Shown piece after piece: positions 1-64,000 of a stretch of 64,000 nt of DNA (its first letter is position 1; every line of letters starts with the position of its first letter). Source of the stretch: Terriglobia bacterium (GTDB lineage: Bacteria > Acidobacteriota > Terriglobia > JAIQFV01); NCBI GenBank assembly GCA_020072965.1, contig JAIQFY010000020.1:124001-188000 (forward strand), read 5' to 3'. The translations under genes were made by a program, and so were the position numbers. The notes under the pieces are model-generated. The model was not told the origin of the DNA, ran no database searches, and was given only the letters and a program-made list of their open reading frames with translations.

Positions 1-85
1 GAATCCAACCTGAGATCCCAAAACTTTCGCTTTCAGACCCTTGGAACTTAGGCTACCATTCGCACGCATCCACGACACGGCTGCG

Positions 86-2731
86 ATGGCTTTAACGATT
101 GGCATGACGCTTGGCCCATACGAAATCACCGGTGCGCTTGGCGCCGGAGGGATGGGCGAAGTGTATCGCGCGCGGGACAAGAAGCTCGAACGCGACGTTG
201 CACTAAAGGTATTGCCCGACGCTTTTGCCGCCGACCCGCAGCGCATGGCTCGGTTTGAGCGCGAAGCCAAAGTGCTCGCTTCTTTCAACCATCCCAACAT
301 CGCTTCAATTTACGGCCTCGAAGATTCCGTCAACGGGCGCGCGCTCGTGATGGAATTGGTCGCAGGACCCACGCTGGCCGAGCGAATCGAGTCTGGCGCC
401 ATTCCCGTCGATGAAGCCCTGCCCATCGCCAAGCAAGTCTGCGAGGCGCTTGAATGCGCGCACGAGCGCGGGATCATCCATCGGGACCTGAAGCCCGCCA
501 ACGTTAAAGTCGCCTCCGATGGCACGGTGAAACTCCTGGACTTTGGGCTGGCTAAAGCAATTGAAGGAGATTCCGCAGCTTCTGAGAGCTTGAACTCCCC
601 GACTGTCAGCGTCCGGGCAACACAAGCAGGTCTAATACTCGGCACGGCCGCGTACATGTCGCCGGAGCAAGCCAGGGGCAAGCCCGTCGATCCCCGCGCC
701 GACATCTGGGCCTTTGGCGTTTTGTTGTTTGAGATGCTGTCGGGCCAACCGCTGTACTTCGGCGAAACAACCTCCGAAATCCTCGCGCAGGTCATTGAGC
801 GCGAGCCAGACCTAATCCGATTGCCTCCGAGCACTCCGGGGCCGATCCGTGACCTGATTCGCCGCTGTTTAATTAAGAACCCGCGGCAAAGATTGCGTGA
901 TATTGGCGATGCGCGGCTCGTGCTCGAAGAGTATCTGGCCAATCCCTCCGCGACGCAGCCGGTCATCGGGGCTGCAGCGCGTCCGGCTCGATCGTGGGCA
1001 TTCTTGTGGTTGTGCGGGGGCCTGGCCCTGGGCGCACTGGTGGCGGGTACCGTAGTCTGGAAGCTGAAGCCTGCGCCGCCGCCGCCCCCGATCATGCGCT
1101 TCAGTGCGGTCACCAACTTCACCGGTGTTGATGCAATGCCTGCTTTCTCACCCGACGGACGCTCCGTGGCTTTTTTGTCAAATCGGGGTGGTCAGTTCGA
1201 TATTTGGATGGGACTGATCACTGGTGGGAGCCCCGTCCGTCTCACCAACGACCCCAATCTCAAGGCGCGGCCTCACTGGTCACCCGATGGTTCTAAAGTC
1301 TCATACGGCCGCTTGAACGAAAGTGGTTTGTGGGATGTCTGGACGGTACCTGCATTGGGTGGGACACCACGCAAGTTTTTGACAAACGCGTCCGAAGCTG
1401 CCTGGTCACCCGATGGTCGCTCACTGGCCTACGCCAATTCCTCCACTCGAACGATTTGGATATGCGACGCGATGGGAAGCAATGGGCGCGCTTTGACTCA
1501 GCCCGAGAGTCAGATTTCCCACATCGAGCCCGCGTTTTCACATGATGGACAGATCATCGCGTTTGTCCGTCGACGCGCCGGCCCTCGCGGAGAGTTAGCA
1601 GCGGTAGATCTATCCTCGGGGAAAGTGGAGAGGCTAACCGACGATGGAGTTTCGGCTCGTTCACCCGTCTGGTCCTTAGACAATCGATTCGTTTATTTCG
1701 CGTCCGCCCGCGGTGGCACGATGAACCTTTGGAAGATTGCTGCACACGGCGGCCCCCCCGTGCAAATCACAGCCGGCCGGGGAGACGACTCCGAACTGGA
1801 TCTCTCCGCAGACGGTCAGAAGATTGTCTTTGCCAGTCACCGCTCCATCATCAATTTGTTGGAAGTGGCGGTGGACTCGACCACAGAAGCCGGCCGAAAA
1901 TGGCTTACCACCGACGCCGCCCGGAGCACATTCGCGCCCGCCTATTCCCCCAATGGCCGCCGGATTGCGTACTTTACCAATCGCAAAGGGGCCGAAAATG
2001 AGTCTGTTTGGATGATGGATGCAGACGGCTCCAACCCCGTCAAGTTGGTAGAGGACAGTAATTTGAATTACTTTCCACGATGGGGCCCCGACGGGCAGTA
2101 TTTGATCTTTGCATCCCACGCTCCCCGTAGTGCTGTCAGTCAGAGCCTTCGCCGGTTGAGTCTGTTGGGGACCGTACCGGAGGATCTCCCCGTCGATGCG
2201 CTTGAAGTCCCTTGGGGTGATGTCGGGCCCGATGGTCGCTTGATTTTTTGTGCCACAAACGGCCAGGTCAATCTCTTCAATCCTGGGGACAGCAGGACGC
2301 AAGCACTCGCCTCGGTCCGAGGAAGCATTTTATCCTGGGCTACTGACGGTCGTCATATTGCCTCCGTCGTTCTAGCTCGCCAGTTGGGCGATCCCGAGGC
2401 CGGTGTGTGGGTCTATGATTTGAATGGGGGAGCTCGGCGCCAGGTTTTTCGCGGCTGGGTATGCTTCTACAAATGGACCGGCGCTGACGAACTCTTCGTT
2501 CTTGAAGGGAAGCCGGATCTCACTGCTATTCTCTGGCGCGTTCGCCTCGATGGGTCACCGCCGGAGCGTATGCGGACCCCCCTCCGGCTCAGGTACTCCC
2601 CTCAGGACATAGGCGCATTCCTGGCCACTTCCTACGCACGGTTCGATATCCATCCCGACCACCGCCGGATTGTGATTGAGGCCTTTCGTTTTCAAGAGGC
2701 CGACATCAGCATGATCGAAAACATCCGCTAG
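86..2731 (+). CDS. Membrane Ser/Thr protein kinase with C-terminal TolB/PD40 beta-propeller
   Basis: Hanks-type kinase that phosphorylates Ser/Thr residues, probably anchored in the inner membrane with its sensor outside the cytoplasm. Seen: glycine-rich loop GAGGMG at about residues 19-24, invariant Lys41 in VALKVLP, catalytic HRDLKPAN (Asp134) and DFG at Asp152. One hydrophobic helix follows at about 303-325, then a proline-rich linker. Residues 340-880 hold repeated blades of the type FSPDGRSVAF, typical of TolB/PD40 propellers. I chose ATG 86 because the sequence from MALTIGMTLGPYEI matches normal kinase N-termini; a TTG at 41 would add 15 atypical residues. No clear Shine-Dalgarno is seen. 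The kinase-propeller architecture is expanded in Acidobacteriota (family knowledge). The ligand and targets are unknown. The gene stands alone, about 150 bp before the tRNA-derived repeat. Confidence 0.93.
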   Translation: MALTIGMTLGPYEITGALGAGGMGEVYRARDKKLERDVALKVLPDAFAADPQRMARFEREAKVLASFNHPNIASIYGLEDSVNGRALVMELVAGPTLAERIESGAIPVDEALPIAKQVCEALECAHERGIIHRDLKPANVKVASDGTVKLLDFGLAKAIEGDSAASESLNSPTVSVRATQAGLILGTAAYMSPEQARGKPVDPRADIWAFGVLLFEMLSGQPLYFGETTSEILAQVIEREPDLIRLPPSTPGPIRDLIRRCLIKNPRQRLRDIGDARLVLEEYLANPSATQPVIGAAARPARSWAFLWLCGGLALGALVAGTVVWKLKPAPPPPPIMRFSAVTNFTGVDAMPAFSPDGRSVAFLSNRGGQFDIWMGLITGGSPVRLTNDPNLKARPHWSPDGSKVSYGRLNESGLWDVWTVPALGGTPRKFLTNASEAAWSPDGRSLAYANSSTRTIWICDAMGSNGRALTQPESQISHIEPAFSHDGQIIAFVRRRAGPRGELAAVDLSSGKVERLTDDGVSARSPVWSLDNRFVYFASARGGTMNLWKIAAHGGPPVQITAGRGDDSELDLSADGQKIVFASHRSIINLLEVAVDSTTEAGRKWLTTDAARSTFAPAYSPNGRRIAYFTNRKGAENESVWMMDADGSNPVKLVEDSNLNYFPRWGPDGQYLIFASHAPRSAVSQSLRRLSLLGTVPEDLPVDALEVPWGDVGPDGRLIFCATNGQVNLFNPGDSRTQALASVRGSILSWATDGRHIASVVLARQLGDPEAGVWVYDLNGGARRQVFRGWVCFYKWTGADELFVLEGKPDLTAILWRVRLDGSPPERMRTPLRLRYSPQDIGAFLATSYARFDIHPDHRRIVIEAFRFQEADISMIENIR

Positions 2732-3726
2732 CCGCCTGTCCTATTCGTACCCGCACCGGCTCTGAATGAGCTCCACGGCATGAGAGCGCGGGGACTGTTG
2801 GGTTTCACATGATAATTTTGGCACGTGGGACGTGAGCGATGTGGAGAGAGGACCACAGGCAGCTAAAAACAAAAGAAGATTTTGGTAGCGGCGTGTGGAC
2901 TCGAACCACAGACCTAGGGATTATGAGACTCCCTTCCCACTATTTTCACGTTGAACGAATTTGATTGAGGGAAGAGGAAGACCAGGGAAAATCAAAGCTG
3001 ATGATCCGAGGACTCTGTTGATTTCCATCGACCTCTAATGACGTTGAATGTCCCCCGAACATAATTTACATTACAATTTACATGGCCTTCCACACCTGGC
3101 ATTTCCGCCCAGTGCCCCTTCGATTCTTGTGCTAACCCCTTCTCCCAACGCTTCAAATTTCTCTGAGTTCGCGCCCCTGACTACTCCCTTGTGACAGCGA
3201 CGAAACAGCGAGCCTCTAGTCGCGTCCCAGGCGTATCAAGAGCGGAAATGCCTGAGAAGCTCCTTGACTTTGAATTCGCAGGAGCACATACTGATTTGTA
3301 GTTAGGCAACTCACCATGTCGAGCCCTTGATGGAACGAGGGGCTGGCTCTCCGAGGCCTTTAGACAAACGATCGCGCATCACAAACTCGTCGGTAGAGAA
3401 AATCAGGGGAAGACCAAGATCGTTTGCTGTTAGAACATTCCGCTTATTCCCTCATTCTGTTCCGACCTACCTAATTAAGTCAGTTGAAGACATTCGCGTA
3501 GTTTAGAAACCGCTCCGTCACAAGGATGTCACAATCACGATGATATATACGCGCGTTTTCGACCACGCCGGCAGAGGCATCCGCGAATACCGGGAGATCC
3601 GAACGAACAAATTTCTAAATAGGGCAAAGTTGGCGCTTCAAAACACGGTCCGGCCCCTTTTTAGCCAAAGAGCAGACGTCTCACTTGTGTGTGCCACAAC
3701 CATTGCTCCAATTGAGGAGGCTCCAT
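2732..3726. other. Gene-poor stretch with the distal tRNA-derived repeat
   Basis: No convincing gene in about 1 kb. It contains the 49-bp copy of the tRNA 3' part at 2881-2929. By eye the part after it is more AT-rich than its neighbours. I looked for a degraded integrase on both strands and saw none. A short open frame from 3540 to 3794 overlaps the start of the next gene in another frame and resembles nothing. A good Shine-Dalgarno, GAGGAGG, lies at 3714-3720. Confidence 0.6.
2881..2929 (-). repeat. Distal att-like repeat: displaced tRNA 3' part
   Basis: These 49 bases are identical to 10206-10254. They correspond to nucleotides 30-76 of the intact tRNA (anticodon stem through encoded CCA) plus two flanking bases. 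Upstream and downstream of the 49 bp the two sites diverge. The acceptor 5' strand and D-arm are absent here, so this is not a functional tRNA. A direct repeat of a tRNA 3' end is the usual footprint of site-specific integration. Confidence 0.85.
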
Positions 3727-6700
3727 GTGCGTCCCCGTCTATTTGTAAAGCTGCTGTGGTCTATCATTCTCGTCGTCATAGCCATCTTTATTAATCGCCA
3801 AGTTGAAGCCGCAGAACCAACGCATCCAAACTCCTCTGACAAGATTCTGCAATTCACATCGAGCGGGCATATTCTGGGTTTCGGCGCCGAAGGTGTTTAC
3901 GTGGCGAGCGGTTCGCATGCGCTGCGCGTTCAGTTCGTCAACGCTCGAAATAGTAATCCTGTTAGCAACGGGTCGTCGAATAGTGCTGTGCCGGGCGATA
4001 AGCAACACGCGACACCTCTGTCACAGGTCACGTACGCGAACCTCTGGGACGGTGTGACGCTGACCTACGACGCGCCCAGTGGCGCAGTCCTTCGCAGCTC
4101 TTATCGGATTGACGCCTTCGCCAGCCTGGAGAATGTTCGTCTGCGCTATAACGCTCCGGTCTCCGTCGAGAGCGACGGGTCGCTACGCATATCCTTCCAA
4201 GCCGGGGCAATGAATGAAAGCGCACCGCAAGCTTGGCAAGAGCGAGAGGGGAAGCGTGTGCCCACAATGATCGCCTTCTCGCAACGCGGAAAGGATGAGA
4301 TCGGCTTTGTAGTCGGCAAGTATGACCCCGGCAAGCCGCTGTTCATTGACCCAGCGCTCACTTGGAACACATTTCTCGGTGGCAGTGGGGAGGACTGGCT
4401 CTGTGGGGTGGCAGTGGATGGAAGCGGGAATGTCTACGTGGCGGGCAATAGCGATGCCAGTTGGGGTTCACCCGTACGCGCATACGGCGGTGGTATCTAT
4501 GACGCCTTTGCTGCCAAACTGGATCCCGGCGGGAACCTGATCTGGAACACTTTTCTCGGCGGCAGCGGGGACGACGAGGTCTATGGGCTGGCAGTGGATG
4601 GGAGCGGGAATGTCTATGTGGCAGGCTCCAGCACGGCGAGTTGGGGTTTACCCATCCGCGCCTATAACGCCGGCGACGGCCTTGATCCCCATAATGTCTA
4701 TGATGCCTTTGTTGTGAAACTGGATTCCAGCGGGAACCTGATCTGGAACACATTTCTCGGCGGCAGCAGTTTTGACGAAGCCCTTGGGGTAGCAGTGGAT
4801 GGGAGTGGAAATGTCTATGTGGCGGGCGATGGCTGGGGGAGTTGGGGTTCACCCCTCCGCGCCTACAGCAACAGCTTTGACGTCTTTGCTGCGAAACTGG
4901 GTTCCGGCGGGAACCTGATCTGGAACACGTTTCTCGGCGGCAGCGGGATAGACTATGGACTGGCCGTGGCAGTGGATGGAAGTGGAAGTGTCTACGTGGC
5001 GGGCGATAGTGCTGCAAGCTGGGGTTCACCCGTTCGCGATTACGGCGGTGGTAAGTATGACGCCTTTGCTGCGAAACTGAATTCCAGCGGGAACCTGATC
5101 TGGAACACATTTCTCGGCGGCAGCGGGGACGACCAAGCCCGGTGGAGGGTGGCAGTAGATGGGAGCGGAAATGTCTATGTGGCGGGCCTCAGCGATTCGA
5201 GCTGGGGTTCACCTGTCCGCCCCTACAGCGGCAACTATGACGCCTATGCTGCGAAACTGGACTCCGGCGGGAATCTGTTGTGGAGCACATTTCTTGGCGG
5301 TGGCGCGGCCGACTATGGCGAGGCCCTGGAAGTGGATGGGAGCGGAAATGTTTATGTGGCAGGAGTTAGTGAAGCGAACTGGGGTTCACCCCTCCGCGCT
5401 TACGGCGGTGGCAGGGACGCCTATGCTGCGAAACTGGACTCCAGCGGGAACCTGGTCTGGAACATATTTCTCGGCGGCAACGGGGACGACCAAGCCTATG
5501 GGCTGGCAGTAGATGGGAGCGGGAATGTCTATGTGGCAGGCTCCAGTTCTGCGAATTGGAGTTCACCCGTCCACGCCCATGGTGGTGGCATTGACGCCTT
5601 TGTCACCAAGATCTCCGACGTCCAGGTCGTTGCACCGCCAGCACCCTTGCCAGGCAATGGGGGGATTACACAGACGAGTCTGGGGCAGGGTTCGCTGTTG
5701 ACAGCATACGGTCAGATTACGACAACTGCGCCGACTCTACCCGTGGCGTTGGCAAATTTTGGATACACGCCGAATGGAATTCTGACAACCGAAGCGGGGG
5801 TGGCCGCTTCTGCGCCAACTACCGCCGCGCGGGTGTTTGTCGACTACAGCGCTGCCAAAGGGACCGACAGCGGCGTTGCCGTGGTCAATCCATCAAACAA
5901 CCCCATTACGTTGAACGTGCACATAAGAGATACACAGGGGAACTTCTATGGCTGTCCTGAGCAGACGGTCACTGCTAACGGGCACCTGGCGATGTTTGCG
6001 AGTCAATTGTGCCCCAGCATCTCCAATCTGTTTTTGGGGACGTTAACGCTGAGCTCCTCGACGGCGTTTGCCGCGACGAACCTGATGTTGGGGACCAATG
6101 CTCACGGCGAACCCTTGTACAACTCCCTGCCGGTTGCCATTCCGCCCGTGCCCCCCGCGGGCAACAATCTCTACTTCTCGCAGTTTGTAGACGGTGGAGG
6201 TTACAGCACAGCACTTCTGTTGATGAATCTCACCGGCACACCTATCAGTGGAACCGTGTCTTTCTGGGACGACAATGGACATGCCGTGACGCTCAATTTT
6301 GGCCCATCCATCGGCTCCAGGAGCACGCTTAATTACAGCATTCCCGGCAATGGGATGCTGAAGTTCACGACGACAGGATTAACGCCAGGGACATCGCTGC
6401 ATGTCGGATTCGTAGTGGTAACCTCGACCAGCGGAGCGCTTCCATCCGGGGCGGTCATTTTCTCTTCCTATAACGGAACGGGCGGCCTGGCGTCTCAAGC
6501 GGGTGTGCTGAATTCTCCGGTAACAAGCAATTCCCGGATGTACGTTGAGAAGTCCAACTCTCCTCTACCTCGCGACACCGGCGTGGCGATTGTGAACCCC
6601 AACAGCTCGGCGGCGACCTTGCAACTCAATTTGGTCAGCTTGGATGGATCGTTTACGGCCGTGAATACGATCACCCTTCCAGCCAACGCTCATTTATCTG

Positions 6701-9327
6701 CATTTGTCGGTCAATCAGCGCTCATGGGAGCGTCGGCCTCTTCCGTTCCTGCCAACTTCCAGGGGGTGTTGACGCTGAGCAGTAACCTACCCATCACCCC
6801 CGTGACCCTGAGGTTGACTACCAACCAACGCCGGGAAGATCTCTACTCAACGCTCCCCGTCGCAGACCTCAACAATCCTCCGACTGGGCCGCTGTACTTG
6901 CCCCAAATTGCCGATGGCGGCGGATATGCCACGCAAATCATTTTGGTCAACACCGGCAGCGGTTCAGGAAGCGTCACGATGAACTTCTTCAACGACATCG
7001 GGGGCAGTGTGCAAATTGCGACTACTGCTTCATCCGCGCAAACCATAATAGCGGCAAGAGGGGGCACTATTGCGCTGCCCAACGGCAGCAGCGTGACCAT
7101 TCCCCCCGGTGCGCTTACGTCTGACCAGGCACTGACCCTGTCCTTAGCGGCTGAGCTGCCCCAACAGCCCCCGAGTGGGTTTATCGTTGGTGTCGGGTAC
7201 GCCTTGGTGCTTTCAACCTCGACACCTCCTTTCAGAAGTTCTACCGGCAACATTGAATTTGTAATCAACGCCGGGACGAATACCAGCGGGCTTGAAGGAT
7301 CTGCAGGATTGGCAGACCTGATTGACAGCACGGGCGACAACTTCTTTGGTGTTACAGGAACGTTCGACGCGAGCACGAGTTTGGAGAGGATCACTGTTTC
7401 GGCGCTTCTAATGGACGGAACAAACAGGGTCGTGGTCAGCATGGGCAATTTATCGTCACCCTATGCCGGCAAAAGCGCCGCAGCGGTTGGAACAACGAGA
7501 AACATTCTCCCTCTCGCGACGGCCAATGTAGTGCCTCCGATACCTGGTAACCTAAGTTGGAACGGCTCGGCCTGGGGGCCATATTCCGGCTGCTCGGCCC
7601 CCCCGGGCACTAGGGTGCTTGTTCTTGTTCATGGGATATTAAGCTCGGTCGAAGACGCGTACGGAAACAACAGTGCAATGGTGACAGCACTCGACGGCAC
7701 CACCGATTTTTGTGTCAATCAGATTCAGAAAGCTGCAGGCAAAAACAGTTCAGGCGCACCCACGGTCTACGGCCAGGTGGTTGGGTTCGATTATGACTGG
7801 TCAAGCGACATTGGACTGAACAGCGGACCATCCTTTGCGAACTTCCTGAATACTCTAGCCCGATGCGGAAACGAAATAGATGTCCAGGCGCATAGTGCGG
7901 GAGGGCCGGTTGCTTCATATGGAATTATGCAGGCGGCCCAGGAAACTCGAAGTCTGATTAAGAATTTCGTTGGGCTCGGAAATCCTTGGACCGGAACTCA
8001 AGCCGCTTTTAACACGATCGAGTATCCGGGTTTCATGCCGCTTCTTACAGAGTTGGTGAATTTTAGAATTCCGTTTACCTCCATTTCCTTGGGATCCTCT
8101 GTGAGGATTCAAGGAAGAACAGTTCAGGATGTCCTGAATGCCCCATTTGTCCCTCAACTTGAGCCGTGGAGCCCGTTGTTATTATCCATTCAGCAGGATC
8201 TTGGCCAAAAGGCCCCCCAACTCAATATGGTGCTGGCGTGCGGGACTCAACCCCAGGGGCTCGGACTAAGATTTACGGAAGCAGTGGGTCATCTGTTCGG
8301 TACGGCAAACGACGGCATTGTTTCACTGGACAGCTGTCAAGGCGTAGGTCCGAGGGGAACAGGGAACGTGTTCACTGGTATCAATCCGCGCCCCTTACTG
8401 CCCTACTCTCTCAGCCATACTCAGCTTGCATGCGATCCGCACGTCATCGCTGACGTGGGGAGGGCCCTCCGGAATTCGCCGCCTGTGGGTCCATTTACTC
8501 TTTCGATTAGGAAAGCTGGTTCAGGGATTGGGACCGTGACCGCAGATCCACCAGGTCTTTCCTATAATCCCGGAACCATTTTGACTCTGACTGCCACTCC
8601 AGATGCGAATTCCGTCTTTGCCGTATGGTCGGGAGACTGTTCAGAGGCTGGGGCTTGTGTCCTCACAATGGACTCGGATAAGTCGGTGACTGCCACGTTC
8701 AACCTAAAGACGTCTTTCACTCTCACAATGGCAAAGGTCGGTTCAGGAAATGGCACTGTTATTGCAAATCCTCCCGGCCCTTCCTATGCTCCTGGAACCA
8801 TTGTGGCATTGACAGCCACTCCGGATGCGAATTCGACTTTCGCGGGGTGGAGTGGGGCGTGTTCGGGATCAGTCTCGTGCACGGTAACGATGAATCAGAA
8901 CCAGTCTGTGACGGCTACATTCAACTTAAAGACGCCGACTGAAACATGGGTCGGCAGCTATACCCTGAACTGGCATTTTTATCCAAGTTCAAATTGTTCG
9001 AATATGAGGCCTGGCTTCATCTTCAGCAATAGTGGAATCGTTACAATGGCGATTTCTAAGGACGCGGAGGGGAAATGGACTGGTACCGTGAGCATATCTG
9101 GTCTGCAGATGCCTGACGGGCGTGACAGCCCATGTACAAATGTTATATCTTTGCCGCTGTTACAAGGCGGTATAAACCCCCATGATTATTTAATCGTAGC
9201 GCAGTTCAACATTCCCGGTGGGGTGTTACAGCTCAACGGGCCACTTATCGACAATACGATCAGTGGAGGCATCGTTGCTGTTGGATATAGCGAAGCCGAG
9301 GGATCCTTTTCGGTGACCAAACAGTGA
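3727..9327 (+). CDS. Giant secreted protein: SBBP propeller, Ig-like modules, lipase-like alpha/beta hydrolase, InlB-type repeats
   Basis: Predicted 1,866-residue exported protein. Start GTG 3727 is preferred: it follows GAGGAGG by six bases and opens a signal peptide (RPR...K, hydrophobic LLWSIILVVIAIFI, then VEAA). About residues 213-632 hold seven SBBP propeller repeats with WNTFLGG, AVDGSGNVYVAG and AAKLD signatures. Residues about 660-1200 carry beta modules with DTGVAIVNP and PQIADGGGY motifs, then a ZU5-like stretch (LPNGSSVTIPPGALT). From about 1299 comes an alpha/beta hydrolase core: LVLVHGI, nucleophile motif AHSAGG (Ser about 1390), NDGIVSLDS and a later SHTQ His, as in secreted lipases. 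Two divergent InlB-type repeats (ends SVTATFN) span about 1590-1735, followed by a C-terminal beta domain. I infer a secreted or surface ester hydrolase/adhesin; the substrate is unknown. It is the main cargo of the tRNA-bounded segment. Confidence 0.85.
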   Translation: MRPRLFVKLLWSIILVVIAIFINRQVEAAEPTHPNSSDKILQFTSSGHILGFGAEGVYVASGSHALRVQFVNARNSNPVSNGSSNSAVPGDKQHATPLSQVTYANLWDGVTLTYDAPSGAVLRSSYRIDAFASLENVRLRYNAPVSVESDGSLRISFQAGAMNESAPQAWQEREGKRVPTMIAFSQRGKDEIGFVVGKYDPGKPLFIDPALTWNTFLGGSGEDWLCGVAVDGSGNVYVAGNSDASWGSPVRAYGGGIYDAFAAKLDPGGNLIWNTFLGGSGDDEVYGLAVDGSGNVYVAGSSTASWGLPIRAYNAGDGLDPHNVYDAFVVKLDSSGNLIWNTFLGGSSFDEALGVAVDGSGNVYVAGDGWGSWGSPLRAYSNSFDVFAAKLGSGGNLIWNTFLGGSGIDYGLAVAVDGSGSVYVAGDSAASWGSPVRDYGGGKYDAFAAKLNSSGNLIWNTFLGGSGDDQARWRVAVDGSGNVYVAGLSDSSWGSPVRPYSGNYDAYAAKLDSGGNLLWSTFLGGGAADYGEALEVDGSGNVYVAGVSEANWGSPLRAYGGGRDAYAAKLDSSGNLVWNIFLGGNGDDQAYGLAVDGSGNVYVAGSSSANWSSPVHAHGGGIDAFVTKISDVQVVAPPAPLPGNGGITQTSLGQGSLLTAYGQITTTAPTLPVALANFGYTPNGILTTEAGVAASAPTTAARVFVDYSAAKGTDSGVAVVNPSNNPITLNVHIRDTQGNFYGCPEQTVTANGHLAMFASQLCPSISNLFLGTLTLSSSTAFAATNLMLGTNAHGEPLYNSLPVAIPPVPPAGNNLYFSQFVDGGGYSTALLLMNLTGTPISGTVSFWDDNGHAVTLNFGPSIGSRSTLNYSIPGNGMLKFTTTGLTPGTSLHVGFVVVTSTSGALPSGAVIFSSYNGTGGLASQAGVLNSPVTSNSRMYVEKSNSPLPRDTGVAIVNPNSSAATLQLNLVSLDGSFTAVNTITLPANAHLSAFVGQSALMGASASSVPANFQGVLTLSSNLPITPVTLRLTTNQRREDLYSTLPVADLNNPPTGPLYLPQIADGGGYATQIILVNTGSGSGSVTMNFFNDIGGSVQIATTASSAQTIIAARGGTIALPNGSSVTIPPGALTSDQALTLSLAAELPQQPPSGFIVGVGYALVLSTSTPPFRSSTGNIEFVINAGTNTSGLEGSAGLADLIDSTGDNFFGVTGTFDASTSLERITVSALLMDGTNRVVVSMGNLSSPYAGKSAAAVGTTRNILPLATANVVPPIPGNLSWNGSAWGPYSGCSAPPGTRVLVLVHGILSSVEDAYGNNSAMVTALDGTTDFCVNQIQKAAGKNSSGAPTVYGQVVGFDYDWSSDIGLNSGPSFANFLNTLARCGNEIDVQAHSAGGPVASYGIMQAAQETRSLIKNFVGLGNPWTGTQAAFNTIEYPGFMPLLTELVNFRIPFTSISLGSSVRIQGRTVQDVLNAPFVPQLEPWSPLLLSIQQDLGQKAPQLNMVLACGTQPQGLGLRFTEAVGHLFGTANDGIVSLDSCQGVGPRGTGNVFTGINPRPLLPYSLSHTQLACDPHVIADVGRALRNSPPVGPFTLSIRKAGSGIGTVTADPPGLSYNPGTILTLTATPDANSVFAVWSGDCSEAGACVLTMDSDKSVTATFNLKTSFTLTMAKVGSGNGTVIANPPGPSYAPGTIVALTATPDANSTFAGWSGACSGSVSCTVTMNQNQSVTATFNLKTPTETWVGSYTLNWHFYPSSNCSNMRPGFIFSNSGIVTMAISKDAEGKWTGTVSISGLQMPDGRDSPCTNVISLPLLQGGINPHDYLIVAQFNIPGGVLQLNGPLIDNTISGGIVAVGYSEAEGSFSVTKQ
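4363..5620 (+). repeat. Seven tandem SBBP-coding repeats, period about 177-201 bp
   Basis: Units begin with the tggaacacatttctcgg-type stretch at about 4363, 4543, 4744, 4921, 5101, 5281 and 5458, giving spacings of 180, 201, 177, 180, 180 and 177 bp. The units are very similar at DNA level, which suggests recent expansion or gene conversion. Each encodes one blade-like repeat of the propeller. Confidence 0.88.
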
Positions 9328-9435
9328 CTTTGCTTTAGTACCTGTGCAAGGGCAGGGAGAAAAGGGCTCAGACATCGACAGTTACTCTCTACGGGATTAT
9401 GGCTTGCCGGATTCGGGATAATGGTTGGGGCCGTA

Positions 9436-9735
9436 TCAGCCTGAAGAGGGTTCGGCGTGTAACTTCAGACCGAGAGCGTTGATGACCTTCAGGATCGTAT
9501 CGAAGCCGGGACTGCGCTCGCCCGAGAGCGCCTTGTACAGACTTTCGCGGGAGAGGCCGGCATCGCGGGCGACCTGTGTCATCCCTTTGGCACGGGCAAT
9601 ATCGCCAAGTGCCTTGGCCACGAATGCTGCGTCACCTTGAGCCTCCTCGAGACAAGCCTCCAAATAGGCCGCTATTTCCTCCGGCGTTCGCAAATGCTCC
9701 GCCACATCGTAACGTGTGGTCCTGGTCTTTCTCAT
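9436..9735 (-). CDS. Antitoxin of a RelE/HigB-type TA module (HI1420/HigA-like, HTH)
   Basis: A 99-residue DNA-binding antitoxin, second in a toxin-first operon (9 bp gap from the toxin gene). The N-terminal part (TRYDVAEHLRTPEEIAAYLE) and the helix-turn-helix (KALGDIARAKGMTQVARDAGLSRESLYKALSGE) match the addiction-module antidote family found with phage-derived Gp49-like toxins. By family knowledge it neutralises the toxin and represses the shared promoter, where a palindrome overlaps the -10 box. It lies just inside the tRNA-proximal end of the putative island, where it could act as a stabilisation module. The three-dimensional partner specificity cannot be judged from sequence. Confidence 0.9.
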   Translation of the reverse strand: MRKTRTTRYDVAEHLRTPEEIAAYLEACLEEAQGDAAFVAKALGDIARAKGMTQVARDAGLSRESLYKALSGERSPGFDTILKVINALGLKLHAEPSSG

Positions 9736-9744
9736 CGTTCCCTC

Positions 9745-10038
9745 CTACAAGTTCCGTGCAAGGCGCAATGCCGTTTTGATGTCGGCGGCCTGAGAGCGCT
9801 TGTCGCCTCCTGCCAGCAGAATTACCACGGTACGCTTGCGCAATGTGTAATAGACTCGGTAACCGGGGCCGCAATCGATTCTCAACTCCGAGACGCCTTC
9901 TCCGATCGGCCTGACATCGCCGGGGTTCCCCGACGCAAGCCGTTCGACCCGGGCCAGTATGCGGGCACGCGCACGAATGTCGTGCAGGCCATCAAGCCAC
10001 CGCGCATAAGTTTCCGTCTTGCGAATTTCATGTCTCAT
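9745..10038 (-). CDS. RelE/ParE-superfamily toxin (Gp49/HigB-like)
   Basis: A 97-residue toxin, probably an mRNA endonuclease acting on translating ribosomes by family analogy. Seen: the characteristic order of RelE-fold motifs, with the N-terminal ETYARWLDGL helix, RARILARVERL, GVSELRIDCGPGYRVYYT and VVILLAGGDKRSQAADI. This matches the TIGR02683-type family that pairs with HI1420-like antitoxins. Start ATG 10038; the next in-frame methionine would remove the fold. A sigma-70-like promoter ends only three bases before the start, so the mRNA may be nearly leaderless. The toxin precedes the antitoxin, as in higBA-type operons. Confidence 0.9.
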   Translation of the reverse strand: MRHEIRKTETYARWLDGLHDIRARARILARVERLASGNPGDVRPIGEGVSELRIDCGPGYRVYYTLRKRTVVILLAGGDKRSQAADIKTALRLARNL

Positions 10039-10040
10039 AG

Positions 10041-10069
10041 ACTGTATCCATACGGATACACCCTGTCAA
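10041..10069 (-). promoter_or_regulatory. TA promoter with overlapping operator palindrome
   Basis: On the minus strand TTGACA (10069-10064), a 17-bp spacer and TACAGT (10046-10041) form a good sigma-70-like promoter. The inverted repeat TGTATCC-N4-GGATACA at 10043-10060 overlaps the spacer and -10 box, as expected for autorepression by the antitoxin. The toxin ATG at 10038 begins almost at the predicted transcription start. Confidence 0.65.
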
Positions 10070-10205
10070 TACCTTTTTATTCAAAAAAGGTTGGGCCCGT
10101 ATGTTTGGAATGTCGGTGCCTGACCCGTCCGTTCTACGTGCGGGGGGATATTACGAATGTGACAGCAATTGCCCATTGATCAGTGATTTGTGAGTTGAAG
10201 GGAAA

Positions 10206-10254
10206 TTTGGTAGCGGCGTGTGGACTCGAACCACAGACCTAGGGATTATGAGAC
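10206..10254 (-). repeat. tRNA-proximal att-like repeat
   Basis: This is the copy of the 49-bp direct repeat that lies inside the intact tRNA gene, covering tRNA positions 30-76 plus two bases beyond the CCA. It is identical to 2881-2929. The intact gene at this end would be the one restored by the incoming element. Confidence 0.85.
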
Positions 10255-10283
10255 CCTCGCTCTACCACCTGAGCTACGCCGCC
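10208..10283 (-). tRNA. tRNA with CAU anticodon (elongator Met likely; Ile2 possible)
   Basis: A 76-nt cloverleaf with CCA encoded. Read on the minus strand: acceptor GGCGGCG pairing with CGCCGCT (one G-T), D-arm GCTC/GAGC, anticodon stem AGGGT/TCCCT with loop CTCATAA, five-base variable loop AGGTC, T-arm TGTGG/CCACA with TTCGAGT, discriminator A. The 31-39 pair is a U-U mismatch. The CAU loop is shared by elongator tRNA-Met and lysidine-modified tRNA-Ile2, which I cannot separate with certainty. It is the apparent attachment site of the adjoining island. Confidence 0.93.
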
Positions 10284-10639
10284 ACACAGCAGGTCCCACC
10301 GCGAAGTGGGCAGAAAATATTAAGGTGTGACATCCGCTTTTGTCAAACGCAATGCGGGTTCTGAGATGTCTGAGAAATAACTGATTGCGAGTTCGGAGGG
10401 GTGGGGCGTCTCGCCTCACGCCAACGAGGCATCAGATTTTCGTAACCGGGAAATTTGGATACGGTCTGGTTCCGGATGACTCTAGAAGAGCCCTTTGACC
10501 GCCGAGGCCGCAAGGAAGCCCCTCACTCTTCACTTAGCCATTCTTCCTGCGCTCTTCGCGTCCGCTTGACGGGCTTTGCGGTTTGTTTTTACCTGTACCA
10601 AGTCCGGAGGCGCCAGTTGATTCTCTTCCGGGGCTGAAT
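10284..10639. other. Intergenic region between tRNA and the rnr 3' end
   Basis: Apart from the tRNA promoter at 10317-10346 I see no gene here. No clear rho-independent terminator follows the rnr stop codon. Confidence 0.5.
10317..10346 (-). promoter_or_regulatory. Promoter of the tRNA gene
   Basis: On the minus strand TTGACA at 10346-10341 and TAATAT at 10322-10317 are separated by 18 bp. The predicted start lies about 27 bases before the mature tRNA 5' end, with a small GC hairpin (cccacc/gtggg type) in the leader. Confidence 0.65.
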
Positions 10640-13264
10640 TTAACCCCAGCCCTTCCGTCGGCCGTGGAAGGGACGCCGTTTACCGCGTCGCATGGAAGCG
10701 GGGCCCTTCATCAAGTCGGCGACCAGGAATTGAATTTTATGCGAGTCCGCATCCACGCGATCGACGAGCACATTGATGCGGTCGCCGATGCGAAACGACT
10801 TCTTGGAACGATCACCCAACAGGCACTGCATGCTCTCGCGGTACACATAGAAATCATCGATCAGCGATCCCACCGGAACAATTCCTTCGATGAATAGATC
10901 CAGAAGTTCCACGTAGAAGCCATTCTTGTTGACGTGGATGATCAAACCGTGGAGTTCCTCCCCGATCCGTTCCTGCATGAACTTCGCTTTCTTCCACTCA
11001 ACTAACTCGCGCTCGGCTCCATCGGCTCTGCGTTCTGCTTCGCTGGACTCGGCACCCAGGGTCGATAGCTGCTCATTGGAATAGGGTGTGCTTCTTTTTG
11101 GGGGACGCGTCGTGAAGCTCTCGGACGTCGGCGGCTGCTTCCCGGAATCCCGGCGGTGAGGACTCGGCATCAGCTCCCGAATCGACCCGGATTCGTCCCG
11201 GGCGGGGCCGATGAGTGATTTCAAGATGCGATGGACAATCAAGTCTGGATATCTGCGGATGGGGGAGGTGAAGTGCGTGTAGCACCCTGAAGCCAGGCCA
11301 AAATGACCCAGGTTGCGCTCGCTGTAGCGCGCTTGTTTGAGGGATCGCAGCATAAGATAAGAGAGGATCCGCTCCTCGGGCTTCCCGACAACGCGCTCCG
11401 CCAGTTTTTGATAATGGGCGGGAGTCACAACGAGATCGGTTGACTGCAACCAAAGACTTGGCTTGGCAAATCCGGTTGGGGTGGAGTGTCGCACGCCTGA
11501 CCTCTGACTCCTTCCCCTTCGCTCCCGTGCCCTCGCCTCCTTTTCCACCGGCAACTTCTTGACCACGAGGTCAATCCCCAGCGAGTATCCGAAACTCCGC
11601 GCGATCATTTCGAATTCAGCGACCTTGGCGGGATCGGGCGTCTCATGAATTCGATAGAGCGTCGGGATTTCACGGTCGAAGAGTTCCCGCGCCACGGTTT
11701 CGTTGGCGATCAACATAAACTCTTCGATGATGCGGTGGGCGATGTTCCGTTCGCTGCGGACTACGCCCGTCATGATCCCGTTTTCGTCGAAAGTGATGAC
11801 AGGCTCGGGCAGATCGAAGTCGATTGAACCCCTGGCGTCACGCATGCGGTTCAGGATCGTCGCCAGGTCCTTCATCAAGTGAAAGGTCTCCACCAACGGG
11901 GCGTAGCGCGACATGACGGATTCATCGCTATCAACCAGGATCTTCGCCACGTGGGTGTAAGTCATCCGTTCCATGCTTCGGATAACACCCTGGGCAAAAC
12001 GATGATCCACCACCCGGCCCTGGGAATCGATTTCCATGATGCAGGATTGCACCAGTCGGTCGACTTTTGGATTTAAGCTGCAAATCCCGTTGGAGAGTTC
12101 TTCGGGCAGCATGGGCACGGCCCGATCGGGGAAGTAAACGGAGGTCCCGCGCAACAGCGCCTCCGAATCGAGCACCGAGCCACGAGTCACGTAGTGCGCG
12201 ACATCGGCGATATGAACCTGCAACTCGAAATTGCCGTTCTCAAGACGGCGGACATAAACGGCGTCGTCAAAGTCCTTAGCCGTTTCCCCGTCAATCGTCA
12301 CAATAGGCAAGGACCGAAAATCTTCACGTCGCCCGGCCTCATCCTTGCTGACTTGCTGGGGAATCTCGCGCGCTGCCTCCAGGACTTCCTCTGGAAAGCG
12401 ATGCGGGAGGTGGTGCTTCCGGATCATGATCTCGACGTCGATGCCAAAATCTCCCGGCTTGCCAAGAACCTCCGTCACCCTTCCCCGGGGTGATTCCAGG
12501 GAAGTGGGGAAGCGGGTCATTTCGACGTCGACAATGTCACCTTCCCTCGCGCTGCCTTCTTCACCGGCTTCTATGACGACCTGGTGAAGAAACTTCTCGT
12601 CCAGGGGCATCACAACCGCCGTTGAACCCCGGCGTCTGAATTGTCCAACCACGGAAGAGAACTTTCGTTCCAGGACTTTGACGATGTGGCCTTCCGCCCG
12701 GCCGTCGCGTTTGATGGCATCGATTTCGACCACCACCTGGTCCCCATTCAGAGCCCCTCTCATCTGCAAGGGTGGAATAAAGACATCGCCTTTAAACGGG
12801 ATCTGGCTTCCCACAAGACCGCTCGGTGGAGAAGGCCGGGTGGCATGTGCCCGGGGTTTCGACTTGACTTGATCAGGACCTGCGGGAGGGTTTGGGCTTG
12901 CTCCTTTTCTCGACTCCAAACCTTCAAGTTCGACGAATCCGTACCCGTCCCGGTGGGTAATAAGCCGGCCGACCAACCGGTTTCGGGAAGTATCTGCTTC
13001 ACTGAAAATTCTCCCGTCCCTCGGAGGGGCCTTTGACTTGCTGGCCGCGGTATGCTTGACCTCCTTTTCAGCCGGCGGGAGCCGAAAGCGTCCACCCCGA
13101 AGCTTCTCAATCTCGCCTTCGCGCACCATTCGGTCCAGGCATTCCCGTAAGTGACGACGGTCGCCCGGCTTGAGACGAAGTACCCGGGAAAGATGTTTGA
13201 TCTTCATCTGAGGCTCCACACTCTCGTGGAAAGCCTCCAGGATTTTTTCTTTGGTGGCAGTCAT
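10640..13264 (-). CDS. rnr: Ribonuclease R (3'-5' exoribonuclease)
   Basis: Processive hydrolytic exoribonuclease that degrades structured RNA from the 3' end. Seen in order: N-terminal winged-helix-like region (about 1-70), cold-shock-type RNA-binding domains (about 95-260), and the RNB catalytic core from about 318 with IDGETAKDFDDAV supplying the metal-binding aspartates (325, 331, 333, 334). These are followed by HIADVAHYV, YFPDRAVPMLPEELSNGICSL and HFTSPIRRYPDL. An S1 domain lies at about 770-850 and a basic tail ends the protein. Length 874 is normal to slightly long because of two low-complexity inserts, about 565-600 and 690-735, rich in Arg/Ser/Pro and unusual for the family. The start ATG 13264 fits the family N-terminus. 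It is divergent from the Tes-like gene. Confidence 0.95.
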   Translation of the reverse strand: MTATKEKILEAFHESVEPQMKIKHLSRVLRLKPGDRRHLRECLDRMVREGEIEKLRGGRFRLPPAEKEVKHTAASKSKAPPRDGRIFSEADTSRNRLVGRLITHRDGYGFVELEGLESRKGASPNPPAGPDQVKSKPRAHATRPSPPSGLVGSQIPFKGDVFIPPLQMRGALNGDQVVVEIDAIKRDGRAEGHIVKVLERKFSSVVGQFRRRGSTAVVMPLDEKFLHQVVIEAGEEGSAREGDIVDVEMTRFPTSLESPRGRVTEVLGKPGDFGIDVEIMIRKHHLPHRFPEEVLEAAREIPQQVSKDEAGRREDFRSLPIVTIDGETAKDFDDAVYVRRLENGNFELQVHIADVAHYVTRGSVLDSEALLRGTSVYFPDRAVPMLPEELSNGICSLNPKVDRLVQSCIMEIDSQGRVVDHRFAQGVIRSMERMTYTHVAKILVDSDESVMSRYAPLVETFHLMKDLATILNRMRDARGSIDFDLPEPVITFDENGIMTGVVRSERNIAHRIIEEFMLIANETVARELFDREIPTLYRIHETPDPAKVAEFEMIARSFGYSLGIDLVVKKLPVEKEARARERRGRSQRSGVRHSTPTGFAKPSLWLQSTDLVVTPAHYQKLAERVVGKPEERILSYLMLRSLKQARYSERNLGHFGLASGCYTHFTSPIRRYPDLIVHRILKSLIGPARDESGSIRELMPSPHRRDSGKQPPTSESFTTRPPKRSTPYSNEQLSTLGAESSEAERRADGAERELVEWKKAKFMQERIGEELHGLIIHVNKNGFYVELLDLFIEGIVPVGSLIDDFYVYRESMQCLLGDRSKKSFRIGDRINVLVDRVDADSHKIQFLVADLMKGPASMRRGKRRPFHGRRKGWG

Positions 13265-13637
13265 TGTCAGGATGAAAAGAATTCAGGCTCGCTTGCCATG
13301 GTAACATTGAGGCCGGGTGATTTCTTAATATTTTTGAGGCCGTGCAATTGGTGGAACTTCGTAAACTACAGATTTGCTTTAGATACACGAGGGGTCTGCC
13401 CATAGCCTCTGGAGAACTGACGAAGCCTGAAATCAAGCAGTTCACGGCATTTTTTCTTGCCAATCCCGGGGTATCAAAGTAGAATTCGACAGGCTTGGGC
13501 TCCCTTTTGAGGATCAGCTCTAGAGTTGAAGTGTGTCAGCGGGCAGACAACCCTTGAGGGAAAAACCTAATCAGATTGGATTCACTATTTAGGTGATACC
13601 GGAATCCAATACTGCGAACGATGTTTGAGGTGCATGA
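13265..13637. other. Divergent intergenic region between rnr and the Tes-like gene
   Basis: No gene seen. It must hold the divergent promoters for both neighbours, but I could not assign boxes with confidence. A Shine-Dalgarno GAGGTG precedes the ATG at 13638. Confidence 0.5.
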
Positions 13638-15656
13638 ATGTACAGTGATGGCGTACTTCCTGAACAAAAAGGTCCCCGGGGGCGACTGGGCTCGATGCGG
13701 GGTTCCGCTTTCCTTTCCGGTTTAGCGGATGTTGCCTGGAAAACCTTTCAGGCCTTCAACCGGATGGTACCTGAAGGGGAGCAGATCGCGCCGAAGTGGG
13801 CGCCTGGAAAATTATTGAAAAGCTATGAACGCACCGCCCCCACCCTGGGGGTTCCGAGGCAGACCGATTCACTTTGTCCGAAGTGTGTGAAGGAAGTACG
13901 CGACGCGGTGATGACCGGGCAAAAGGATTTGTCCGAGTTCTACGGGAAGCATTCAGGCGAAATCAAAGCGGACATCGTTGAGGTCGATGGCAAGGTCTTG
14001 ATGCGGAAGACTTGTCTGAAGCACGGGGATATTGAAGACATTCTCTCTACCGACGTGGAATGGACCAATCGCATTGAATCGCTCTTCTTCGGGCGTGATT
14101 TCCGGTGCAGTGATGACACCGATGTCCATAAACATGGAACTTCCACCATTAAATTCGGACGCGGGGCTGTCCTTACAGTCGATCTGACCAACCGTTGCAA
14201 CATGATGTGCAATCCCTGCTTCATGGATGCGAACCAGGTGGGGTATGTCCATGAACCGGATTGGGAAGATGTTAAAGGGATTCTGGATCGTGCGGTCTCC
14301 TTTAAACCCAAGCGTCAATCCATCATCCTGTTTTCCGGCGGCGAACCGACTGTGGCCTCGACCTTCCTGAAGGCAGTCGCTTACGCCAAGAAAGTTGGAT
14401 TTTATCGCATCCTGGCGGCCACGAACGGGATTCGTTTTGCCCAGGATCCTGAGTTTACGCGCCAGGCGCACGAAGCCGGGCTGCATGGCGCCTACCTGCA
14501 ATTCGATGGAGTCGGAGAAGATGTGAATGCCCACCGCGGCGTGGGCAATCTTTTTGATGTTAAGCTCCAGGCCATCGAGAACATGGCCAAGGTCGGCATG
14601 AAGACCACTCTGGTCACCACGATCTTGAACGGGGTCAACAATCACCGTATTGGAAAGATCGTGGAGTTTGCACTGCAGAATATTGATAAGGTGCAGACCA
14701 TTGCATTTCAGCCCGTTTCTTTCACCGGCCGGGATGAGGACATCGACGACCGGCGACGCAAGGCACAGCGCTATACCCTTTCGCAGATGTGTGACGACTT
14801 GAAGGCCCAGTTGGGCCCCGACCTGCAACCGATGCGCGATTGGTTCCCGCTGTCTTCTTATTCGGCATTCACGTCCGTGATGGACATGCTGGCAGGCGCC
14901 GATGCCCCGTGGGGTTGGAGCGCATGCAACTGCCATCCCAATTGCGGGATCTTCACCCTGATCATGGTCAATCGCACGACCGGTGAATGGTGCCCCATCT
15001 ACAAGTTTTTCAATTACGAGCAGTTCATCAAGGATGTCGCCGTCATCACCGATAGCGCGCGCGGGAAAACTCTCACCACGGCGCAGTTGGCCATGGCCAT
15101 CATGCGGAATTACGATGCCAAAAATGCCCCCCGCAGTTTTCCTATTGGTCAGTTGATCTCTCTCTTCAAACCCGCCTCGGAGACGGCGAACAGCGACCGC
15201 AACGACCGCATGAAAACGCGCTCGGAGAAGGACGAGTGGCGCGTGTTGTGCGTGGAGGGGATGTGGTTCCAGGATCTCTTCACTTACGATTTCCGCCGGA
15301 CCGAAATGTGTGTCATCCCTTACGGAACCCAGGAAGGTGAGATTTCCTTCTGTGCGTATAATACCGGAGTCGGTTGGCGACAGCTTATCGAAGGCATGCG
15401 CATGACGGCGACCACGGCGGAGTGGTACAAGAATTTCGGACGCCATAAGGTCTATGCGGCGGGGAAGACGGTAGAGTTGCCGACGGTGGACCACCATCTC
15501 AGTCTGCCGGTGTTGAACGAACCGGGCGGATCGCCCGGCTCGTCGCCGGACGTCCGCCTGGAAGACCTGGATTTTGGCGGTGGCGCCATGCACGGAGGCG
15601 CTGCACGCCCGCACGAAGCGGTGAGAGAAGAAGAATTCAGCTCAACTGGAACTTGA
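13638..15656 (+). CDS. Radical SAM protein of the MJ0619/Tes family (candidate membrane-spanning lipid synthase)
   Basis: A 672-residue radical SAM enzyme. Seen: a zinc-knuckle-like N-terminal part with SLCPKC (Cys80, Cys83) and KTCLKHG (Cys126, His129); the SAM cluster motif CNMMCNPC (Cys187, 191, 194); GGEP at 234-237; an auxiliary cysteine group CNCHPNCG (430, 432, 436) with Cys452; and C-terminal Cys558 and Cys572 around FCAYN. This combination is the signature of MJ0619-like proteins, whose founding member Tes joins lipid tails at their omega carbons to make tetraether lipids (established knowledge). Acidobacteriota make diabolic-acid-type membrane-spanning lipids, so a role in their formation is plausible, but it is inferred from family only. 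The last 50 residues are low complexity. Monocistronic, with a strong terminator 27 bases downstream. Confidence 0.8.
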   Translation: MYSDGVLPEQKGPRGRLGSMRGSAFLSGLADVAWKTFQAFNRMVPEGEQIAPKWAPGKLLKSYERTAPTLGVPRQTDSLCPKCVKEVRDAVMTGQKDLSEFYGKHSGEIKADIVEVDGKVLMRKTCLKHGDIEDILSTDVEWTNRIESLFFGRDFRCSDDTDVHKHGTSTIKFGRGAVLTVDLTNRCNMMCNPCFMDANQVGYVHEPDWEDVKGILDRAVSFKPKRQSIILFSGGEPTVASTFLKAVAYAKKVGFYRILAATNGIRFAQDPEFTRQAHEAGLHGAYLQFDGVGEDVNAHRGVGNLFDVKLQAIENMAKVGMKTTLVTTILNGVNNHRIGKIVEFALQNIDKVQTIAFQPVSFTGRDEDIDDRRRKAQRYTLSQMCDDLKAQLGPDLQPMRDWFPLSSYSAFTSVMDMLAGADAPWGWSACNCHPNCGIFTLIMVNRTTGEWCPIYKFFNYEQFIKDVAVITDSARGKTLTTAQLAMAIMRNYDAKNAPRSFPIGQLISLFKPASETANSDRNDRMKTRSEKDEWRVLCVEGMWFQDLFTYDFRRTEMCVIPYGTQEGEISFCAYNTGVGWRQLIEGMRMTATTAEWYKNFGRHKVYAAGKTVELPTVDHHLSLPVLNEPGGSPGSSPDVRLEDLDFGGGAMHGGAARPHEAVREEEFSSTGT

Positions 15657-15682
15657 ATTATAGGTCTCCCGCAAGGCAAAGG

Positions 15683-15720
15683 AAAAGCCCAATCCGCGAT
15701 TCACGGATTGGGCTTTTTTG
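15683..15720 (+). terminator. Rho-independent terminator of the Tes-like gene
   Basis: A 14-bp perfect stem (AAAAGCCCAATCCG pairing with CGGATTGGGCTTTT) with a 7-nt loop, followed by a run of T. It sits 27 bp after the stop codon. Confidence 0.92.
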
Positions 15721-16392
15721 GTCATGGGAGTCTCCACAAATCGGCTCAGGCCTTACAAATGGAAGAAGTGGCTGAATCCCGAATTCCGGAACTAAGGGTT
15801 ATATTGGGGGATGAAGTTTGATAAGCGCTTCGGGGGAAAACAGTAGCAAAGGTTTCGGGGTAGAAGCCTTCAGCGTTTTCGCTGCTGTTTCAGGACGACA
15901 TGATCCGCCAGGGGAATTCCCGGTGTAGGAGGGTCTTGGATCTTGCGGGAAGCGGGTTTGCTTGTGGTAACTCGAGGGAAGGTCCCAAATCTCCAATTTG
16001 AAATTTCAAATCAAACGGGAGAGTCACCTTGCTCGACAGTTATCCGCCGATGGCACAGAATCGGGCGTTGGATCTTTCTGGTTGTACCGTCCTAATAGGG
16101 GAACAGTTTCATTCCTCCTTCGGTTTATCACAATTGAGTTGCATGGAAGAACCTAACGCCCGTTTGACATGGTTAAAATTGGAGTTCAGTTCAATGGGTT
16201 TCACCGATGAAGGAACCGGGATATGTTTCTTGGGCGCCTTGGTCGCTGGAATCCTTCGTGCTATAGTTACCCGCCCTGGCCTCCGGCCCGGTCGCTACCG
16301 TAGAAATTCAAATCCATTCGACTGCATTCCAGTCATCCTGATGTTGAATTAATCTCGCAGGAATTTGAAACCATCATTTTTGGAGAAATCAA
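15721..16392. other. Intergenic region before the acyl-CoA dehydrogenase gene
   Basis: About 670 bp with no gene I can support. An open frame at 16029-16352 (107 codons) has no recognisable motif and atypical composition, so I left it uncalled. GGAGAAATCAA directly precedes the ATG at 16393. Confidence 0.5.
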
Positions 16393-17553
16393 ATGAACTA
16401 TTTCTTAAACGAGCAACAGCAGACCATCAAGGAACTCTGCCATAAGATCGGAGTGGAGAGGATCAAGCCGGTGCGGGCGGAGTATGATGAGAGCGGAAAA
16501 TTCCCGTGGGACATTGTCAAGGTGCTGGGAGAGACCGATATCTGCGGTGTTTACATCCCCGAGGCTTATGGCGGTCTGGGGGGTGGAATCATGGAGATGG
16601 TCATCGCCACCGAAGAGCTGTCTCGTTTCTGTGGAGGCATTGCACTCGCGTTTGCAGCGACCGGCCTGGGAACATTTCCCATACTGCTTTTTGGGACCGA
16701 TGAACAAAAAAAGAAGTATTTGCCCGACATTGCCTCCGGAAAGAAACTGGCGGCCTTTGCACTGACCGAATCGGGAGCGGGCAGTGACGCGGGAGCCATC
16801 CGGGCGACAGCGACGAGGGCCGGCGACCATTATAAATTAAACGGGACCAAGCAGTGGATTACCAACGGCGGGGAGGCTGAGACTTATACCGTGATTGCGT
16901 TGACCGACAAGGCGAAAGGTGCCCGCGGCGCCACCGCCTTCGTGGTGGAGAAGGGGACTCCCGGTTTCACCTTCGGGAAGAAGGAAAACAAGATGGGGAT
17001 CCGTGCCTCGGCAACGCGCGAGCTGGTTTTCGAGGATTGCAAGGTTCACAAGAGCCAGATGCTCGGGCGCGAGGGGATGGGTTTCATCGTGGCCATGAAG
17101 ACCTTCGATATTACCCGTCCCGGCGTGGCTTCTCAGGCGGTGGGAATTGCCCAGGGCGCTTTGGACGAGGCGCTGTCCTATTCCCGCGAACGACATCAGT
17201 TCGGCAAGCCCATTTCGTCGTTCCAGGCTATCCAGTTCATGCTGGCCGATATGGCCATGAACATTGAGGCGGCCCGATCGCTGGTGTATTGCACGGCGCG
17301 CATGATCGATGCGGGAGAGACGAAGGTCTCCAAAGAAAGCGCCATGTGCAAAACCCTAGCCTCGGATGTCGCCATGGAGGTCACCACCAATGCGGTCCAG
17401 ATCCTCGGCGGCTATGGCTACATGAAGGATTATCCCGTCGAGAAGATGATGCGCGACGCCAAGATCACCCAGATTTACGAAGGCACCAACCAGATCCAGC
17501 GCCTTGTCATCGCCAGTAACTTGATCAAAGAAGCGGCCGCAGGGCTTGCGTGA
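16393..17553 (+). CDS. Acyl-CoA dehydrogenase (short-chain/butyryl-CoA type)
   Basis: FAD enzyme that introduces the alpha-beta double bond in acyl-CoA during fatty acid or amino acid breakdown, passing electrons to ETF. Seen: N-terminal helical domain, the flavin-binding signature FALTESGAGSDA, the middle beta domain with KQWITNGG, and the C-terminal helices with RHQFGKPISSFQAIQFMLADMA. The catalytic base is Glu363 in QIYEGTNQIQR, the position used by short-chain and butyryl-CoA dehydrogenases. Length 386 is typical. A good ribosome site precedes ATG 16393. No ETF or thiolase gene is adjacent, so the exact substrate is open. Confidence 0.95.
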   Translation: MNYFLNEQQQTIKELCHKIGVERIKPVRAEYDESGKFPWDIVKVLGETDICGVYIPEAYGGLGGGIMEMVIATEELSRFCGGIALAFAATGLGTFPILLFGTDEQKKKYLPDIASGKKLAAFALTESGAGSDAGAIRATATRAGDHYKLNGTKQWITNGGEAETYTVIALTDKAKGARGATAFVVEKGTPGFTFGKKENKMGIRASATRELVFEDCKVHKSQMLGREGMGFIVAMKTFDITRPGVASQAVGIAQGALDEALSYSRERHQFGKPISSFQAIQFMLADMAMNIEAARSLVYCTARMIDAGETKVSKESAMCKTLASDVAMEVTTNAVQILGGYGYMKDYPVEKMMRDAKITQIYEGTNQIQRLVIASNLIKEAAAGLA

Positions 17554-17842
17554 GGTGGGATTCCTTTCAGGAAATGCCGAATAAACTCGCTCCTGAGCCC
17601 GGGAGATCAACGTGGAAACCCCGACGGAGCGGTTTGCCAGGCCCGTGTTCGAGCCTCGATCGAACCGGCCCATCTTCTACATTTTCCGGAGATTGGTTGC
17701 GCAGGGAATGGGTTTTCCGTTTAAGCTAACATCACCTAAACATGAACTGACCGGTCGGGATAAGGAGGAGAGCCCTTTTAGATGGTTGTTTTGTATGCTC
17801 TGCTTGGACACACCCAATGTTCACTAAGGCTGGAAGGTAAAA

Positions 17843-18280
17843 ATGGCGAGAAAACAAGCGCCCCGAAAACGAGAGGCGATCCCGGAGCTTCCCGAGGAAA
17901 ATGATCTGTGCCGCCCTGAGGTCATCGTAGACTTCGTCTTCAACGAGGGCCTGCTGTTCATCTCCATCAAGAACATCCGGAACGAACCCGCGCTGAAAGT
18001 CACCGTCAAATTCGACAAAAGAATAAAAGGATTGGGAGGCAAGAAGGTAATTTCCTCGCTGCCTCTGTTTCGGAACATTGAGTTTTTAGCTCCGAATAAG
18101 GAGATCACGACTTTCCTCGACTCCAGTGCCTCGTTTTTCAGCCGAGGCGAGCCCACACAGATACAGGCGCGAATTTCTTACCAGGGTTCTTCGGGGAAGA
18201 AATACACCTCGACGATCAGTCACAATCTGGAAATTTACCGGGAAATTGCATACGCGAAGAGATTAGTGCTTGAGCCGTGA
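17843..18280 (+). CDS. Conserved-looking hypothetical protein (beta-rich, 145 aa)
   Basis: I do not recognise a family. The protein starts with a basic tail (MARKQAPRKRE) and then looks like one Ig-like beta sandwich: alternating strands such as LLFISIKNI, ALKVTVKFDK and QIQARISYQG. The central LPLFRNIEFLAPNKEITTFLDS looks like a conserved block. There is no signal peptide, so it is probably cytoplasmic. GGAAGG lies just upstream of the ATG. It is 131 bp before a tail-tube-like gene on the same strand, so the two may be functionally linked, but this rests on position only. Confidence 0.7.
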   Translation: MARKQAPRKREAIPELPEENDLCRPEVIVDFVFNEGLLFISIKNIRNEPALKVTVKFDKRIKGLGGKKVISSLPLFRNIEFLAPNKEITTFLDSSASFFSRGEPTQIQARISYQGSSGKKYTSTISHNLEIYREIAYAKRLVLEP

Positions 18281-18411
18281 GACATCGACATATGGGCTGG
18301 TGGAATACTCGCGTACTTGGGCCGTTGTGATGGCACATTCCATGCTTTCGCGGAGATGTGAAAGGAGTCGTTCACGTTTTGGAATCCATTATCAGAGAGG
18401 GGCGGAAAGTT

Positions 18412-18837
18412 ATGGCACAAGTCGATCCATACAAAAATTTTCGATTCCGGGTTGAGATCGATGGGATTACACAGGCCGGATTTTCAGAATGCACGGGCTT
18501 CGGCTCGACGGTCGAGGTAATCGAGTACCGGGAAGGGGGCGATCCCAATCATGTCCACAAATTGCCTGGCAGGGTCAAATACCCGGACATCACTTTGAAA
18601 TGGGGGCTCACTGACTCCAGGGAGCTCTATGATTGGCATTTGGCAGCCGTCAACGGTCAGGTCCAGCGGAAGAATGGATCCATCGTCCTACTGGACGACA
18701 GCGGCCAGGAAAAGGTACGTTGGAATTTCAACAATGCCTGGCCCACCAAGTGGGAAGGGCCTACGTTCGCGGCCAAAGGGAATGATGTGGCCATCGAAAC
18801 GCTGGTCATTACCTGCGAACGCCTTGAACGAGCCTGA
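18412..18837 (+). CDS. Contractile-tail tube protein (T4 gp19 / TIGR02241 family)
   Basis: A 141-residue homologue of inner-tube proteins of contractile phage tails and extracellular contractile injection systems. Seen: the N-terminal DPYKNFRFRVEIDG, GFSECTGFGSTVEVIEYREG, VHKLPGRVKYPDITLKWGL and the C-terminal NNAWPTKWEGPTFAAKGNDVAIETL, all in family order and at full length. ATG 18412 is preferred over 18358 because family members begin close to DPY and a purine-rich GGGGCGG precedes it. No sheath, baseplate, spike or AAA+ ATPase gene is in the window, so this is an orphan tube gene or the edge of a lost cluster. Only the hypothetical at 17843 accompanies it. Confidence 0.9.
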   Translation: MAQVDPYKNFRFRVEIDGITQAGFSECTGFGSTVEVIEYREGGDPNHVHKLPGRVKYPDITLKWGLTDSRELYDWHLAAVNGQVQRKNGSIVLLDDSGQEKVRWNFNNAWPTKWEGPTFAAKGNDVAIETLVITCERLERA

Positions 18838-19051
18838 GTTCGACCGCGCACCGGGGGGCAACCCCCCTTCGGGAATAGGCAGGACAATTCAAGCGGCGGT
18901 GTTCCCTTGCAACCGGTCGAGGGACGCAAATCGCCAGCGCTTGTGGGTCCAGAGTCCCAATCGGAAGTCCTGGAATACTCGGGTCACTTTGACGTGAAGT
19001 GCGGAACGCAGATTGACCTTGAGCGAATTTTGAAACATCCTCGGATCTGTC

Positions 19052-19933
19052 ATGAAATTCGCCCTGGTGGGCATCGGTGAAGTTCTGTGGGACATCCTCC
19101 CGTCAGGAAAGCAATTGGGCGGGGCCCCCGCGAATTTTGCATTCCATGCCCGGGCCCTCGGAGCTGAGGCTGTTGTGGCCTCCAGCGTCGGCGCCGATGA
19201 ATCGGGGCGCGGAATCCTCGAGCGGCTCGATACCCTTGGCTTGAATCACGACTATGTTGTCACCGATCCAGTTCATCCGACCGGGACTGTACGGGTTAAG
19301 ATCGACCCCAGCGGGAATCCTGCTTACATCATCCCGGAGAATGTCGCCTGGGACTATCTGTCTCTGACCCGGCAATGGATAAGGTTGGTCGGCGGGGCGG
19401 ACGCCATTTGCTTCGGTTCGCTGGCCCAACGCTCTGAGGTCTCCAGGACAACCATCAGGACACTGCTGGAGAAGACTTCTCACAAGGCCTTACGTATCTT
19501 CGATGTGAATTTGCGCGCTCCGTTCTTCACCGGCGGGGTCATCGAGAATTCGCTTCAGGTCGCCAATGTTCTCAAGTTGAGCCGCGAGGAACTGCCTGTT
19601 GTGGCCGGACTCCTTTCAATCTCGGGAGATGAAACCATTGTCTTGAGCAAGATCATGCAACGCTATAATCTACGGCTCATCGCGCTTACCCGAGGCGGGC
19701 AGGGGAGTGTGCTCTATTCCGGGGGCAGAAAATCGGACCATCCCGGGCATCACGTTGAAGTGATCGACTCGGTGGGGGCCGGAGACGCATTTACGGCCGC
19801 AATGGCACTGGGTATTTTGAAAGGGTATGATTTGGACAGGGTCAATGACTCTGCAAATCAGGTGGCATCTTTTGTGTGCTCTCAACCGGGAGCCACGCCC
19901 TTCCTTCCTGAAGAATTGACGGCGGTTTTTTGA
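19052..19933 (+). CDS. PfkB-family carbohydrate kinase (fructokinase-like)
   Basis: Ribokinase-fold enzyme that phosphorylates a sugar or related alcohol with ATP. Seen: N-terminal GIGEVLWDILPSGKQLGGAPANFAFHA, close to bacterial fructokinases; the anion-hole/base motif DSVGAGDAFTA with catalytic Asp245; and FDVNLRAPFF in the middle. Length 293 is normal. The start is ATG 19052 and the ribosome site is weak. It is followed after 27 bp by the AlkD-like gene on the same strand, so the two may be co-transcribed without an obvious functional link. Substrate assignment to fructose is tentative. Confidence 0.88.
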   Translation: MKFALVGIGEVLWDILPSGKQLGGAPANFAFHARALGAEAVVASSVGADESGRGILERLDTLGLNHDYVVTDPVHPTGTVRVKIDPSGNPAYIIPENVAWDYLSLTRQWIRLVGGADAICFGSLAQRSEVSRTTIRTLLEKTSHKALRIFDVNLRAPFFTGGVIENSLQVANVLKLSREELPVVAGLLSISGDETIVLSKIMQRYNLRLIALTRGGQGSVLYSGGRKSDHPGHHVEVIDSVGAGDAFTAAMALGILKGYDLDRVNDSANQVASFVCSQPGATPFLPEELTAVF

Positions 19934-19960
19934 AGGATTACTCCCTGTCGTGTCTGTGCG

Positions 19961-20710
19961 ATGGATTACTCCAAGATCTTAAGGAAGCTCAAATCCATGT
20001 CCAATCCTGAGGCGGTTGCAGCAATGGCGCGCTTTGGGATACACGAGACGAATGCTTACGGCGTTTCGGCCCCTGTTCTCCGGAAACTCGCGAGAGAGAT
20101 CGGCAAAGACCATCAACTGGCACAGCAGCTCTGGTCTTCAGGAATTCTTGAAGCCCGTGCGCTGGCGAGCTTGATTGATGAACCCTCGAGGGTGACCCAG
20201 GCCCAAATGGAGCGATGGAGCAAGGACTTTAACTCCTGGGCTGTGTGTGACGGGTGTTGTTCAATCCTTTTTGACAAGACGAGATGGGCCTATCAAAAGG
20301 CCATCGAATGGAGTCGAAGAAAGGAAGAGTTTGCCAAACGAGGCGGTTTCGTCTTAATGGCAGCCCTTGCGGTTCACGATAAGGAGGCAGTCGACAGCCA
20401 ATTCGAGCGATTTCTACCAATCATCCAAAGGGAAGCCCCGGATGAGAGAAACTTCGTCAAAAAAGCCGTGAACTGGGCTTTGCGGCAGATTGGGAAGCGG
20501 AACATTTCATTGAACAGGTCGGCGATCCGATTTGCAAGGGAGATTCAAAAGACCGATTCGCCGTCAGCAAGCTGGATAGCGGCGGACGCTCTCCGGGAAT
20601 TGACGGGCAGGAAGGTACAGGAAAGGTTAAGCAAGAGGTCCTTGAAGGTACGCACCCGGGAAAGGAATCCTGGCAGGCCCGTCCAGAGGATTCTGTCTGG
20701 ACGGGGGTGA
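19961..20710 (+). CDS. DNA alkylation repair protein (AlkD-like HEAT-repeat glycosylase)
   Basis: Member of the AlkC/AlkD superfamily, which excises bulky or cationic N-alkylated bases. Seen: an all-helical sequence with family blocks YGVSAPVLRKLAREI, DFNSWAVCDGCC, KRGGFVLMAALAVHDK and NFVKKAVNWALRQIGKRN. These place the Trp/Asp (NSWAVCD) and Arg/Trp positions that line the AlkD DNA-binding cleft. Length 249 agrees with the family; the last 35 residues are basic and variable. It sits 27 bp behind the PfkB kinase gene. Confidence 0.87.
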   Translation: MDYSKILRKLKSMSNPEAVAAMARFGIHETNAYGVSAPVLRKLAREIGKDHQLAQQLWSSGILEARALASLIDEPSRVTQAQMERWSKDFNSWAVCDGCCSILFDKTRWAYQKAIEWSRRKEEFAKRGGFVLMAALAVHDKEAVDSQFERFLPIIQREAPDERNFVKKAVNWALRQIGKRNISLNRSAIRFAREIQKTDSPSASWIAADALRELTGRKVQERLSKRSLKVRTRERNPGRPVQRILSGRG

Positions 20711-20891
20711 AAGACACTGAGATGATTCCGGGCATTCTTTACGCTGGTGTCACGGTGGCTTTGCAAGTCCGGGGATCTTGAGAAAATATTACTCGTGTAC
20801 CGGTAAACACGCAGGTATCTGCGGCGGGCCAAGTCAGCCCTTTTTCGGGAAATAACTTATTCGAAAACAACACGATTCTCCTCACACTCTA

Positions 20892-21905
20892 ATGGAACGA
20901 AATCCCAGGACTGGCCCGTCAAGGAACATAGGCCTTCTTTTTGTCCTCTTGACCTGGTTTATATCCGCTACGCTCATCGTTGTCCCTCAGGAATAGGATC
21001 GACCCACGGCCAGAGCGACCCGCCGCATGGTGGCGGTAACTTTCGACGATCTTCCGGTGGCCTCTACGACGTGGACCGATATACCGGCCCAAACAAGAAT
21101 CACATCAAGTCTCGTCCGAAGTGTGGTTGCAAACAAGATCCCAGCAATTGGTTTCGTCATCGAAAAGAAGCTCTACCCGGACAACAAGCTGGACGAGGGG
21201 CGCGTTGCCCTGCTCCAAATGTGGCTTGACGCCGGACTGGAACTGGGGAACCACACCTATTCTCACCTGGACTTACATCAGACCCCACTGGCTGACTACG
21301 AGCAGGATATTCTCCGCGGAGCCGTCCAGACGGGCTTGCTGATGCAGAAGAAGGGAAGGAATCTTCGCTATTTTCGTCACCCGTTTCTCCATACTGGCAG
21401 AAGCCTCGAAATCCGGCAGGACCTGGATAACTTCTTGACCTCCCATGGCTACTGTGTCGCTCCGGTCACCATCGACAACTCCGATTGGATCTTTGCCCGC
21501 GCCTACGACCGCGCGGTCTTCGAGGGTGACCGGAAACTGACACGGCGCATCGTTCAAGCATACATTCCTTACATGGACAGGAAATTCGATTATTTCGAGA
21601 AGCAATCCGTCGCTTTGTTTGGTGCAGAGATCAAGCAGGTCCTTCTGCTCCATGCCAATCGACTGAACGCCGACTATCTTGATGAACTGGCCAGGATGAT
21701 GAGAAAGCGCGGATACGCGTTTATTACCCTGGACGAGGCCCTCCAGGACAACGCCTACCGATCTGTCGATACCTTCACGGGGCCGGGGGGAATCTCGTGG
21801 TTGCACCGTTGGGCGATCTCGCAAGAGAAGAAGGGGACCTTTTTCGCAGGGGAACCATTGACTCCGGATTTCGTCATGAAGGAAGCGGGAGTCAAGTCCG
21901 AGTAA
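20892..21905 (+). pseudogene. Secreted polysaccharide deacetylase split by an in-frame amber codon
   Basis: An ATG at 20892 opens a signal-peptide-like stretch (MERNPRTGPSRNIG then LLFVLLTWFISATLIVV) that stops at TAG 20994. The same frame continues uninterrupted through DRPTARATRR into the catalytic domain, which could restart at ATG 21027. Seen in the domain: VAVTFDDLPVA (metal Asp pair), GNHTYSH (two His) and RHPFL, as in NodB-family deacetylases; FITLDEAL ends the fold. Either the gene is a pseudogene, the stop is read through, or a leaderless cytoplasmic form starts at 21027. Because signal sequence and domain remain in one frame with a single stop, the mutation looks recent, or it may be a sequencing error. 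Confidence 0.75.
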
Positions 21906-21965
21906 GCGAGGATCCCTCTAGGGTTGGATGATCCCTTTCACGATGGCGATGCCGACCTTAGAATA

Positions 21966-22118
21966 CAGAAGTCAGAAGTCGGAGGTCAGAAGGCAGAAGT
22001 CAGAAGACCGAAAAGAGACACACTCTCTTATATTGGTTCTTCGACCGGAGAATGTTTGATTTGGCCTAACACTTCAGAGCTCTGATATCCGACATCTGAC
22101 TTCCGACATCTGACTTCC
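21966..22118. repeat. Short imperfect repeats in inverted arrangement
   Basis: 21966-22006 is a run of cagaagt/cggaggt-type heptad-like units. 22082-22118 holds the complementary gacttcc/gacatct units, so the two arms could pair across about 75 bp. It lies between the deacetylase remnant and the Nudix gene. No protein is encoded; the function is unknown. Confidence 0.6.
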
Positions 22119-22136
22119 TCCCCCTGGCCCGGGACG

Positions 22137-22661
22137 ATGCAGAGTGAGAATTCAATGATGAAACGTGGCATCGACTACATCGGTGTTGGCGTGGGGGCCA
22201 TTCTCGTAGATGGAGATGGTCGACTTTTTCTCGCACGCCGGGGACCTCAGGCCAAAAATGAGCGGGGTCTTTGGGAATTTCCCGGAGGTTCAGTCGAGTT
22301 CGGAGAACAGCTCGCTTCGGCCCTTCAGCGGGAGATGCGGGAGGAATACGGGATTGAGATCCTGGTCGGTGAACTCCTCGATGTGGTTGATCATATTCTC
22401 CCGGAAGAAGGTCAGCATTGGGTGTCTCCGACGTTTATTTGCAGGATCACCTCCGGGACTCCCGAAATCCTCGAGCCTGGAAAATGCGCCGAAATTGGTT
22501 GGTATGACCCCAGTGAAGTTCCAGACAACTTGACGCAGATCACGCGAATTAATCTCGATCATTACCGAAAGCGCCTGGGTTCAACAGTGTCCTCCATCAA
22601 GACAGCTGACGATCGAGCACACTCCGCAGGACAAAGCTCAAGCGATCGACACCGACGTTGA
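22137..22661 (+). CDS. Nudix (MutT-type) hydrolase
   Basis: Hydrolase of a nucleoside diphosphate linked to another moiety. The Nudix box is complete: GGSVEFGEQ, then REMREEYGI (pattern GX5EX7REUXEEXGU). The N-terminal half reads GVGVGAILVDGDGRLFLARRG and the box is preceded by LWEFPGG. Length 174 includes a nonessential polar tail after about residue 150. The start may be ATG 22137 or one of two ATGs a few codons later (MMKRG); the domain is unaffected. The substrate (oxidised dNTP, dNTP or NDP-sugar) cannot be told from sequence. The upstream repeat patch contains its likely promoter region. Confidence 0.9.
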   Translation: MQSENSMMKRGIDYIGVGVGAILVDGDGRLFLARRGPQAKNERGLWEFPGGSVEFGEQLASALQREMREEYGIEILVGELLDVVDHILPEEGQHWVSPTFICRITSGTPEILEPGKCAEIGWYDPSEVPDNLTQITRINLDHYRKRLGSTVSSIKTADDRAHSAGQSSSDRHRR

Positions 22662-22781
22662 GGCGTCACGACGTCGGATTGATCGACTGAAACAGGGCCG
22701 TTTGTTGGCGAGACCCGGAGGACGCAAGCATGCGATCCGGGTGTCGGGCCTGGTTTTCTACTGTGTGCCGAGGAAGAGAAG

Positions 22782-23795
22782 ATGGAGATCCCCGATTCAA
22801 TGCGCGCCATGGTGTTGAGGGCCCCGGGAGAACCCCTGCAGTTGATGGAAGTGCCGATGCCGCATCCGGGCCCTGAACAGGTTCTGGTTCGAATCCACGC
22901 TTGTGCCTTGTGCCGAACTGATCTTCACATCATGGACGGTGAGCTCCCCGCACCCAAACTGCCCCTGATCCCGGGCCATCAAATTGTGGGAACGGTGGTT
23001 GGACTGGGGAGCCAGGTTCCACAGTTTGCACTCGGAGAACGGATTGGTATCCCCTGGCTGGGGTACACCGACGGAACTTGTCGTTACTGTCGCCGGGGGC
23101 AGGAAAATCTGTGCGACCATCCGCTTTTTACGGGGTACACTGTTGACGGCGGATACGCGGAATACACCGTTGCCGATCAACGCTTTTGTTTTCGTCTGCC
23201 GGCACTTTATGAACATGCTGAGGCTGCTCCGCTGCTGTGTGCGGGACTGATTGGCTACCGCACCTACCGTCTAGCTGGACCCCACGTCGAGTGTCTGGGG
23301 ATTTATGGATTTGGCGCCGCCGCCCACATTGTTGCCCAAATCGCCATTCATGATGGAAAACGCGTCTATGCTTTCTCGAGACCGGGTGACGTCAAGGTGC
23401 AGGAGTTTGCACGCAGCCTGGGTGCCGTGTGGGCAGGGGATTCAAACCGGACACCCCCCGAGGAGCTGGATGCCGCTCTTATCTTTGCACCGGTCGGACC
23501 GTTAATCGTGGAGGCCTTGCGAGCCACAGCCAAGGGTGGAACCATCGTCTGTGGAGGAATTCATATGAGTGACATTCCCACGTTTCCCTATCGGCTGCTG
23601 TGGGAAGAACGAATGATTCGCTCAGTCGCCAACCTGACAAGGGAGGACGGGGATAGGTTGCTGCAAATCGCCCCCAAGGTCCCGATAAGAACAGAGGTTC
23701 AGCTATTCCCGTTGGAGCAAGTGAATGAGGCCTTGTCGTGCTTGCGCGAAGGGCAAATCCAGGGGGCCGCGGTCCTCAACATTTCAGGTGAGTGA
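22782..23795 (+). CDS. Zinc-dependent alcohol dehydrogenase family protein (MDR, TIGR02822-like)
   Basis: Medium-chain dehydrogenase/reductase. Seen: N-terminal GroES-like domain with the catalytic zinc ligands Cys in CALCRTDLH and His in GHQIVGTV. The structural-zinc cysteines are in GTCRYCRRGQENLCDHP. The Rossmann domain has an atypical dinucleotide loop, GIYGFGAAAHI. The closest family I recognise is the zinc-binding adh_fam_2 group. Length 337 is typical. AGGAAGAGAAG precedes ATG 22782. It probably oxidises or reduces an alcohol/aldehyde with NAD(P); the substrate is unknown. It lies 120 bp after the Nudix gene on the same strand. Confidence 0.9.
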   Translation: MEIPDSMRAMVLRAPGEPLQLMEVPMPHPGPEQVLVRIHACALCRTDLHIMDGELPAPKLPLIPGHQIVGTVVGLGSQVPQFALGERIGIPWLGYTDGTCRYCRRGQENLCDHPLFTGYTVDGGYAEYTVADQRFCFRLPALYEHAEAAPLLCAGLIGYRTYRLAGPHVECLGIYGFGAAAHIVAQIAIHDGKRVYAFSRPGDVKVQEFARSLGAVWAGDSNRTPPEELDAALIFAPVGPLIVEALRATAKGGTIVCGGIHMSDIPTFPYRLLWEERMIRSVANLTREDGDRLLQIAPKVPIRTEVQLFPLEQVNEALSCLREGQIQGAAVLNISGE

Positions 23796-23928
23796 AGGGC
23801 AAGACCCTTGTCTGCTTCCTGTGTACTCCGTGTCTGAGCAGTGTCCAATACGTTTACAAGACGTGCCTCTCACAACCCCTCTTCAAGATTGACCCCCGCA
23901 AACGCAATTCCTACGTTAGACTGTGGCC

Positions 23929-25086
23929 ATGCGAACCGTGAATTTCATCATTTTTTTCGGAATCTTCTTCTCTATCTACGGGCTGTTGAACTTTTATATT
24001 TTTGTTCGAGGCTGGCAATCGATTCCGCCGGGTTCCACTCTCAGAAGTGCCTATGCGATTGTGTTCTGGGTGTTCGCGATCTCCTTCATCCTTGGACGGA
24101 TGCTGGAAAACATCTGGCCTTCCCCAATCAGCGACCTGTTTGTCTGGATGGGTTCATTCTGGATTGCGGCGATGATCTATTTCTTTATTGCCGGTGTCTT
24201 CTTTGACCTCCTGCGGCTTATCCATCACTTCCGCCCCTTCTTTCCTTCCACCGTGATGGCTTATTACACACAAGCAAAATATGTCGCCGCAGCGGGAACC
24301 ATCGGCTTGGTGGCCCTCCTTCTTTTGGCGGGACACATCAACGCCTTGATCCCGAGGGTCAAAACACTTGAACTGACCATCTCCAAGAAGGTGGAGGGGA
24401 TGAAGACAGTCAACATCGTGATGGCCTCCGACATCCATCTGGGAACGATTGTGGGGCGGCAACGATTCGACCAGGTTGTGGAGAAGATCAACAGTCTGGG
24501 CCCCGACGTCGTGTTGTTGGCGGGAGACATTGTGGATGAGGACTTGGCCCCCGTCATCAAGCAGAACCTCGGGGAGGCGCTTCGAAATATCAAGCCCCGG
24601 TACGGGGTGTATGCAATCACGGGGAATCACGAATACTTCGGGGGCGTCGAGGCTGCCTGCACTTACCTCGAGGAACACAACGTTGTGATGTTGCGTGACC
24701 GGGCAGTGAAAGTGAACGGGACTTTCTTCCTCGTGGGCAGGGAAGACCGATCTTACAACCGCCGAATGGGCAGGCAGCGGAAAACCTTGAAGGAATTGAT
24801 GGAAGGGGTCGACCGCAAGCTGCCCGTCGTCGTTATGGATCATCAGCCCTTCCGGCTGAAGGAAGCCGTGGATCAGGGTGTTGATTTGCAGCTTTCAGGC
24901 CATACCCACCAAGGGCAGTTGTGGCCTGTGAATTATATTATCAAGGCCCTTTTTGAAGTGGGATGGGGTTATGAGAAAATTGGGAACACTCATGTGTATG
25001 TCTCCAGTGGGGTCGGCACCTGGGGGCCCCCGGTTCGAATTGGCAACCGCCCTGAGATCGTAAATATTCGATTGAATTTCCAATAA
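23929..25086 (+). CDS. Membrane-anchored metallophosphoesterase (YkuE-like)
   Basis: Calcineurin-type phosphoesterase with an N-terminal membrane part. Four to five hydrophobic helices occupy about residues 5-145 (for example TVNFIIFFGIFFSIYGLLNFYIF and AAAGTIGLVALLLLAGHI). The catalytic domain follows with the metal-binding blocks MASDIHLG, LAGDIVDE, TGNHEY, VMDHQP and SGHTHQGQ, all intact. The topology resembles YkuE-type proteins linked to lipid or cell-wall metabolism, but the substrate is not known here. ATG 23929 is preferred to the GTG two codons earlier; both give the same protein. Confidence 0.9.
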   Translation: MRTVNFIIFFGIFFSIYGLLNFYIFVRGWQSIPPGSTLRSAYAIVFWVFAISFILGRMLENIWPSPISDLFVWMGSFWIAAMIYFFIAGVFFDLLRLIHHFRPFFPSTVMAYYTQAKYVAAAGTIGLVALLLLAGHINALIPRVKTLELTISKKVEGMKTVNIVMASDIHLGTIVGRQRFDQVVEKINSLGPDVVLLAGDIVDEDLAPVIKQNLGEALRNIKPRYGVYAITGNHEYFGGVEAACTYLEEHNVVMLRDRAVKVNGTFFLVGREDRSYNRRMGRQRKTLKELMEGVDRKLPVVVMDHQPFRLKEAVDQGVDLQLSGHTHQGQLWPVNYIIKALFEVGWGYEKIGNTHVYVSSGVGTWGPPVRIGNRPEIVNIRLNFQ

Positions 25087-25356
25087 CGGATTTTCACATG
25101 GAGACACGAAGATCTCCCTGGCGTCTCTGAACCGGATGAAACCGAACCAAGCCATCTTTTGATGGGTTCATTGATTAGTGTTCAAATGTGAACAGACAAG
25201 GCAGTGCATTCAGATGTTAGTATGACTTTGTCCTGAATCCCTCGAGAGGTGAAAATTATCACTTGCTCAGTTTTTGTTTGAACTCTTATCGGATAAGGCG
25301 CATGATGTCCTCTTTCTTCTGGAGGCAATCCCCATCTTAAAACTCAGAGGTCGTCA

Positions 25357-27345
25357 GTGAACGATAAAGCTATGGCTGCGGCCGCCGCGCGCCGCATCAA
25401 CTTGTTTCTTATCAAGCCTTCGAATTATGATGACGATGGGTACGTTGTCACGCATTTTCGCGGGGTTCTGCCTTCCAACACGCTGAGCTGTCTGGCGGCG
25501 CTCACCGAGGATGTCCTCAAGAGAAAGACGCTTGGAGAAGGGCTCGATATTCGCCTGCATCTCCTTGATGAGACTGTCCAAAAAATCCCCGTCAAGAAAA
25601 TCTGTCGCACCGCCAGGCGGTCCAATTCACAGACCATTGTGTGCCTGGTGGGTGTGCAGTCCAATCAATTCCCGCGGGCGTCCGATTTGGCGCGCCAGTT
25701 TCGGGCTGGGAACTGCACGGTCCTGATCGGCGGGTTTCACGTCAGCGGATACCTTGCCATGCTGCCCCAGATTCCACCGGAAATTCAGGAACTGATGGAC
25801 GCCGGGGTTTCAATTGTCAAGGGTGAAGTGGAAGAGACCTGGACGGGGATCCTGAAAGATGCGATCGAGGGGAAGCTGAAGCCGCTGTACGATTTTGTCG
25901 ACGACAAACCGGATCTCTACGACAAGCCCATCCCGCTGATTGACACGAAGCTGCTGAAGCGGTTTATGGCCTCGAATTTTGGAACCATTGATTGCGGACG
26001 TGGCTGTCCCTTCAATTGCAGCTTCTGCACCATTATCAACGTCCAGGGTCGCAAGATGCGCGTGCGCTCCGCCGAGTGCATTGCCACCGCCATCCGTGAA
26101 AACTGGCACCGTAGCAAGGTGGATTTTTATTTCTTTACCGACGACAATTTTGCCCGCAATCTCCAATGGGAAAAGATCTTTGATGCCTTAATCGACTTAC
26201 GTGAGAAGGAAAAGATCGACTTGCGCTTCATGATGCAAGTGGACGTGCTCTCCTACAAGATCAAGAACTTCGTTGAGAAGGCGCGCCGGGCCGGTTGCAC
26301 CCAGGTGTTCATCGGCATGGAATCGATTAACCCCGAAAGCCTAAAAGATGCCGCCAAGGCGCAAAATCAGGCCGCTGATTATGGTAATTTGATCCAGGCA
26401 TGGCACGACGTTGAAATTGCCACGCATGTCGGCTACATCCTGGGATTTCCACACGATTCGCCGGAGTCCGTGCGGCAGGACTTGCAACGGCTGATGCATG
26501 AAATCAAGGTGGAGCAGGCGTCATTTTTCCTCCTCACCCCCCTGCCGGGATCGCGCGATCACCTGGAGATGACCCAGCGCGGCGAATACATGGACAGCGA
26601 CTACAACAAGTTTGATTCCATCCACGAGACCATGCAGTATCCCCATTTTCCCGCGCCGGGCTCGCTCAAAGCGATGTACTTCGAAGCGTGGGAGACCTTT
26701 TACAGTTTTGATAACATGAAGCGCATCCTGTTGCGGTCGTCGCCGAGAAATTACTGGAATATCCTGCGGAACTTCATCTGGTACAAGAACGCGGCTTTAA
26801 TTGAACGGCGTCATCCCATGATGGGCGGATTTTTCCGGCGCAAAAGACGCCAGACGATCCGTCCCGGTTATCCGGTGCCCTCGCGGTGGGCATTTTACAG
26901 GATGCGAGTGCGCGAGATTCGCGCTTATCTTACGGCCATGGTCAAGTTGATCCTGGAGATGGAGGAGTTGTGGCTCCAGACCCGTATCCGCAGCGAGTCG
27001 GAACAGCGCGTCGTCGAGGAGCTAAGCCGTTTGCGGGCTTCGGCACGGCGTCGGTTGAGCGTGGCTGAAATCCAGCTGGCCCACGCCCGGGCACGGATTC
27101 AAGTGCCTACCATCCGGGTCCCGTCAAAGGTCACCTTGTACTGGCAGAGCTGGCACCTCTGGCTGGCCAGCCGCAAGGTGTATACGCGCGCCGACATTGA
27201 TGAGTGCTGGCAGTCGGTATTGCAGAATCTTCGGCAGAGACGAATCCTCCGGATCTCACCGTTCCGGGTAATCACGAACATGTGGCTTGATTTTCAAGTC
27301 ACCCTGATGTTTGCCTTCGCGATTTTAAGGGCGCGGGAAGAGTGA
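25357..27345 (+). CDS. B12-binding-type radical SAM protein with long C-terminal extension
   Basis: Radical SAM enzyme of the cobalamin-binding-domain class. Seen: an N-terminal Rossmann-like domain (about 12-170) with VLIGGFHVSGYL in the corrin-site region but no clear DxHxxG, so B12 binding is uncertain. The SAM cluster motif is CPFNCSFC (Cys217, 221, 224). Then comes a TIM-barrel half (FFTDDNFARN, VFIGMESINPESL, GYILGFPHDSPESV) and a helical region after about 430. Residues 560-662 form a basic helical extension I do not recognise. Start GTG 25357 is supported by AGAGG six bases upstream. The DNA from 27031 on is duplicated at 35241. The product is unknown; class members methylate or rearrange lipids, tetrapyrroles and natural products. 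Confidence 0.85.
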   Translation: MNDKAMAAAAARRINLFLIKPSNYDDDGYVVTHFRGVLPSNTLSCLAALTEDVLKRKTLGEGLDIRLHLLDETVQKIPVKKICRTARRSNSQTIVCLVGVQSNQFPRASDLARQFRAGNCTVLIGGFHVSGYLAMLPQIPPEIQELMDAGVSIVKGEVEETWTGILKDAIEGKLKPLYDFVDDKPDLYDKPIPLIDTKLLKRFMASNFGTIDCGRGCPFNCSFCTIINVQGRKMRVRSAECIATAIRENWHRSKVDFYFFTDDNFARNLQWEKIFDALIDLREKEKIDLRFMMQVDVLSYKIKNFVEKARRAGCTQVFIGMESINPESLKDAAKAQNQAADYGNLIQAWHDVEIATHVGYILGFPHDSPESVRQDLQRLMHEIKVEQASFFLLTPLPGSRDHLEMTQRGEYMDSDYNKFDSIHETMQYPHFPAPGSLKAMYFEAWETFYSFDNMKRILLRSSPRNYWNILRNFIWYKNAALIERRHPMMGGFFRRKRRQTIRPGYPVPSRWAFYRMRVREIRAYLTAMVKLILEMEELWLQTRIRSESEQRVVEELSRLRASARRRLSVAEIQLAHARARIQVPTIRVPSKVTLYWQSWHLWLASRKVYTRADIDECWQSVLQNLRQRRILRISPFRVITNMWLDFQVTLMFAFAILRAREE

Positions 27346-27349
27346 GTTT

Positions 27350-27375
27350 GTAGTAACGACTTCAGTCGTTACTAC
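27350..27375. repeat. Palindrome between convergent genes (copy A)
   Basis: Perfect inverted repeat GTAGTAACGACT-tc-AGTCGTTACTAC with 12-bp arms, four bases after the radical SAM stop. A partial second hairpin (gaacgactgaagtcgt) lies at about 27393-27410. It may act as a bidirectional terminator or belong to a dispersed REP-like family, since a close relative lies at 35556. Confidence 0.8.
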
Positions 27376-27425
27376 AAGCCCCATCGTCCTCAAGAACGAC
27401 TGAAGTCGTCACTACGACGAGACGC

Positions 27426-27857
27426 CTACCCTCGAACCGGGATCGGTCGCCAGTTGTCATCCACGCAGACGTAAGTGACTTCAGCCTCGGTCACTCTCAC
27501 CTTTTCATGCTTCTTCCGGTATCGCTCCGCAAACACTTCCACCTTCACAGTCACCGAAGTTCTTCCGACGCGCAGCGTCCGCGCATAAAAACTCACCACG
27601 TCTCCCACGAAGACCGGCTCATGGAAAACGACCTCCTTCATGGCGACCGTGACAAAGCGCTGGGGGGCGTGCTTGTGGGCCTCAATCCCCCCGGCGGTGT
27701 CCAGGTAGCTCAGGATCACGCCACCGAAGATAGTCCCGCTGGGATTGGTATCCCGGGGCATCAGACTGACTCGGATGGCGAGATCATCCTCACCCGAGGG
27801 CGAACCTTCCGGCCATTCGAGCCCGTCGCGATCCTGATCTAAAGATTTGTTATCCAC
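27426..27857 (-). CDS. Acyl-CoA thioesterase (YciA-like hotdog fold)
   Basis: Hydrolyses acyl-CoA to the free acid and CoA. Seen: the hotdog signature [31 protein letters not shown], including the conserved Asn-Pro...Gly-Gly and Asp of YciA/BFIT-type enzymes. [24 protein letters not shown] follows, then the C-terminal strand [10 protein letters not shown]. Length 143 is normal for a single hotdog domain. Convergent with the radical SAM gene. This gene lies inside the duplicated segment, yet copy B keeps only a trace of its 3' end (ctaccctcgaa near 35612), so it appears to have been deleted there. Confidence 0.92.
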
Positions 27858-27884
27858 GAGAGTCTCCGTTGACCTTGAACCGAG

Positions 27885-29090
27885 CTATCGCACCCTGACC
27901 AACAACTCGTAGTACGAACCGCGGGTGCTGGTTCCGTTCGTACTTCCGTGTTCGATAATGTAAGTTCCCGTGGTCGGGACGACAAATCGGACAAAGGGAT
28001 CCCTCAGGCCAGTGGAAAAGTCATCATTCTCGGCAAGCGTCGTCCCGGCCGAATTCTTGATCTCGATGACATCGTCGAGGGGCGAGCCGATCATATCCGC
28101 GACCGCCAAAACATACAGGGTCTGTCCTGCTTGCAGGCTCATTGAAAAATTATCTGCATCGGCCGATCCGTTGGGGGCGATCATCGTTCCGATGATTCTC
28201 GCCGGAAGGGTGATGGGCTGGGCGGAGCCGACGGAGTCGTTCTCCTCGCGGTCGTAGAAGATATTGTATCCAAGGGTTGCATCGGGGTTGACAGCGACGG
28301 TCGAAAAAGTGTCTCCCGTGGGGCCGGAAATATCGCGTAGCGCCACGATGGCGACATTCACGTTGCTCGAGAACCGGACCGTGCCGTGGAACAGCGCGGG
28401 GAAGGTAGTGTCCGGAAAGATTTGATTCAGAAACAAGGCCGTCTGATGGTTGGAGCTAACACTGAAGAGCTTCTGGTTGATCTGGGTGCCCGTGCGGTTG
28501 AGTAAGGTCGCCGTAATGTCCGTGTCGGCGCCGCTGAAATTGGCGATGGCAATGCCCGTGTTGGTATTGGTCCCTGTCTCTGGAAAGTTGGTGGCGACGT
28601 CGGCGTCAAAGGAAAAAAGGGTCGCTCCCGTGCTGGGGAGAACCCCGGCTTCCGCGGTGACGAGGATTGGAAGGCGACTGGTATTCAGAACGTCAAAGAC
28701 CTCGGAGACCTCGAGGGGAGCAGTCGAGGTAATCTTGCACCATCCCACAGTGAGCGCCGCGACCGCCCCCGTAAAGAAATGAGCCGTTTCGCCCGCCTGA
28801 AGGGTGAAGGTCGTTGACGAGAGAGTGCCCGCCGCATCGGCCCGGTCAAAACTTCGGAAGTCGACGACAAAGGGGGTTCCGTTCGAACGCGTGAAAGTCA
28901 TGGTAATCGTGTTGGGAGTGGAGAGCGCGTTGTTCAGGAAGAACTGGCTGGCGAAGGCCGTGCCTCCGCTAACGCCGTCGGCCACTTGGGGAAAGAAGTA
29001 GACGGACCCTTGGGCCCACAGGGACGATCCCCAAACAGCCAATACAAAGAACGCCAAAATACCGATCTTCGAGGTGCGCCTGACAAACAT
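27885..29090 (-). CDS. Secreted PPC-domain protein, paralogue A
   Basis: 401-residue exported protein of unknown role. Seen: a signal peptide (VRRTSKIGILAFFVLAVWGSSLWAQ), then a beta-rich region beginning YFFPQVADG, a second module with NTGIAIANFSG, and a C-terminal PPC (pre-peptidase C-terminal) domain from about 280. The PPC part shows ENDSVGSAQPI, ADADNFSMSLQAGQTLYV and GTYIIEHGS. PPC domains usually accompany secreted hydrolases, but no catalytic domain is present here. The two upstream modules also occur in the giant protein at 3727. A paralogue of equal length lies at 35752. A purine-rich AAAGGAG precedes the ATG. Confidence 0.88.
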   Translation of the reverse strand: MFVRRTSKIGILAFFVLAVWGSSLWAQGSVYFFPQVADGVSGGTAFASQFFLNNALSTPNTITMTFTRSNGTPFVVDFRSFDRADAAGTLSSTTFTLQAGETAHFFTGAVAALTVGWCKITSTAPLEVSEVFDVLNTSRLPILVTAEAGVLPSTGATLFSFDADVATNFPETGTNTNTGIAIANFSGADTDITATLLNRTGTQINQKLFSVSSNHQTALFLNQIFPDTTFPALFHGTVRFSSNVNVAIVALRDISGPTGDTFSTVAVNPDATLGYNIFYDREENDSVGSAQPITLPARIIGTMIAPNGSADADNFSMSLQAGQTLYVLAVADMIGSPLDDVIEIKNSAGTTLAENDDFSTGLRDPFVRFVVPTTGTYIIEHGSTNGTSTRGSYYELLVRVR

Positions 29091-29460
29091 GGTTTTCTCC
29101 TTTGGGTGATGCTACGGCCTGGCCGGCGTAGCGTCAGTAGGAATGATTAATTGTCGAAGAGTCTAAGGGGCAGAGGACTCGTTAAAAAGTTCCGGCGGCG
29201 GAAATCGGACCAAGAGCTCAGGAAGAACATTCTTCAAATCGCTCTTGACCGAGGGAAGCCCCCCCCCTCTGAATGGCTTCCCCCCATGGGGACCATGAAG
29301 TCCTCCGGGGTCAAAATCGTATTGAGACCAGAGCTTAACGCATCTTGGGGGGTCACATCAATCTATTTGACACTTTGAGGAAACGAGCATCAGGTGAATT
29401 TCGATCGAGAGGAGAGTGAGGATTCACGGTAGACAGGAACGGAAGCGAGGATTTGCAGGC
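29091..29460. other. Upstream region of PPC paralogue A
   Basis: No gene. It is homologous to 36958-37265 upstream of paralogue B. The blocks conserved between both copies (for example tcaatctatttgac near 29357 and 37220) are candidate shared control sequences. Confidence 0.55.
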
Positions 29461-32205
29461 TCAATTGAGTTGATTCATCTTGTTGCGAACCGCCTCCGCA
29501 TATTTGGAACTCGGCAGAATCTCCAGGTACTTTTCGAACGCGCTTTTCGCCTCAATCTTGCGTTCCATTTTAAGGTAGGTGTCGCCCAGATTGGCGTAAG
29601 CGATGGCGCGCCGGGGGTCGAGGGCAATGGCCTTTTCAAACCAGCTGGCGGCTTCCTTGAATTGTTCCAGTTTGTAATACATGTATCCGACGTTATTGGC
29701 GGCCAGCGCATTGGAGGGGTCCAATTTGGTTGCCGCCATGAACTCCTGGAGGGCGTCCTGATATTTCTTTTCTTTGAAGAGTGCCATTCCGCGGTCGTTG
29801 TGAGTTCTGGAATTCTCCGAAGGAGAAGACGCGCGCGAGACATTCCGCCCCCCATTGAGCTTTGCCAGGGTCAATTGTGCGGCGGCGAGGTCCTTCTTCA
29901 ACTGCCGGTTGCGCGAGCTTTTGTCGGCAATCTCCTTGCGAACGCGATCGAGTTCCGAGTTGATTTGAATAGACTCTTCGTTCAGCTGGGTTGAAAGTTC
30001 ACTCAGGAATTCATTCTCATGCTTGAGCTCAAATACAACCTCGCCGCCCTCGCTCCCCGGCAGATTTCCAAAGGCGGGGGTCTGATGCGATAGCGACGAA
30101 ACGATCGGCCCGACATAAGCTGCCAACTCGGATGCGGTGATGAATCCATCCCCATTCAAATCCGCCCGTCCCTCGAGGCCCTGCATGAGCGTCCAGGTGA
30201 ACACTGAGTGGCCGTTGGGGCCATTGTCGGCAACCTGCTGGTCGGCGCCGCCGGCCGTCAACATCTGGCGCGCGAGACGCCGTCCCATTTCCTTAAGGAA
30301 GTTCTCGGTCGACGCCGGTGCGGCTCCCATTCCGCGGGTGAGCGCGAGACCGCTGTAACAGGAATCCATGACGAAGAAAATGTGCTTGGCCGGAATTGCT
30401 TCGGAAATATCCTGAAAATTGGTCATCGAGATGGACTGGCCCTGGTAGCTCTGAACATCGGCCTCCATCGGGACGATATACCCCAGGTTGCGTCCATTCG
30501 GCAATTTCCGCGTGATGCCGTGTCCTGCAAAGAAAACGACGACCCGGTCATCGCGTTTCACCTTGTCCGGATTCGCCATCGTATCGCCGAGCACCGAAAG
30601 GATTCGTTCGCGCGTCGCCTCGCCGTTCAACAAGGTCACTATGTTCTCTGGTTTGAACCGGTATTTCCGGGTCAGGATTTCCTTGATCCCGTTGGCGTCA
30701 TTGACCGCGTAACGGAGCTTGGGCCAATTCTGGTAATCATCAATCCCGATAATTACGGCCCAGCTTTCCCTGTAAAGATTGGGCACTGGAACTGTTTCCT
30801 GCTCAACCCTCTTCTCGGTCGTGGCATCTTCGACGAAACCTTTTCCGTCCCAGGAGAGAAACCGGTAGCCTTCTTTCTTCAACGTTTCCAGGACATCGGG
30901 AAGTGCCTCGATGGTGCGCCCGTGAATGTCATGAAACAAAATGATGCCGCGGCCTTCCGCATCCACCTGACGGATGACCCGATTGGCAATCGATTTCGGG
31001 ATGGGGTCGGCCCAATCCTTCGAATCAATGTTCCACAGCACTTCCTTCATCTTTCGGGATTCCACGGCGGCCAGGACCTTCTCCGTTTCAGCGCCATAGG
31101 GGGGCCGGAAGAGGGTCGGCGAGGCGTGCGAAACCTCCTGGAGCAGACGGCTGGTGGACTCGATCTCCTCGGCGACCTCCTTGTCGCTCAATTTGGAGAG
31201 CATGGCATGCGAGTAGGTGTGATTGGCAAGGGAGGATCCCGACTCCAGGACGTGCCGGCTGGCTGTGGCCGCGCGGGTCTGTTGAATCGAGTGATTGGGA
31301 CGAATCGTGCCGAGGTTGCGCCCTACCTCGAAAAAAACGGAATGGACGCCGTACTTCTTCAGAATGTCGAGCACCTGATCGGTATATCGGGGGTGCGGGC
31401 CGTCGTCAAAGGTCAGGACGAGAGTCTTGGGCGGTAGATTGCGGCCGAAGACCTCAAGCTTGCTGTCGCGCTTCATTGGGCCGCGCTGGCGGGATTCTGT
31501 AATCGAGCGTGTCGCTTCGTCGTATTCTTTCAGTATTGCATCGCGGTTAAAACGGGTCTTTAGAAAGGCGACATATTTTTCCCATGCCTCCCGCCGCACG
31601 GCGAGACCGCGGGTTTCAAATCGCGCGAAGATTTTTTCCAGTTCCTTGTCGTAGAGCGATTGGATTTCACGGAGGCTTTGGAGATCACCTTCTACTCTGG
31701 CCTGCAGCTTTTCCTTGCCCGCTTGCTGGGCCTTGCTCTCGCGCAGAGCCTGGTTCAGGTCCTCGAGGACGTCACGAAAGACCAGCTTGTCAGCGTCGTG
31801 AAGATCGGTATTGGCTTCCAGTTGACCAAGGAACTTCTCGCAGGTTGGAGGTTGCACAGCGAACTGAGAAGCACCCGCATTTCGAATTTCCTCAGTCAGT
31901 TGATCGGAGAGCTTGGAGAGGCGCTCGTGGTTTTCCTGGAAAAGGATCTTGCCCACGACGGAAACACGTGCCTCCTGGGTCTCATCGACAGCGGACTCGT
32001 CCTCCATCAGAACGATCAGCTTGCGATAGGCCCTCACCATCTCGGACAGGTCTCTTTGAAAGGCATCCTCCGCGGTGGGAGCCGGCTGAGATTTTTGAAG
32101 GGCGACAGGCTTTGAGGACTTGGACCTCCACATCCACACCCCAATGAGAATGAGGATGACGGCGAGGCTGGCGGAAAGAATGATGATTTTTTTAGGGGTC
32201 AACAT
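29461..32205 (-). CDS. Membrane-anchored polysaccharide deacetylase-caspase-EF-hand-TPR fusion
   Basis: A 914-residue multidomain protein. Seen in order: N-terminal membrane anchor (7-25); coiled coil (about 45-240); NodB-type deacetylase (258-450) with TFDDGP (Asp267/268), NHTYSH (His329, His333), RPPYG (367-371) and HDIHG. A caspase/C14 domain (480-680) follows with VVVFFAGHG (His562) and VMDSCYSG (Cys616), so the catalytic dyad is intact. Then come an EF-hand loop DLNGDGFITASE (682-693), a second coiled coil (730-785) and TPR repeats (803-905). By family knowledge the first enzyme removes N-acetyl groups from a polysaccharide and the second cleaves after basic or acidic residues, perhaps under Ca2+ control. 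Fusing both on one anchored chain is unusual. It is divergent from the TPR-kinase gene, suggesting a signalling link. The start ATG 32205 is supported by the membrane anchor. Confidence 0.9.
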   Translation of the reverse strand: MLTPKKIIILSASLAVILILIGVWMWRSKSSKPVALQKSQPAPTAEDAFQRDLSEMVRAYRKLIVLMEDESAVDETQEARVSVVGKILFQENHERLSKLSDQLTEEIRNAGASQFAVQPPTCEKFLGQLEANTDLHDADKLVFRDVLEDLNQALRESKAQQAGKEKLQARVEGDLQSLREIQSLYDKELEKIFARFETRGLAVRREAWEKYVAFLKTRFNRDAILKEYDEATRSITESRQRGPMKRDSKLEVFGRNLPPKTLVLTFDDGPHPRYTDQVLDILKKYGVHSVFFEVGRNLGTIRPNHSIQQTRAATASRHVLESGSSLANHTYSHAMLSKLSDKEVAEEIESTSRLLQEVSHASPTLFRPPYGAETEKVLAAVESRKMKEVLWNIDSKDWADPIPKSIANRVIRQVDAEGRGIILFHDIHGRTIEALPDVLETLKKEGYRFLSWDGKGFVEDATTEKRVEQETVPVPNLYRESWAVIIGIDDYQNWPKLRYAVNDANGIKEILTRKYRFKPENIVTLLNGEATRERILSVLGDTMANPDKVKRDDRVVVFFAGHGITRKLPNGRNLGYIVPMEADVQSYQGQSISMTNFQDISEAIPAKHIFFVMDSCYSGLALTRGMGAAPASTENFLKEMGRRLARQMLTAGGADQQVADNGPNGHSVFTWTLMQGLEGRADLNGDGFITASELAAYVGPIVSSLSHQTPAFGNLPGSEGGEVVFELKHENEFLSELSTQLNEESIQINSELDRVRKEIADKSSRNRQLKKDLAAAQLTLAKLNGGRNVSRASSPSENSRTHNDRGMALFKEKKYQDALQEFMAATKLDPSNALAANNVGYMYYKLEQFKEAASWFEKAIALDPRRAIAYANLGDTYLKMERKIEAKSAFEKYLEILPSSKYAEAVRNKMNQLN

Positions 32206-32522
32206 GTTTTCGGATGACAGGGATATCTTGCGGCCATCCTTTTAAGTAGGTTATCACTGGCTGTCAAAAAACTCTACAGAAAGCTCGTGAGTGGGGAGTT
32301 GGCACTTCAAATTCGTTTGACCCCCTGAAACTGAAAGATTACCCTTCTCAGACGAGGTTGCTGCCGCAAGGCGAAGGCGACGGCCGAAGCGCAGCAGCCG
32401 TGCGATTCCTGAGTCGGTCTGGCCAGGTTGTTCGCGCTTAAGTGATTCTACTACCGGAACCGGATGAATCCCCTTCGAGAGTCTTGGGCAGATCGATCTG
32501 GAAGACCTGCGAGAGTGACACG
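32206..32522. other. Divergent control region between the caspase fusion and the TPR kinase
   Basis: 317 bp without a gene. Both promoters must lie here. I could not assign clear -35/-10 pairs. Confidence 0.5.
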
Positions 32523-35105
32523 ATGAACGAGGACGATCAATCCCGACCCGTGGTCGGGCAGCGGATTGGCCCTTACAAGGTGGTGCACGAAATCGGACGC
32601 GGGGGCATGGGCGCCGTTTACCTCGCCGCCCGGGTGGACGAGCAATTTGAACAGCGCGTGGCCATCAAGTTGATCAAGCGGGGGATGGATACCGACGAGA
32701 TCATCCGCCGTTTTCGAAACGAGCGGCAGATCCTGGCCAACCTCAGGCATCCCAACATTGCCACTCTACTTGATGGGGGAACCACAGAAGATGGCCAGCC
32801 TTACTTCGCCATGGATTATGTCGAGGGCGTCCCAATTGATCAATACTGCGATCAACACAAGCTTGCCATCAGGAATCGGCTCAACCTCTTCCGGACAATC
32901 TGCTCTGCCGTACAGTTTGCTCACCAGAGGCTTGTCGTCCATCGCGACATCAAACCCGGCAACATCATAGTTACACCGGAGGGAATTCCCATCCTGCTCG
33001 ATTTTGGCATCGCCAAACTGCTGCAAGCGGAGGTTTCTCAGGAAACCATGACCGGGCAGAGACCGATGACGCCGGAGTGCGCCAGTCCGGAACAGGTGCG
33101 CGGCGAGCCCATCACCACCGCCAGCGACATTTATTCGCTGGGCATCCTGCTTTACAAGTTGCTCACCGGGCACCCGCCGTACCGGTTCACCAGTGGGCTT
33201 CCCCATGAAATCATTCAGGTCATCTGTACTCAGGATCCGGAGAAACCCAGCACGGCGATCAGTCGCCCCGTTCAGGTGCCTGGTGTCAGCGCTGATGCTC
33301 TCGTCACCCTGACCCCCGAGGCGGTCAGTAACAACCGCAACGATGAGCCAGAGAAGCTTCGTCGCCTCCTTTCAGGAGACTTGGATACCATCGTCCTGAA
33401 AGCGATGCAGAAGGACCCGCGGCGGCGATATGAATCCGTCGATCAGTTTTCCGAAGATCTCCGGCGTTTTCTGGAAGGCCTGCCGGTCATCGCGCAGAGC
33501 GACACGGTGGCGTATCGCACTGCCAAGTTCATACGAAGGCACAAGGCGGGGGTGGCGGCGGCGGCGCTGATTGCAGTAGCGCTTGTGGGCGGATTGGTGG
33601 CTACAAGCTGGGAGGCGCACATCGCCGAGAGGGAACGGGCTCGTGCCGTGAGACGCTTTGAACAGGTTCGCCAGCTTGCCAAATCTTTCATGTTCGAGAT
33701 TCAAGATGCCATCGCCAACCTTCCGGGATCGACTCCAGCCCGCAATCTGCTGGTCAAGAAAGCCATGGAATACCTCGACAGCCTGTCCCGGGAAGCGGGC
33801 AATGATCCCGCTTTGCAGAGTGAGCTGGCTACGGCCTACCAGAAGATGGCTGATGTCCAGGGAAATCCTTTCTACGCCAACCTGGGCGACTCTCCAGGTG
33901 CCCTCTCGAGTTATCACAAAGCGCTGGCGATTCGAGAGCGCCTGGCTTCCGGCGATCCGAAAAATGCAAATGTTCGTCGCGATCTGGCGACGACGTACGA
34001 TTCGGTGGGAGACATGTTGTGGGCGACCGGCGAACTGGCCGGGGCGTTGGACAACTACCGCAAGTCACTGGAGGTCCGGAAGGGGTTGCTCAAAGATTCG
34101 ATCGAGGCCGAGGCACGCCACGATCTGGCCCTGAGCTACGAGAGGATTGGCGACACGCTGGCGAAGAAGGGAGATTTCAACGCCGCGCTGGAGAGCCACC
34201 GCGATGCCCTGGCGATTCGCGAGGCGCTCTCAAATCAAGATCCCCAAAATGCCAGCGCGCGCCGGGAGATTTCGATCAGCTATGGGAAGGTGGGGGACAT
34301 GCTTGCCCTCACCGGAAATTCCACCGTGGCACTGGAAAATCATCGCAAAGCGCTTGCCCTCCGTGAAGAATTAGTTGCCCGGGATCCGGGCAATACCAGG
34401 GCGCGTCGTGAACTGGCACTGGGTTACATAAATGTCGGAGAATTGCTCTCAGAGACAGGGAACAGGAATGGTGCACTTGAACACTATCGAAAGGCGATGA
34501 AGATTCGAGAAGACCTGGCTTCGGCCGATCCCACCAATGTCCAGGCGAGCCGGGATCTGGCCATCATTTATGGCACCATCGGGGAGGCGCTTTCAGCGAC
34601 CGGGGACAAGAGTGGTGCGGTCGATCACGGACTGAAATCCCTGGAGATATTCAAAGCGATGTCGGCGCGCGATCCAACCAACCGCGGGGCTCGAGAGGAT
34701 CTCGCCATCTGTTATGGCAGCCTGGCTGAAATCATGGAAGGGATCAACAATGCGGAAAGCGCTCTGCGGAATTATCGCAATGCCGTTTCGATTCTAGAGC
34801 TGCTCGTCGTGTCTGATCCGATGAACACGGCCACCGAACGCCGGCTGGGGCTCTATTATTCCTACTTGGGGGCGCTCGATGCAAAGCAGGCGGGCGTGCT
34901 GTCCATTCCGGCGAATAAGAAGGTGGAGCTGTGGCAGCAGGCCCGCGAGTGGTATCAGAAGAGCCTGAATGCGTTTCGCGACATTCAGAAGCATGGAGTC
35001 CTTACCGGAGTTGAACCCCTCAAGGCCGACCAGATGGCGGCGGAGATCACCCGATGCGATGAGGCCCTGGCGAATTTGCGGGGCACTGGTGGAACTTCAC
35101 GGTAG
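32523..35105 (+). CDS. Membrane Ser/Thr protein kinase with C-terminal TPR array
   Basis: PknB-type kinase of 860 residues. Seen: glycine loop GRGGMG (about 25-30), Lys49 in VAIKLIK, HRDIKPGNI (His140, Asp142) and DFGIAKLL. A long kinase C-lobe insert precedes the end of the domain at about 330. A transmembrane helix GVAAAALIAVALVGGLVA (about 342-362) leads to a probably periplasmic region with at least seven TPR-like repeats of the form ALENHRKALALREELVARDP. I chose ATG 32523 (MNEDDQSRP) over an upstream GTG because kinase N-termini begin shortly before IGPYKV. TPRs imply protein partners. Divergently paired with the caspase fusion, which also ends in TPRs. Confidence 0.93.
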   Translation: MNEDDQSRPVVGQRIGPYKVVHEIGRGGMGAVYLAARVDEQFEQRVAIKLIKRGMDTDEIIRRFRNERQILANLRHPNIATLLDGGTTEDGQPYFAMDYVEGVPIDQYCDQHKLAIRNRLNLFRTICSAVQFAHQRLVVHRDIKPGNIIVTPEGIPILLDFGIAKLLQAEVSQETMTGQRPMTPECASPEQVRGEPITTASDIYSLGILLYKLLTGHPPYRFTSGLPHEIIQVICTQDPEKPSTAISRPVQVPGVSADALVTLTPEAVSNNRNDEPEKLRRLLSGDLDTIVLKAMQKDPRRRYESVDQFSEDLRRFLEGLPVIAQSDTVAYRTAKFIRRHKAGVAAAALIAVALVGGLVATSWEAHIAERERARAVRRFEQVRQLAKSFMFEIQDAIANLPGSTPARNLLVKKAMEYLDSLSREAGNDPALQSELATAYQKMADVQGNPFYANLGDSPGALSSYHKALAIRERLASGDPKNANVRRDLATTYDSVGDMLWATGELAGALDNYRKSLEVRKGLLKDSIEAEARHDLALSYERIGDTLAKKGDFNAALESHRDALAIREALSNQDPQNASARREISISYGKVGDMLALTGNSTVALENHRKALALREELVARDPGNTRARRELALGYINVGELLSETGNRNGALEHYRKAMKIREDLASADPTNVQASRDLAIIYGTIGEALSATGDKSGAVDHGLKSLEIFKAMSARDPTNRGAREDLAICYGSLAEIMEGINNAESALRNYRNAVSILELLVVSDPMNTATERRLGLYYSYLGALDAKQAGVLSIPANKKVELWQQAREWYQKSLNAFRDIQKHGVLTGVEPLKADQMAAEITRCDEALANLRGTGGTSR

Positions 35106-35240
35106 CCGCCTTCAACCACCCCCTGGCACCGGGAGGTTGTCGGGGGTAAGGCATTGGACACGGATGGACGCGGATGAACACAGAACAAAGGAAGATTCAC
35201 CGCAGATTTACTGCTCCGTTTTCCGCTTGGGACGCTGGGG

Positions 35241-35554
35241 TTGCGGGCCTCCGCTCGCGGTCGCCTGAGTCTAGCTGAAATCCAGCTGGCTCACGCCCGG
35301 GCGTGGATTCACGTGCCCACCGTCCGGGTCCCGTCAAAGGTCACGCTGTATTGGCGGAATTGGAATCTCTGGCTGGCCAGCTCCAAGGTGTACACGCGTG
35401 CTGCCATTGATAAATGCTGGCAGTCGGTGGCGCGGAATCTTCGTCACAGGCCAATACTCGGATCTCACCGTTGCAGTTGTTATTCAATATGTGGCTTGAT
35501 TTTCAAGTCAACCTGATGTTCGCCTTTGCGATTCTAAGGGCGCGGGAAGATTGA
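35241..35554 (+). pseudogene. Fragment of the B12-type radical SAM gene tail
   Basis: Diverged duplicate of 27031-27345. The first ~75 codons match the extension of the radical SAM protein (LSLAEIQLAHARAWI, TVRVPSKVTLYW, WLASSKVYTRAAIDKCWQSV). A frameshift near 35460 then separates the reading frame from the matching end (WLDFQVNLMFAFAILRARED, stop at 35552-35554). No start codon or catalytic part is present, so it cannot encode a working enzyme. Confidence 0.88.
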
Positions 35555-35555
35555 G

Positions 35556-35587
35556 TTCGTAGTAACGACTTGAGTCGTTACTACGAA
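35556..35587. repeat. Palindrome after the gene fragment (copy B)
   Basis: Perfect inverted repeat with 15-bp arms, TTCGTAGTAACGACT and AGTCGTTACTACGAA, around a TG loop. The corresponding element at 27350 has 12-bp arms and a TC loop. The stem is better preserved than the gene fragment next to it, which hints at selection or conversion. Confidence 0.82.
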
Positions 35588-35751
35588 CCCGCTTCCCTAC
35601 TACGAGCAGGTCGCTACCCTCGAATCGGGAAGTGCACCCTTTAACAACACATAAATAGAGGTAGGAGCACAATGCCCGCCGGGAATCTGGTCCAGGCGGA
35701 TCGTCCATCCCGTAGCACCAACCGCGTCTCCGGTGAACCGGTATCGTCGAA

Positions 35752-36957
35752 CTAGCGCGCCCTGACCAACAACTCGTAATAGGAGCCGCGGCTGCTGGTC
35801 CCATTTGTACTTCCATGCTCGATAATGTACGTCCCCGTGGTCGGGACGACGAATCGGACAAACGGGTCCCTGAGTCCCGTGGAAAAGTCATCATTCTCGG
35901 CCAGGATTGTTCCTGAAGAGTTTTTGATCTCGATGACGTCATCGAGGGGAGAGCCAATGATATCCGCGGCCGCGAAGACATACAAGGTCTGCCCTGCCGT
36001 CAGGCTCACTGAGAAGTTATCTTCATCTGCACCTCCATTCGGTGCAGTCATGGTGCCTATGATTCTGGCCGGCAAGGTGATCGGCTGTGCGGAACCGACG
36101 GAGTCATTGTCTTCGCGGTCGTAAGAAATGTTGTATCCGAGTGTGGAGTCAGGGTTCACAGCCAGCGTTGAAAAAGTGTCTCCCGCAGGACCGGCAACGT
36201 CGCGTAGGGCCACAATGGCAACATTCACGTTGCTCGAGAACCGGACCGTACCGTGAAATATCCCCGTGAAGGTGGTATCGGGAAAGATCTGATTCAGAAA
36301 CAGGGCGGTCTGCTGCTTGGAGCCTACATTAACGATTTTTTGGTTGATCTGTCCGCCCATCCGGTCCAGCAGCGTCGCCGTGATGACCGCGTCGGAGCCG
36401 CTGAAATTGGCTATTGCAATACCTGTATTGGTGTTCGTTCCAGTGTCAGGAAAGCCGGTGGCCACGTCGCCGTCGAATGAAAAAAGCGTCGCGCCCGTGC
36501 TTGGCAATACGCCGGCTTCCGCTGTGACGACAATCGGTGTTCCGCTGATCCGCAGGACGTCAAAGACCTCGGAGACCTCCAAGGGAGCAGTTGAGTTAAC
36601 CTTGCACCATCCCACGGTGAGCGGATCGAATGCCCCAGTGAAGAAATGCTCCGATTCACCGGCCTGAAGGGTGAAGGTGGTTGACGAGAGGTTGCCCTCG
36701 GCATCTGGCCGGTCGAAACTTCGGAGATTAACCACAAAGGGGGTTCCATTTGATTTCGTAAAGGTCATAGTGACCGTGTTTGGAATGCTGAGGGTGTTGT
36801 TCAGGAAAAAAAAGCTGGAAAATGCCTTGCTCCCGGTGACCCCGTCGGCCACCTGGGGAAAGAAATACACAGACCCTTGCGCCCATAGCGAGGATCCTCC
36901 CACGGCCAATATGAAAAACCCCAGAATAATGATCTTCGAGGTATGCCTGAAAAACAT
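35752..36957 (-). CDS. Secreted PPC-domain protein, paralogue B
   Basis: Second copy of the protein at 27885, also 401 residues when started at ATG 36957, where AAGGAGG sits six to seven bases upstream. An earlier ATG at 36987 is unlikely. Signal peptide FRHTSKIIILGFFILAVGGSSLWAQ, YFFPQVADG module, NTGIAIANFSG module and C-terminal PPC domain are all intact, with mostly conservative differences from paralogue A. Preservation of the full frame suggests that both paralogues are used. Function unknown; probably extracellular or periplasmic and structural or binding. Confidence 0.88.
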   Translation of the reverse strand: MFFRHTSKIIILGFFILAVGGSSLWAQGSVYFFPQVADGVTGSKAFSSFFFLNNTLSIPNTVTMTFTKSNGTPFVVNLRSFDRPDAEGNLSSTTFTLQAGESEHFFTGAFDPLTVGWCKVNSTAPLEVSEVFDVLRISGTPIVVTAEAGVLPSTGATLFSFDGDVATGFPDTGTNTNTGIAIANFSGSDAVITATLLDRMGGQINQKIVNVGSKQQTALFLNQIFPDTTFTGIFHGTVRFSSNVNVAIVALRDVAGPAGDTFSTLAVNPDSTLGYNISYDREDNDSVGSAQPITLPARIIGTMTAPNGGADEDNFSVSLTAGQTLYVFAAADIIGSPLDDVIEIKNSSGTILAENDDFSTGLRDPFVRFVVPTTGTYIIEHGSTNGTSSRGSYYELLVRAR

Positions 36958-37971
36958 GGTTTCCTCCTTTTGGAGACGCGACGCCACGCCGGCGCAGCGT
37001 CAGTGGGATTGGTTAAGTGCCGAGAGTCTGGGGGCAGAGAACTTAAAAGAAAGTCCCGAGGGTGACTGGAATCGAAGCAAGCGTCATGGATGAACATTCT
37101 CCAGATCGTTCTTGACGGATGAGAGATCCCTCTCTGAAACGTTCCTTCCCCTCGGCGACCATCAGGCCCAATGATTGACCCTTTGCTGAGAGCGAAGCTT
37201 AGCGCATCTGCCCTGAGGGGTTCAATCTATTTGACGAAGGTGTCGCCGATGAAATTTCGCGGGTGTGGGCAAAACATGATAGCAGTGAAAAAACAGGGGT
37301 CGCATCTCCACTATCCACTTTTCCCTCGCCTGTGGCTGGACTGTTGCGGATTTAATCGGCGGGGGATTGGTATTCCATGACCTCTTCAGGTGAATCAATT
37401 GAAAATGGCAATCTCCGCTTAAGATGAATGATACAAAGGGACGGGGTGGCGCATACCCCAATCTATCGGGGTGCGCGGCGAAAAATCGATGTGCTTTCTT
37501 GCGTACTTGCGGGGGCACTCTCAGAGAAGGCCGCCCACGGCGGTGGGTCAAGAGCGTGTGCGTGCCACCCCACCCAGATGTCCGGGTCTGGCCCCCGATT
37601 GCTGAGAAACCGATCAGGCGAATAAATACCACCGACGGCAGTCGGTGGTATATTCAGGTCCAACCTACAGCCGGGACGGAACGACCGTTAGAATCCCGCC
37701 AGCGGGAGCTGGCGGATTGTTCAGATGCAGCCCTCCTTTTACAGGAGATGGGCGATGTTCGAAAGATTCATCGAGCGCGGTCGATGGAAATATCGATGGG
37801 CCGTCGGTTTTTTCTTAGGCCGCATCTGAACGATCCCCCGACTGCCGTCGGGGGAATTACTTGGTGCTCTGGGGAGTGGGGTTGTAGGTTGAAATTGAAT
37901 AATCCCCTGACTGCCGTCAGGGGGATTTGAAAGGCTTGAGCGGGTGGACCCCGCGGAATTTTGGCTCTTTT
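36958..37971. other. Long intergenic region with hairpins
   Basis: About 1 kb without a gene. Up to about 37265 it is the duplicated upstream region of PPC paralogue B. From 37440 on it contains the REP-like hairpins listed separately. Open frames crossing the hairpins show repeat-driven low complexity and are not credible genes. Confidence 0.55.
37449..37927. repeat. Cluster of REP-like hairpins
   Basis: Five inverted repeats in under 500 bp: 37449-37478 (GCGCATACCCC/GGGGTGCGC), 37626-37651 (ATACCACCGAC-ggca-GTCGGTGGTAT), 37692-37718 (CCGCCAGC-ggga-GCTGGCGG), 37834-37855 (TCCCCCGAC-tgcc-GTCGGGGGA) and 37904-37923 (CCCCTGAC-tgcc-GTCAGGGG). Three share a GAC-[ggca or tgcc]-GTC core, one in the opposite orientation to the other two, as in bacterial interspersed mosaic elements. 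No RAYT transposase is in the window. Confidence 0.78.
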
Positions 37972-37999
37972 AAAAATCCCTAGCTGGAGAGATAGGGAT
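37972..37999 (-). terminator. Rho-independent terminator of typA
   Basis: On the minus strand the stem ATCCCTA/TAGGGAT encloses a 10-nt loop and is followed by TTTTT. It lies about 40 bp after the typA stop codon. Confidence 0.75.
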
Positions 38000-38038
38000 C
38001 AGGTGGGGAGATGAGACGAAGAGAGATTTGCCGCAGCT

Positions 38039-39880
38039 TTACTGTTCCGTCTTGCGTTTGGGACGCTGATGGAATTGGAGGATTTTTTTGCGGAGGCGGG
38101 TCGAGGCGGGAGTGATTTCGACCAGTTCGTCTTCATTAATGAACTCGAGTGCTTGCTCCAACGACAAATCGCGGAACGGGACCAGACGAATGGCTTCGTC
38201 GGCGACAGACGCGCGCATGTTCGTCAGCTTCTTCTCCTTCGTGACATTCACATCGAGATCCGCATCTCGGGAGTTTTCCCCGACAATCATTCCCTCATAA
38301 ACCGGGGTACCCGGTTTGACAAACAGCTCCCCGCGTTCCTGCAGATTATAAAGGGCGTAGCTGGTGGTTGCACCGCCACGGTCTGCAATCAGCGCGCCTG
38401 TCATGCGGTTTGTAATTTCTCCCTGCCATCCCCCCCACCGAAGAAACAGGGTATTGAGCAGACCGGTCCCCTTGGTTTGGGTCAGAAACTCGGAACGAAA
38501 TCCGATCAGCCCGCGCGATGGCGTTTCAAACTCCAGACGAACCCGTCCCCCGCCATGATTGATCATTTTCATCATCTGGCCTTTTCGGCGTCCCAGGGCC
38601 TCGGTCACGACCCCGATAAAAGTATCCGGACAATCAATCACCACGAGCTCGATCGGCTCCAATTTTTTCCCGTCGATGGACCGCGTGATCACTTCGGGTT
38701 TTGAAACCTGCATCTCATATCCTTCGCGCCGCATCATTTCAATCAGGATGGCGAGTTGAAGTTCCCCTCGACCTGAAACCTTCAGGCTGTCAACCACCTC
38801 GGTATCTTCCACCCGAATCGCCACATTGCCCAGAACCTCCTTTTCGAGGCGGTCCCGCAAATGGCGAGATGTCACGTATGTTCCATCCCGGCCAGCGAAA
38901 GGGGACGTATTGGCCGAAAAGATCATGGAAAGGGTGGGTTCGTCCACCGTGATCGGTGGCAAGGGAACGGGATCTTCGGCATCGGCGATGGTCTCACCGA
39001 TAAAGATGCCCTCAATGCCCGCAAGGGCCACAATCTCCCCGGCGCTTGCCTCCTGAGTCATCTTGTGTTTGAGTCCTTCAAAAGTATAAAGCTGGGTGAT
39101 TTTTGTTTTTTCAATGGATCCATCCAGCTTGCAAATGGAAACGTTGTCTCCCACCGCCACTTTTCCGGAAAAAATACGGCCAATACCAATGCGCCCGACG
39201 TAGTCGTTGTAGTCCAGCGTGGTGATCAGAACCTGGAGCTTGTTGCGAAGCCTTGGCCGCGGTGCCGGGATCGTCTCAAGAATTTGTTCGAACAGGGGAC
39301 GCAGATCCTCGGAGTCGTCCGCCAGATGGCGCTTGGCGATGCCATCGCGGCTGATGGCATAGAGGATCGGGAATTCAATCTGCCCCTCACTCGCATCGAG
39401 ATCAATGAAGAGATCATAAAGTTCATTCACCACTTCCTGGGGCCGGGCGTCGGAGCGATCGATTTTGTTGATGACCCCGATCACGGGCAGCTTTTCCTCC
39501 AGAGCCTTGCTAAGCACAAAGCGAGTCTGGGGCAGAGGCCCCTCCGAGGCATCCACCAGCAGCATGACGCCGTCCACCATCTTCAGCACGCGCTCCACCT
39601 CGCCGCCGAAGTCCGAGTGGCCCGGGGTGTCAACGATGTTGATTTTGATGCCTTTGTAAAAAATGGCCGTGTTTTTTGCCATGATGGTGATGCCGCGTTC
39701 GCGCTCCAGATCGAGACTGTCCATCACGCGTTCCACGAGGCGCTCGTTGTCGCGGAAGGTCCCGCTTTGCCTGAGCATGGCGTCAACCAGCGTGGTTTTG
39801 CCGTGATCGACGTGGGCAATAATGGCGATATTGCGAATATCTTCTCTGGCTTCCAGGTCTTTCAAAAGTAACTTCTCCAT
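38039..39880 (-). CDS. typA: Ribosome-associated GTPase TypA/BipA
   Basis: Translational GTPase of the EF-G/LepA superfamily, involved in ribosome assembly and stress adaptation. Seen: [10 protein letters not shown] (G1), the switch region [29 protein letters not shown] (G3), NKIDR (G4) and the characteristic C-terminal blocks [27 protein letters not shown] and GTGLLNT. Length 613 from ATG 39880 agrees with the family. A GTG seven codons upstream lacks a ribosome site. The C-terminal domain with MKMINHGG separates it from LepA and EF-G. Alone on the minus strand, with its own terminator. Confidence 0.97.
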
Positions 39881-40123
39881 TTCGGGTTTGACTCCACACA
39901 CGGAATCTCACGAGGACCGCAACCCACAACCTTATCCTGTGGATCGCCGAACTGTCAAGGAGCACTGGATCGAAGGTGCAGGTCAGCTTCCAGAGAACCG
40001 ACTCACCATCCCCCTTTTGAAGTGGGTCATTGAGTGTCATTCTCGGCAAGGAGTGATGGGAAGAGCTGTCCTTTGGACCCAGCAACACTCATCTCAGCAA
40101 TCTGAGTGCTATTCTCCGAGCCA

Positions 40124-42571
40124 TCACTCGTGGCGCAATGCGGCCGCCGGGTCGATCCGCGTGGCTTGACGCGACGGCATGTAAGATGCCCCGAGTGCAG
40201 CAATCGACAGAAAAAACGCAACGCCGACAAAGGTCCATGGATCGGTCGCCGTGACGCCGTAAAGCAGCCTTGACATCAGCCGTGCCATCGCCATGGCGAT
40301 GAGAAGTCCCATGCCGATTCCTGCTGCAAGTGATCTCATCCCCTGCCTTAGCATGAGCCCAAGCACACGATTGGGGGTGGCGCCAAGCGCCATACGCACC
40401 CCGATCTCATGCGTACGCTGGCTCAGGGCGTACGAGGCCAGGCCGTAGAGGCCGACGACGGCGAGCACGAGGCCGAGCACACCGATGATGCCTGCGAACT
40501 TGGCGGCCTCGCGCACAAGAAAAAGGCCATACCCCCCGTCGAGGGCCTGTGTCATGCTCTGTACGTCATAGAGCACAAGGGCGGGCTCGTGCGCGTGGAT
40601 GACCCGTTCGATCGATGGCGCGAGCGCCCGGGGTGACAGGGATGTGCGCACCTGCAACACTCGGAGGCCGGTGTAAGCCTGCGCGAGGGGGACGTAAAAG
40701 TAGGGTTGGGGATCCTCGAAGAGAGAGTGATACTTGCCGGTCCTTACTACTCCGACGACGTCAACCCACGGCCCACTTGGTCCGGTAGTGCTGAAGCGTT
40801 TACCGAGGGGATCTCGACCGGGCCACAACTCCTCCGCGAGCCGTTCGTTCACAATCGCCACGCGGCGCGTTCGCTCATCATCTTCCTCCGTAAAGCTTCG
40901 CCCGCGCCCGATGGGGATGCGCATCGTCGAGAAGTAATGAGAACCAACGGCATTCATGCCGGCTAACGGCCGCTCGCCGGCGCCGGATGACTGCCCCTCA
41001 ATGTCGATTGCATGGGTCGTGCTGACGTAACCCATTGGAATCGTAAAGGAGAAACTAAGATCCTCGATGCCGGGAACGGCGTGCAAGCGCTCCTCGATAT
41101 CACGGAAGAAGGCCCGTCCTTGCGCCTCAGTGTACCCAAGCTGAGAGACGTCCATGTGAAGGTTGAGCACGCCGTCGGATTGGAATCCGGGATCCATGCG
41201 CTCTGCCCGCGCTAGGCTGCGAATGAACAGTCCTCCTGCAACCAGGAGTACGAAACACAGGGCGATCTGAGCGGCGACCAGTCCGCCATACATTTGGGTC
41301 CGGCCGCCGCCCGTGGATGCACGGTGCTGGCCATCGCGCAACATTTGACCTAAACCGGCGGACGACGCCCGCAGCGCCGGCACCACACCGACGATCATTC
41401 CGGCGAGTATGACCATTGCCGTAGAGTACAACAAGACCCGCCCGTCAACATGAAAGTCGAATCGGACCGGGAGGTCCCCAGGCAATTTGGTCCTGGCGAG
41501 GAGAATCCCCGACCAAGCGCCAAGCAATACCCCTGCGCTCCCCCCGAGTGCCGCGAGCATCAGGCTCTCCGTCAAGAGCTGCTGAATGAGCCGGCCGCGC
41601 CCGGCGCCCAGGGCGGCGCGAATCGAAATCTCTCGCTGGCGACCGGTGGCGCGTGCGAGGACAAGATTTGTGACATTTACTGCGGCCACTATCAGAACGA
41701 GGCCGACGAGAACCGTCATAACTGCGGCGCCGCGTGCGTTGGTTCGAGCATTGTCCTCCTCGGGGCGCGCCAGCCGCTCGGGCACCACCTTTAAAGCGAC
41801 ACCTTTGTTTGTGTCCGGGAACTGCCGTTCGAGCCGTGCGGCCACGACATCCAACGCCGCTTGCGCCTGCGCCATCGTGATGTGCGGCCGCAGTCGCGCT
41901 ATCGTATGGAGTGAACGCGCATCCCTCCGGTTCAAATCGCCTGTGCCAGCCCAATTCACCGGGAGGAAGAGCTCCGACCTTGAAAACGCGAACGTGCCGT
42001 CGAATTCGGAAGGAGCCACGCCGATGATGGTGACCGGTCGACCATTCACCTTCGCGGTTTCCCCGATGACGTAGGGATCGCTGCCGAATCTTTGACGCCA
42101 CGTCGAGTACCCGAGGATGACCACTGGATCCATGCGGCCGGGATCACCCTCGTCGGGGCCGATCAGGCGTCCAAGGGTTGGTCGAAGATCGAGCAGGGGG
42201 AAATAGTTTCCCGTCACCCACGTGGTCAACACCCGTTCCGGGCGTTCGCCCTTGCGGGAGAGCCCTACAAATCCGACGGTGTAGCCGGCAATGTCCTCGA
42301 AAACGTCTCCAGTCGCGCCGCGGCAGTCCTGGAGATCGGGAAGTGACACGGTGTGCAGGCCTCGGGCCGAAGAGCGCTGGCTGGTGACGACGGTCAGACG
42401 TTCACTGTCTCGAACCGGCAGCGGCCGGAGAATGAAGGCGTTGACAACGCTGAAGACCGCGGTGTTGACGCCAATGCCGAGCGCTAACGTCAGAACTGCA
42501 ATGAGGGTTACACCCGGGGCCTTCATCAACATTCGCACTCCGTAGCGAATGTCGGTCGACAGTGTTCCCAT
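40124..42571 (-). CDS. ADOP-family ABC permease (MacB/FtsX-type, orphan)
   Basis: Acidobacterial duplicated orphan permease: a fused double MacB-like permease without an adjacent ATPase. Seen: N-terminal helix [32 protein letters not shown] and a large periplasmic MacB domain. The first FtsX core is [36 protein letters not shown], with the second unit ending [28 protein letters not shown]. It ends [20 protein letters not shown], the standard family C-terminus. ATG 42571 has GGGGAG upstream and fits the family start; an ATG 21 codons earlier does not. Length 815 is normal. Function is export or mechanotransmission, substrate unknown. This family is one of the best lineage markers in the window. 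Confidence 0.93.
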
Positions 42572-43152
42572 GCCTCTCCCCTGGATCCTCGCGCTTAGCA
42601 ATGCCTGGTCGACGCCGAGCTGCCCGGTATCCAACGTTATAGTATCTGAATATGCTCAGCCGGCAGAAGGCATTGTCAGCCATGCCGCCGTGTTGGCCGT
42701 TATGACTGGTCGGGGGATGCGCTGCGCAATGCTCGCATGCTAGTGTTCCGGATCCGCGCCCCACTTTGGCGTTTATGGAAGTGTTAACAAAAGCGGCTCC
42801 TTGGATGACCTTTCGTGCAACAAGAGAAAGCCCACTCGATGTGAGTCCTTGGCGGAGGTTGACCCGTCACTGGAGCGAATCTCGAATCACGTCTCTGGAA
42901 TCAAAATGGATGGCGCGATCGAGGCAACCGCCCCCAGGGAGCTGAATGGAGGAGAGAGGGGAACAACGACATCAAGGCGGACAAGCTCTGAGGTGAGGCT
43001 AAATTGGGATTTCTGCCCTCCAAGCCCTTGACCACTGAGAGCGGCACCCCCGACTTGAGGAAGACAGAACTCACAATCACTCTCCATTCTTCATGGGCGT
43101 TTCAGCTCGGTCCTTTTACCCGCCAGACTTCCTCCTAATCGATTCGTGTCCA
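42572..43152. other. Intergenic region between ADOP permease and patatin genes
   Basis: About 580 bp. ADOP genes are often preceded by a PadR regulator; I looked for one on both strands and saw no PadR-like reading frame. Nothing else can be supported. Confidence 0.5.
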
Positions 43153-46083
43153 TCAAGATCGAGAATTCAATAGATTCACCTTCTCGAGTAGCGACGCGAT
43201 ATCCATCTGGGAAGGGCTCCATTTCAGCACCTCGGATTCTCCCCGAGGGGCTCCAAACAACCGGGTCCCGATCCATTCCCCCAGCTTTCGGTAACTCTCC
43301 CACTGGGCCTCGTCGAAGTATTGGTCACCGGTGGATTCCTGGGGGAAGTCTTCGTGAGCCTCATGATACTCGACTACATCGATGGGTTCCTCGCCTGTCA
43401 GCGTCGGCTTGATCAGCAGCAGGATGGATTCAGCTTTCGGGTTGCCGTCATAGCAGATCTTCGCCAAGGCCGCGTGAGCTTGAGAGAATCCCGCTTCATC
43501 AGGGGTAATGGTTCTCTTCTTTTCATCTTTGGGCAAGAGCTCCTCACTCCATTTCCCCCTGCGAAGTTGTTCAAGAGGTCCGATGAATAGATAGGCTGAA
43601 TCTGTCAAAACATCCTTCAACTCCGCGTCAGTGAGGAACATGATCTCAGCATTGAAGTCTTTTCGGGCTTTTCGCACGAGGTTGGCCACGTCTGAAAAAT
43701 CGTATGCCGGATCACAACCGTTATCGCAAACAATGATCAGTGGAACACGCCGCCGGATAAGTTCATAGCAGGCCGTGTTTTCAAAATGCCCGCCATCGGT
43801 AAGATACCAGTGCGGACGGGCGGGGCCGTGGAAGCGCGCGGTGAATTCATTCAGCATGTACATTTGGACTGGAAAAGCCTTCGCGAGTGCCTTTCCGATT
43901 CTTCTTGTGAATCTGACGTCTCCGACCATCGCGGTCCGGACGTCCGGATCCACGCCGCTTCCCCACCAATAACCCAAGCGAAGGTTCACCATGCCACACA
44001 GCAGGCTTAATCCCAAACTGGTGCGTGACCCCAGGCCGGTGGAAAACGCGGCCCCTGAAATCCCGGTCCACTGTCCAAGGCTCAGGGGCTCGCAAAAAAT
44101 TCCACCGTGAGGCGTTTCCGACTGGAAGATATGAAACCTGTTCCTGTCTCCCTCGGGAACGCCGTCGGCGGGTTTATCCCAGAGGGCGTGATGATTCACC
44201 CCCACGCTAATCCCAAAGGGACTGACGGCCATGCCCAGCCCTTTCCGGTCGCGCTGCTCAACTTGAGACTTTCCCGAGACCGTCTCATTCAAGGTGACGT
44301 TGATTAAGTGAATCGGACCCCCCATCACATGCGGCGTATATTCTTTCATCTTGACCTCGTCGCCCTTGATGACTTCGGTCACGCTGCGCCCACTCCCGCT
44401 CAAGCGAATCGGATTCGACGCGCCCGGATAGGCTCGGGTGAGGCGCGCGCCGTAAAGCGCCGCATGGGAGGACTGATTGAGAAACTGGAAGGTCTGGCCA
44501 AAGGCGTATGTCAGCCCGATACACACGAGGAGCGTAATCGAAAGCCATTGCCAATTGTCGTGGGGGACTATCTCGACCATATTATCATCGGTGACGGCCA
44601 CACTATCCCCCGCCCCCGCTTCTTGAATCACGATGTGCGTTTCCGAACTGGGCCCGACTTTATCCTTCGGAGCACAGTTCTCCCAGATCATATGTCCGGG
44701 GTTTCCATACGGGATTTGCCATCCCCAGGCAAAACCGTGGGCGATGAATGAGAGTGAAGTGAGAACCACGAGCAGGAGGGCGATGGCTGCCAGCGAGGCG
44801 AGAAGCTGGACGGGGAGCTTCGGTCTGCCCTTGCCAAGAAATCCGCCCAGCAGGATGGTAATCCGTTGAGCCATGGCCATAAAACCCGTGATCCCGGCGG
44901 CGGCAGCGAGGGCCTTGAAGGATGAGAGACCCTTGAATAAACCCATATGCCTCAAGTAGGCGTAAACGGTCTGCCCCAATGAGTCCACAATCGCGAAGAC
45001 CAGAAGGCCCACCGAGATCCAGAGCCACATTGACAACAAGGAGGAAAGACGATTCCGAAGGAGCAGAGCCCGGGAGGCCCGGCTCATTTCAGCCTCGCGC
45101 GAAATCCAAAACTTCCAGGTGATGATCCATACAACTAGAGTGAGGGCCGAACAGAGCGTAAGGACAAACAGAAAGGCAGAAAAAGTGGGGGAGGTGGATC
45201 CCATCGATGGACGAATGGCCTGCACAACTCCCAAAACGATAACGAAGGCAAACACGGTGATCCACGGGTGGCGGGTCAATCCTGAAGACGCATCCGATTT
45301 CTCTCCGGTGATCAACCAGTAAGCCCAGGCCAAAGGGATCACCAGGAAGACGACTGTGAAAAGCGGAAGAAGAATGTAAGGGCTCCACCAGACCAATCCT
45401 GACGGCATTCCAGGAATGATATCCCTTACGCAGGGGAGGGAATAGAGATTTAAGTATGAGCCAATCGCACGGAGGCCACTCGCAAAGAGGAAAAGGGTCA
45501 GGAAGAGAACGGAAAGAACGACCTGGACAGCAACCCAGTTCCGAAGATAGACGCTGGTGGCCAGAAGGGTGTCTCCAGAGCCGTTGGGTGAAAGATATCG
45601 GCCGTTGTTGCGGAGCCAGTCGACGGGTCTTGAATTCAGGTTCTTCGGAGCGAGGATATTTTCGACTCGTCCCACAGTGTTTTGGGCTTCGGGCTGACCC
45701 TTCTCAACCGGCCTGTAGGAGTCCTTGAGTTCACTGATTTCGTCCATGGGATTTTTGAGATTGACCCAGGGGCGCACGAAAAGCATTCCGAGAAAAGATC
45801 CAATGTAGCCCCCACCGGACACGGTGGAAAGATAATCAACCTTTCGAAGAAGATGGTTCTTTGCGAGGGCCTGGAGAATGCCCAAGGCAAAGGTTGCACT
45901 CCGAATCCCTCCCCCTGAAAGAGCGAGACCGATTCGGCCTTTCACAGGATCTTCGCCCGCCTGCTTTCGGCGCTCTACGATCGCCTTGCTCTCGAGCTCA
46001 TAGAACTGTTTTGGAAATTGATTCAATTCCAATGGAAAGAGGATTCGATCGGCAACAGAAGCAAGATAATTCTCTTTGCTCAT
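43153..46083 (-). CDS. Patatin-like phospholipase with multi-TM insertion
   Basis: 976-residue patatin-fold hydrolase. Seen: oxyanion loop ALSGGGIRSATF (about 54-65), nucleophile region STVSGGGYIG (Ser89) and the catalytic Asp in LTDGGHFEN (about 785). The dyad is complete although the elbow starts with T/S rather than Gly. Between the two halves, about residues 185-540, lie at least eight hydrophobic helices (for example VAVQVVLSVLFLTLFLFASGL and LLLVVLTSLSFIAHGFAW), so the enzyme is membrane-embedded. GGAGGGTCC precedes the ATG. It probably hydrolyses membrane lipid acyl esters; the role (lipid remodelling, secretion or defence) is open. No defence genes flank it. Confidence 0.88.
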   Translation of the reverse strand: MSKENYLASVADRILFPLELNQFPKQFYELESKAIVERRKQAGEDPVKGRIGLALSGGGIRSATFALGILQALAKNHLLRKVDYLSTVSGGGYIGSFLGMLFVRPWVNLKNPMDEISELKDSYRPVEKGQPEAQNTVGRVENILAPKNLNSRPVDWLRNNGRYLSPNGSGDTLLATSVYLRNWVAVQVVLSVLFLTLFLFASGLRAIGSYLNLYSLPCVRDIIPGMPSGLVWWSPYILLPLFTVVFLVIPLAWAYWLITGEKSDASSGLTRHPWITVFAFVIVLGVVQAIRPSMGSTSPTFSAFLFVLTLCSALTLVVWIITWKFWISREAEMSRASRALLLRNRLSSLLSMWLWISVGLLVFAIVDSLGQTVYAYLRHMGLFKGLSSFKALAAAAGITGFMAMAQRITILLGGFLGKGRPKLPVQLLASLAAIALLLVVLTSLSFIAHGFAWGWQIPYGNPGHMIWENCAPKDKVGPSSETHIVIQEAGAGDSVAVTDDNMVEIVPHDNWQWLSITLLVCIGLTYAFGQTFQFLNQSSHAALYGARLTRAYPGASNPIRLSGSGRSVTEVIKGDEVKMKEYTPHVMGGPIHLINVTLNETVSGKSQVEQRDRKGLGMAVSPFGISVGVNHHALWDKPADGVPEGDRNRFHIFQSETPHGGIFCEPLSLGQWTGISGAAFSTGLGSRTSLGLSLLCGMVNLRLGYWWGSGVDPDVRTAMVGDVRFTRRIGKALAKAFPVQMYMLNEFTARFHGPARPHWYLTDGGHFENTACYELIRRRVPLIIVCDNGCDPAYDFSDVANLVRKARKDFNAEIMFLTDAELKDVLTDSAYLFIGPLEQLRRGKWSEELLPKDEKKRTITPDEAGFSQAHAALAKICYDGNPKAESILLLIKPTLTGEEPIDVVEYHEAHEDFPQESTGDQYFDEAQWESYRKLGEWIGTRLFGAPRGESEVLKWSPSQMDIASLLEKVNLLNSRS

Positions 46084-46454
46084 GGACCCTCCGGAGGGGC
46101 GAAAGTCAAATCACCCGCCCCCAGGAATGAGTATCCCCGGCCAGGCGAAACAGAAATCGTTGGCTCATCTGCAGAATTCGAGAAGCGCGGGATGGATGAG
46201 AGCGTCGTATGAGTACCTGGTGCCCCTCCAGATACCGCACGGAGAATGTTTTAGGGACGGCGGGAGCTTACTGCGAGGTTTCAAGTGATGTCAAGAGGTT
46301 TGCGTTCAGTCGAATTCCGAAAATGCACCCATGGAGGGGGCGGGCTCGTGCGGGGTTCGGTTTGGCAGCCGCCCCGATGGATCGGGGCGGCTGCCAAACC
46401 TTGCACAGCTCAACCTTCATGAGCGACATGCAGGGAGGCCAATCCTCCAGTGGT
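46084..46454. other. Intergenic region with a large palindrome
   Basis: No gene. It contains the 20-bp-arm inverted repeat at 46359-46400, 55 bp beyond the stop of the alpha/beta hydrolase gene. Confidence 0.55.
46359..46400. repeat. Perfect inverted repeat, 20-bp arms, 2-nt loop
   Basis: Arms begin GGTTTGGCAGCCGCCCCGAT and mirror exactly around GG. No T-run follows on either strand. It could act as a transcription attenuator or 3'-end stabiliser for the hydrolase mRNA, or be a lone REP-type element. Confidence 0.88.
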
Positions 46455-47369
46455 TCAATTTTTCAGAAATCCGATCTTGATGAGGAATGATGAAAGGGCC
46501 TCATTGAACTCTTTCGGTTTTTCCATCATCAAGAAATGGCTGACTTCCGGCCAGGTCTGGTAATTGAGGTTGGGGGCAATACTGCGATCGAACTGTTCGT
46601 TGTCAGCGACCCAATTGGAAGCTTGGGACATGATCGCCAGCGTCGGAACAGTAATTTTGTCCTGTTGCCATATTCCCTCATCCAGCATGCCATCCAAAGC
46701 ACTGACGGCGACGTGCTGTGGGGTTTGCAGCATGGCCGTCTTGATCTCTTCCCTTAAGGCAGGATCGGCCACCGGTTGCAACATTCCATCGATCAGGTGT
46801 TCGGCCGCGATAGGGTAGCTCGACCCGCGGAGTGGCTCAAAGAATTTCATCGCCGCAGCTTTGTCAGAAAAGGGGCGGAGCGACCCGTCGACAATCACAA
46901 GGGCGATCGTCTTATCCGGATACTTCCGGTAGAACTGGCGAATGACCGGGGTCCCCATACTGTGTCCCACGAGTACGGCACGGTTCACTTTTAAATCGCG
47001 TAGCACTGCCTCCACCGCGCGAGCAAACAAATCCATGGTGTATGCAATCTGGGGTTTGTCGCTCAAGCCGTGGCCCGGCAGGTCGATCAGGATAACTCGG
47101 GTCTTATCCTTGAAGGCTGGGGTCTGGCCCTTCCAGAAACTCAGATCGCCCATCCACCCATGAACAAAGACGAGGGCATCACTCCCCTGACCATAGCTCT
47201 CGTAGTGGACACGCATCCGGTCGAACTTTGCAAAACGGGGTCCTGTTTTGGCTTCCTTGGCAGGCGCCATGATTGTCCAACCAACCATTACCACGGCGAA
47301 CACGAAAACCCAGAAGTGTGGGCCTCGCGATCCTCGCGGGGTGACTCCAGCCTTGTTGCAGTGAAACAT
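46455..47369 (-). CDS. Secreted or anchored alpha/beta hydrolase
   Basis: 304-residue hydrolase. ATG 47369 is preferred: AAGGAGC precedes it and it opens a signal anchor (FWVFVFAVVMVGWTIMAPAKEA); a longer frame to 47498 lacks support. Seen: LVFVHGWMGD oxyanion region, nucleophile GHSMG in VLVGHSMGTPV, acid in the VIVDGSLRP/VPTLAIMS region, and catalytic His in WPEVSHFLMMEKP. The fold is like epoxide hydrolases and esterases; substrate unknown. It follows the VOC gene by 112 bp on the same strand, so the two may form an operon. Confidence 0.9.
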   Translation of the reverse strand: MFHCNKAGVTPRGSRGPHFWVFVFAVVMVGWTIMAPAKEAKTGPRFAKFDRMRVHYESYGQGSDALVFVHGWMGDLSFWKGQTPAFKDKTRVILIDLPGHGLSDKPQIAYTMDLFARAVEAVLRDLKVNRAVLVGHSMGTPVIRQFYRKYPDKTIALVIVDGSLRPFSDKAAAMKFFEPLRGSSYPIAAEHLIDGMLQPVADPALREEIKTAMLQTPQHVAVSALDGMLDEGIWQQDKITVPTLAIMSQASNWVADNEQFDRSIAPNLNYQTWPEVSHFLMMEKPKEFNEALSSFLIKIGFLKN

Positions 47370-47481
47370 GGATTGCTCCTTTGAAGTGATTGTTGTTACC
47401 GTCCTGTCGGGCGACCCGCCGTTGCAGATCAGCCGGCTTGTTCCCCCAATCATGCCGGCCGAGAAGTCCGGGGCATAATCT

Positions 47482-47871
47482 TTACCGGCGAACTTCACTC
47501 ATCAGCGCCAGCAGATTGTTGTCCACATCCCGCAAAAAAGCCAGCCACAGGTCATGGTCGGTCAACTGGGCCGCACGATGGGGTTTCGCTTCAAACTGTA
47601 CCCCGCGCGCGGAAAGCGCATCGAAGGCGGCCTGGATATTTTCGACCCTGTAATAAACGATGGAGCCGGGATGATCGAACTCGGGTTGTCCGGGCAGGGT
47701 CAGCATCAGCCGAACGCCGCCACAGTCAAAGAACGCCATGTTCGGGACTTCGAACAGAAACCTCATGCCGAGCATGTCACGATAGAACTCGATGGCTTTC
47801 TTGACGTCATGAACATTGACTGAAATCTGACCGATTTGAGACAGTCCGAAAGCTGTAGAAACGGTCGTCAT
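47482..47871 (-). CDS. VOC (glyoxalase/dioxygenase superfamily) protein
   Basis: 129-residue single-chain VOC protein with two beta-alpha-beta-beta-beta units. Seen: QISVNVHDVKKAIEFYRDMLGMRFLFEVPNMAFFDCGGVRLML, then SIVYYRVENIQAAFDAL and LWLAFLRDVDNNLLALM. Candidate metal ligands such as His in NVHDV and Glu/Asp near the end are only partly present, so the reaction is not predictable. ATG 47871 is chosen because GGAGGAG sits directly before it; the frame opens five codons earlier with TTG inside that ribosome site. It lies upstream of the alpha/beta hydrolase. Confidence 0.88.
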   Translation of the reverse strand: MTTVSTAFGLSQIGQISVNVHDVKKAIEFYRDMLGMRFLFEVPNMAFFDCGGVRLMLTLPGQPEFDHPGSIVYYRVENIQAAFDALSARGVQFEAKPHRAAQLTDHDLWLAFLRDVDNNLLALMSEVRR

Positions 47872-47938
47872 CGTTGTCTCCTCCAATGAATAAGGTTGTG
47901 CCCATCAAACTCCCTGCGAGACTGCGAAAAAGATCGAT

Positions 47939-49240
47939 TTACTCCGTCGCCCCGTGTTGCTGGAGTATTTCCTGGACGTGCCGATGGCCCTCTCTGGCTG
48001 CAATGGAGAGGGGCGTCTTCCCCTCGTCGTCGCGGAGGTGAATCTCCGCGCCCTTTTCAAGAAAAAGCTCCACCAGGTCGGTCGACCCGAGACTCGCCGC
48101 ATAGTGCAAGGCCGTCCATCCCGCCCTTGGCCAGGGGCTTCCTCCACGCCTGATTCGGACATCGGCTCCGCGAGCGACCAGGAGTTTTGCCATTTCAATG
48201 CGCCGACCGAACAGGGCAGCATGAAGAGGAGCCACTCGAATGGGATGCTTTGACACCCGATTTACGTCCGCCCCCCGAGAAAGAAGAAACTCTGCCGTCT
48301 CTGGATGCCCGAAGTGAGCGGCCAGGGCAAGCGGCGTGAATCCCTCAGGTGAAGAAGAATCGAGCAAATCGGGATCTCGACGAAGCCACTCCGTCACGCG
48401 GTCCGTGTGGCCGATGGCGGCAGCCTCGTAAATATCCGTTCGAACTCCGGCGGCAAGGAGCAGCTCCGCGACTTCATCGTGACCTGCGTTGACGGCACAA
48501 ATCAACGCTGTGTTGCCGAATGGATCTCTCGCCGCGAGCAGTCGCCCGTCGCGCTCCAGCATTGCTTTCACCTGTGCCAGGTCGCCCGCGCGGGCCGCCT
48601 TCAGGAGCTCAATCACGCGGTTGGCGAATCCCTCATCCCGGGACGGGCGAGACTTGCGCAGGCTCTCTTCCGTGAGATCCATCAAGGTTTCCTGCAACCG
48701 CTGGCGTGCGGTAAAGAGACGTTTCTTCACAGTCGTGATTGGCACTTCAAGGAACTGCGCCACCTCCTGTTGGGAGTAGCCGCTGAGGTAATACATCAGG
48801 GTGGCGGAACGCTCATGTTCAGGCAGAGAGTTCAAGGCGTCCCCGATTCGTTCCTTCCTTTCCCCTTGCACCAATGCAGCCAGAGGTCCTGGGTGGGTGG
48901 AGGCTTGGTCCCCGAGGGCCTCCAACGGGAGCATTGGAAGAGAACCGCGCCGGATGATTCGATCGCATTGCTTGAAGACAATACGTCGAAACCACCCGGG
49001 GAATGCCACCGGTTCCCGAAGCTGGTGTAAGTTTCGATACGCTTCGAAAAATGCTTCCTGTGCTGCGTCTTCGGCCAACTGAAAATCGCGCAAGATCGAA
49101 GTCGCATATCCGACGGCCATGTCCTGGAATCTTCGGACCAGCAGTCCAAACGCCTCGACGTCGCCGTCCCTCGCGCGAAGGACTACGGAAGCCAGGGAAT
49201 CCATTACGGTCTCTACCACCTGAGATTCAAGGTTCGACAT
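47939..49240 (-). CDS. ECF-type sigma factor fused to an ankyrin-repeat domain
   Basis: 433-residue transcription initiation factor with a long added domain. Seen: sigma-2 region (about 30-96) with GDVEAFGLLVRRFQDMAVGYATSIL, AEDAAQEAFFEAYRNL and PGWFRRIVFKQCDRIIRR. Sigma-4 (about 130-182) has ALNSLPEHERSATLMYYLSGYSQQEVAQFLEVPITTVKKRL. Residues 208-431 form about six ankyrin repeats (GNTALICAVNAGHDEVAELLLAAG, GFTPLALAAHFGHPETAEFLLSRGAD, GWTALHYAASLGSTDLVELFLEKGA). No anti-sigma gene is adjacent. Inference: the ankyrin domain replaces or recruits the regulator. Minus strand, upstream of the VOC gene by 68 bp; it might control that short cluster. Confidence 0.92.
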   Translation of the reverse strand: MSNLESQVVETVMDSLASVVLRARDGDVEAFGLLVRRFQDMAVGYATSILRDFQLAEDAAQEAFFEAYRNLHQLREPVAFPGWFRRIVFKQCDRIIRRGSLPMLPLEALGDQASTHPGPLAALVQGERKERIGDALNSLPEHERSATLMYYLSGYSQQEVAQFLEVPITTVKKRLFTARQRLQETLMDLTEESLRKSRPSRDEGFANRVIELLKAARAGDLAQVKAMLERDGRLLAARDPFGNTALICAVNAGHDEVAELLLAAGVRTDIYEAAAIGHTDRVTEWLRRDPDLLDSSSPEGFTPLALAAHFGHPETAEFLLSRGADVNRVSKHPIRVAPLHAALFGRRIEMAKLLVARGADVRIRRGGSPWPRAGWTALHYAASLGSTDLVELFLEKGAEIHLRDDEGKTPLSIAAREGHRHVQEILQQHGATE

Positions 49241-49480
49241 TAAGACCCAACTTCGTTGTAAAAGGTTACCGGCAGTCTGTGTAAATCAGCCACAAAGGGC
49301 AAAAAGAACATAAAGCAAGAGACGGAGCAAGGCGGTTTTCACTGCAAGCCTGCCATTCATTCAGGGAATACTCTTGCCGGTCCAGGAACCGGGGTGAACA
49401 TCATCCGCGGCGAACTGTTGCCCCAGCGTGCCTTGAGTTTCTTGTGACTCTACGTGGCTTCCGAATTTCTCCAATGGATT

Positions 49481-50947
49481 TCACCGTGGCAACGGGTCTG
49501 GAAGATTCGCGATCGCATAGGCCAGCACCGCCATCGCCGCGGCGTTTTCGGCCAGCTCGGAAGGAACAACCTTATCCAGCGTATCAGCGGCTGTATGATG
49601 ATAATTGAAGTAGGTACGGCTGTCTTGAAACAGGCCAAAGGCGGGCACCCCTGACGATTCGAGCGGAGAAATATCCGACCCGGTCTCATCGGAGGGGTTC
49701 ATCAAGGTTGCCCCCGAACTCTCAAGAACCTGGGTGACCGGCCTCAACATCGGCAATGCCTTGGGGTTTGCTTTGACATTAAATCCGAGCGGGTGGCCGG
49801 CGCCCAGGTCACTTTCGATGGCAGCGATATGATTAGTGAGTTCTCCCGCATAATCCTTGGCATAGGTTCTCCCGCCGACTAATCCGTTTTCCTCGTTCAT
49901 CCATGCAACGATCCGAATGGTCCGCTTGGGACGCAGATGGAGCTGGCGGAGCACCTGCGCGGTCTGCATTGCGACGGCGACACCTGCGGCATCGTCTATT
50001 GCTCCAGTGCCCAAATCCCATGAATCAAGGTGACCCGACACAATGATCACCTGCTCGGGATGTTCGCTCCCTTTGAGGTCTCCGATGACGTTGTAGCTGG
50101 CAGCATCCGGCAAGGTCTGGGGCGTCAGGGTCATGTGAAGGCGTACGGGCCCTTGAGTGACGAGATCGGCAATGAGATCAGCGTCTTCGGCAGTGACGGC
50201 CGCGGCCGGGATCCTGGAGGCGTCCGCGGCATAACGCATGGCGCCAGTGTGTGGCAGACGAAAATCTCCACCTCCAGGAGACCGGTTCAGCGCAGCGAGG
50301 GCGCCCAGTCTTGCTGCTGCGCTCGCGCCGGCCCCACGGTAGACCACCGACTGACCGTAAGCGGGCCCGCCGTAGCCTTCGGCCGCCATCTGTTTGTCGA
50401 AACGCTTGTTGAAGAGGACGATTTTTCCGGACACCTTGTCGCGGCCCAGGGCATTCAGCTCGTCGAAATTACCGACAACGACCACCTCCGCAGTCACCCC
50501 TTCCGCCGGAGTGGCCACACTCCCTCCCAGGGCCGTCAAGATAATTCTCTGCGTAGTATCCGGCGCCTGGCCCGGGAATTTTACCAACTCACCAGTCTCC
50601 TGGCCGCGTACCCAGTGAGGCACCGACAGTTTCTCCAGTTGAACTTCGAGACCCAGCCGGCTCATCTCTGACGCCACGTACTCCACAGCCTGCTGGGCCT
50701 GAGGCGAACCTGTCAGCCGCGGGCCAATGTTGTTTGTCAAGTGACGGAGTTGGGCGTAGGCGTAATCGCTCTTTAGCGCGGCCTGCTGGATCTGTTTCAA
50801 CTCATTCATGAGTTGTGCAGGGTATGCATACCTTGGGGTCTGTGGGCCTGGCTGTGCAAACGAATTGAGGCTCCAGTAGATTATGAAAACAGTGGCCAAC
50901 ACGTTGAGGCGCCAGGAGCGTTTCAGAGGCAAGGCAGTGTTTTTCAT
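49481..50947 (-). CDS. Secreted M28-family metallopeptidase
   Basis: 488-residue exported aminopeptidase or carboxypeptidase-like enzyme. ATG 50947 follows GAAGAAGG and opens a signal peptide (RSWRLNVLATVFIIYWSLNSFAQ); the 17 extra codons to 50998 are unlikely. Seen: a PA-type insert region (about 120-260, SGKIVLFNKRF) and the M28 di-zinc motifs SGHLDSWDLGTGAIDDAAG, MNEENG and ESDLGAG, then YNYHHTAADTLD with the last His ligand. Family members remove amino-terminal residues from peptides in the periplasm or outside. It is monocistronic and divergent from the TonB receptor gene, which might import its products. Confidence 0.92.
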   Translation of the reverse strand: MKNTALPLKRSWRLNVLATVFIIYWSLNSFAQPGPQTPRYAYPAQLMNELKQIQQAALKSDYAYAQLRHLTNNIGPRLTGSPQAQQAVEYVASEMSRLGLEVQLEKLSVPHWVRGQETGELVKFPGQAPDTTQRIILTALGGSVATPAEGVTAEVVVVGNFDELNALGRDKVSGKIVLFNKRFDKQMAAEGYGGPAYGQSVVYRGAGASAAARLGALAALNRSPGGGDFRLPHTGAMRYAADASRIPAAAVTAEDADLIADLVTQGPVRLHMTLTPQTLPDAASYNVIGDLKGSEHPEQVIIVSGHLDSWDLGTGAIDDAAGVAVAMQTAQVLRQLHLRPKRTIRIVAWMNEENGLVGGRTYAKDYAGELTNHIAAIESDLGAGHPLGFNVKANPKALPMLRPVTQVLESSGATLMNPSDETGSDISPLESSGVPAFGLFQDSRTYFNYHHTAADTLDKVVPSELAENAAAMAVLAYAIANLPDPLPR

Positions 50948-51439
50948 CGTCCTTCTTCCATTAACTAAGGTTTCTGATGTTGTCGGGTCCGACCGCAATG
51001 TCGATCTGTTATGGAGACCACGGCATTATAGGGAATCGCCCGGAAGAAGGCCAGCCTTCATTACGATGATTGGAGGAGGATTTTCACGCGGGGCATGACC
51101 CTACGATCTCAGGCTTTTGGAACCTCTCCGCACGTTTCCGCAGTGCCCATGGTGCTGAGATTGAAAGACTTTCAGCAGTCCAGACACAGGGGATTTTTAA
51201 CCAGGCTCCCACGCTTTACCCTCTCCTTCGTGGTCCTTTTATTCCAAAGATTAGAGACGTCGGCGGATCGGTCCAGGAGTTTCACAGGCATGGCGTTCGA
51301 GTGAGCCCAGAGAATGGCTGAAGTCCACCCTTAGGCTTGCAAGCTTTTATGTTGCCCGCAGTTCTGTTTCTGTCTTATCCTTTGCACACTCCGGGCAGGC
51401 GTTCCGTAAACAATCGATGGGCTGAGGTGGGATTCTTCG
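50948..51439. other. Divergent region between M28 peptidase and TonB receptor genes
   Basis: About 490 bp without a credible gene. Short frames seen here have no recognisable motifs. It must contain the two divergent promoters. Confidence 0.5.
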
Positions 51440-54421
51440 ATGAAAAAAAGACGATTTCGATTTCTTGCACTTCTGGCATGGTCCCTGATCCTTTGTCGGC
51501 TCCTTTCGGGGGTGGAAACATTTGCGCAGAGCCCCGAGGGCGCGATCGCAGGGACGGTGTCGGATGGGAGCGGGGCCCGCATCCCCGCTGCTGTTGTTTC
51601 AATCCGTGGCTTGGATTCGACATTTAGTCGTCAAACCAAGACCGATCCGGCGGGGGCTTTTCGAATTGAGCTCATCCCTCCGGGGAGGTATGAAATCAAG
51701 GTCACGGCACGCGGATTTGCTGAAGCCGCATATGAGATCAACATCCCCGTCAGCTCCATCCCCACCCTTTCTATCACTCTTAAGCCTGAGGCCCTCAAAC
51801 AGTCTGTCTCCGTCGTGGGAGAGGAATATTCCCTGACTTCGCAACCGATCGAGAGCACCAGCAGTATCGAGAAGACCACGGTTTCAGCCCGCGACCTGGC
51901 GGCACTTCCGCTCGCGCATCGCAGTTTTGCCAACATCGCTTATTTGAGTCCCATGACGCAGCCGGTGGAACCTTCCGATCCCACCAAAGCACGCATCACC
52001 GCGGTCGCGTTTGCGGGGAGCTCAGGGCTGAATGTCGACCTGTCAGTTGACGGGGGTGATAACAACGATGACTATATCGGGGGATTCCTGCAAAACTATT
52101 CCCCCGATGCCATCCAGGATTTTGCGATTCGAACAGCCCAGTTTGATGCCGACACTTCGCGTACCAACGGCGGTTCAGTCATCATCGCCACTCGCAGGGG
52201 CACGGAACAGTGGCACGGGAGTCTTAGCTTTTATGCGCGCAGCCGTTCACTGAACGCGCGCAATGATCTCGACAATCCCGAGCCGAACCCCAAGCAGCCC
52301 TTCTCGCGCCAGAATGGGGTTGCCACGCTGGGCGGGCCGCTTCGGAAAGGGCGGCTGTGGATGTTCTCGTCCCTGGAATACGTCCGCGAAAACGCAAGTG
52401 TCGCCTACAGCGCGGACAGTTTGAATGAATTCAGCGCTCTGGGCACCCTGGCGAACAGTGGCCTGATCCCCGGCGTGAATTCCATCGGCGTTCCCTCGTC
52501 GGTACTAGTGCCTTTTCGAGATACGCTCTTTTCGACACGGGTAGATTGGTCCCACTCAGAGCGCTCCCAATGGTTTTTCCGCGGCGCGTTTGACCGGAGC
52601 CGCGTGCAGAACGATCTGGTTCAACAGGCCACTCTTCCATCCACAGGGGCAACAACCCGCTCCAACTATTTCAGTTTTTTGGTCAGCAATCAGTATCAGT
52701 TCTCATCAAATTGGACCGCTGTTCTTACCTTGGAAGCCAGCGAGTTTCATCACACCAAGGAGAGGAATTCGCAGTTGGGTCTTGCCCTGGCCTTCCCGTT
52801 CAGCGCGACTTTTCATACCACGTCCGGGTTCGAGACCTTCGGGGACAATCAGTTCGTCACACCGATTACCGCCTTTCCCGTTCAACGCGACCAGCAGAAA
52901 TACCAGCTGCGCTATGACCTTCATTACTCGACCGGGGGACACTCCCTCTCCTTTGGCACAAACCTGATTCACGAACCCGTCTTAAGGGGAAGGCTCGCCG
53001 ATGATCCGGAGCTTCTGGTGGAGTTTCCCAACGATCCGAGCTTTTATCTTTCCAACCCGGCGCAATTCTCTTCCGATTTTTTGGCGGGGAGCACGGAGGT
53101 TCCTGGAGGTAATGGCAATTTTTCACAGAGCCTTCGCAGGTTGGGAGTGTACGTGCAGGATTCATGGCGCGTACGGCCTCAACTGACGCTTAACTTTGGG
53201 CTCCGATACGATACGACATTCGGACTCTTTCGCGCCGAAGGCCGTCTTCAGGATCAAAACCCGGCCGTCGCCACTCTGAACGCCCTCGGAATCCCGCTCT
53301 CGCCAGGCATCCCCCATGACTATCGCCGGGCCTTGGCGCCGCGGCTCGGATTGGCCTACTCTCCCGGGAATTCGCCCAATACGGTGATTCGGGCCGGCGT
53401 GGGTTTGTATTACAACGACCTGAGTCAAAACGGTTGGGTGAATGCTTTTCAGGGGGTGAACACTCCCTTGGCAGGGCCGTTAGGTCCGGGAAACCAGGGG
53501 GCAGTCATTGATCCGCAATATCACACCCCCTACGCCCTGGAAGCCAGCGCCGGTATCGAGCATGCCTTCCACAAGAATTGGCGTATGAATGTTCAATTCG
53601 AGCATCACCAGGGAGTTCACCAGTACCGTCGATACGAGTACGTCGGCGGATTTACTCTTCCCGAGGATGCGCCCAACATCTCGCTGTTCAGGACGGACAA
53701 TCGCTCCCGGTATGACGGGGTCTCGTTCATGGTACAGCACCGGATGTCCAGCCGTTTCGAATTGACAGCCCATTACACGCTCGCCAGTGCGTCCACCTGG
53801 GGAGCAACGGTGGGGGAGCTGTTTGACTACGTCAACGGGGTCAGCGATGTGCGAAATGCTTTCGGCCCCGGGGACCATGGGCCTTCGGGTGAAGATGTGC
53901 GGCATCGCCTGGTGATTGCCGGGACGCTGAGATTGCCTCTCAAATTCGAAGTCACCACGCTCTCTCAATTTGAAAGCGCGCGTCCGTTTACTTTGTCCAC
54001 GCCGGTCGATTTGAACGGCGACGGCCTTGATTCCAACGACCGGGCGGTCGTGAACGGAGTTCAGACCACGCTGGATCAGTTTCGAGGAGCCCCGTTTGCA
54101 CAAATCGACCTCCGGGTGAGCCGGGAGTTTACCCTGGGCGAACATGTTGCGGTCCGCCCGTTTGTGGAGTTCTTTAACCTCCTGAACCGCAGCAATCCCG
54201 GAAACAACTTTGTGTCGGATCTCTCGGCCCTGCCTCTCCCGGCAAATCAACTCAGCAACGCCACGAGTGTATGCGCGAATGCCGCTTGCACGGCCACCCG
54301 GCCCATTACCAGTCTCAACGATCTGAGGGTCCCCGCAGGCGCCCTGGGTGATTTCTTCGGACCCGGCACCACGGTCGGCATTCCTTTTGCTGCCCAGCTT
54401 GGAATCCGGCTGACGTTCTAA
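51440..54421 (+). CDS. TonB-dependent receptor with carboxypeptidase-regulatory domain (Oar-like)
   Basis: 993-residue outer-membrane protein. Seen: signal peptide (RRFRFLALLAWSLILCRLLSGVETFAQ), CarboxypepD_reg domain (about 33-115) with GTVSDGSGARIPAAVVSI and PPGRYEIKVTARGF, plug region (about 130-230) with SGLNVDLSVDGGDNNDDYIGGFLQNYSPDAIQDFAI, then a beta-barrel with alternating aromatic strands and a C-terminal Phe (QLGIRLTF). The Oar-like group is greatly expanded in Acidobacteriota (family knowledge) and is thought to take up oligomeric nutrients or peptides. No TonB box is obvious. No ExbB/ExbD genes are nearby. It starts a plus-strand cluster of envelope genes. Confidence 0.92.
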   Translation: MKKRRFRFLALLAWSLILCRLLSGVETFAQSPEGAIAGTVSDGSGARIPAAVVSIRGLDSTFSRQTKTDPAGAFRIELIPPGRYEIKVTARGFAEAAYEINIPVSSIPTLSITLKPEALKQSVSVVGEEYSLTSQPIESTSSIEKTTVSARDLAALPLAHRSFANIAYLSPMTQPVEPSDPTKARITAVAFAGSSGLNVDLSVDGGDNNDDYIGGFLQNYSPDAIQDFAIRTAQFDADTSRTNGGSVIIATRRGTEQWHGSLSFYARSRSLNARNDLDNPEPNPKQPFSRQNGVATLGGPLRKGRLWMFSSLEYVRENASVAYSADSLNEFSALGTLANSGLIPGVNSIGVPSSVLVPFRDTLFSTRVDWSHSERSQWFFRGAFDRSRVQNDLVQQATLPSTGATTRSNYFSFLVSNQYQFSSNWTAVLTLEASEFHHTKERNSQLGLALAFPFSATFHTTSGFETFGDNQFVTPITAFPVQRDQQKYQLRYDLHYSTGGHSLSFGTNLIHEPVLRGRLADDPELLVEFPNDPSFYLSNPAQFSSDFLAGSTEVPGGNGNFSQSLRRLGVYVQDSWRVRPQLTLNFGLRYDTTFGLFRAEGRLQDQNPAVATLNALGIPLSPGIPHDYRRALAPRLGLAYSPGNSPNTVIRAGVGLYYNDLSQNGWVNAFQGVNTPLAGPLGPGNQGAVIDPQYHTPYALEASAGIEHAFHKNWRMNVQFEHHQGVHQYRRYEYVGGFTLPEDAPNISLFRTDNRSRYDGVSFMVQHRMSSRFELTAHYTLASASTWGATVGELFDYVNGVSDVRNAFGPGDHGPSGEDVRHRLVIAGTLRLPLKFEVTTLSQFESARPFTLSTPVDLNGDGLDSNDRAVVNGVQTTLDQFRGAPFAQIDLRVSREFTLGEHVAVRPFVEFFNLLNRSNPGNNFVSDLSALPLPANQLSNATSVCANAACTATRPITSLNDLRVPAGALGDFFGPGTTVGIPFAAQLGIRLTF

Positions 54422-54449
54422 GAGCGTATTAAAACCAAACGGCCCGCCC

Positions 54450-55175
54450 ATGGGATTATTCCGCGACGTCTCGATTTCCTTAGCCACCGGGAAGGTATCA
54501 AACGCAAAGGGGAGAATCGCAGAAAACAAACTTCTAACCCTTGGTGTTGTGGTGCTGGGCATCATCGGCGTTGTCATTGTTTATTATACGGTCGTGACGG
54601 TGGTCGCATATGAGGTGACGCCACAACTCCTCGCCGACTATGTGGCTTCACACAAGATGCCGCTCCAACCGCAGTCCCTTCCTCCGCGGTACATAGATAT
54701 CCTGCTGGCGGTTGAGGATCCGAACTTCATGAATCACCATGGTATCGACCTGTCAACCCCCGGCGCTGGTTACACCACCATTACGCAGGGGCTTGCAAAA
54801 CAGGTCTACTTCGTCCATTTCCGTTCCGGTATTGCAAAAGTAAAGCAGTCGCTCTACGCCATGGTCTTGGATCGGCGATTGAGCAAGCAGGATCAACTCG
54901 GACTCTTCATCAACACCGTGTACATGGGGACACTGACTGGAAAGCCGGTCAATGGTTTTTCCGAGGCGGCCCGCGTTTACTTTGGGAAGGATTTCACCGC
55001 GTTGACCGAAGACCAGTACATCGCACTGGTGGCAATGGTTGTAGGACCGGACGGGTACAGCGTGGTCCGGTTTCCCGCCCGCAATGCTGAACGGGTTCGG
55101 AGGATCAGGAAACTGTTGCGGGGTGAATGCAAACCGTCCGGCCTGGCGGATGTGTATTACGAGGGCTGTAAGTAG
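54450..55175 (+). CDS. Monofunctional peptidoglycan glycosyltransferase (GT51)
   Basis: 241-residue membrane-anchored enzyme that polymerises lipid II into glycan strands. Seen: TM helix (about 30-55, TLGVVVLGIIGVVIVYYTVVTV), catalytic Glu motif AVEDPNFMNHHGID, GYTTITQGLAKQVYF, and KQSLYAMVLDRRLSKQDQLGLFINTVYMG, the three GT51 blocks in order. It lacks a transpeptidase domain. Length is typical of MtgA-like proteins. It begins 29 bp after the TonB receptor stop and may be co-transcribed with it; there is no obvious ribosome site. Confidence 0.87.
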   Translation: MGLFRDVSISLATGKVSNAKGRIAENKLLTLGVVVLGIIGVVIVYYTVVTVVAYEVTPQLLADYVASHKMPLQPQSLPPRYIDILLAVEDPNFMNHHGIDLSTPGAGYTTITQGLAKQVYFVHFRSGIAKVKQSLYAMVLDRRLSKQDQLGLFINTVYMGTLTGKPVNGFSEAARVYFGKDFTALTEDQYIALVAMVVGPDGYSVVRFPARNAERVRRIRKLLRGECKPSGLADVYYEGCK

Positions 55176-55274
55176 TCTGGGGGAACATCTCTGCGCCTCT
55201 GCTGCAGGGTTCGGTTTTCTTGTGATAGTCCATTTCGAGACTCATTTCATGCATCGATGCAAAGGAGACGTCCC

Positions 55275-56327
55275 ATGAAACGATCTATGATTCTGGCCGT
55301 TGTTCTTCTGGTTTGTGTTGGAAATCTGTTGATCGCCCAGGACCCCGCGACGTTTAAAGTTGGTACGGTGACTGCGGTGCGGGGTCAAAAAGTCAGCGGG
55401 ACGATCGAAGTGCCTGCGGGCGTTGATGCTGCCTTGAGCATTCCGGTCGTGGTGGTGCATGGCGCGAAGGCGGGGCCAGTTCTCGCGCTGGTCGCAGGAG
55501 CCCATGGAACGGAATATGCCTCCATCATTGCGCTTGAAAAGCTGATCGAAAAATTGAATCCCGCGGAGATTTCCGGGACGGTCATCATTGTCCCGCTCGT
55601 CAACATTCAATCCTTCGAGAAGAAGGTGCCGCACGTCAATCCGGTGGACGGAAAGAGCATGAACCGGTTCTATCCAGGCAAGACGGACGGTACGCAAACC
55701 GAGCGAGCGTCCTTTCAGATTACAAAACAGGTCGTCGAACGCTGCGATTACCTCATTGACCTGCATGGGGGGGATCTGGACGAGAGCCTGCGGCCTTACA
55801 GCTACTGGGTCCGGACCGACGACGAAAAGTTGAATGCCGTCTCCCGCGAGTTGGTATTGGCGTTTGGCCTGGATCACATCATCATCACCACAGACCGCCC
55901 CAAGGACCCCAATGCCTCGGTTTATCTCGATAACACCGCCGCCCTGCGCGGCAAACCCTCGGTCACGGTTGAGGCGGGACATGCCGGCACCGTCGAACCG
56001 GAGGATGTGAATGCCCTGGTTCACGGCTGCATGAACGTGATGCAGCATCTGAAAATGCTCCCGGGGACAGCCGCGGGGGTTAACCGTCCCGTCTGGATCA
56101 TGAGGATTATTCCCGTAACCAGCGAGCAGACGGGCATCTTCTATCCCCTCGTCAAGCGCGGAACTTATGTTGCGGAAGGCATGAGGATCGGCTACGTCAC
56201 CGACTATGTTGGCAAATTGATCTTTGAGGCCCACGCCCCGGCGACCGGTATTCTCCTTTATATCTGCGCCGTGCCCTCCATGAAAAAAGGCGACACGATC
56301 GCCTATATAGGAGGACTGGCAAGATAG
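55275..56327 (+). CDS. Secreted succinylglutamate desuccinylase/aspartoacylase-like hydrolase
   Basis: 350-residue M14-fold amidohydrolase with a signal peptide. ATG 55275 is preceded by AAAGGAG and opens KRSMILAVVLLVCVGNLLIAQ. Seen: zinc ligands in GAHGTEYAS (His, Glu), the NxxR-like stretch SMNRFYPG, and DLHGGD with the next His. VTVEAGHAG gives the acid/His pair. Family members hydrolyse N-acyl amino acids; some secreted versions act on peptidoglycan or small amides. Substrate unknown. It lies 99 bp after the GT51 gene, so a cell-wall role is possible. Confidence 0.88.
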   Translation: MKRSMILAVVLLVCVGNLLIAQDPATFKVGTVTAVRGQKVSGTIEVPAGVDAALSIPVVVVHGAKAGPVLALVAGAHGTEYASIIALEKLIEKLNPAEISGTVIIVPLVNIQSFEKKVPHVNPVDGKSMNRFYPGKTDGTQTERASFQITKQVVERCDYLIDLHGGDLDESLRPYSYWVRTDDEKLNAVSRELVLAFGLDHIIITTDRPKDPNASVYLDNTAALRGKPSVTVEAGHAGTVEPEDVNALVHGCMNVMQHLKMLPGTAAGVNRPVWIMRIIPVTSEQTGIFYPLVKRGTYVAEGMRIGYVTDYVGKLIFEAHAPATGILLYICAVPSMKKGDTIAYIGGLAR

Positions 56328-56467
56328 ACAAACCTGAAGATTGAAGCCGATTTCGAGCATCTGCTTTTTGGGGTCGAAAGAAAGGGCAGGTTTCGGGCTT
56401 GGCCTGTGTGACCGGCAAACGGGGAGGAGACCTTTTGAACCTCTTCGGTGAAAGAAATCGCATTGGC

Positions 56468-57400
56468 ATGAATGGGAGGCTCGAGCAGGTAATCCCTGCA
56501 ATCGGTCTGGCCTGCTCAATTTTGTCGGGGGCCATGGCATTTTCCGTCCAGGTCACTCGGCCTCCCGTCTCGTCTCGCACCAAGCCTGCGAGCGAACAGA
56601 ACATGGTCCCGCCGCAGAGTTCCTCCGGTCCACACATCAAGTCTAGTCCCAACCCTGCGGAGTTCTCCATCAGGAAAGTGCACCTGGAAGGCGGGAGCGA
56701 GTTGCCCAATGCGCAGGCCCTGGTAACCAGGGAACTTAAAGCTCACACTTATTCCATGGACAGTTTGGCTGAAAGTTTAGAGCGTGTCCGTTCTCTCTAT
56801 CAAGATTACGGATACTTAAACGTCAAAGTGTCCGACCCCATCATCACACCCGTCGATTCAACGACCGTCGATGTGACACTGCACATAAGGAGCGGCCCTC
56901 AATACCGTCTAAAGGACATTCAAATCTCAGGCGTGAAAGCGTTTGCGCCCGTCGATATACGCCGGCTTATCCCATTACAGGCTGGAGACATTTTCAACGT
57001 GGGCAAGGTCCGCAGGGCCTTCGAAACCATGCGGCGACTGTATGAGACCAAAGGGTACATCAACTTCGTTCCCATCCCCGATGAGGTATTCGATGAAACC
57101 GACAAGTCGGTCCTGTTCATAGTCAAGGTCCAAGAAGGCAAAGCGTTTCGCTTTGGGCCATTGAAACTTTCTGGAGTGGAGCCGGCGCCCAGTGTTGGCC
57201 ATAAGATTCTGGCCAATTGGAAGCCATATATTGGCCAGGGGTTCAACATCGAAGTGCTTGAGCGGTTTATCGAGGAGCAGTTCCACTTGTCAAAAGCGAA
57301 AGTGGCGCCCTTCTACTGGGAACACGTGCAGCTGGAGACAGATGAAAAAGAAGGGGTCGCCACAATCCTCTTGCTTCTCCCGAACCATGATTCGCGGTAA
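56468..57400 (+). CDS. POTRA-repeat periplasmic protein without a barrel
   Basis: About 310 residues. Seen: signal/anchor-like LACSILSGAMAFSVQ, then three POTRA-like units: FSIRKVHLEGGSELPNAQALV... with ESLERVRSLYQDYGYLNVKVSD, YRLKDIQISGVKAFAPVDIRRLIPLQAGDIFNVGKVRRAFETMRRLYETKGYINF, and a third beginning FRFGPLKLSGVE. POTRA domains handle unfolded outer-membrane proteins in BamA/TamA. The protein stops before any beta-barrel, so it may be a periplasmic accessory factor. The start is ATG 56468 (weak ribosome site); a TTG at 56399 is possible. Co-oriented with the envelope cluster. Confidence 0.82.
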   Translation: MNGRLEQVIPAIGLACSILSGAMAFSVQVTRPPVSSRTKPASEQNMVPPQSSSGPHIKSSPNPAEFSIRKVHLEGGSELPNAQALVTRELKAHTYSMDSLAESLERVRSLYQDYGYLNVKVSDPIITPVDSTTVDVTLHIRSGPQYRLKDIQISGVKAFAPVDIRRLIPLQAGDIFNVGKVRRAFETMRRLYETKGYINFVPIPDEVFDETDKSVLFIVKVQEGKAFRFGPLKLSGVEPAPSVGHKILANWKPYIGQGFNIEVLERFIEEQFHLSKAKVAPFYWEHVQLETDEKEGVATILLLLPNHDSR

Positions 57401-57883
57401 TCAGGGCTTCGCTCAAGAACGGAGTCGGAATTCAATTCTCGGTCTTCTTCCTTCAAATCAGCCGACCCATTTCTCCAGAATCCTGTAAATCAGTGTTTCC
57501 TGACAAACCGGATCGAATAATTGAAAATACGAACCTGACATCGCCCGGCACGAAAACTCCACAAATAATTTGGCACCTCCTCAAACTGTGTGCGTCTCTT
57601 ACCATGGGGATTCTGTGGGAACTGCAGGGAGGCAGGAAATTTTTTAAGGCGCGAACATCTGGATTTCGAAGGCAGATGAGAGATTTTCAGATGTTTTGGC
57701 TCATTGAGCGCCCTCGTGTTGCAGAATGACCCCTTAATACGTCTCGTGGAGCGAATACACTCCAATCGATTGCACCACAAGCCCCGTGCCATTTGCCCTT
57801 CTGTGGGGACTCCACCCGCTCCGTGCCCCGATGGGTACGGGTTCTCCAATTAGATCCACCCAAATTCCATCTGTGAGGATGTC
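57401..57883. other. Intergenic region before the ABC transporter
   Basis: 483 bp; no gene or terminator I can support. GAGGATGTC precedes the ATG at 57884. Confidence 0.5.
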
Positions 57884-58648
57884 ATGCTTGAAGTTTCTAA
57901 TCTAGTCAAACGATTCAACCGCATTCCAGCGGTCGATGGCGTGAGCTTTACAATCTCCGGTGGTGAAATTCTTGGCTACCTCGGGCCCAACGGCGCCGGC
58001 AAAAGCACGACGGTGAAAATGCTGGTGGGTCTCATTGAGCCAACCGAGGGGAGGATTCTCTTCCACGGTAAAGATGTCCACGAGAACAGGATCGAATTTC
58101 AGCGTCGGATGGGTTATGTCCCCGAGGAACCACACTTGTATCCTCATCTCACCGGTCGCGAATACCTGCAGTTGGTCGGCCGCTTGCGCGGGATTGGGCG
58201 GAGAGTCCTGGAACCCCGAATTGATGAGATGCTGCGCCTGTTCTCGCTGTGGGAGGACCGCTATTCACCGCTATCCTCCTACTCAAAAGGGATGCGACAA
58301 AAGATCCTTCTTTCAGCCGCATTGCTGCATGATCCGGATGTGCTGATTCTGGATGAGCCGTTTTCGGGGTTGGACGTCAACACCGCCCTGGTGTTGCGCG
58401 CCCTGCTCCGGGCGCTGGCGGATGAAGGCAAAATGATCCTCTACAGTTCGCATATGCTGGAAGTGGTCGAAAAGGTATGTTCCTCGGTGGTGATTTTGCG
58501 CGATGGGAGGGTGGTGGCCGACGGCGCCATTGACCGCCTCCGCGACCTCATGCAGCAACCCTCGCTCGAAGGGGTTTTCACGCAGCTCACCGAACAGGAG
58601 GATCCGGCTCGTGTCGTGAAGGATATTCTTGCGGCGATGCGAGCCTGA
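57884..58648 (+). CDS. ABC transporter ATP-binding protein (ABC-2 type)
   Basis: 254-residue ATPase subunit. Seen: Walker A GPNGAGKST, Q-loop region RMGYVPEEPHLYPHLTG, signature YSKGMRQK (in place of LSGGQ), Walker B LILDEPFSGLD and switch His in YSSHMLEVVEKV. The signature and D-loop place it with the ABC-2/drug- or polysaccharide-export ATPases. The adjacent permease starts 12 bp after its stop, so the two form an operon. The substrate is unknown; a role in exporting an envelope component is possible given the neighbours. Confidence 0.95.
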   Translation: MLEVSNLVKRFNRIPAVDGVSFTISGGEILGYLGPNGAGKSTTVKMLVGLIEPTEGRILFHGKDVHENRIEFQRRMGYVPEEPHLYPHLTGREYLQLVGRLRGIGRRVLEPRIDEMLRLFSLWEDRYSPLSSYSKGMRQKILLSAALLHDPDVLILDEPFSGLDVNTALVLRALLRALADEGKMILYSSHMLEVVEKVCSSVVILRDGRVVADGAIDRLRDLMQQPSLEGVFTQLTEQEDPARVVKDILAAMRA

Positions 58649-58660
58649 AAGCGGGACGAC

Positions 58661-60406
58661 ATGCGAAACACCCTCGAGCATTTGCGGAATTGGCTGCAGG
58701 AGACCCATTCCACCGGGTTCGAGCTAAGCCGCTTCTTTCTTCTCCACTCGTTTGACGGGGATTTCGTGTCGGCCCCCGGGCAGTGGCGGCCGGTCACGTT
58801 CGGTGTGATCGCCATCCTCCTGTCATCCTGCCTCGTTTTCGCACAGGTTTTCAGTGGCAAGTACATGATTCTGAACTGGCGGCCGTCCGTTGAGCCGTTT
58901 CGCCGCGCGGTTCTCGCCGATACCCTGTTCTTGATCACCCTCGCAATGTTTGTGATCGGGCTGTTCACGTCGTTCCAGTGGGCGTCGTTGTTTCCGGGGC
59001 TTCGCGATTACCTGGCCCTGGCATCGCTTCCGATCCGCCTGCGGGAATTATTCATGGCCAAATTCGCGGCGCTGCTTGCCTTCACTGGGGTATTCATTGG
59101 GGCGACCACGCTCCCGTTGAGCGTGATGCTGCCCACGGCAATGTCCGGCCGTTACGCCACCACCAACTACGGCGTGGAGGTCGCGGCGATCCTGGTGTCG
59201 TCCTCCCTCGGGGCGCTGTTCGTGTTTTTCTCGCTCGTCGTGGTGCAGGGGGTGCTGTTGAATATCATCCCGATCCGCCAGTTCACACGCGTGTCACTGG
59301 TGGTGCAGGGTTTGCTGCTCACGGTGCTGATGTGTGCACTCCCGTTCGTGTTTTCGATTCCGGGTATGGATCGGCTCATGGACAATCGGCCCGACTGGGC
59401 GGTGTGGATTCCACCCCTCTGGTTTTTGGGGTTGCACCAGGTGATGGTCGGCGCGGTGGAACCTTATGCAAACCGGCTAGCCGCGTTGAGCTTGGCCGCT
59501 GTCGGCATCTCCGCAGTTGCGGTCCTGCTCACCTACACGTGGAGCTACCGCCGCCACAGGATCCGGCTGATGGAGTCAGCGGTCATTGGGTCGGGAAAGA
59601 CACGCCCCGGGTGGCTCACGACCTTCGCTGCATGGATCATCCCGGATTCCCGCAAACTGGCGGTGTTCTCTTTCATTGCAAAAACCCTAAGCCGGAACCA
59701 GCAGCACCGGCTTGTCCTGACGGCATTTGCCGGGCTGGCGGTCGCGATGATATTTGAGAGCTTCATCAGCCTCGCGCTCAGCCGCGGGTTTCGAGGATTC
59801 TCGGCGCCCTCGCCGGCGCTGCGCCTGGCCGCCATCTCGGCTCCTCTCGCCCTGTCGCTGTTCATGCTGGCGGGCTTCCGCTATCTCTTCCGGCTGCCGG
59901 TGGAACTCCGCGCCAACTGGCCGTTCCGTGTCAATGAGGAAGCGTTTCGGCGCGCCTTCCTGGGCGGAGTGAAATGGTTTCTTATCTGCGGTGCGGTGCT
60001 CCCCGTGGCCGCACTCACGCTGCCTTTGGAAATGTACATCCTTGGCTGGCGCGCCGGCCTCAGCGTGACGCTCCTGTGCCTGCTTCCTTCACTCGCGCTG
60101 ATGGAACTGCTCCTGATGCAGATCAAGAGGATTCCGTTTACCTCCTCCTATCTGCCCGGGCAGCGTCCTGTTATCGAGACGGTTATGCTTTACGGGGTGG
60201 CCCTGTTCCTTTATGTATCCGTTCTCGCTAGTCTCATGACCTGGTGTCTCGAGAAGCACAGCCTGACGCTGGGGCTCACCGCCATCCTGATTGCAATCTG
60301 GATGATCGCTCGAAAGGTGCGACGGAAATTTGGGGAAGAGGGCAGGATCGAATTCGATGAATTGCCCGAGCCCGTCGTCATGGCTTTGGATATCGATCGG
60401 GACTAG
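58661..60406 (+). CDS. ABC transporter permease (partner of the 57884 ATPase)
   Basis: 581-residue integral membrane protein with at least ten predicted helices (for example WRPVTFGVIAILLSSCLVFAQVF, AVLADTLFLITLAMFVIGLF and VVQGVLLNIIPIRQF). I do not recognise a specific permease family. Size and the adjacent ATPase fit ABC-2-type transport. Its N-terminal amphipathic segment (RNTLEHLRNWLQETHSTGF) may couple to the ATPase. It ends in a short cytoplasmic tail rich in Glu/Arg. GGACGAC lies just upstream of the ATG. No binding protein is nearby, which suggests export. Confidence 0.8.
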   Translation: MRNTLEHLRNWLQETHSTGFELSRFFLLHSFDGDFVSAPGQWRPVTFGVIAILLSSCLVFAQVFSGKYMILNWRPSVEPFRRAVLADTLFLITLAMFVIGLFTSFQWASLFPGLRDYLALASLPIRLRELFMAKFAALLAFTGVFIGATTLPLSVMLPTAMSGRYATTNYGVEVAAILVSSSLGALFVFFSLVVVQGVLLNIIPIRQFTRVSLVVQGLLLTVLMCALPFVFSIPGMDRLMDNRPDWAVWIPPLWFLGLHQVMVGAVEPYANRLAALSLAAVGISAVAVLLTYTWSYRRHRIRLMESAVIGSGKTRPGWLTTFAAWIIPDSRKLAVFSFIAKTLSRNQQHRLVLTAFAGLAVAMIFESFISLALSRGFRGFSAPSPALRLAAISAPLALSLFMLAGFRYLFRLPVELRANWPFRVNEEAFRRAFLGGVKWFLICGAVLPVAALTLPLEMYILGWRAGLSVTLLCLLPSLALMELLLMQIKRIPFTSSYLPGQRPVIETVMLYGVALFLYVSVLASLMTWCLEKHSLTLGLTAILIAIWMIARKVRRKFGEEGRIEFDELPEPVVMALDIDRD

Positions 60407-60545
60407 CGGGACCGCTACGAGGATTCGCTCCCAAATGCCATTTCATGGGCTCAATCTGCAAGCGTCATGACCACATTCACAAATTTCAATCGCTTCGATC
60501 AACCGGCTCGTTTTCACTGAACTCCCTGGTAACCTTCCTGAATTC

Positions 60546-61892
60546 TCACGACGGAAAACACTTACCGAAGGCAAGGAGCAGTCGTGGGGATCCTTTGATC
60601 CGGATTTTCCGCGTCAATAGAGCCCACACAAGATTGCGTTCTTTCGCGAGGAATCCAAGCCAGGTACGGCTGTCGGCAAAGAGGTGAAAATCCGATGTCC
60701 CCTGGTGACCGTCTTGCACGTGGATGGACTTGTTGCGAATGACGACCGTTGCGTCGCGTTGTTCCTCTCCTGAAAATGTAAGGTGGAATGTGGCGTTCAA
60801 GCCCTCTGCCTGGTGGCGCTGAAATGTGTCGGGCAGGCGCTCCAGGAAGGCTTCGATCGAACGGGCGCGGAGCCCGTTGTGGACCCGCTTCACCTTTTTG
60901 TGGGGGAAGTGACGGGCGACGTAGGTCTCCGCGTCGGAGCGGGGCACCACATAAACGGTTTCCTTTTTATCTTGCAGGGGCTTGACCACCTCTTTGAGAA
61001 ATTCCGACCGCTCCTGGAGGAACGGCCCGATGACGTCTTCACCGGCGGGACAAACGGCCATACAATACGCGGATTTATAGTTGGCCCCAAACGACAAACT
61101 CTGCCACATCGAAGCGGATTCCGATTCCTTCACTCTCTCGCGGTAGTCCCGGGCCCCCTGGCTTTCCGCAATGGTCTCCACCCAGTCGGTGAATCCGCCC
61201 ATGAACTCCCGATAGTTATGGGTATAGCAGGCCGAGAAATCGAAGTGGCCGTCCGCGCCGATGGCACCCACCGGACAGGCCGCGACGCACAGTTTGCACT
61301 CCAGGCAGGGATTGTAGTCCAGAGGGTGGTTGTAAACGGTTACCTCGGCGTCGATCAGGATTGTGTCCAGGAGGACAAAACTCCCGAATTTCGGATGAAT
61401 GACGTTGCGGTGGATCCCCATCCGCCCCAGTCCCGCCGCCACCGCGACCGGTTTGTGGGAAACGACCCAGGTCTTCCCGTCGGGGAAGCGCTCCATCTCC
61501 ATGGGAAAACCCGCGGCGGGATTCATGGCGCGGATCCCGCGCCGCTCCAGGGCGGCGACGATCTGCCGCGCGACATGGTTGAGCTGATCGGTGGTCTGAT
61601 GAAATTCCACGTTGGAGACGGACCGGGCCGGATTGCGGATGTTTTCGCGGTTCATTCGACCGGCAAGACTGATCAGGGTTTTCGCATGGGGAAAAGCGGA
61701 GCGGATCGCGCGCTGTTGGTCGGCCAGTTCCGCCCGCTCGATTTCGACAAAGCCGACGTCCTCGGCACCGGCGTCGAGGCAGAGCTGGCGAAGCCACGTT
61801 GAATCCACCGGAGAGGGGGGCGTCAGCGTGCCGTGGGCCTGAACCTGCTCATTAAAGTGACGGACCGTGGGATGTTCATTGAGGGAAGTCAT
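60546..61892 (-). CDS. QueG-like 4Fe-4S protein with C-terminal SCP2 domain
   Basis: 448-residue protein. ATG 61892 has AAGGAGAT upstream; the frame opens further upstream but reads through the MarR operator. Seen: an epoxyqueuosine-reductase-like N-terminal part (GAEDVGFVEIERAELADQQ, GLGRMGIHRN) and ferredoxin motifs CLECKLCVAACPVGAI and YCMAVCPAG (two clusters). The C-terminal SCP2-like domain (about 345-445, LNATFHLTFSGEEQRDATVVIRNKSI, SRTWLGFL) is a lipid-binding fold. QueG binds cobalamin and reduces epoxyqueuosine, but the SCP2 tail is not part of that enzyme, so a redox reaction on a lipid-like substrate is an alternative. It is regulated with the MarR gene upstream through shared palindromes. 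Confidence 0.85.
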   Translation of the reverse strand: MTSLNEHPTVRHFNEQVQAHGTLTPPSPVDSTWLRQLCLDAGAEDVGFVEIERAELADQQRAIRSAFPHAKTLISLAGRMNRENIRNPARSVSNVEFHQTTDQLNHVARQIVAALERRGIRAMNPAAGFPMEMERFPDGKTWVVSHKPVAVAAGLGRMGIHRNVIHPKFGSFVLLDTILIDAEVTVYNHPLDYNPCLECKLCVAACPVGAIGADGHFDFSACYTHNYREFMGGFTDWVETIAESQGARDYRERVKESESASMWQSLSFGANYKSAYCMAVCPAGEDVIGPFLQERSEFLKEVVKPLQDKKETVYVVPRSDAETYVARHFPHKKVKRVHNGLRARSIEAFLERLPDTFQRHQAEGLNATFHLTFSGEEQRDATVVIRNKSIHVQDGHQGTSDFHLFADSRTWLGFLAKERNLVWALLTRKIRIKGSPRLLLAFGKCFPS

Positions 61893-61905
61893 GAGATCTC
61901 CTTTT

Positions 61906-61919
61906 GTTGTATATACAAC
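61906..61919. promoter_or_regulatory. Candidate MarR operator before the Fe-S/SCP2 gene
   Basis: Perfect palindrome GTTGTATATACAAC, 14 bp upstream of the ATG at 61892 and just before its ribosome site. The 15-base word TTGTATATACAACTA from 61907 is repeated at 62429-62443 upstream of marR. Confidence 0.75.
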
Positions 61920-61936
61920 TACAATGTTAAAAAAAA

Positions 61937-62404
61937 TCAGCCCGTCTCCCTGAGGTCTCCTCGCCTCAGGGCAGTGGCCGTTCGGTCCAGAACTGCACAA
62001 CCCGGCTCACCCAACAAGGCCTTGGCCCGCTGCTGGGCTTCACGCCACGCGGGGATGGCCTTTTCCAGAAGTCTTCCACCCGCCGGCGTGACATGGATCA
62101 GGCTGGTCCGCCCATCCTCACCTGAGCTTTTTTTCAGCCAGCCCTGAATGCGCATTCGTTCAACATCGCGGCTGAGCGTGGATTTTTCCAAATGCAGGAC
62201 GCGGCAGATGTCCTGGGGCCGGGCCTGGCCCAGGCAGGACGCCGCCACCAGGATGTTCATCTGGCTGACGGTCAGGCCATGCGGCCGCAGGGCCCGGTTG
62301 TAGAGCCTCGTCACGGCCCGGGTGAGCAGGCGCAAGCGCACCGCGATGCATTCCTCGGCGATCTGCCTGACCTGGATGGAGGGAGATTCTGTTTTGCGGG
62401 TCAT
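61937..62404 (-). CDS. MarR-family transcriptional regulator
   Basis: 155-residue dimeric winged-helix regulator, probably a repressor released by a small ligand. Seen: LYNRALRPHGLTVSQMNILVAASCLGQARPQDICRVLHLEKSTLSRDVERMRIQGWLKKSSGEDGRTSLIHVTPAGGRLLEKA, which includes the winged helix and the conserved Asp-Gly-Arg wing tip. ATG 62404. Autoregulation is likely because a palindrome lies 25 bp upstream, and the same word precedes the Fe-S/SCP2 gene that follows after 44 bp on the same strand. Confidence 0.94.
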   Translation of the reverse strand: MTRKTESPSIQVRQIAEECIAVRLRLLTRAVTRLYNRALRPHGLTVSQMNILVAASCLGQARPQDICRVLHLEKSTLSRDVERMRIQGWLKKSSGEDGRTSLIHVTPAGGRLLEKAIPAWREAQQRAKALLGEPGCAVLDRTATALRRGDLRETG

Positions 62405-62428
62405 GGCCTTTTAAATGGAACCTTTAAA

Positions 62429-62440
62429 TTGTATATACAA
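62429..62440. promoter_or_regulatory. Candidate MarR operator before marR
   Basis: Perfect palindrome TTGTATATACAA, about 25 bp upstream of the marR start. It shares 15 bases, TTGTATATACAACTA, with the site at 61907. The core matches the AT-rich inverted repeats that MarR proteins usually bind. Confidence 0.75.
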
Positions 62441-62645
62441 CTATTGTCCCGGGTCAAGCAAAAAAATCTGACCCGTTATAAAAGCGGCGGGAGTTTGAAT
62501 GGGCGTCCAAGGACGGATCTTCACAGTTGAAGGGCAGGGGTCTGCGAGGACCTGATTTTCATTTCACGCGTGCGTCAACTGGGACGGCGGGGGAATGCCA
62601 ATAATATATCGGCCGGGGACGAAAGGCCCCGGGCGTCGGCACAGG

Positions 62646-63482
62646 TCACGGATCAAGGTACTTCACAAAGACGACTTCGTTCTGGGCTTCGTTGTAAAGC
62701 AGTTCGTCCGCGATCGCCTTGACCGTCAACAGTCCAAAGCCACCCGGACGCACGCCCATCTGCTCCCGGGTTTCTATGTGTTCCCAGGGGCGGTCGGGCG
62801 CATTCTCCAGGGCCGCGCGCTTCAGCCCCTCGAAGCGAAACCCGGTGCCTGGGTCTGCAATCCGGTACAAGACCATCCGGCGGGCGCGCAAGTAGGAGAT
62901 ACGCACTTTCTGGTTGGGATCCAGTTTTCCGCCCCATTCGACGGCATTCGTGAGAAGTTCCCGAAAAGCAATGCCAATGCGCTCGCGGATGTCATCCGGC
63001 AAGTCGGCCCTCAGTTGGTCCATGAAGCCCGTGATGCGATTCGCTACTTCAAGATCGCAGGGCACCAGCAGCTCGACCCAGTTCGGTCGAGCCGACAACA
63101 CCTCGATGGGAGGGGAAGTCGGCTTGGCGGCCAGAGAATCCCTTACCAGTTCGACCAGAGCCTTCGGGTCTATCGGTTTCGTGACGTAGTGGTAGGCCTG
63201 CTCGCGGACCGCCCGCAGCAGGGTCTCCGGAGTGTTATCCGAGGTCATGACCAGGACTCTGGGTCGTCTGGCCATCTCCCTCAGCGAGGACAGTAGTTCC
63301 AAACCATTCAAGCGGGGCATCCAGATATCGGTCAGGAGCAGGTCGAACTCTTTCTCGCGCAGTTGCTTCAATGCAAGCGCGCCGTTCGCTGCGGTGGAGA
63401 CGGAAAACCCGGCACTCCTCAATACGCCTCGCAGCAAAAGGCGCGTCGTCCGGTCATCCTCGGCGACGAGAATGGTTTTCAT
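62646..63482 (-). CDS. Response regulator with HATPase (RsbW-like) output domain
   Basis: 278 residues. Seen: receiver domain (1-120) with acidic pocket EDD (about 8-10), phospho-acceptor Asp52 in LTDIWMP, Thr80 in VMTSD and Lys102 in VTKPID. A GHKL-type ATPase fold (about 150-278) follows, with the N-box FRELLTNAVEWGG and later ADPGTGF and GGFGLLTVKAI. This is the anti-sigma/RsbW-type HATPase_c_2, so the output may be kinase or anti-sigma action rather than DNA binding. Its ATG overlaps the stop of the upstream gene (ATGA), implying translational coupling. Confidence 0.9.
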   Translation of the reverse strand: MKTILVAEDDRTTRLLLRGVLRSAGFSVSTAANGALALKQLREKEFDLLLTDIWMPRLNGLELLSSLREMARRPRVLVMTSDNTPETLLRAVREQAYHYVTKPIDPKALVELVRDSLAAKPTSPPIEVLSARPNWVELLVPCDLEVANRITGFMDQLRADLPDDIRERIGIAFRELLTNAVEWGGKLDPNQKVRISYLRARRMVLYRIADPGTGFRFEGLKRAALENAPDRPWEHIETREQMGVRPGGFGLLTVKAIADELLYNEAQNEVVFVKYLDP

Positions 63483-64000
63483 GGTCTTCTCCGTCGAGCG
63501 TTTTGAACACGACCACGCTTGGAGGTTCTTGAACTTCGCCGAAGGGTTGATCCGGCGCGCGCAAGTGTCTCTTCGAAGCGAGCAACAACTTTCTCGAGAT
63601 TCGGGTAGATAATCCGAGCCTCCTCCAAATCCCCCCGGCGAGCGGCCAGTTCGAGCTTCAACGCGCTCTCGACGATCTCCATGACACCGAAGTTTGCGAC
63701 CGAACCTTTCAGGGTGTGCGCCATGGTCGCCAGAGCTCCGTGATCTCCTCGAGTGAGGGCCTTCTTCATTTCCGAGATCATCTTCGGGCTATCGGCCAGG
63801 AACGATTGAATCAGGACACGAAGGAGTTTTGCGTCCCCTCCCAGCCGGGATAGCATGAGGGATGCATTGAAACTTCCCGATGGGCTGCTCGCTGGCGGGT
63901 ATTGTGGAGAGGCGCCGCTTGAACGGCCCAGGTGTTCAATGGTCTCAAAAAGAACGGCGGGGTCAATGGGTTTGGAGACATAAGCGTTCATGCCGGCCTC
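63479..64000 (-). CDS. Hybrid signalling protein, C-terminal part: receiver end plus Hpt (partial)
   Basis: The gene enters the window from beyond 64000 on the minus strand; only its 3' 174 codons are present. Seen: the end of a receiver domain (EAGMNAYVSKPIDPAVLFETIEHL) and a histidine phosphotransfer domain with ATMAHTLKGSVANFGV (phospho-His about residue 92 counted from Met 63991). A basic Arg/Ser tail ends the protein. It is probably a hybrid histidine kinase or REC-Hpt phosphorelay protein feeding the receiver of the overlapping downstream gene. The stop TGA overlaps the next ATG by four bases. Confidence 0.88.
   Translation of the reverse strand, partial: EAGMNAYVSKPIDPAVLFETIEHLGRSSGASPQYPPASSPSGSFNASLMLSRLGGDAKLLRVLIQSFLADSPKMISEMKKALTRGDHGALATMAHTLKGSVANFGVMEIVESALKLELAARRGDLEEARIIYPNLEKVVARFEETLARAGSTLRRSSRTSKRGRVQNARRRRP

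Follow-up and report, generated by a model that had tools for sequence, protein, structure and literature searches.

The gene at positions 29461 to 32205 (- strand) of the window, the whole 64,000-nucleotide stretch of Terriglobia DNA analyzed here, encodes a 914-aa protein of 102.9 kDa, whose full-length homology places it in the known Xanthomonas-type family of deacetylase-caspase-TPR proteins. Our favored reading, which we hold at a probability of roughly 55%, is that the protein is a cell-wall deacetylase anchored in the envelope and coupled to a self-processing protease of Arg/Lys specificity, whose partners are brought in by the TPRs. The fusion and its intact motifs can be seen directly in the sequence; we infer export, substrate, specificity, self-cleavage, and a role for Ca2+.

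Domain architecture, relatives, and family membership

The reading frame is uninterrupted from the ATG through all 914 codons. Along the chain, an N-terminal anchor is followed by a helical domain of ~200 aa, a CE4/NodB deacetylase, a Peptidase_C14 domain, a coiled coil, and TPRs. Pfam searches recover Polysacc_deac_1 (1.3e-29, aa 256-387), Peptidase_C14 (5.1e-18, aa 482-710), and, toward the C-terminus, three TPR stretches (best 3.5e-19). The open frame and the order of these matches bear out the initial annotation, which had placed deacetylase, caspase, and TPR modules on one anchored chain, and every motif that it quoted is present (FDDGP/NHTYSH/HDIHG in the deacetylase, GHG/DSCYSG in the caspase). 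An AF2 model of the whole chain (mean pLDDT 74.5) shows weak domain packing (pTM 0.37) and interdomain linkers of low confidence.

Full-length relatives, 38-91% identical to the window protein, occur in several Acidobacteriota families, two delta-type MAGs, and Gammaproteobacteria. A genome of the same genus carries a full-length copy with 91% identity, and other families of the phylum stand at 43-57% in our alignment of 14 full-length sequences (A1), with an Acidobacteria MAG (L030) at 57%. Further full-length carriers include a Syntrophorhabdus MAG, a Deltaproteobacteria MAG, three Reinekea species, and two more gammaproteobacterial genomes. A search for the same architecture, which had been proposed as a check, thereby recovered the fusion end to end in independent genomes, and these full-length relatives rule out an assembly-fusion artifact. 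Among 396 sampled genomes of the phylum, about 7 (counting that of the window) gave long full matches, as did 3 of 369 from the gammaproteobacterial class; the distribution of the fusion is patchy but genuine. In genome G004, the copy of the fusion gene is seemingly broken or misassembled.

The combination was catalogued by Asplund-Samuelsson et al. in 2012 under the name "Xanthomonas-type metacaspases," which the accessible portion of that paper describes as proteins of 97-100 kDa with a deacetylase, a caspase, and 1-3 TPRs (PMC3501461). Its set comprises 17 proteins, all 17 with an intact dyad, from Xanthomonas, Xylella, Stenotrophomonas, and the Acidobacteria Solibacter and Koribacter, so the coupling that had been regarded as unusual was already on record, two Acidobacteria included. 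The window protein shares the domain order, size, and His/Cys dyad of this family: PF01522 precedes C14 and 1-3 TPRs on a single chain, and the dyad is conserved in 14/14 aligned sequences. Shared descent with the trmE-operon proteins is indicated by homology to two relatives, L101 and L102 (97.6-97.7 kDa), each of which is 43% identical to the window protein along its length, the N-terminal domain included, and falls with it into one group in both domain trees. In both of these relatives, an mnmE/trmE-like gene follows the fusion, the two copies being 76% identical and the L101 copy matching Pfam TrmE_N at 4.9e-39; the upstream genes of L101, as read from their translations, are yidC and rnpA. 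This gene order, rnpA-yidC-X-mnmE in L101, suggests that L101 and L102 come from Xanthomonadaceae. As far as the 2012 paper is accessible, a conserved trmE operon is reported for Xanthomonas, Xylella, and Stenotrophomonas, but not for the two Acidobacteria (PMC3501461). Because of this, we do not treat the context as defining, and the window gene, unlike the published operon, has no trmE beside it. The same portion of the paper contains no discussion that we could find of the N-terminal domain, the EF-hand-like loop, or export.

The deacetylase half and its probable envelope setting

The CE4/NodB domain (30847..31440, - strand; aa about 256-453) has all five motifs, MT1-MT5, with the metal ligands D, H, and H; motifs 3-5 take the form RPPYGA, DSKDW, and ILFHD. 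Its ligand and base residues (D267, D268, H329, H333, R367, D394/W398, and H425/D426) are invariant in A1 (n=14), as is the caspase dyad His562/Cys616 (14/14). Both catalytic centers, described earlier as intact-looking, hold up across the aligned relatives, none of which shows inactivation at these sites. PdaC (6h8l) is the best structural match of the CE4 domain, and PgdA is also among the matches. These proteins share the CE4 fold and all five motifs with the window deacetylase, whereas the latter is fused to a caspase and TPRs and its peptidoglycan substrate is putative. By sequence, the CE4 domain is nearest in the PDB to Caldanaerobacter entries that carry the names xylanase/chitin deacetylase and acetylxylan esterase, and for this reason the substrate could be a polysaccharide other than peptidoglycan. 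We favor the cell wall because of the PdaC and PgdA structural matches, a 3D-domain gene at the L031 locus, and a GH25 neighbor in L106; given its family and context, the CE4 domain would most likely strip N-acetyl groups from peptidoglycan.

The setting of this activity is suggested by the N-terminus. The hydrophobic anchor (32122..32196, - strand; aa 4-28), recognized from hydropathy and a modeled helix over the same residues, is the sole TM-like segment of the protein. Each relative likewise has one N-terminal hydrophobic segment, and in every one it can be read as an export or anchor signal. L101 and L102 have a lipobox-like GGC/AGC where the window protein has a membrane anchor, and the three Reinekea proteins (L031-L033) and L106 have signal-peptide-like N-termini. 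Because such a segment is found in every relative, whether anchor, lipobox-like, or signal-like, we strongly infer that the window protein is exported and that its N-terminal anchor keeps it in the cell envelope, in agreement with the membrane anchor and envelope location proposed initially.

Between the anchor and the deacetylase lies a family-specific helical domain (31486..32073, - strand; aa about 45-240), which is the least understood part of the protein. It is modeled as a helical bundle (pLDDT 81.6, pTM 0.78). Comparison with PDB folds gave no match with E below 0.001, or even below 0.2, and searches of Pfam and PDB sequences gave no trustworthy match. Across samples of 347 and 321 genomes, it was seen only ahead of this deacetylase, bar one weak partial match.

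The caspase domain and its EF-hand-like loop

The Peptidase_C14 domain with its p10-like part occupies 30025..30774 (- strand; aa about 478-727), the His562 and Cys616 codons lying at 30520-30522 and 30358-30360 (- strand). In common with type I/II metacaspases (CgMCA-I, AtMC4), it has a caspase fold and an Asp two residues before the catalytic Cys. Since this residue, Asp614, matches S1-pocket Asp137 of AtMC4 (an equivalence by motif position), a basic P1 residue is expected, and a C14 protease with Arg/Lys specificity is probable. Orthocaspases such as MaOC1 share the bacterial C14 domain, the His/Cys dyad, and the expected basic P1; however, they are described as lacking a p10 (PMC5756287), whereas the window protein possesses an EF loop within a p10-like half.

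The p20/p10 linker (618-643) is of low confidence in the model and holds an invariant Arg624. The protease would most likely process itself at this disordered loop near Arg624 or in the deacetylase-caspase linker; a cut at the latter would yield two computed halves of about 50 kDa. A Xanthomonas caspase enzyme has been reported at 55 kDa versus about 100 kDa predicted, which fits cleavage in the deacetylase-caspase linker without proving it. Basic linker residues, however, are poorly conserved. The protease may also, or instead, cut partners brought by the TPR array (29470..29823, - strand; aa 795-912, from Pfam and the structure model), which follows a long helix that is a probable coiled coil in the AF2 model (29857..30003, - strand; aa 735-783). 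Wall modification and proteolysis would thereby be controlled together.

An account that we consider improbable makes the protein an executioner of programmed cell death or autolysis, in which a stress-activated caspase would cut itself or envelope proteins while the deacetylase weakens or remodels the wall, and the cell lyses. It sits poorly with the apparent export of the protein and with the fact that deacetylation commonly guards peptidoglycan against lysozyme. In its favor, a deacetylase/caspase gene of X. campestris pv. glycines has been tied to programmed cell death by cross-reaction with caspase and PARP antibodies, according to the accessible portion of the 2012 paper (PMC3501461), and caspase-3-like (DEVD) activity is reported in dying Xanthomonas cells (PMC4006831). 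The S1-pocket Asp, however, predicts Arg/Lys rather than DEVD specificity, and the open papers searched yielded no mutant of this gene, and no deletion of it linked to death. Of the envelope-stress or cell-death pathway first suggested for the protein, the envelope location stands; the connection to cell death is at best indirect (antibody cross-reaction and homology of a Xanthomonas relative, in what is accessible of PMC3501461).

The EF-hand-like loop, DLNGDGFITASE (30127..30162, - strand; aa 682-693), had been described as following the caspase, but it is internal to that domain: the C14 region matched by Pfam (482-710) includes the loop, and the final caspase strands (711-714 and 724-726 in the AF2 model) come after it. 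In the model, this 12-residue loop connects helices 668-680 and 691-705 and has a short strand at 688-690. Oxygen-bearing residues are kept at positions 1, 3, 5, and 12 in all aligned sequences, and Gly6 is lost in four. The Pfam match (EF-hand_5, E 0.0015, aa 681-695) is weak and falls under its curated cut-off. Of 38 other C14 stretches, in a sample skewed toward relatives of the query, 15 were counted by eye as having this loop at the equivalent place. Its position within the caspase fold and its recurrence in other C14 proteins led us to reject an add-on module in favor of an internal element that recurs among bacterial C14 domains. The window's own genome encodes a second C14 protein (L125, G000:C85:33486-34142), which also has an EF-like loop at the same domain position.

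Calcium-triggered proteolysis as in metacaspases, which the loop had brought to mind, is not supported, because metacaspases bind Ca2+ at a different site, formed by p20 residues such as Asp198, Asp214, and Asp245 of CgMCA-I (PMC9622860), which are not conserved here. In a weak alignment (E 0.0025), Asp198 falls in an insertion and D214 and D245 are replaced by Ser/Thr, and a metacaspase-type site was rejected on this basis. A role for Ca2+ is possible, but would not follow the metacaspase mechanism; the probable function of the loop is to hold a structural Ca2+ within the p10-like half. It is doubtful that the loop instead acts as a sensor of extracytoplasmic Ca2+ that turns the caspase on or off. 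The retention of ligands 1, 3, 5, and 12 throughout the family and the modeled helix-loop-strand-helix geometry are consistent with such gating, but the loop is also present in unrelated C14 proteins, the EF-hand is single and unpaired, the metacaspase Ca2+ site is absent, and a tested orthocaspase processes itself without further activation. Moreover, free Ca2+ levels outside the cytoplasm are generally sufficient to keep such a loop constantly loaded. More speculative still is an envelope checkpoint, in which the N-terminal domain would sense the state of the wall or membrane, and the Ca2+-loaded, p10-like EF-hand would set a self-cleaving protease that frees or silences the peptidoglycan deacetylase.

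Gene neighborhood, descent, and implications

The divergent neighbor (32442..35105, + strand) encodes a Ser/Thr kinase whose kinase domain precedes a TM segment (aa 369-387) that separates it from TPRs. A functional link between the two proteins, raised by the initial annotation, finds no support. Adjacency of the kinase to the fusion gene is limited to the window's own genus, in which the entire region is collinear. The catalytic half of the kinase probably faces the cytoplasm, so that the membrane would separate it from the putatively exported fusion protein and preclude direct contact. Among the scanned neighbors of relatives outside the genus, there is no Ser/Thr kinase; these encode VIT/VWA, TrmE, sortilin/BNR-repeat, GH25, Cas1-Cas4, aldo-keto reductase, histidine kinase, and 3D-domain proteins. 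We rejected the partnership on account of this single-genus, collinear adjacency. The GH25 gene adjoins the fusion in L106. In the three Reinekea species, a small gene with a signal-like N-terminus precedes it (L031 5339-5893, L032 5121-5657, and L033 5104-5631), the L031 copy matching the 3D domain at E 4.9e-6. With an anti-phage caspase effector within a defense locus in mind, a PADLOC scan of five neighboring proteins returned a generic caspase match (1.1e-13 over 130/453 positions) and generic PD-T4-6-type kinase matches.

Several other features of these regions were noted. The caspase and kinase genes of the window are flanked by repeated segments, the 3' end of a radical SAM gene and a PPC-like protein, such that 27031-27381 and 27881-29296 recur at 35241-35590 and 35748-37162 with 78-83% identity; the same-genus genome G001 has one copy only. 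Overlapping direct self-matches (75-83%) at 4363-5602, within an 1880-aa ORF (3685-9327), suggest internal repeats, and a tRNA gene at 10211-10283 (- strand) is the sole Rfam match in the window at gathering cut-offs. In one genus (L080-L088, L108, and L109), the fused or stand-alone gene sits immediately beside a gene whose translation, judged by eye, resembles valyl-tRNA synthetase, and in G427 fused and stand-alone genes stand in tandem.

These stand-alone genes, seen in one genus, retain the N-terminal domain and a CE4 domain with intact motifs. In quick trees made without bootstraps and, for the deacetylases, with other CE4 domains as the outgroup, fused and stand-alone deacetylases group together, the stand-alone copies nesting among the fused ones, and the C14 domains of the fusions fall into a single clade (support 93). 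This nesting led us to reject the stand-alone deacetylase as the ancestral form. The simplest reading is that a single fusion would have later spread between phyla, and was once duplicated with loss of the caspase-TPR half. The persistence of these copies without the caspase speaks against an obligatory coupling and indicates that the protease is not always needed. Along with the low-confidence linkers, it would accord with the unlikely view that the caspase half serves mainly as a scaffold or processing module through which the deacetylase is matured and targeted, and has no further protein substrate. However, His562 and Cys616 are strictly invariant and the TPR array is kept in all full-length relatives, which suggests that catalysis and partners matter.

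The Xanthomonas-type fusion thus emerges as an old, patchily spread family of several Acidobacteriota families, Gammaproteobacteria, and delta-type MAGs, for which the stand-alone deacetylases offer a natural caspase-free comparison. The data support placing this fusion, with its conserved, unclassified N-terminal domain, in the envelope; a cell-death role in Xanthomonas, if claimed, should accordingly be viewed as an envelope process.
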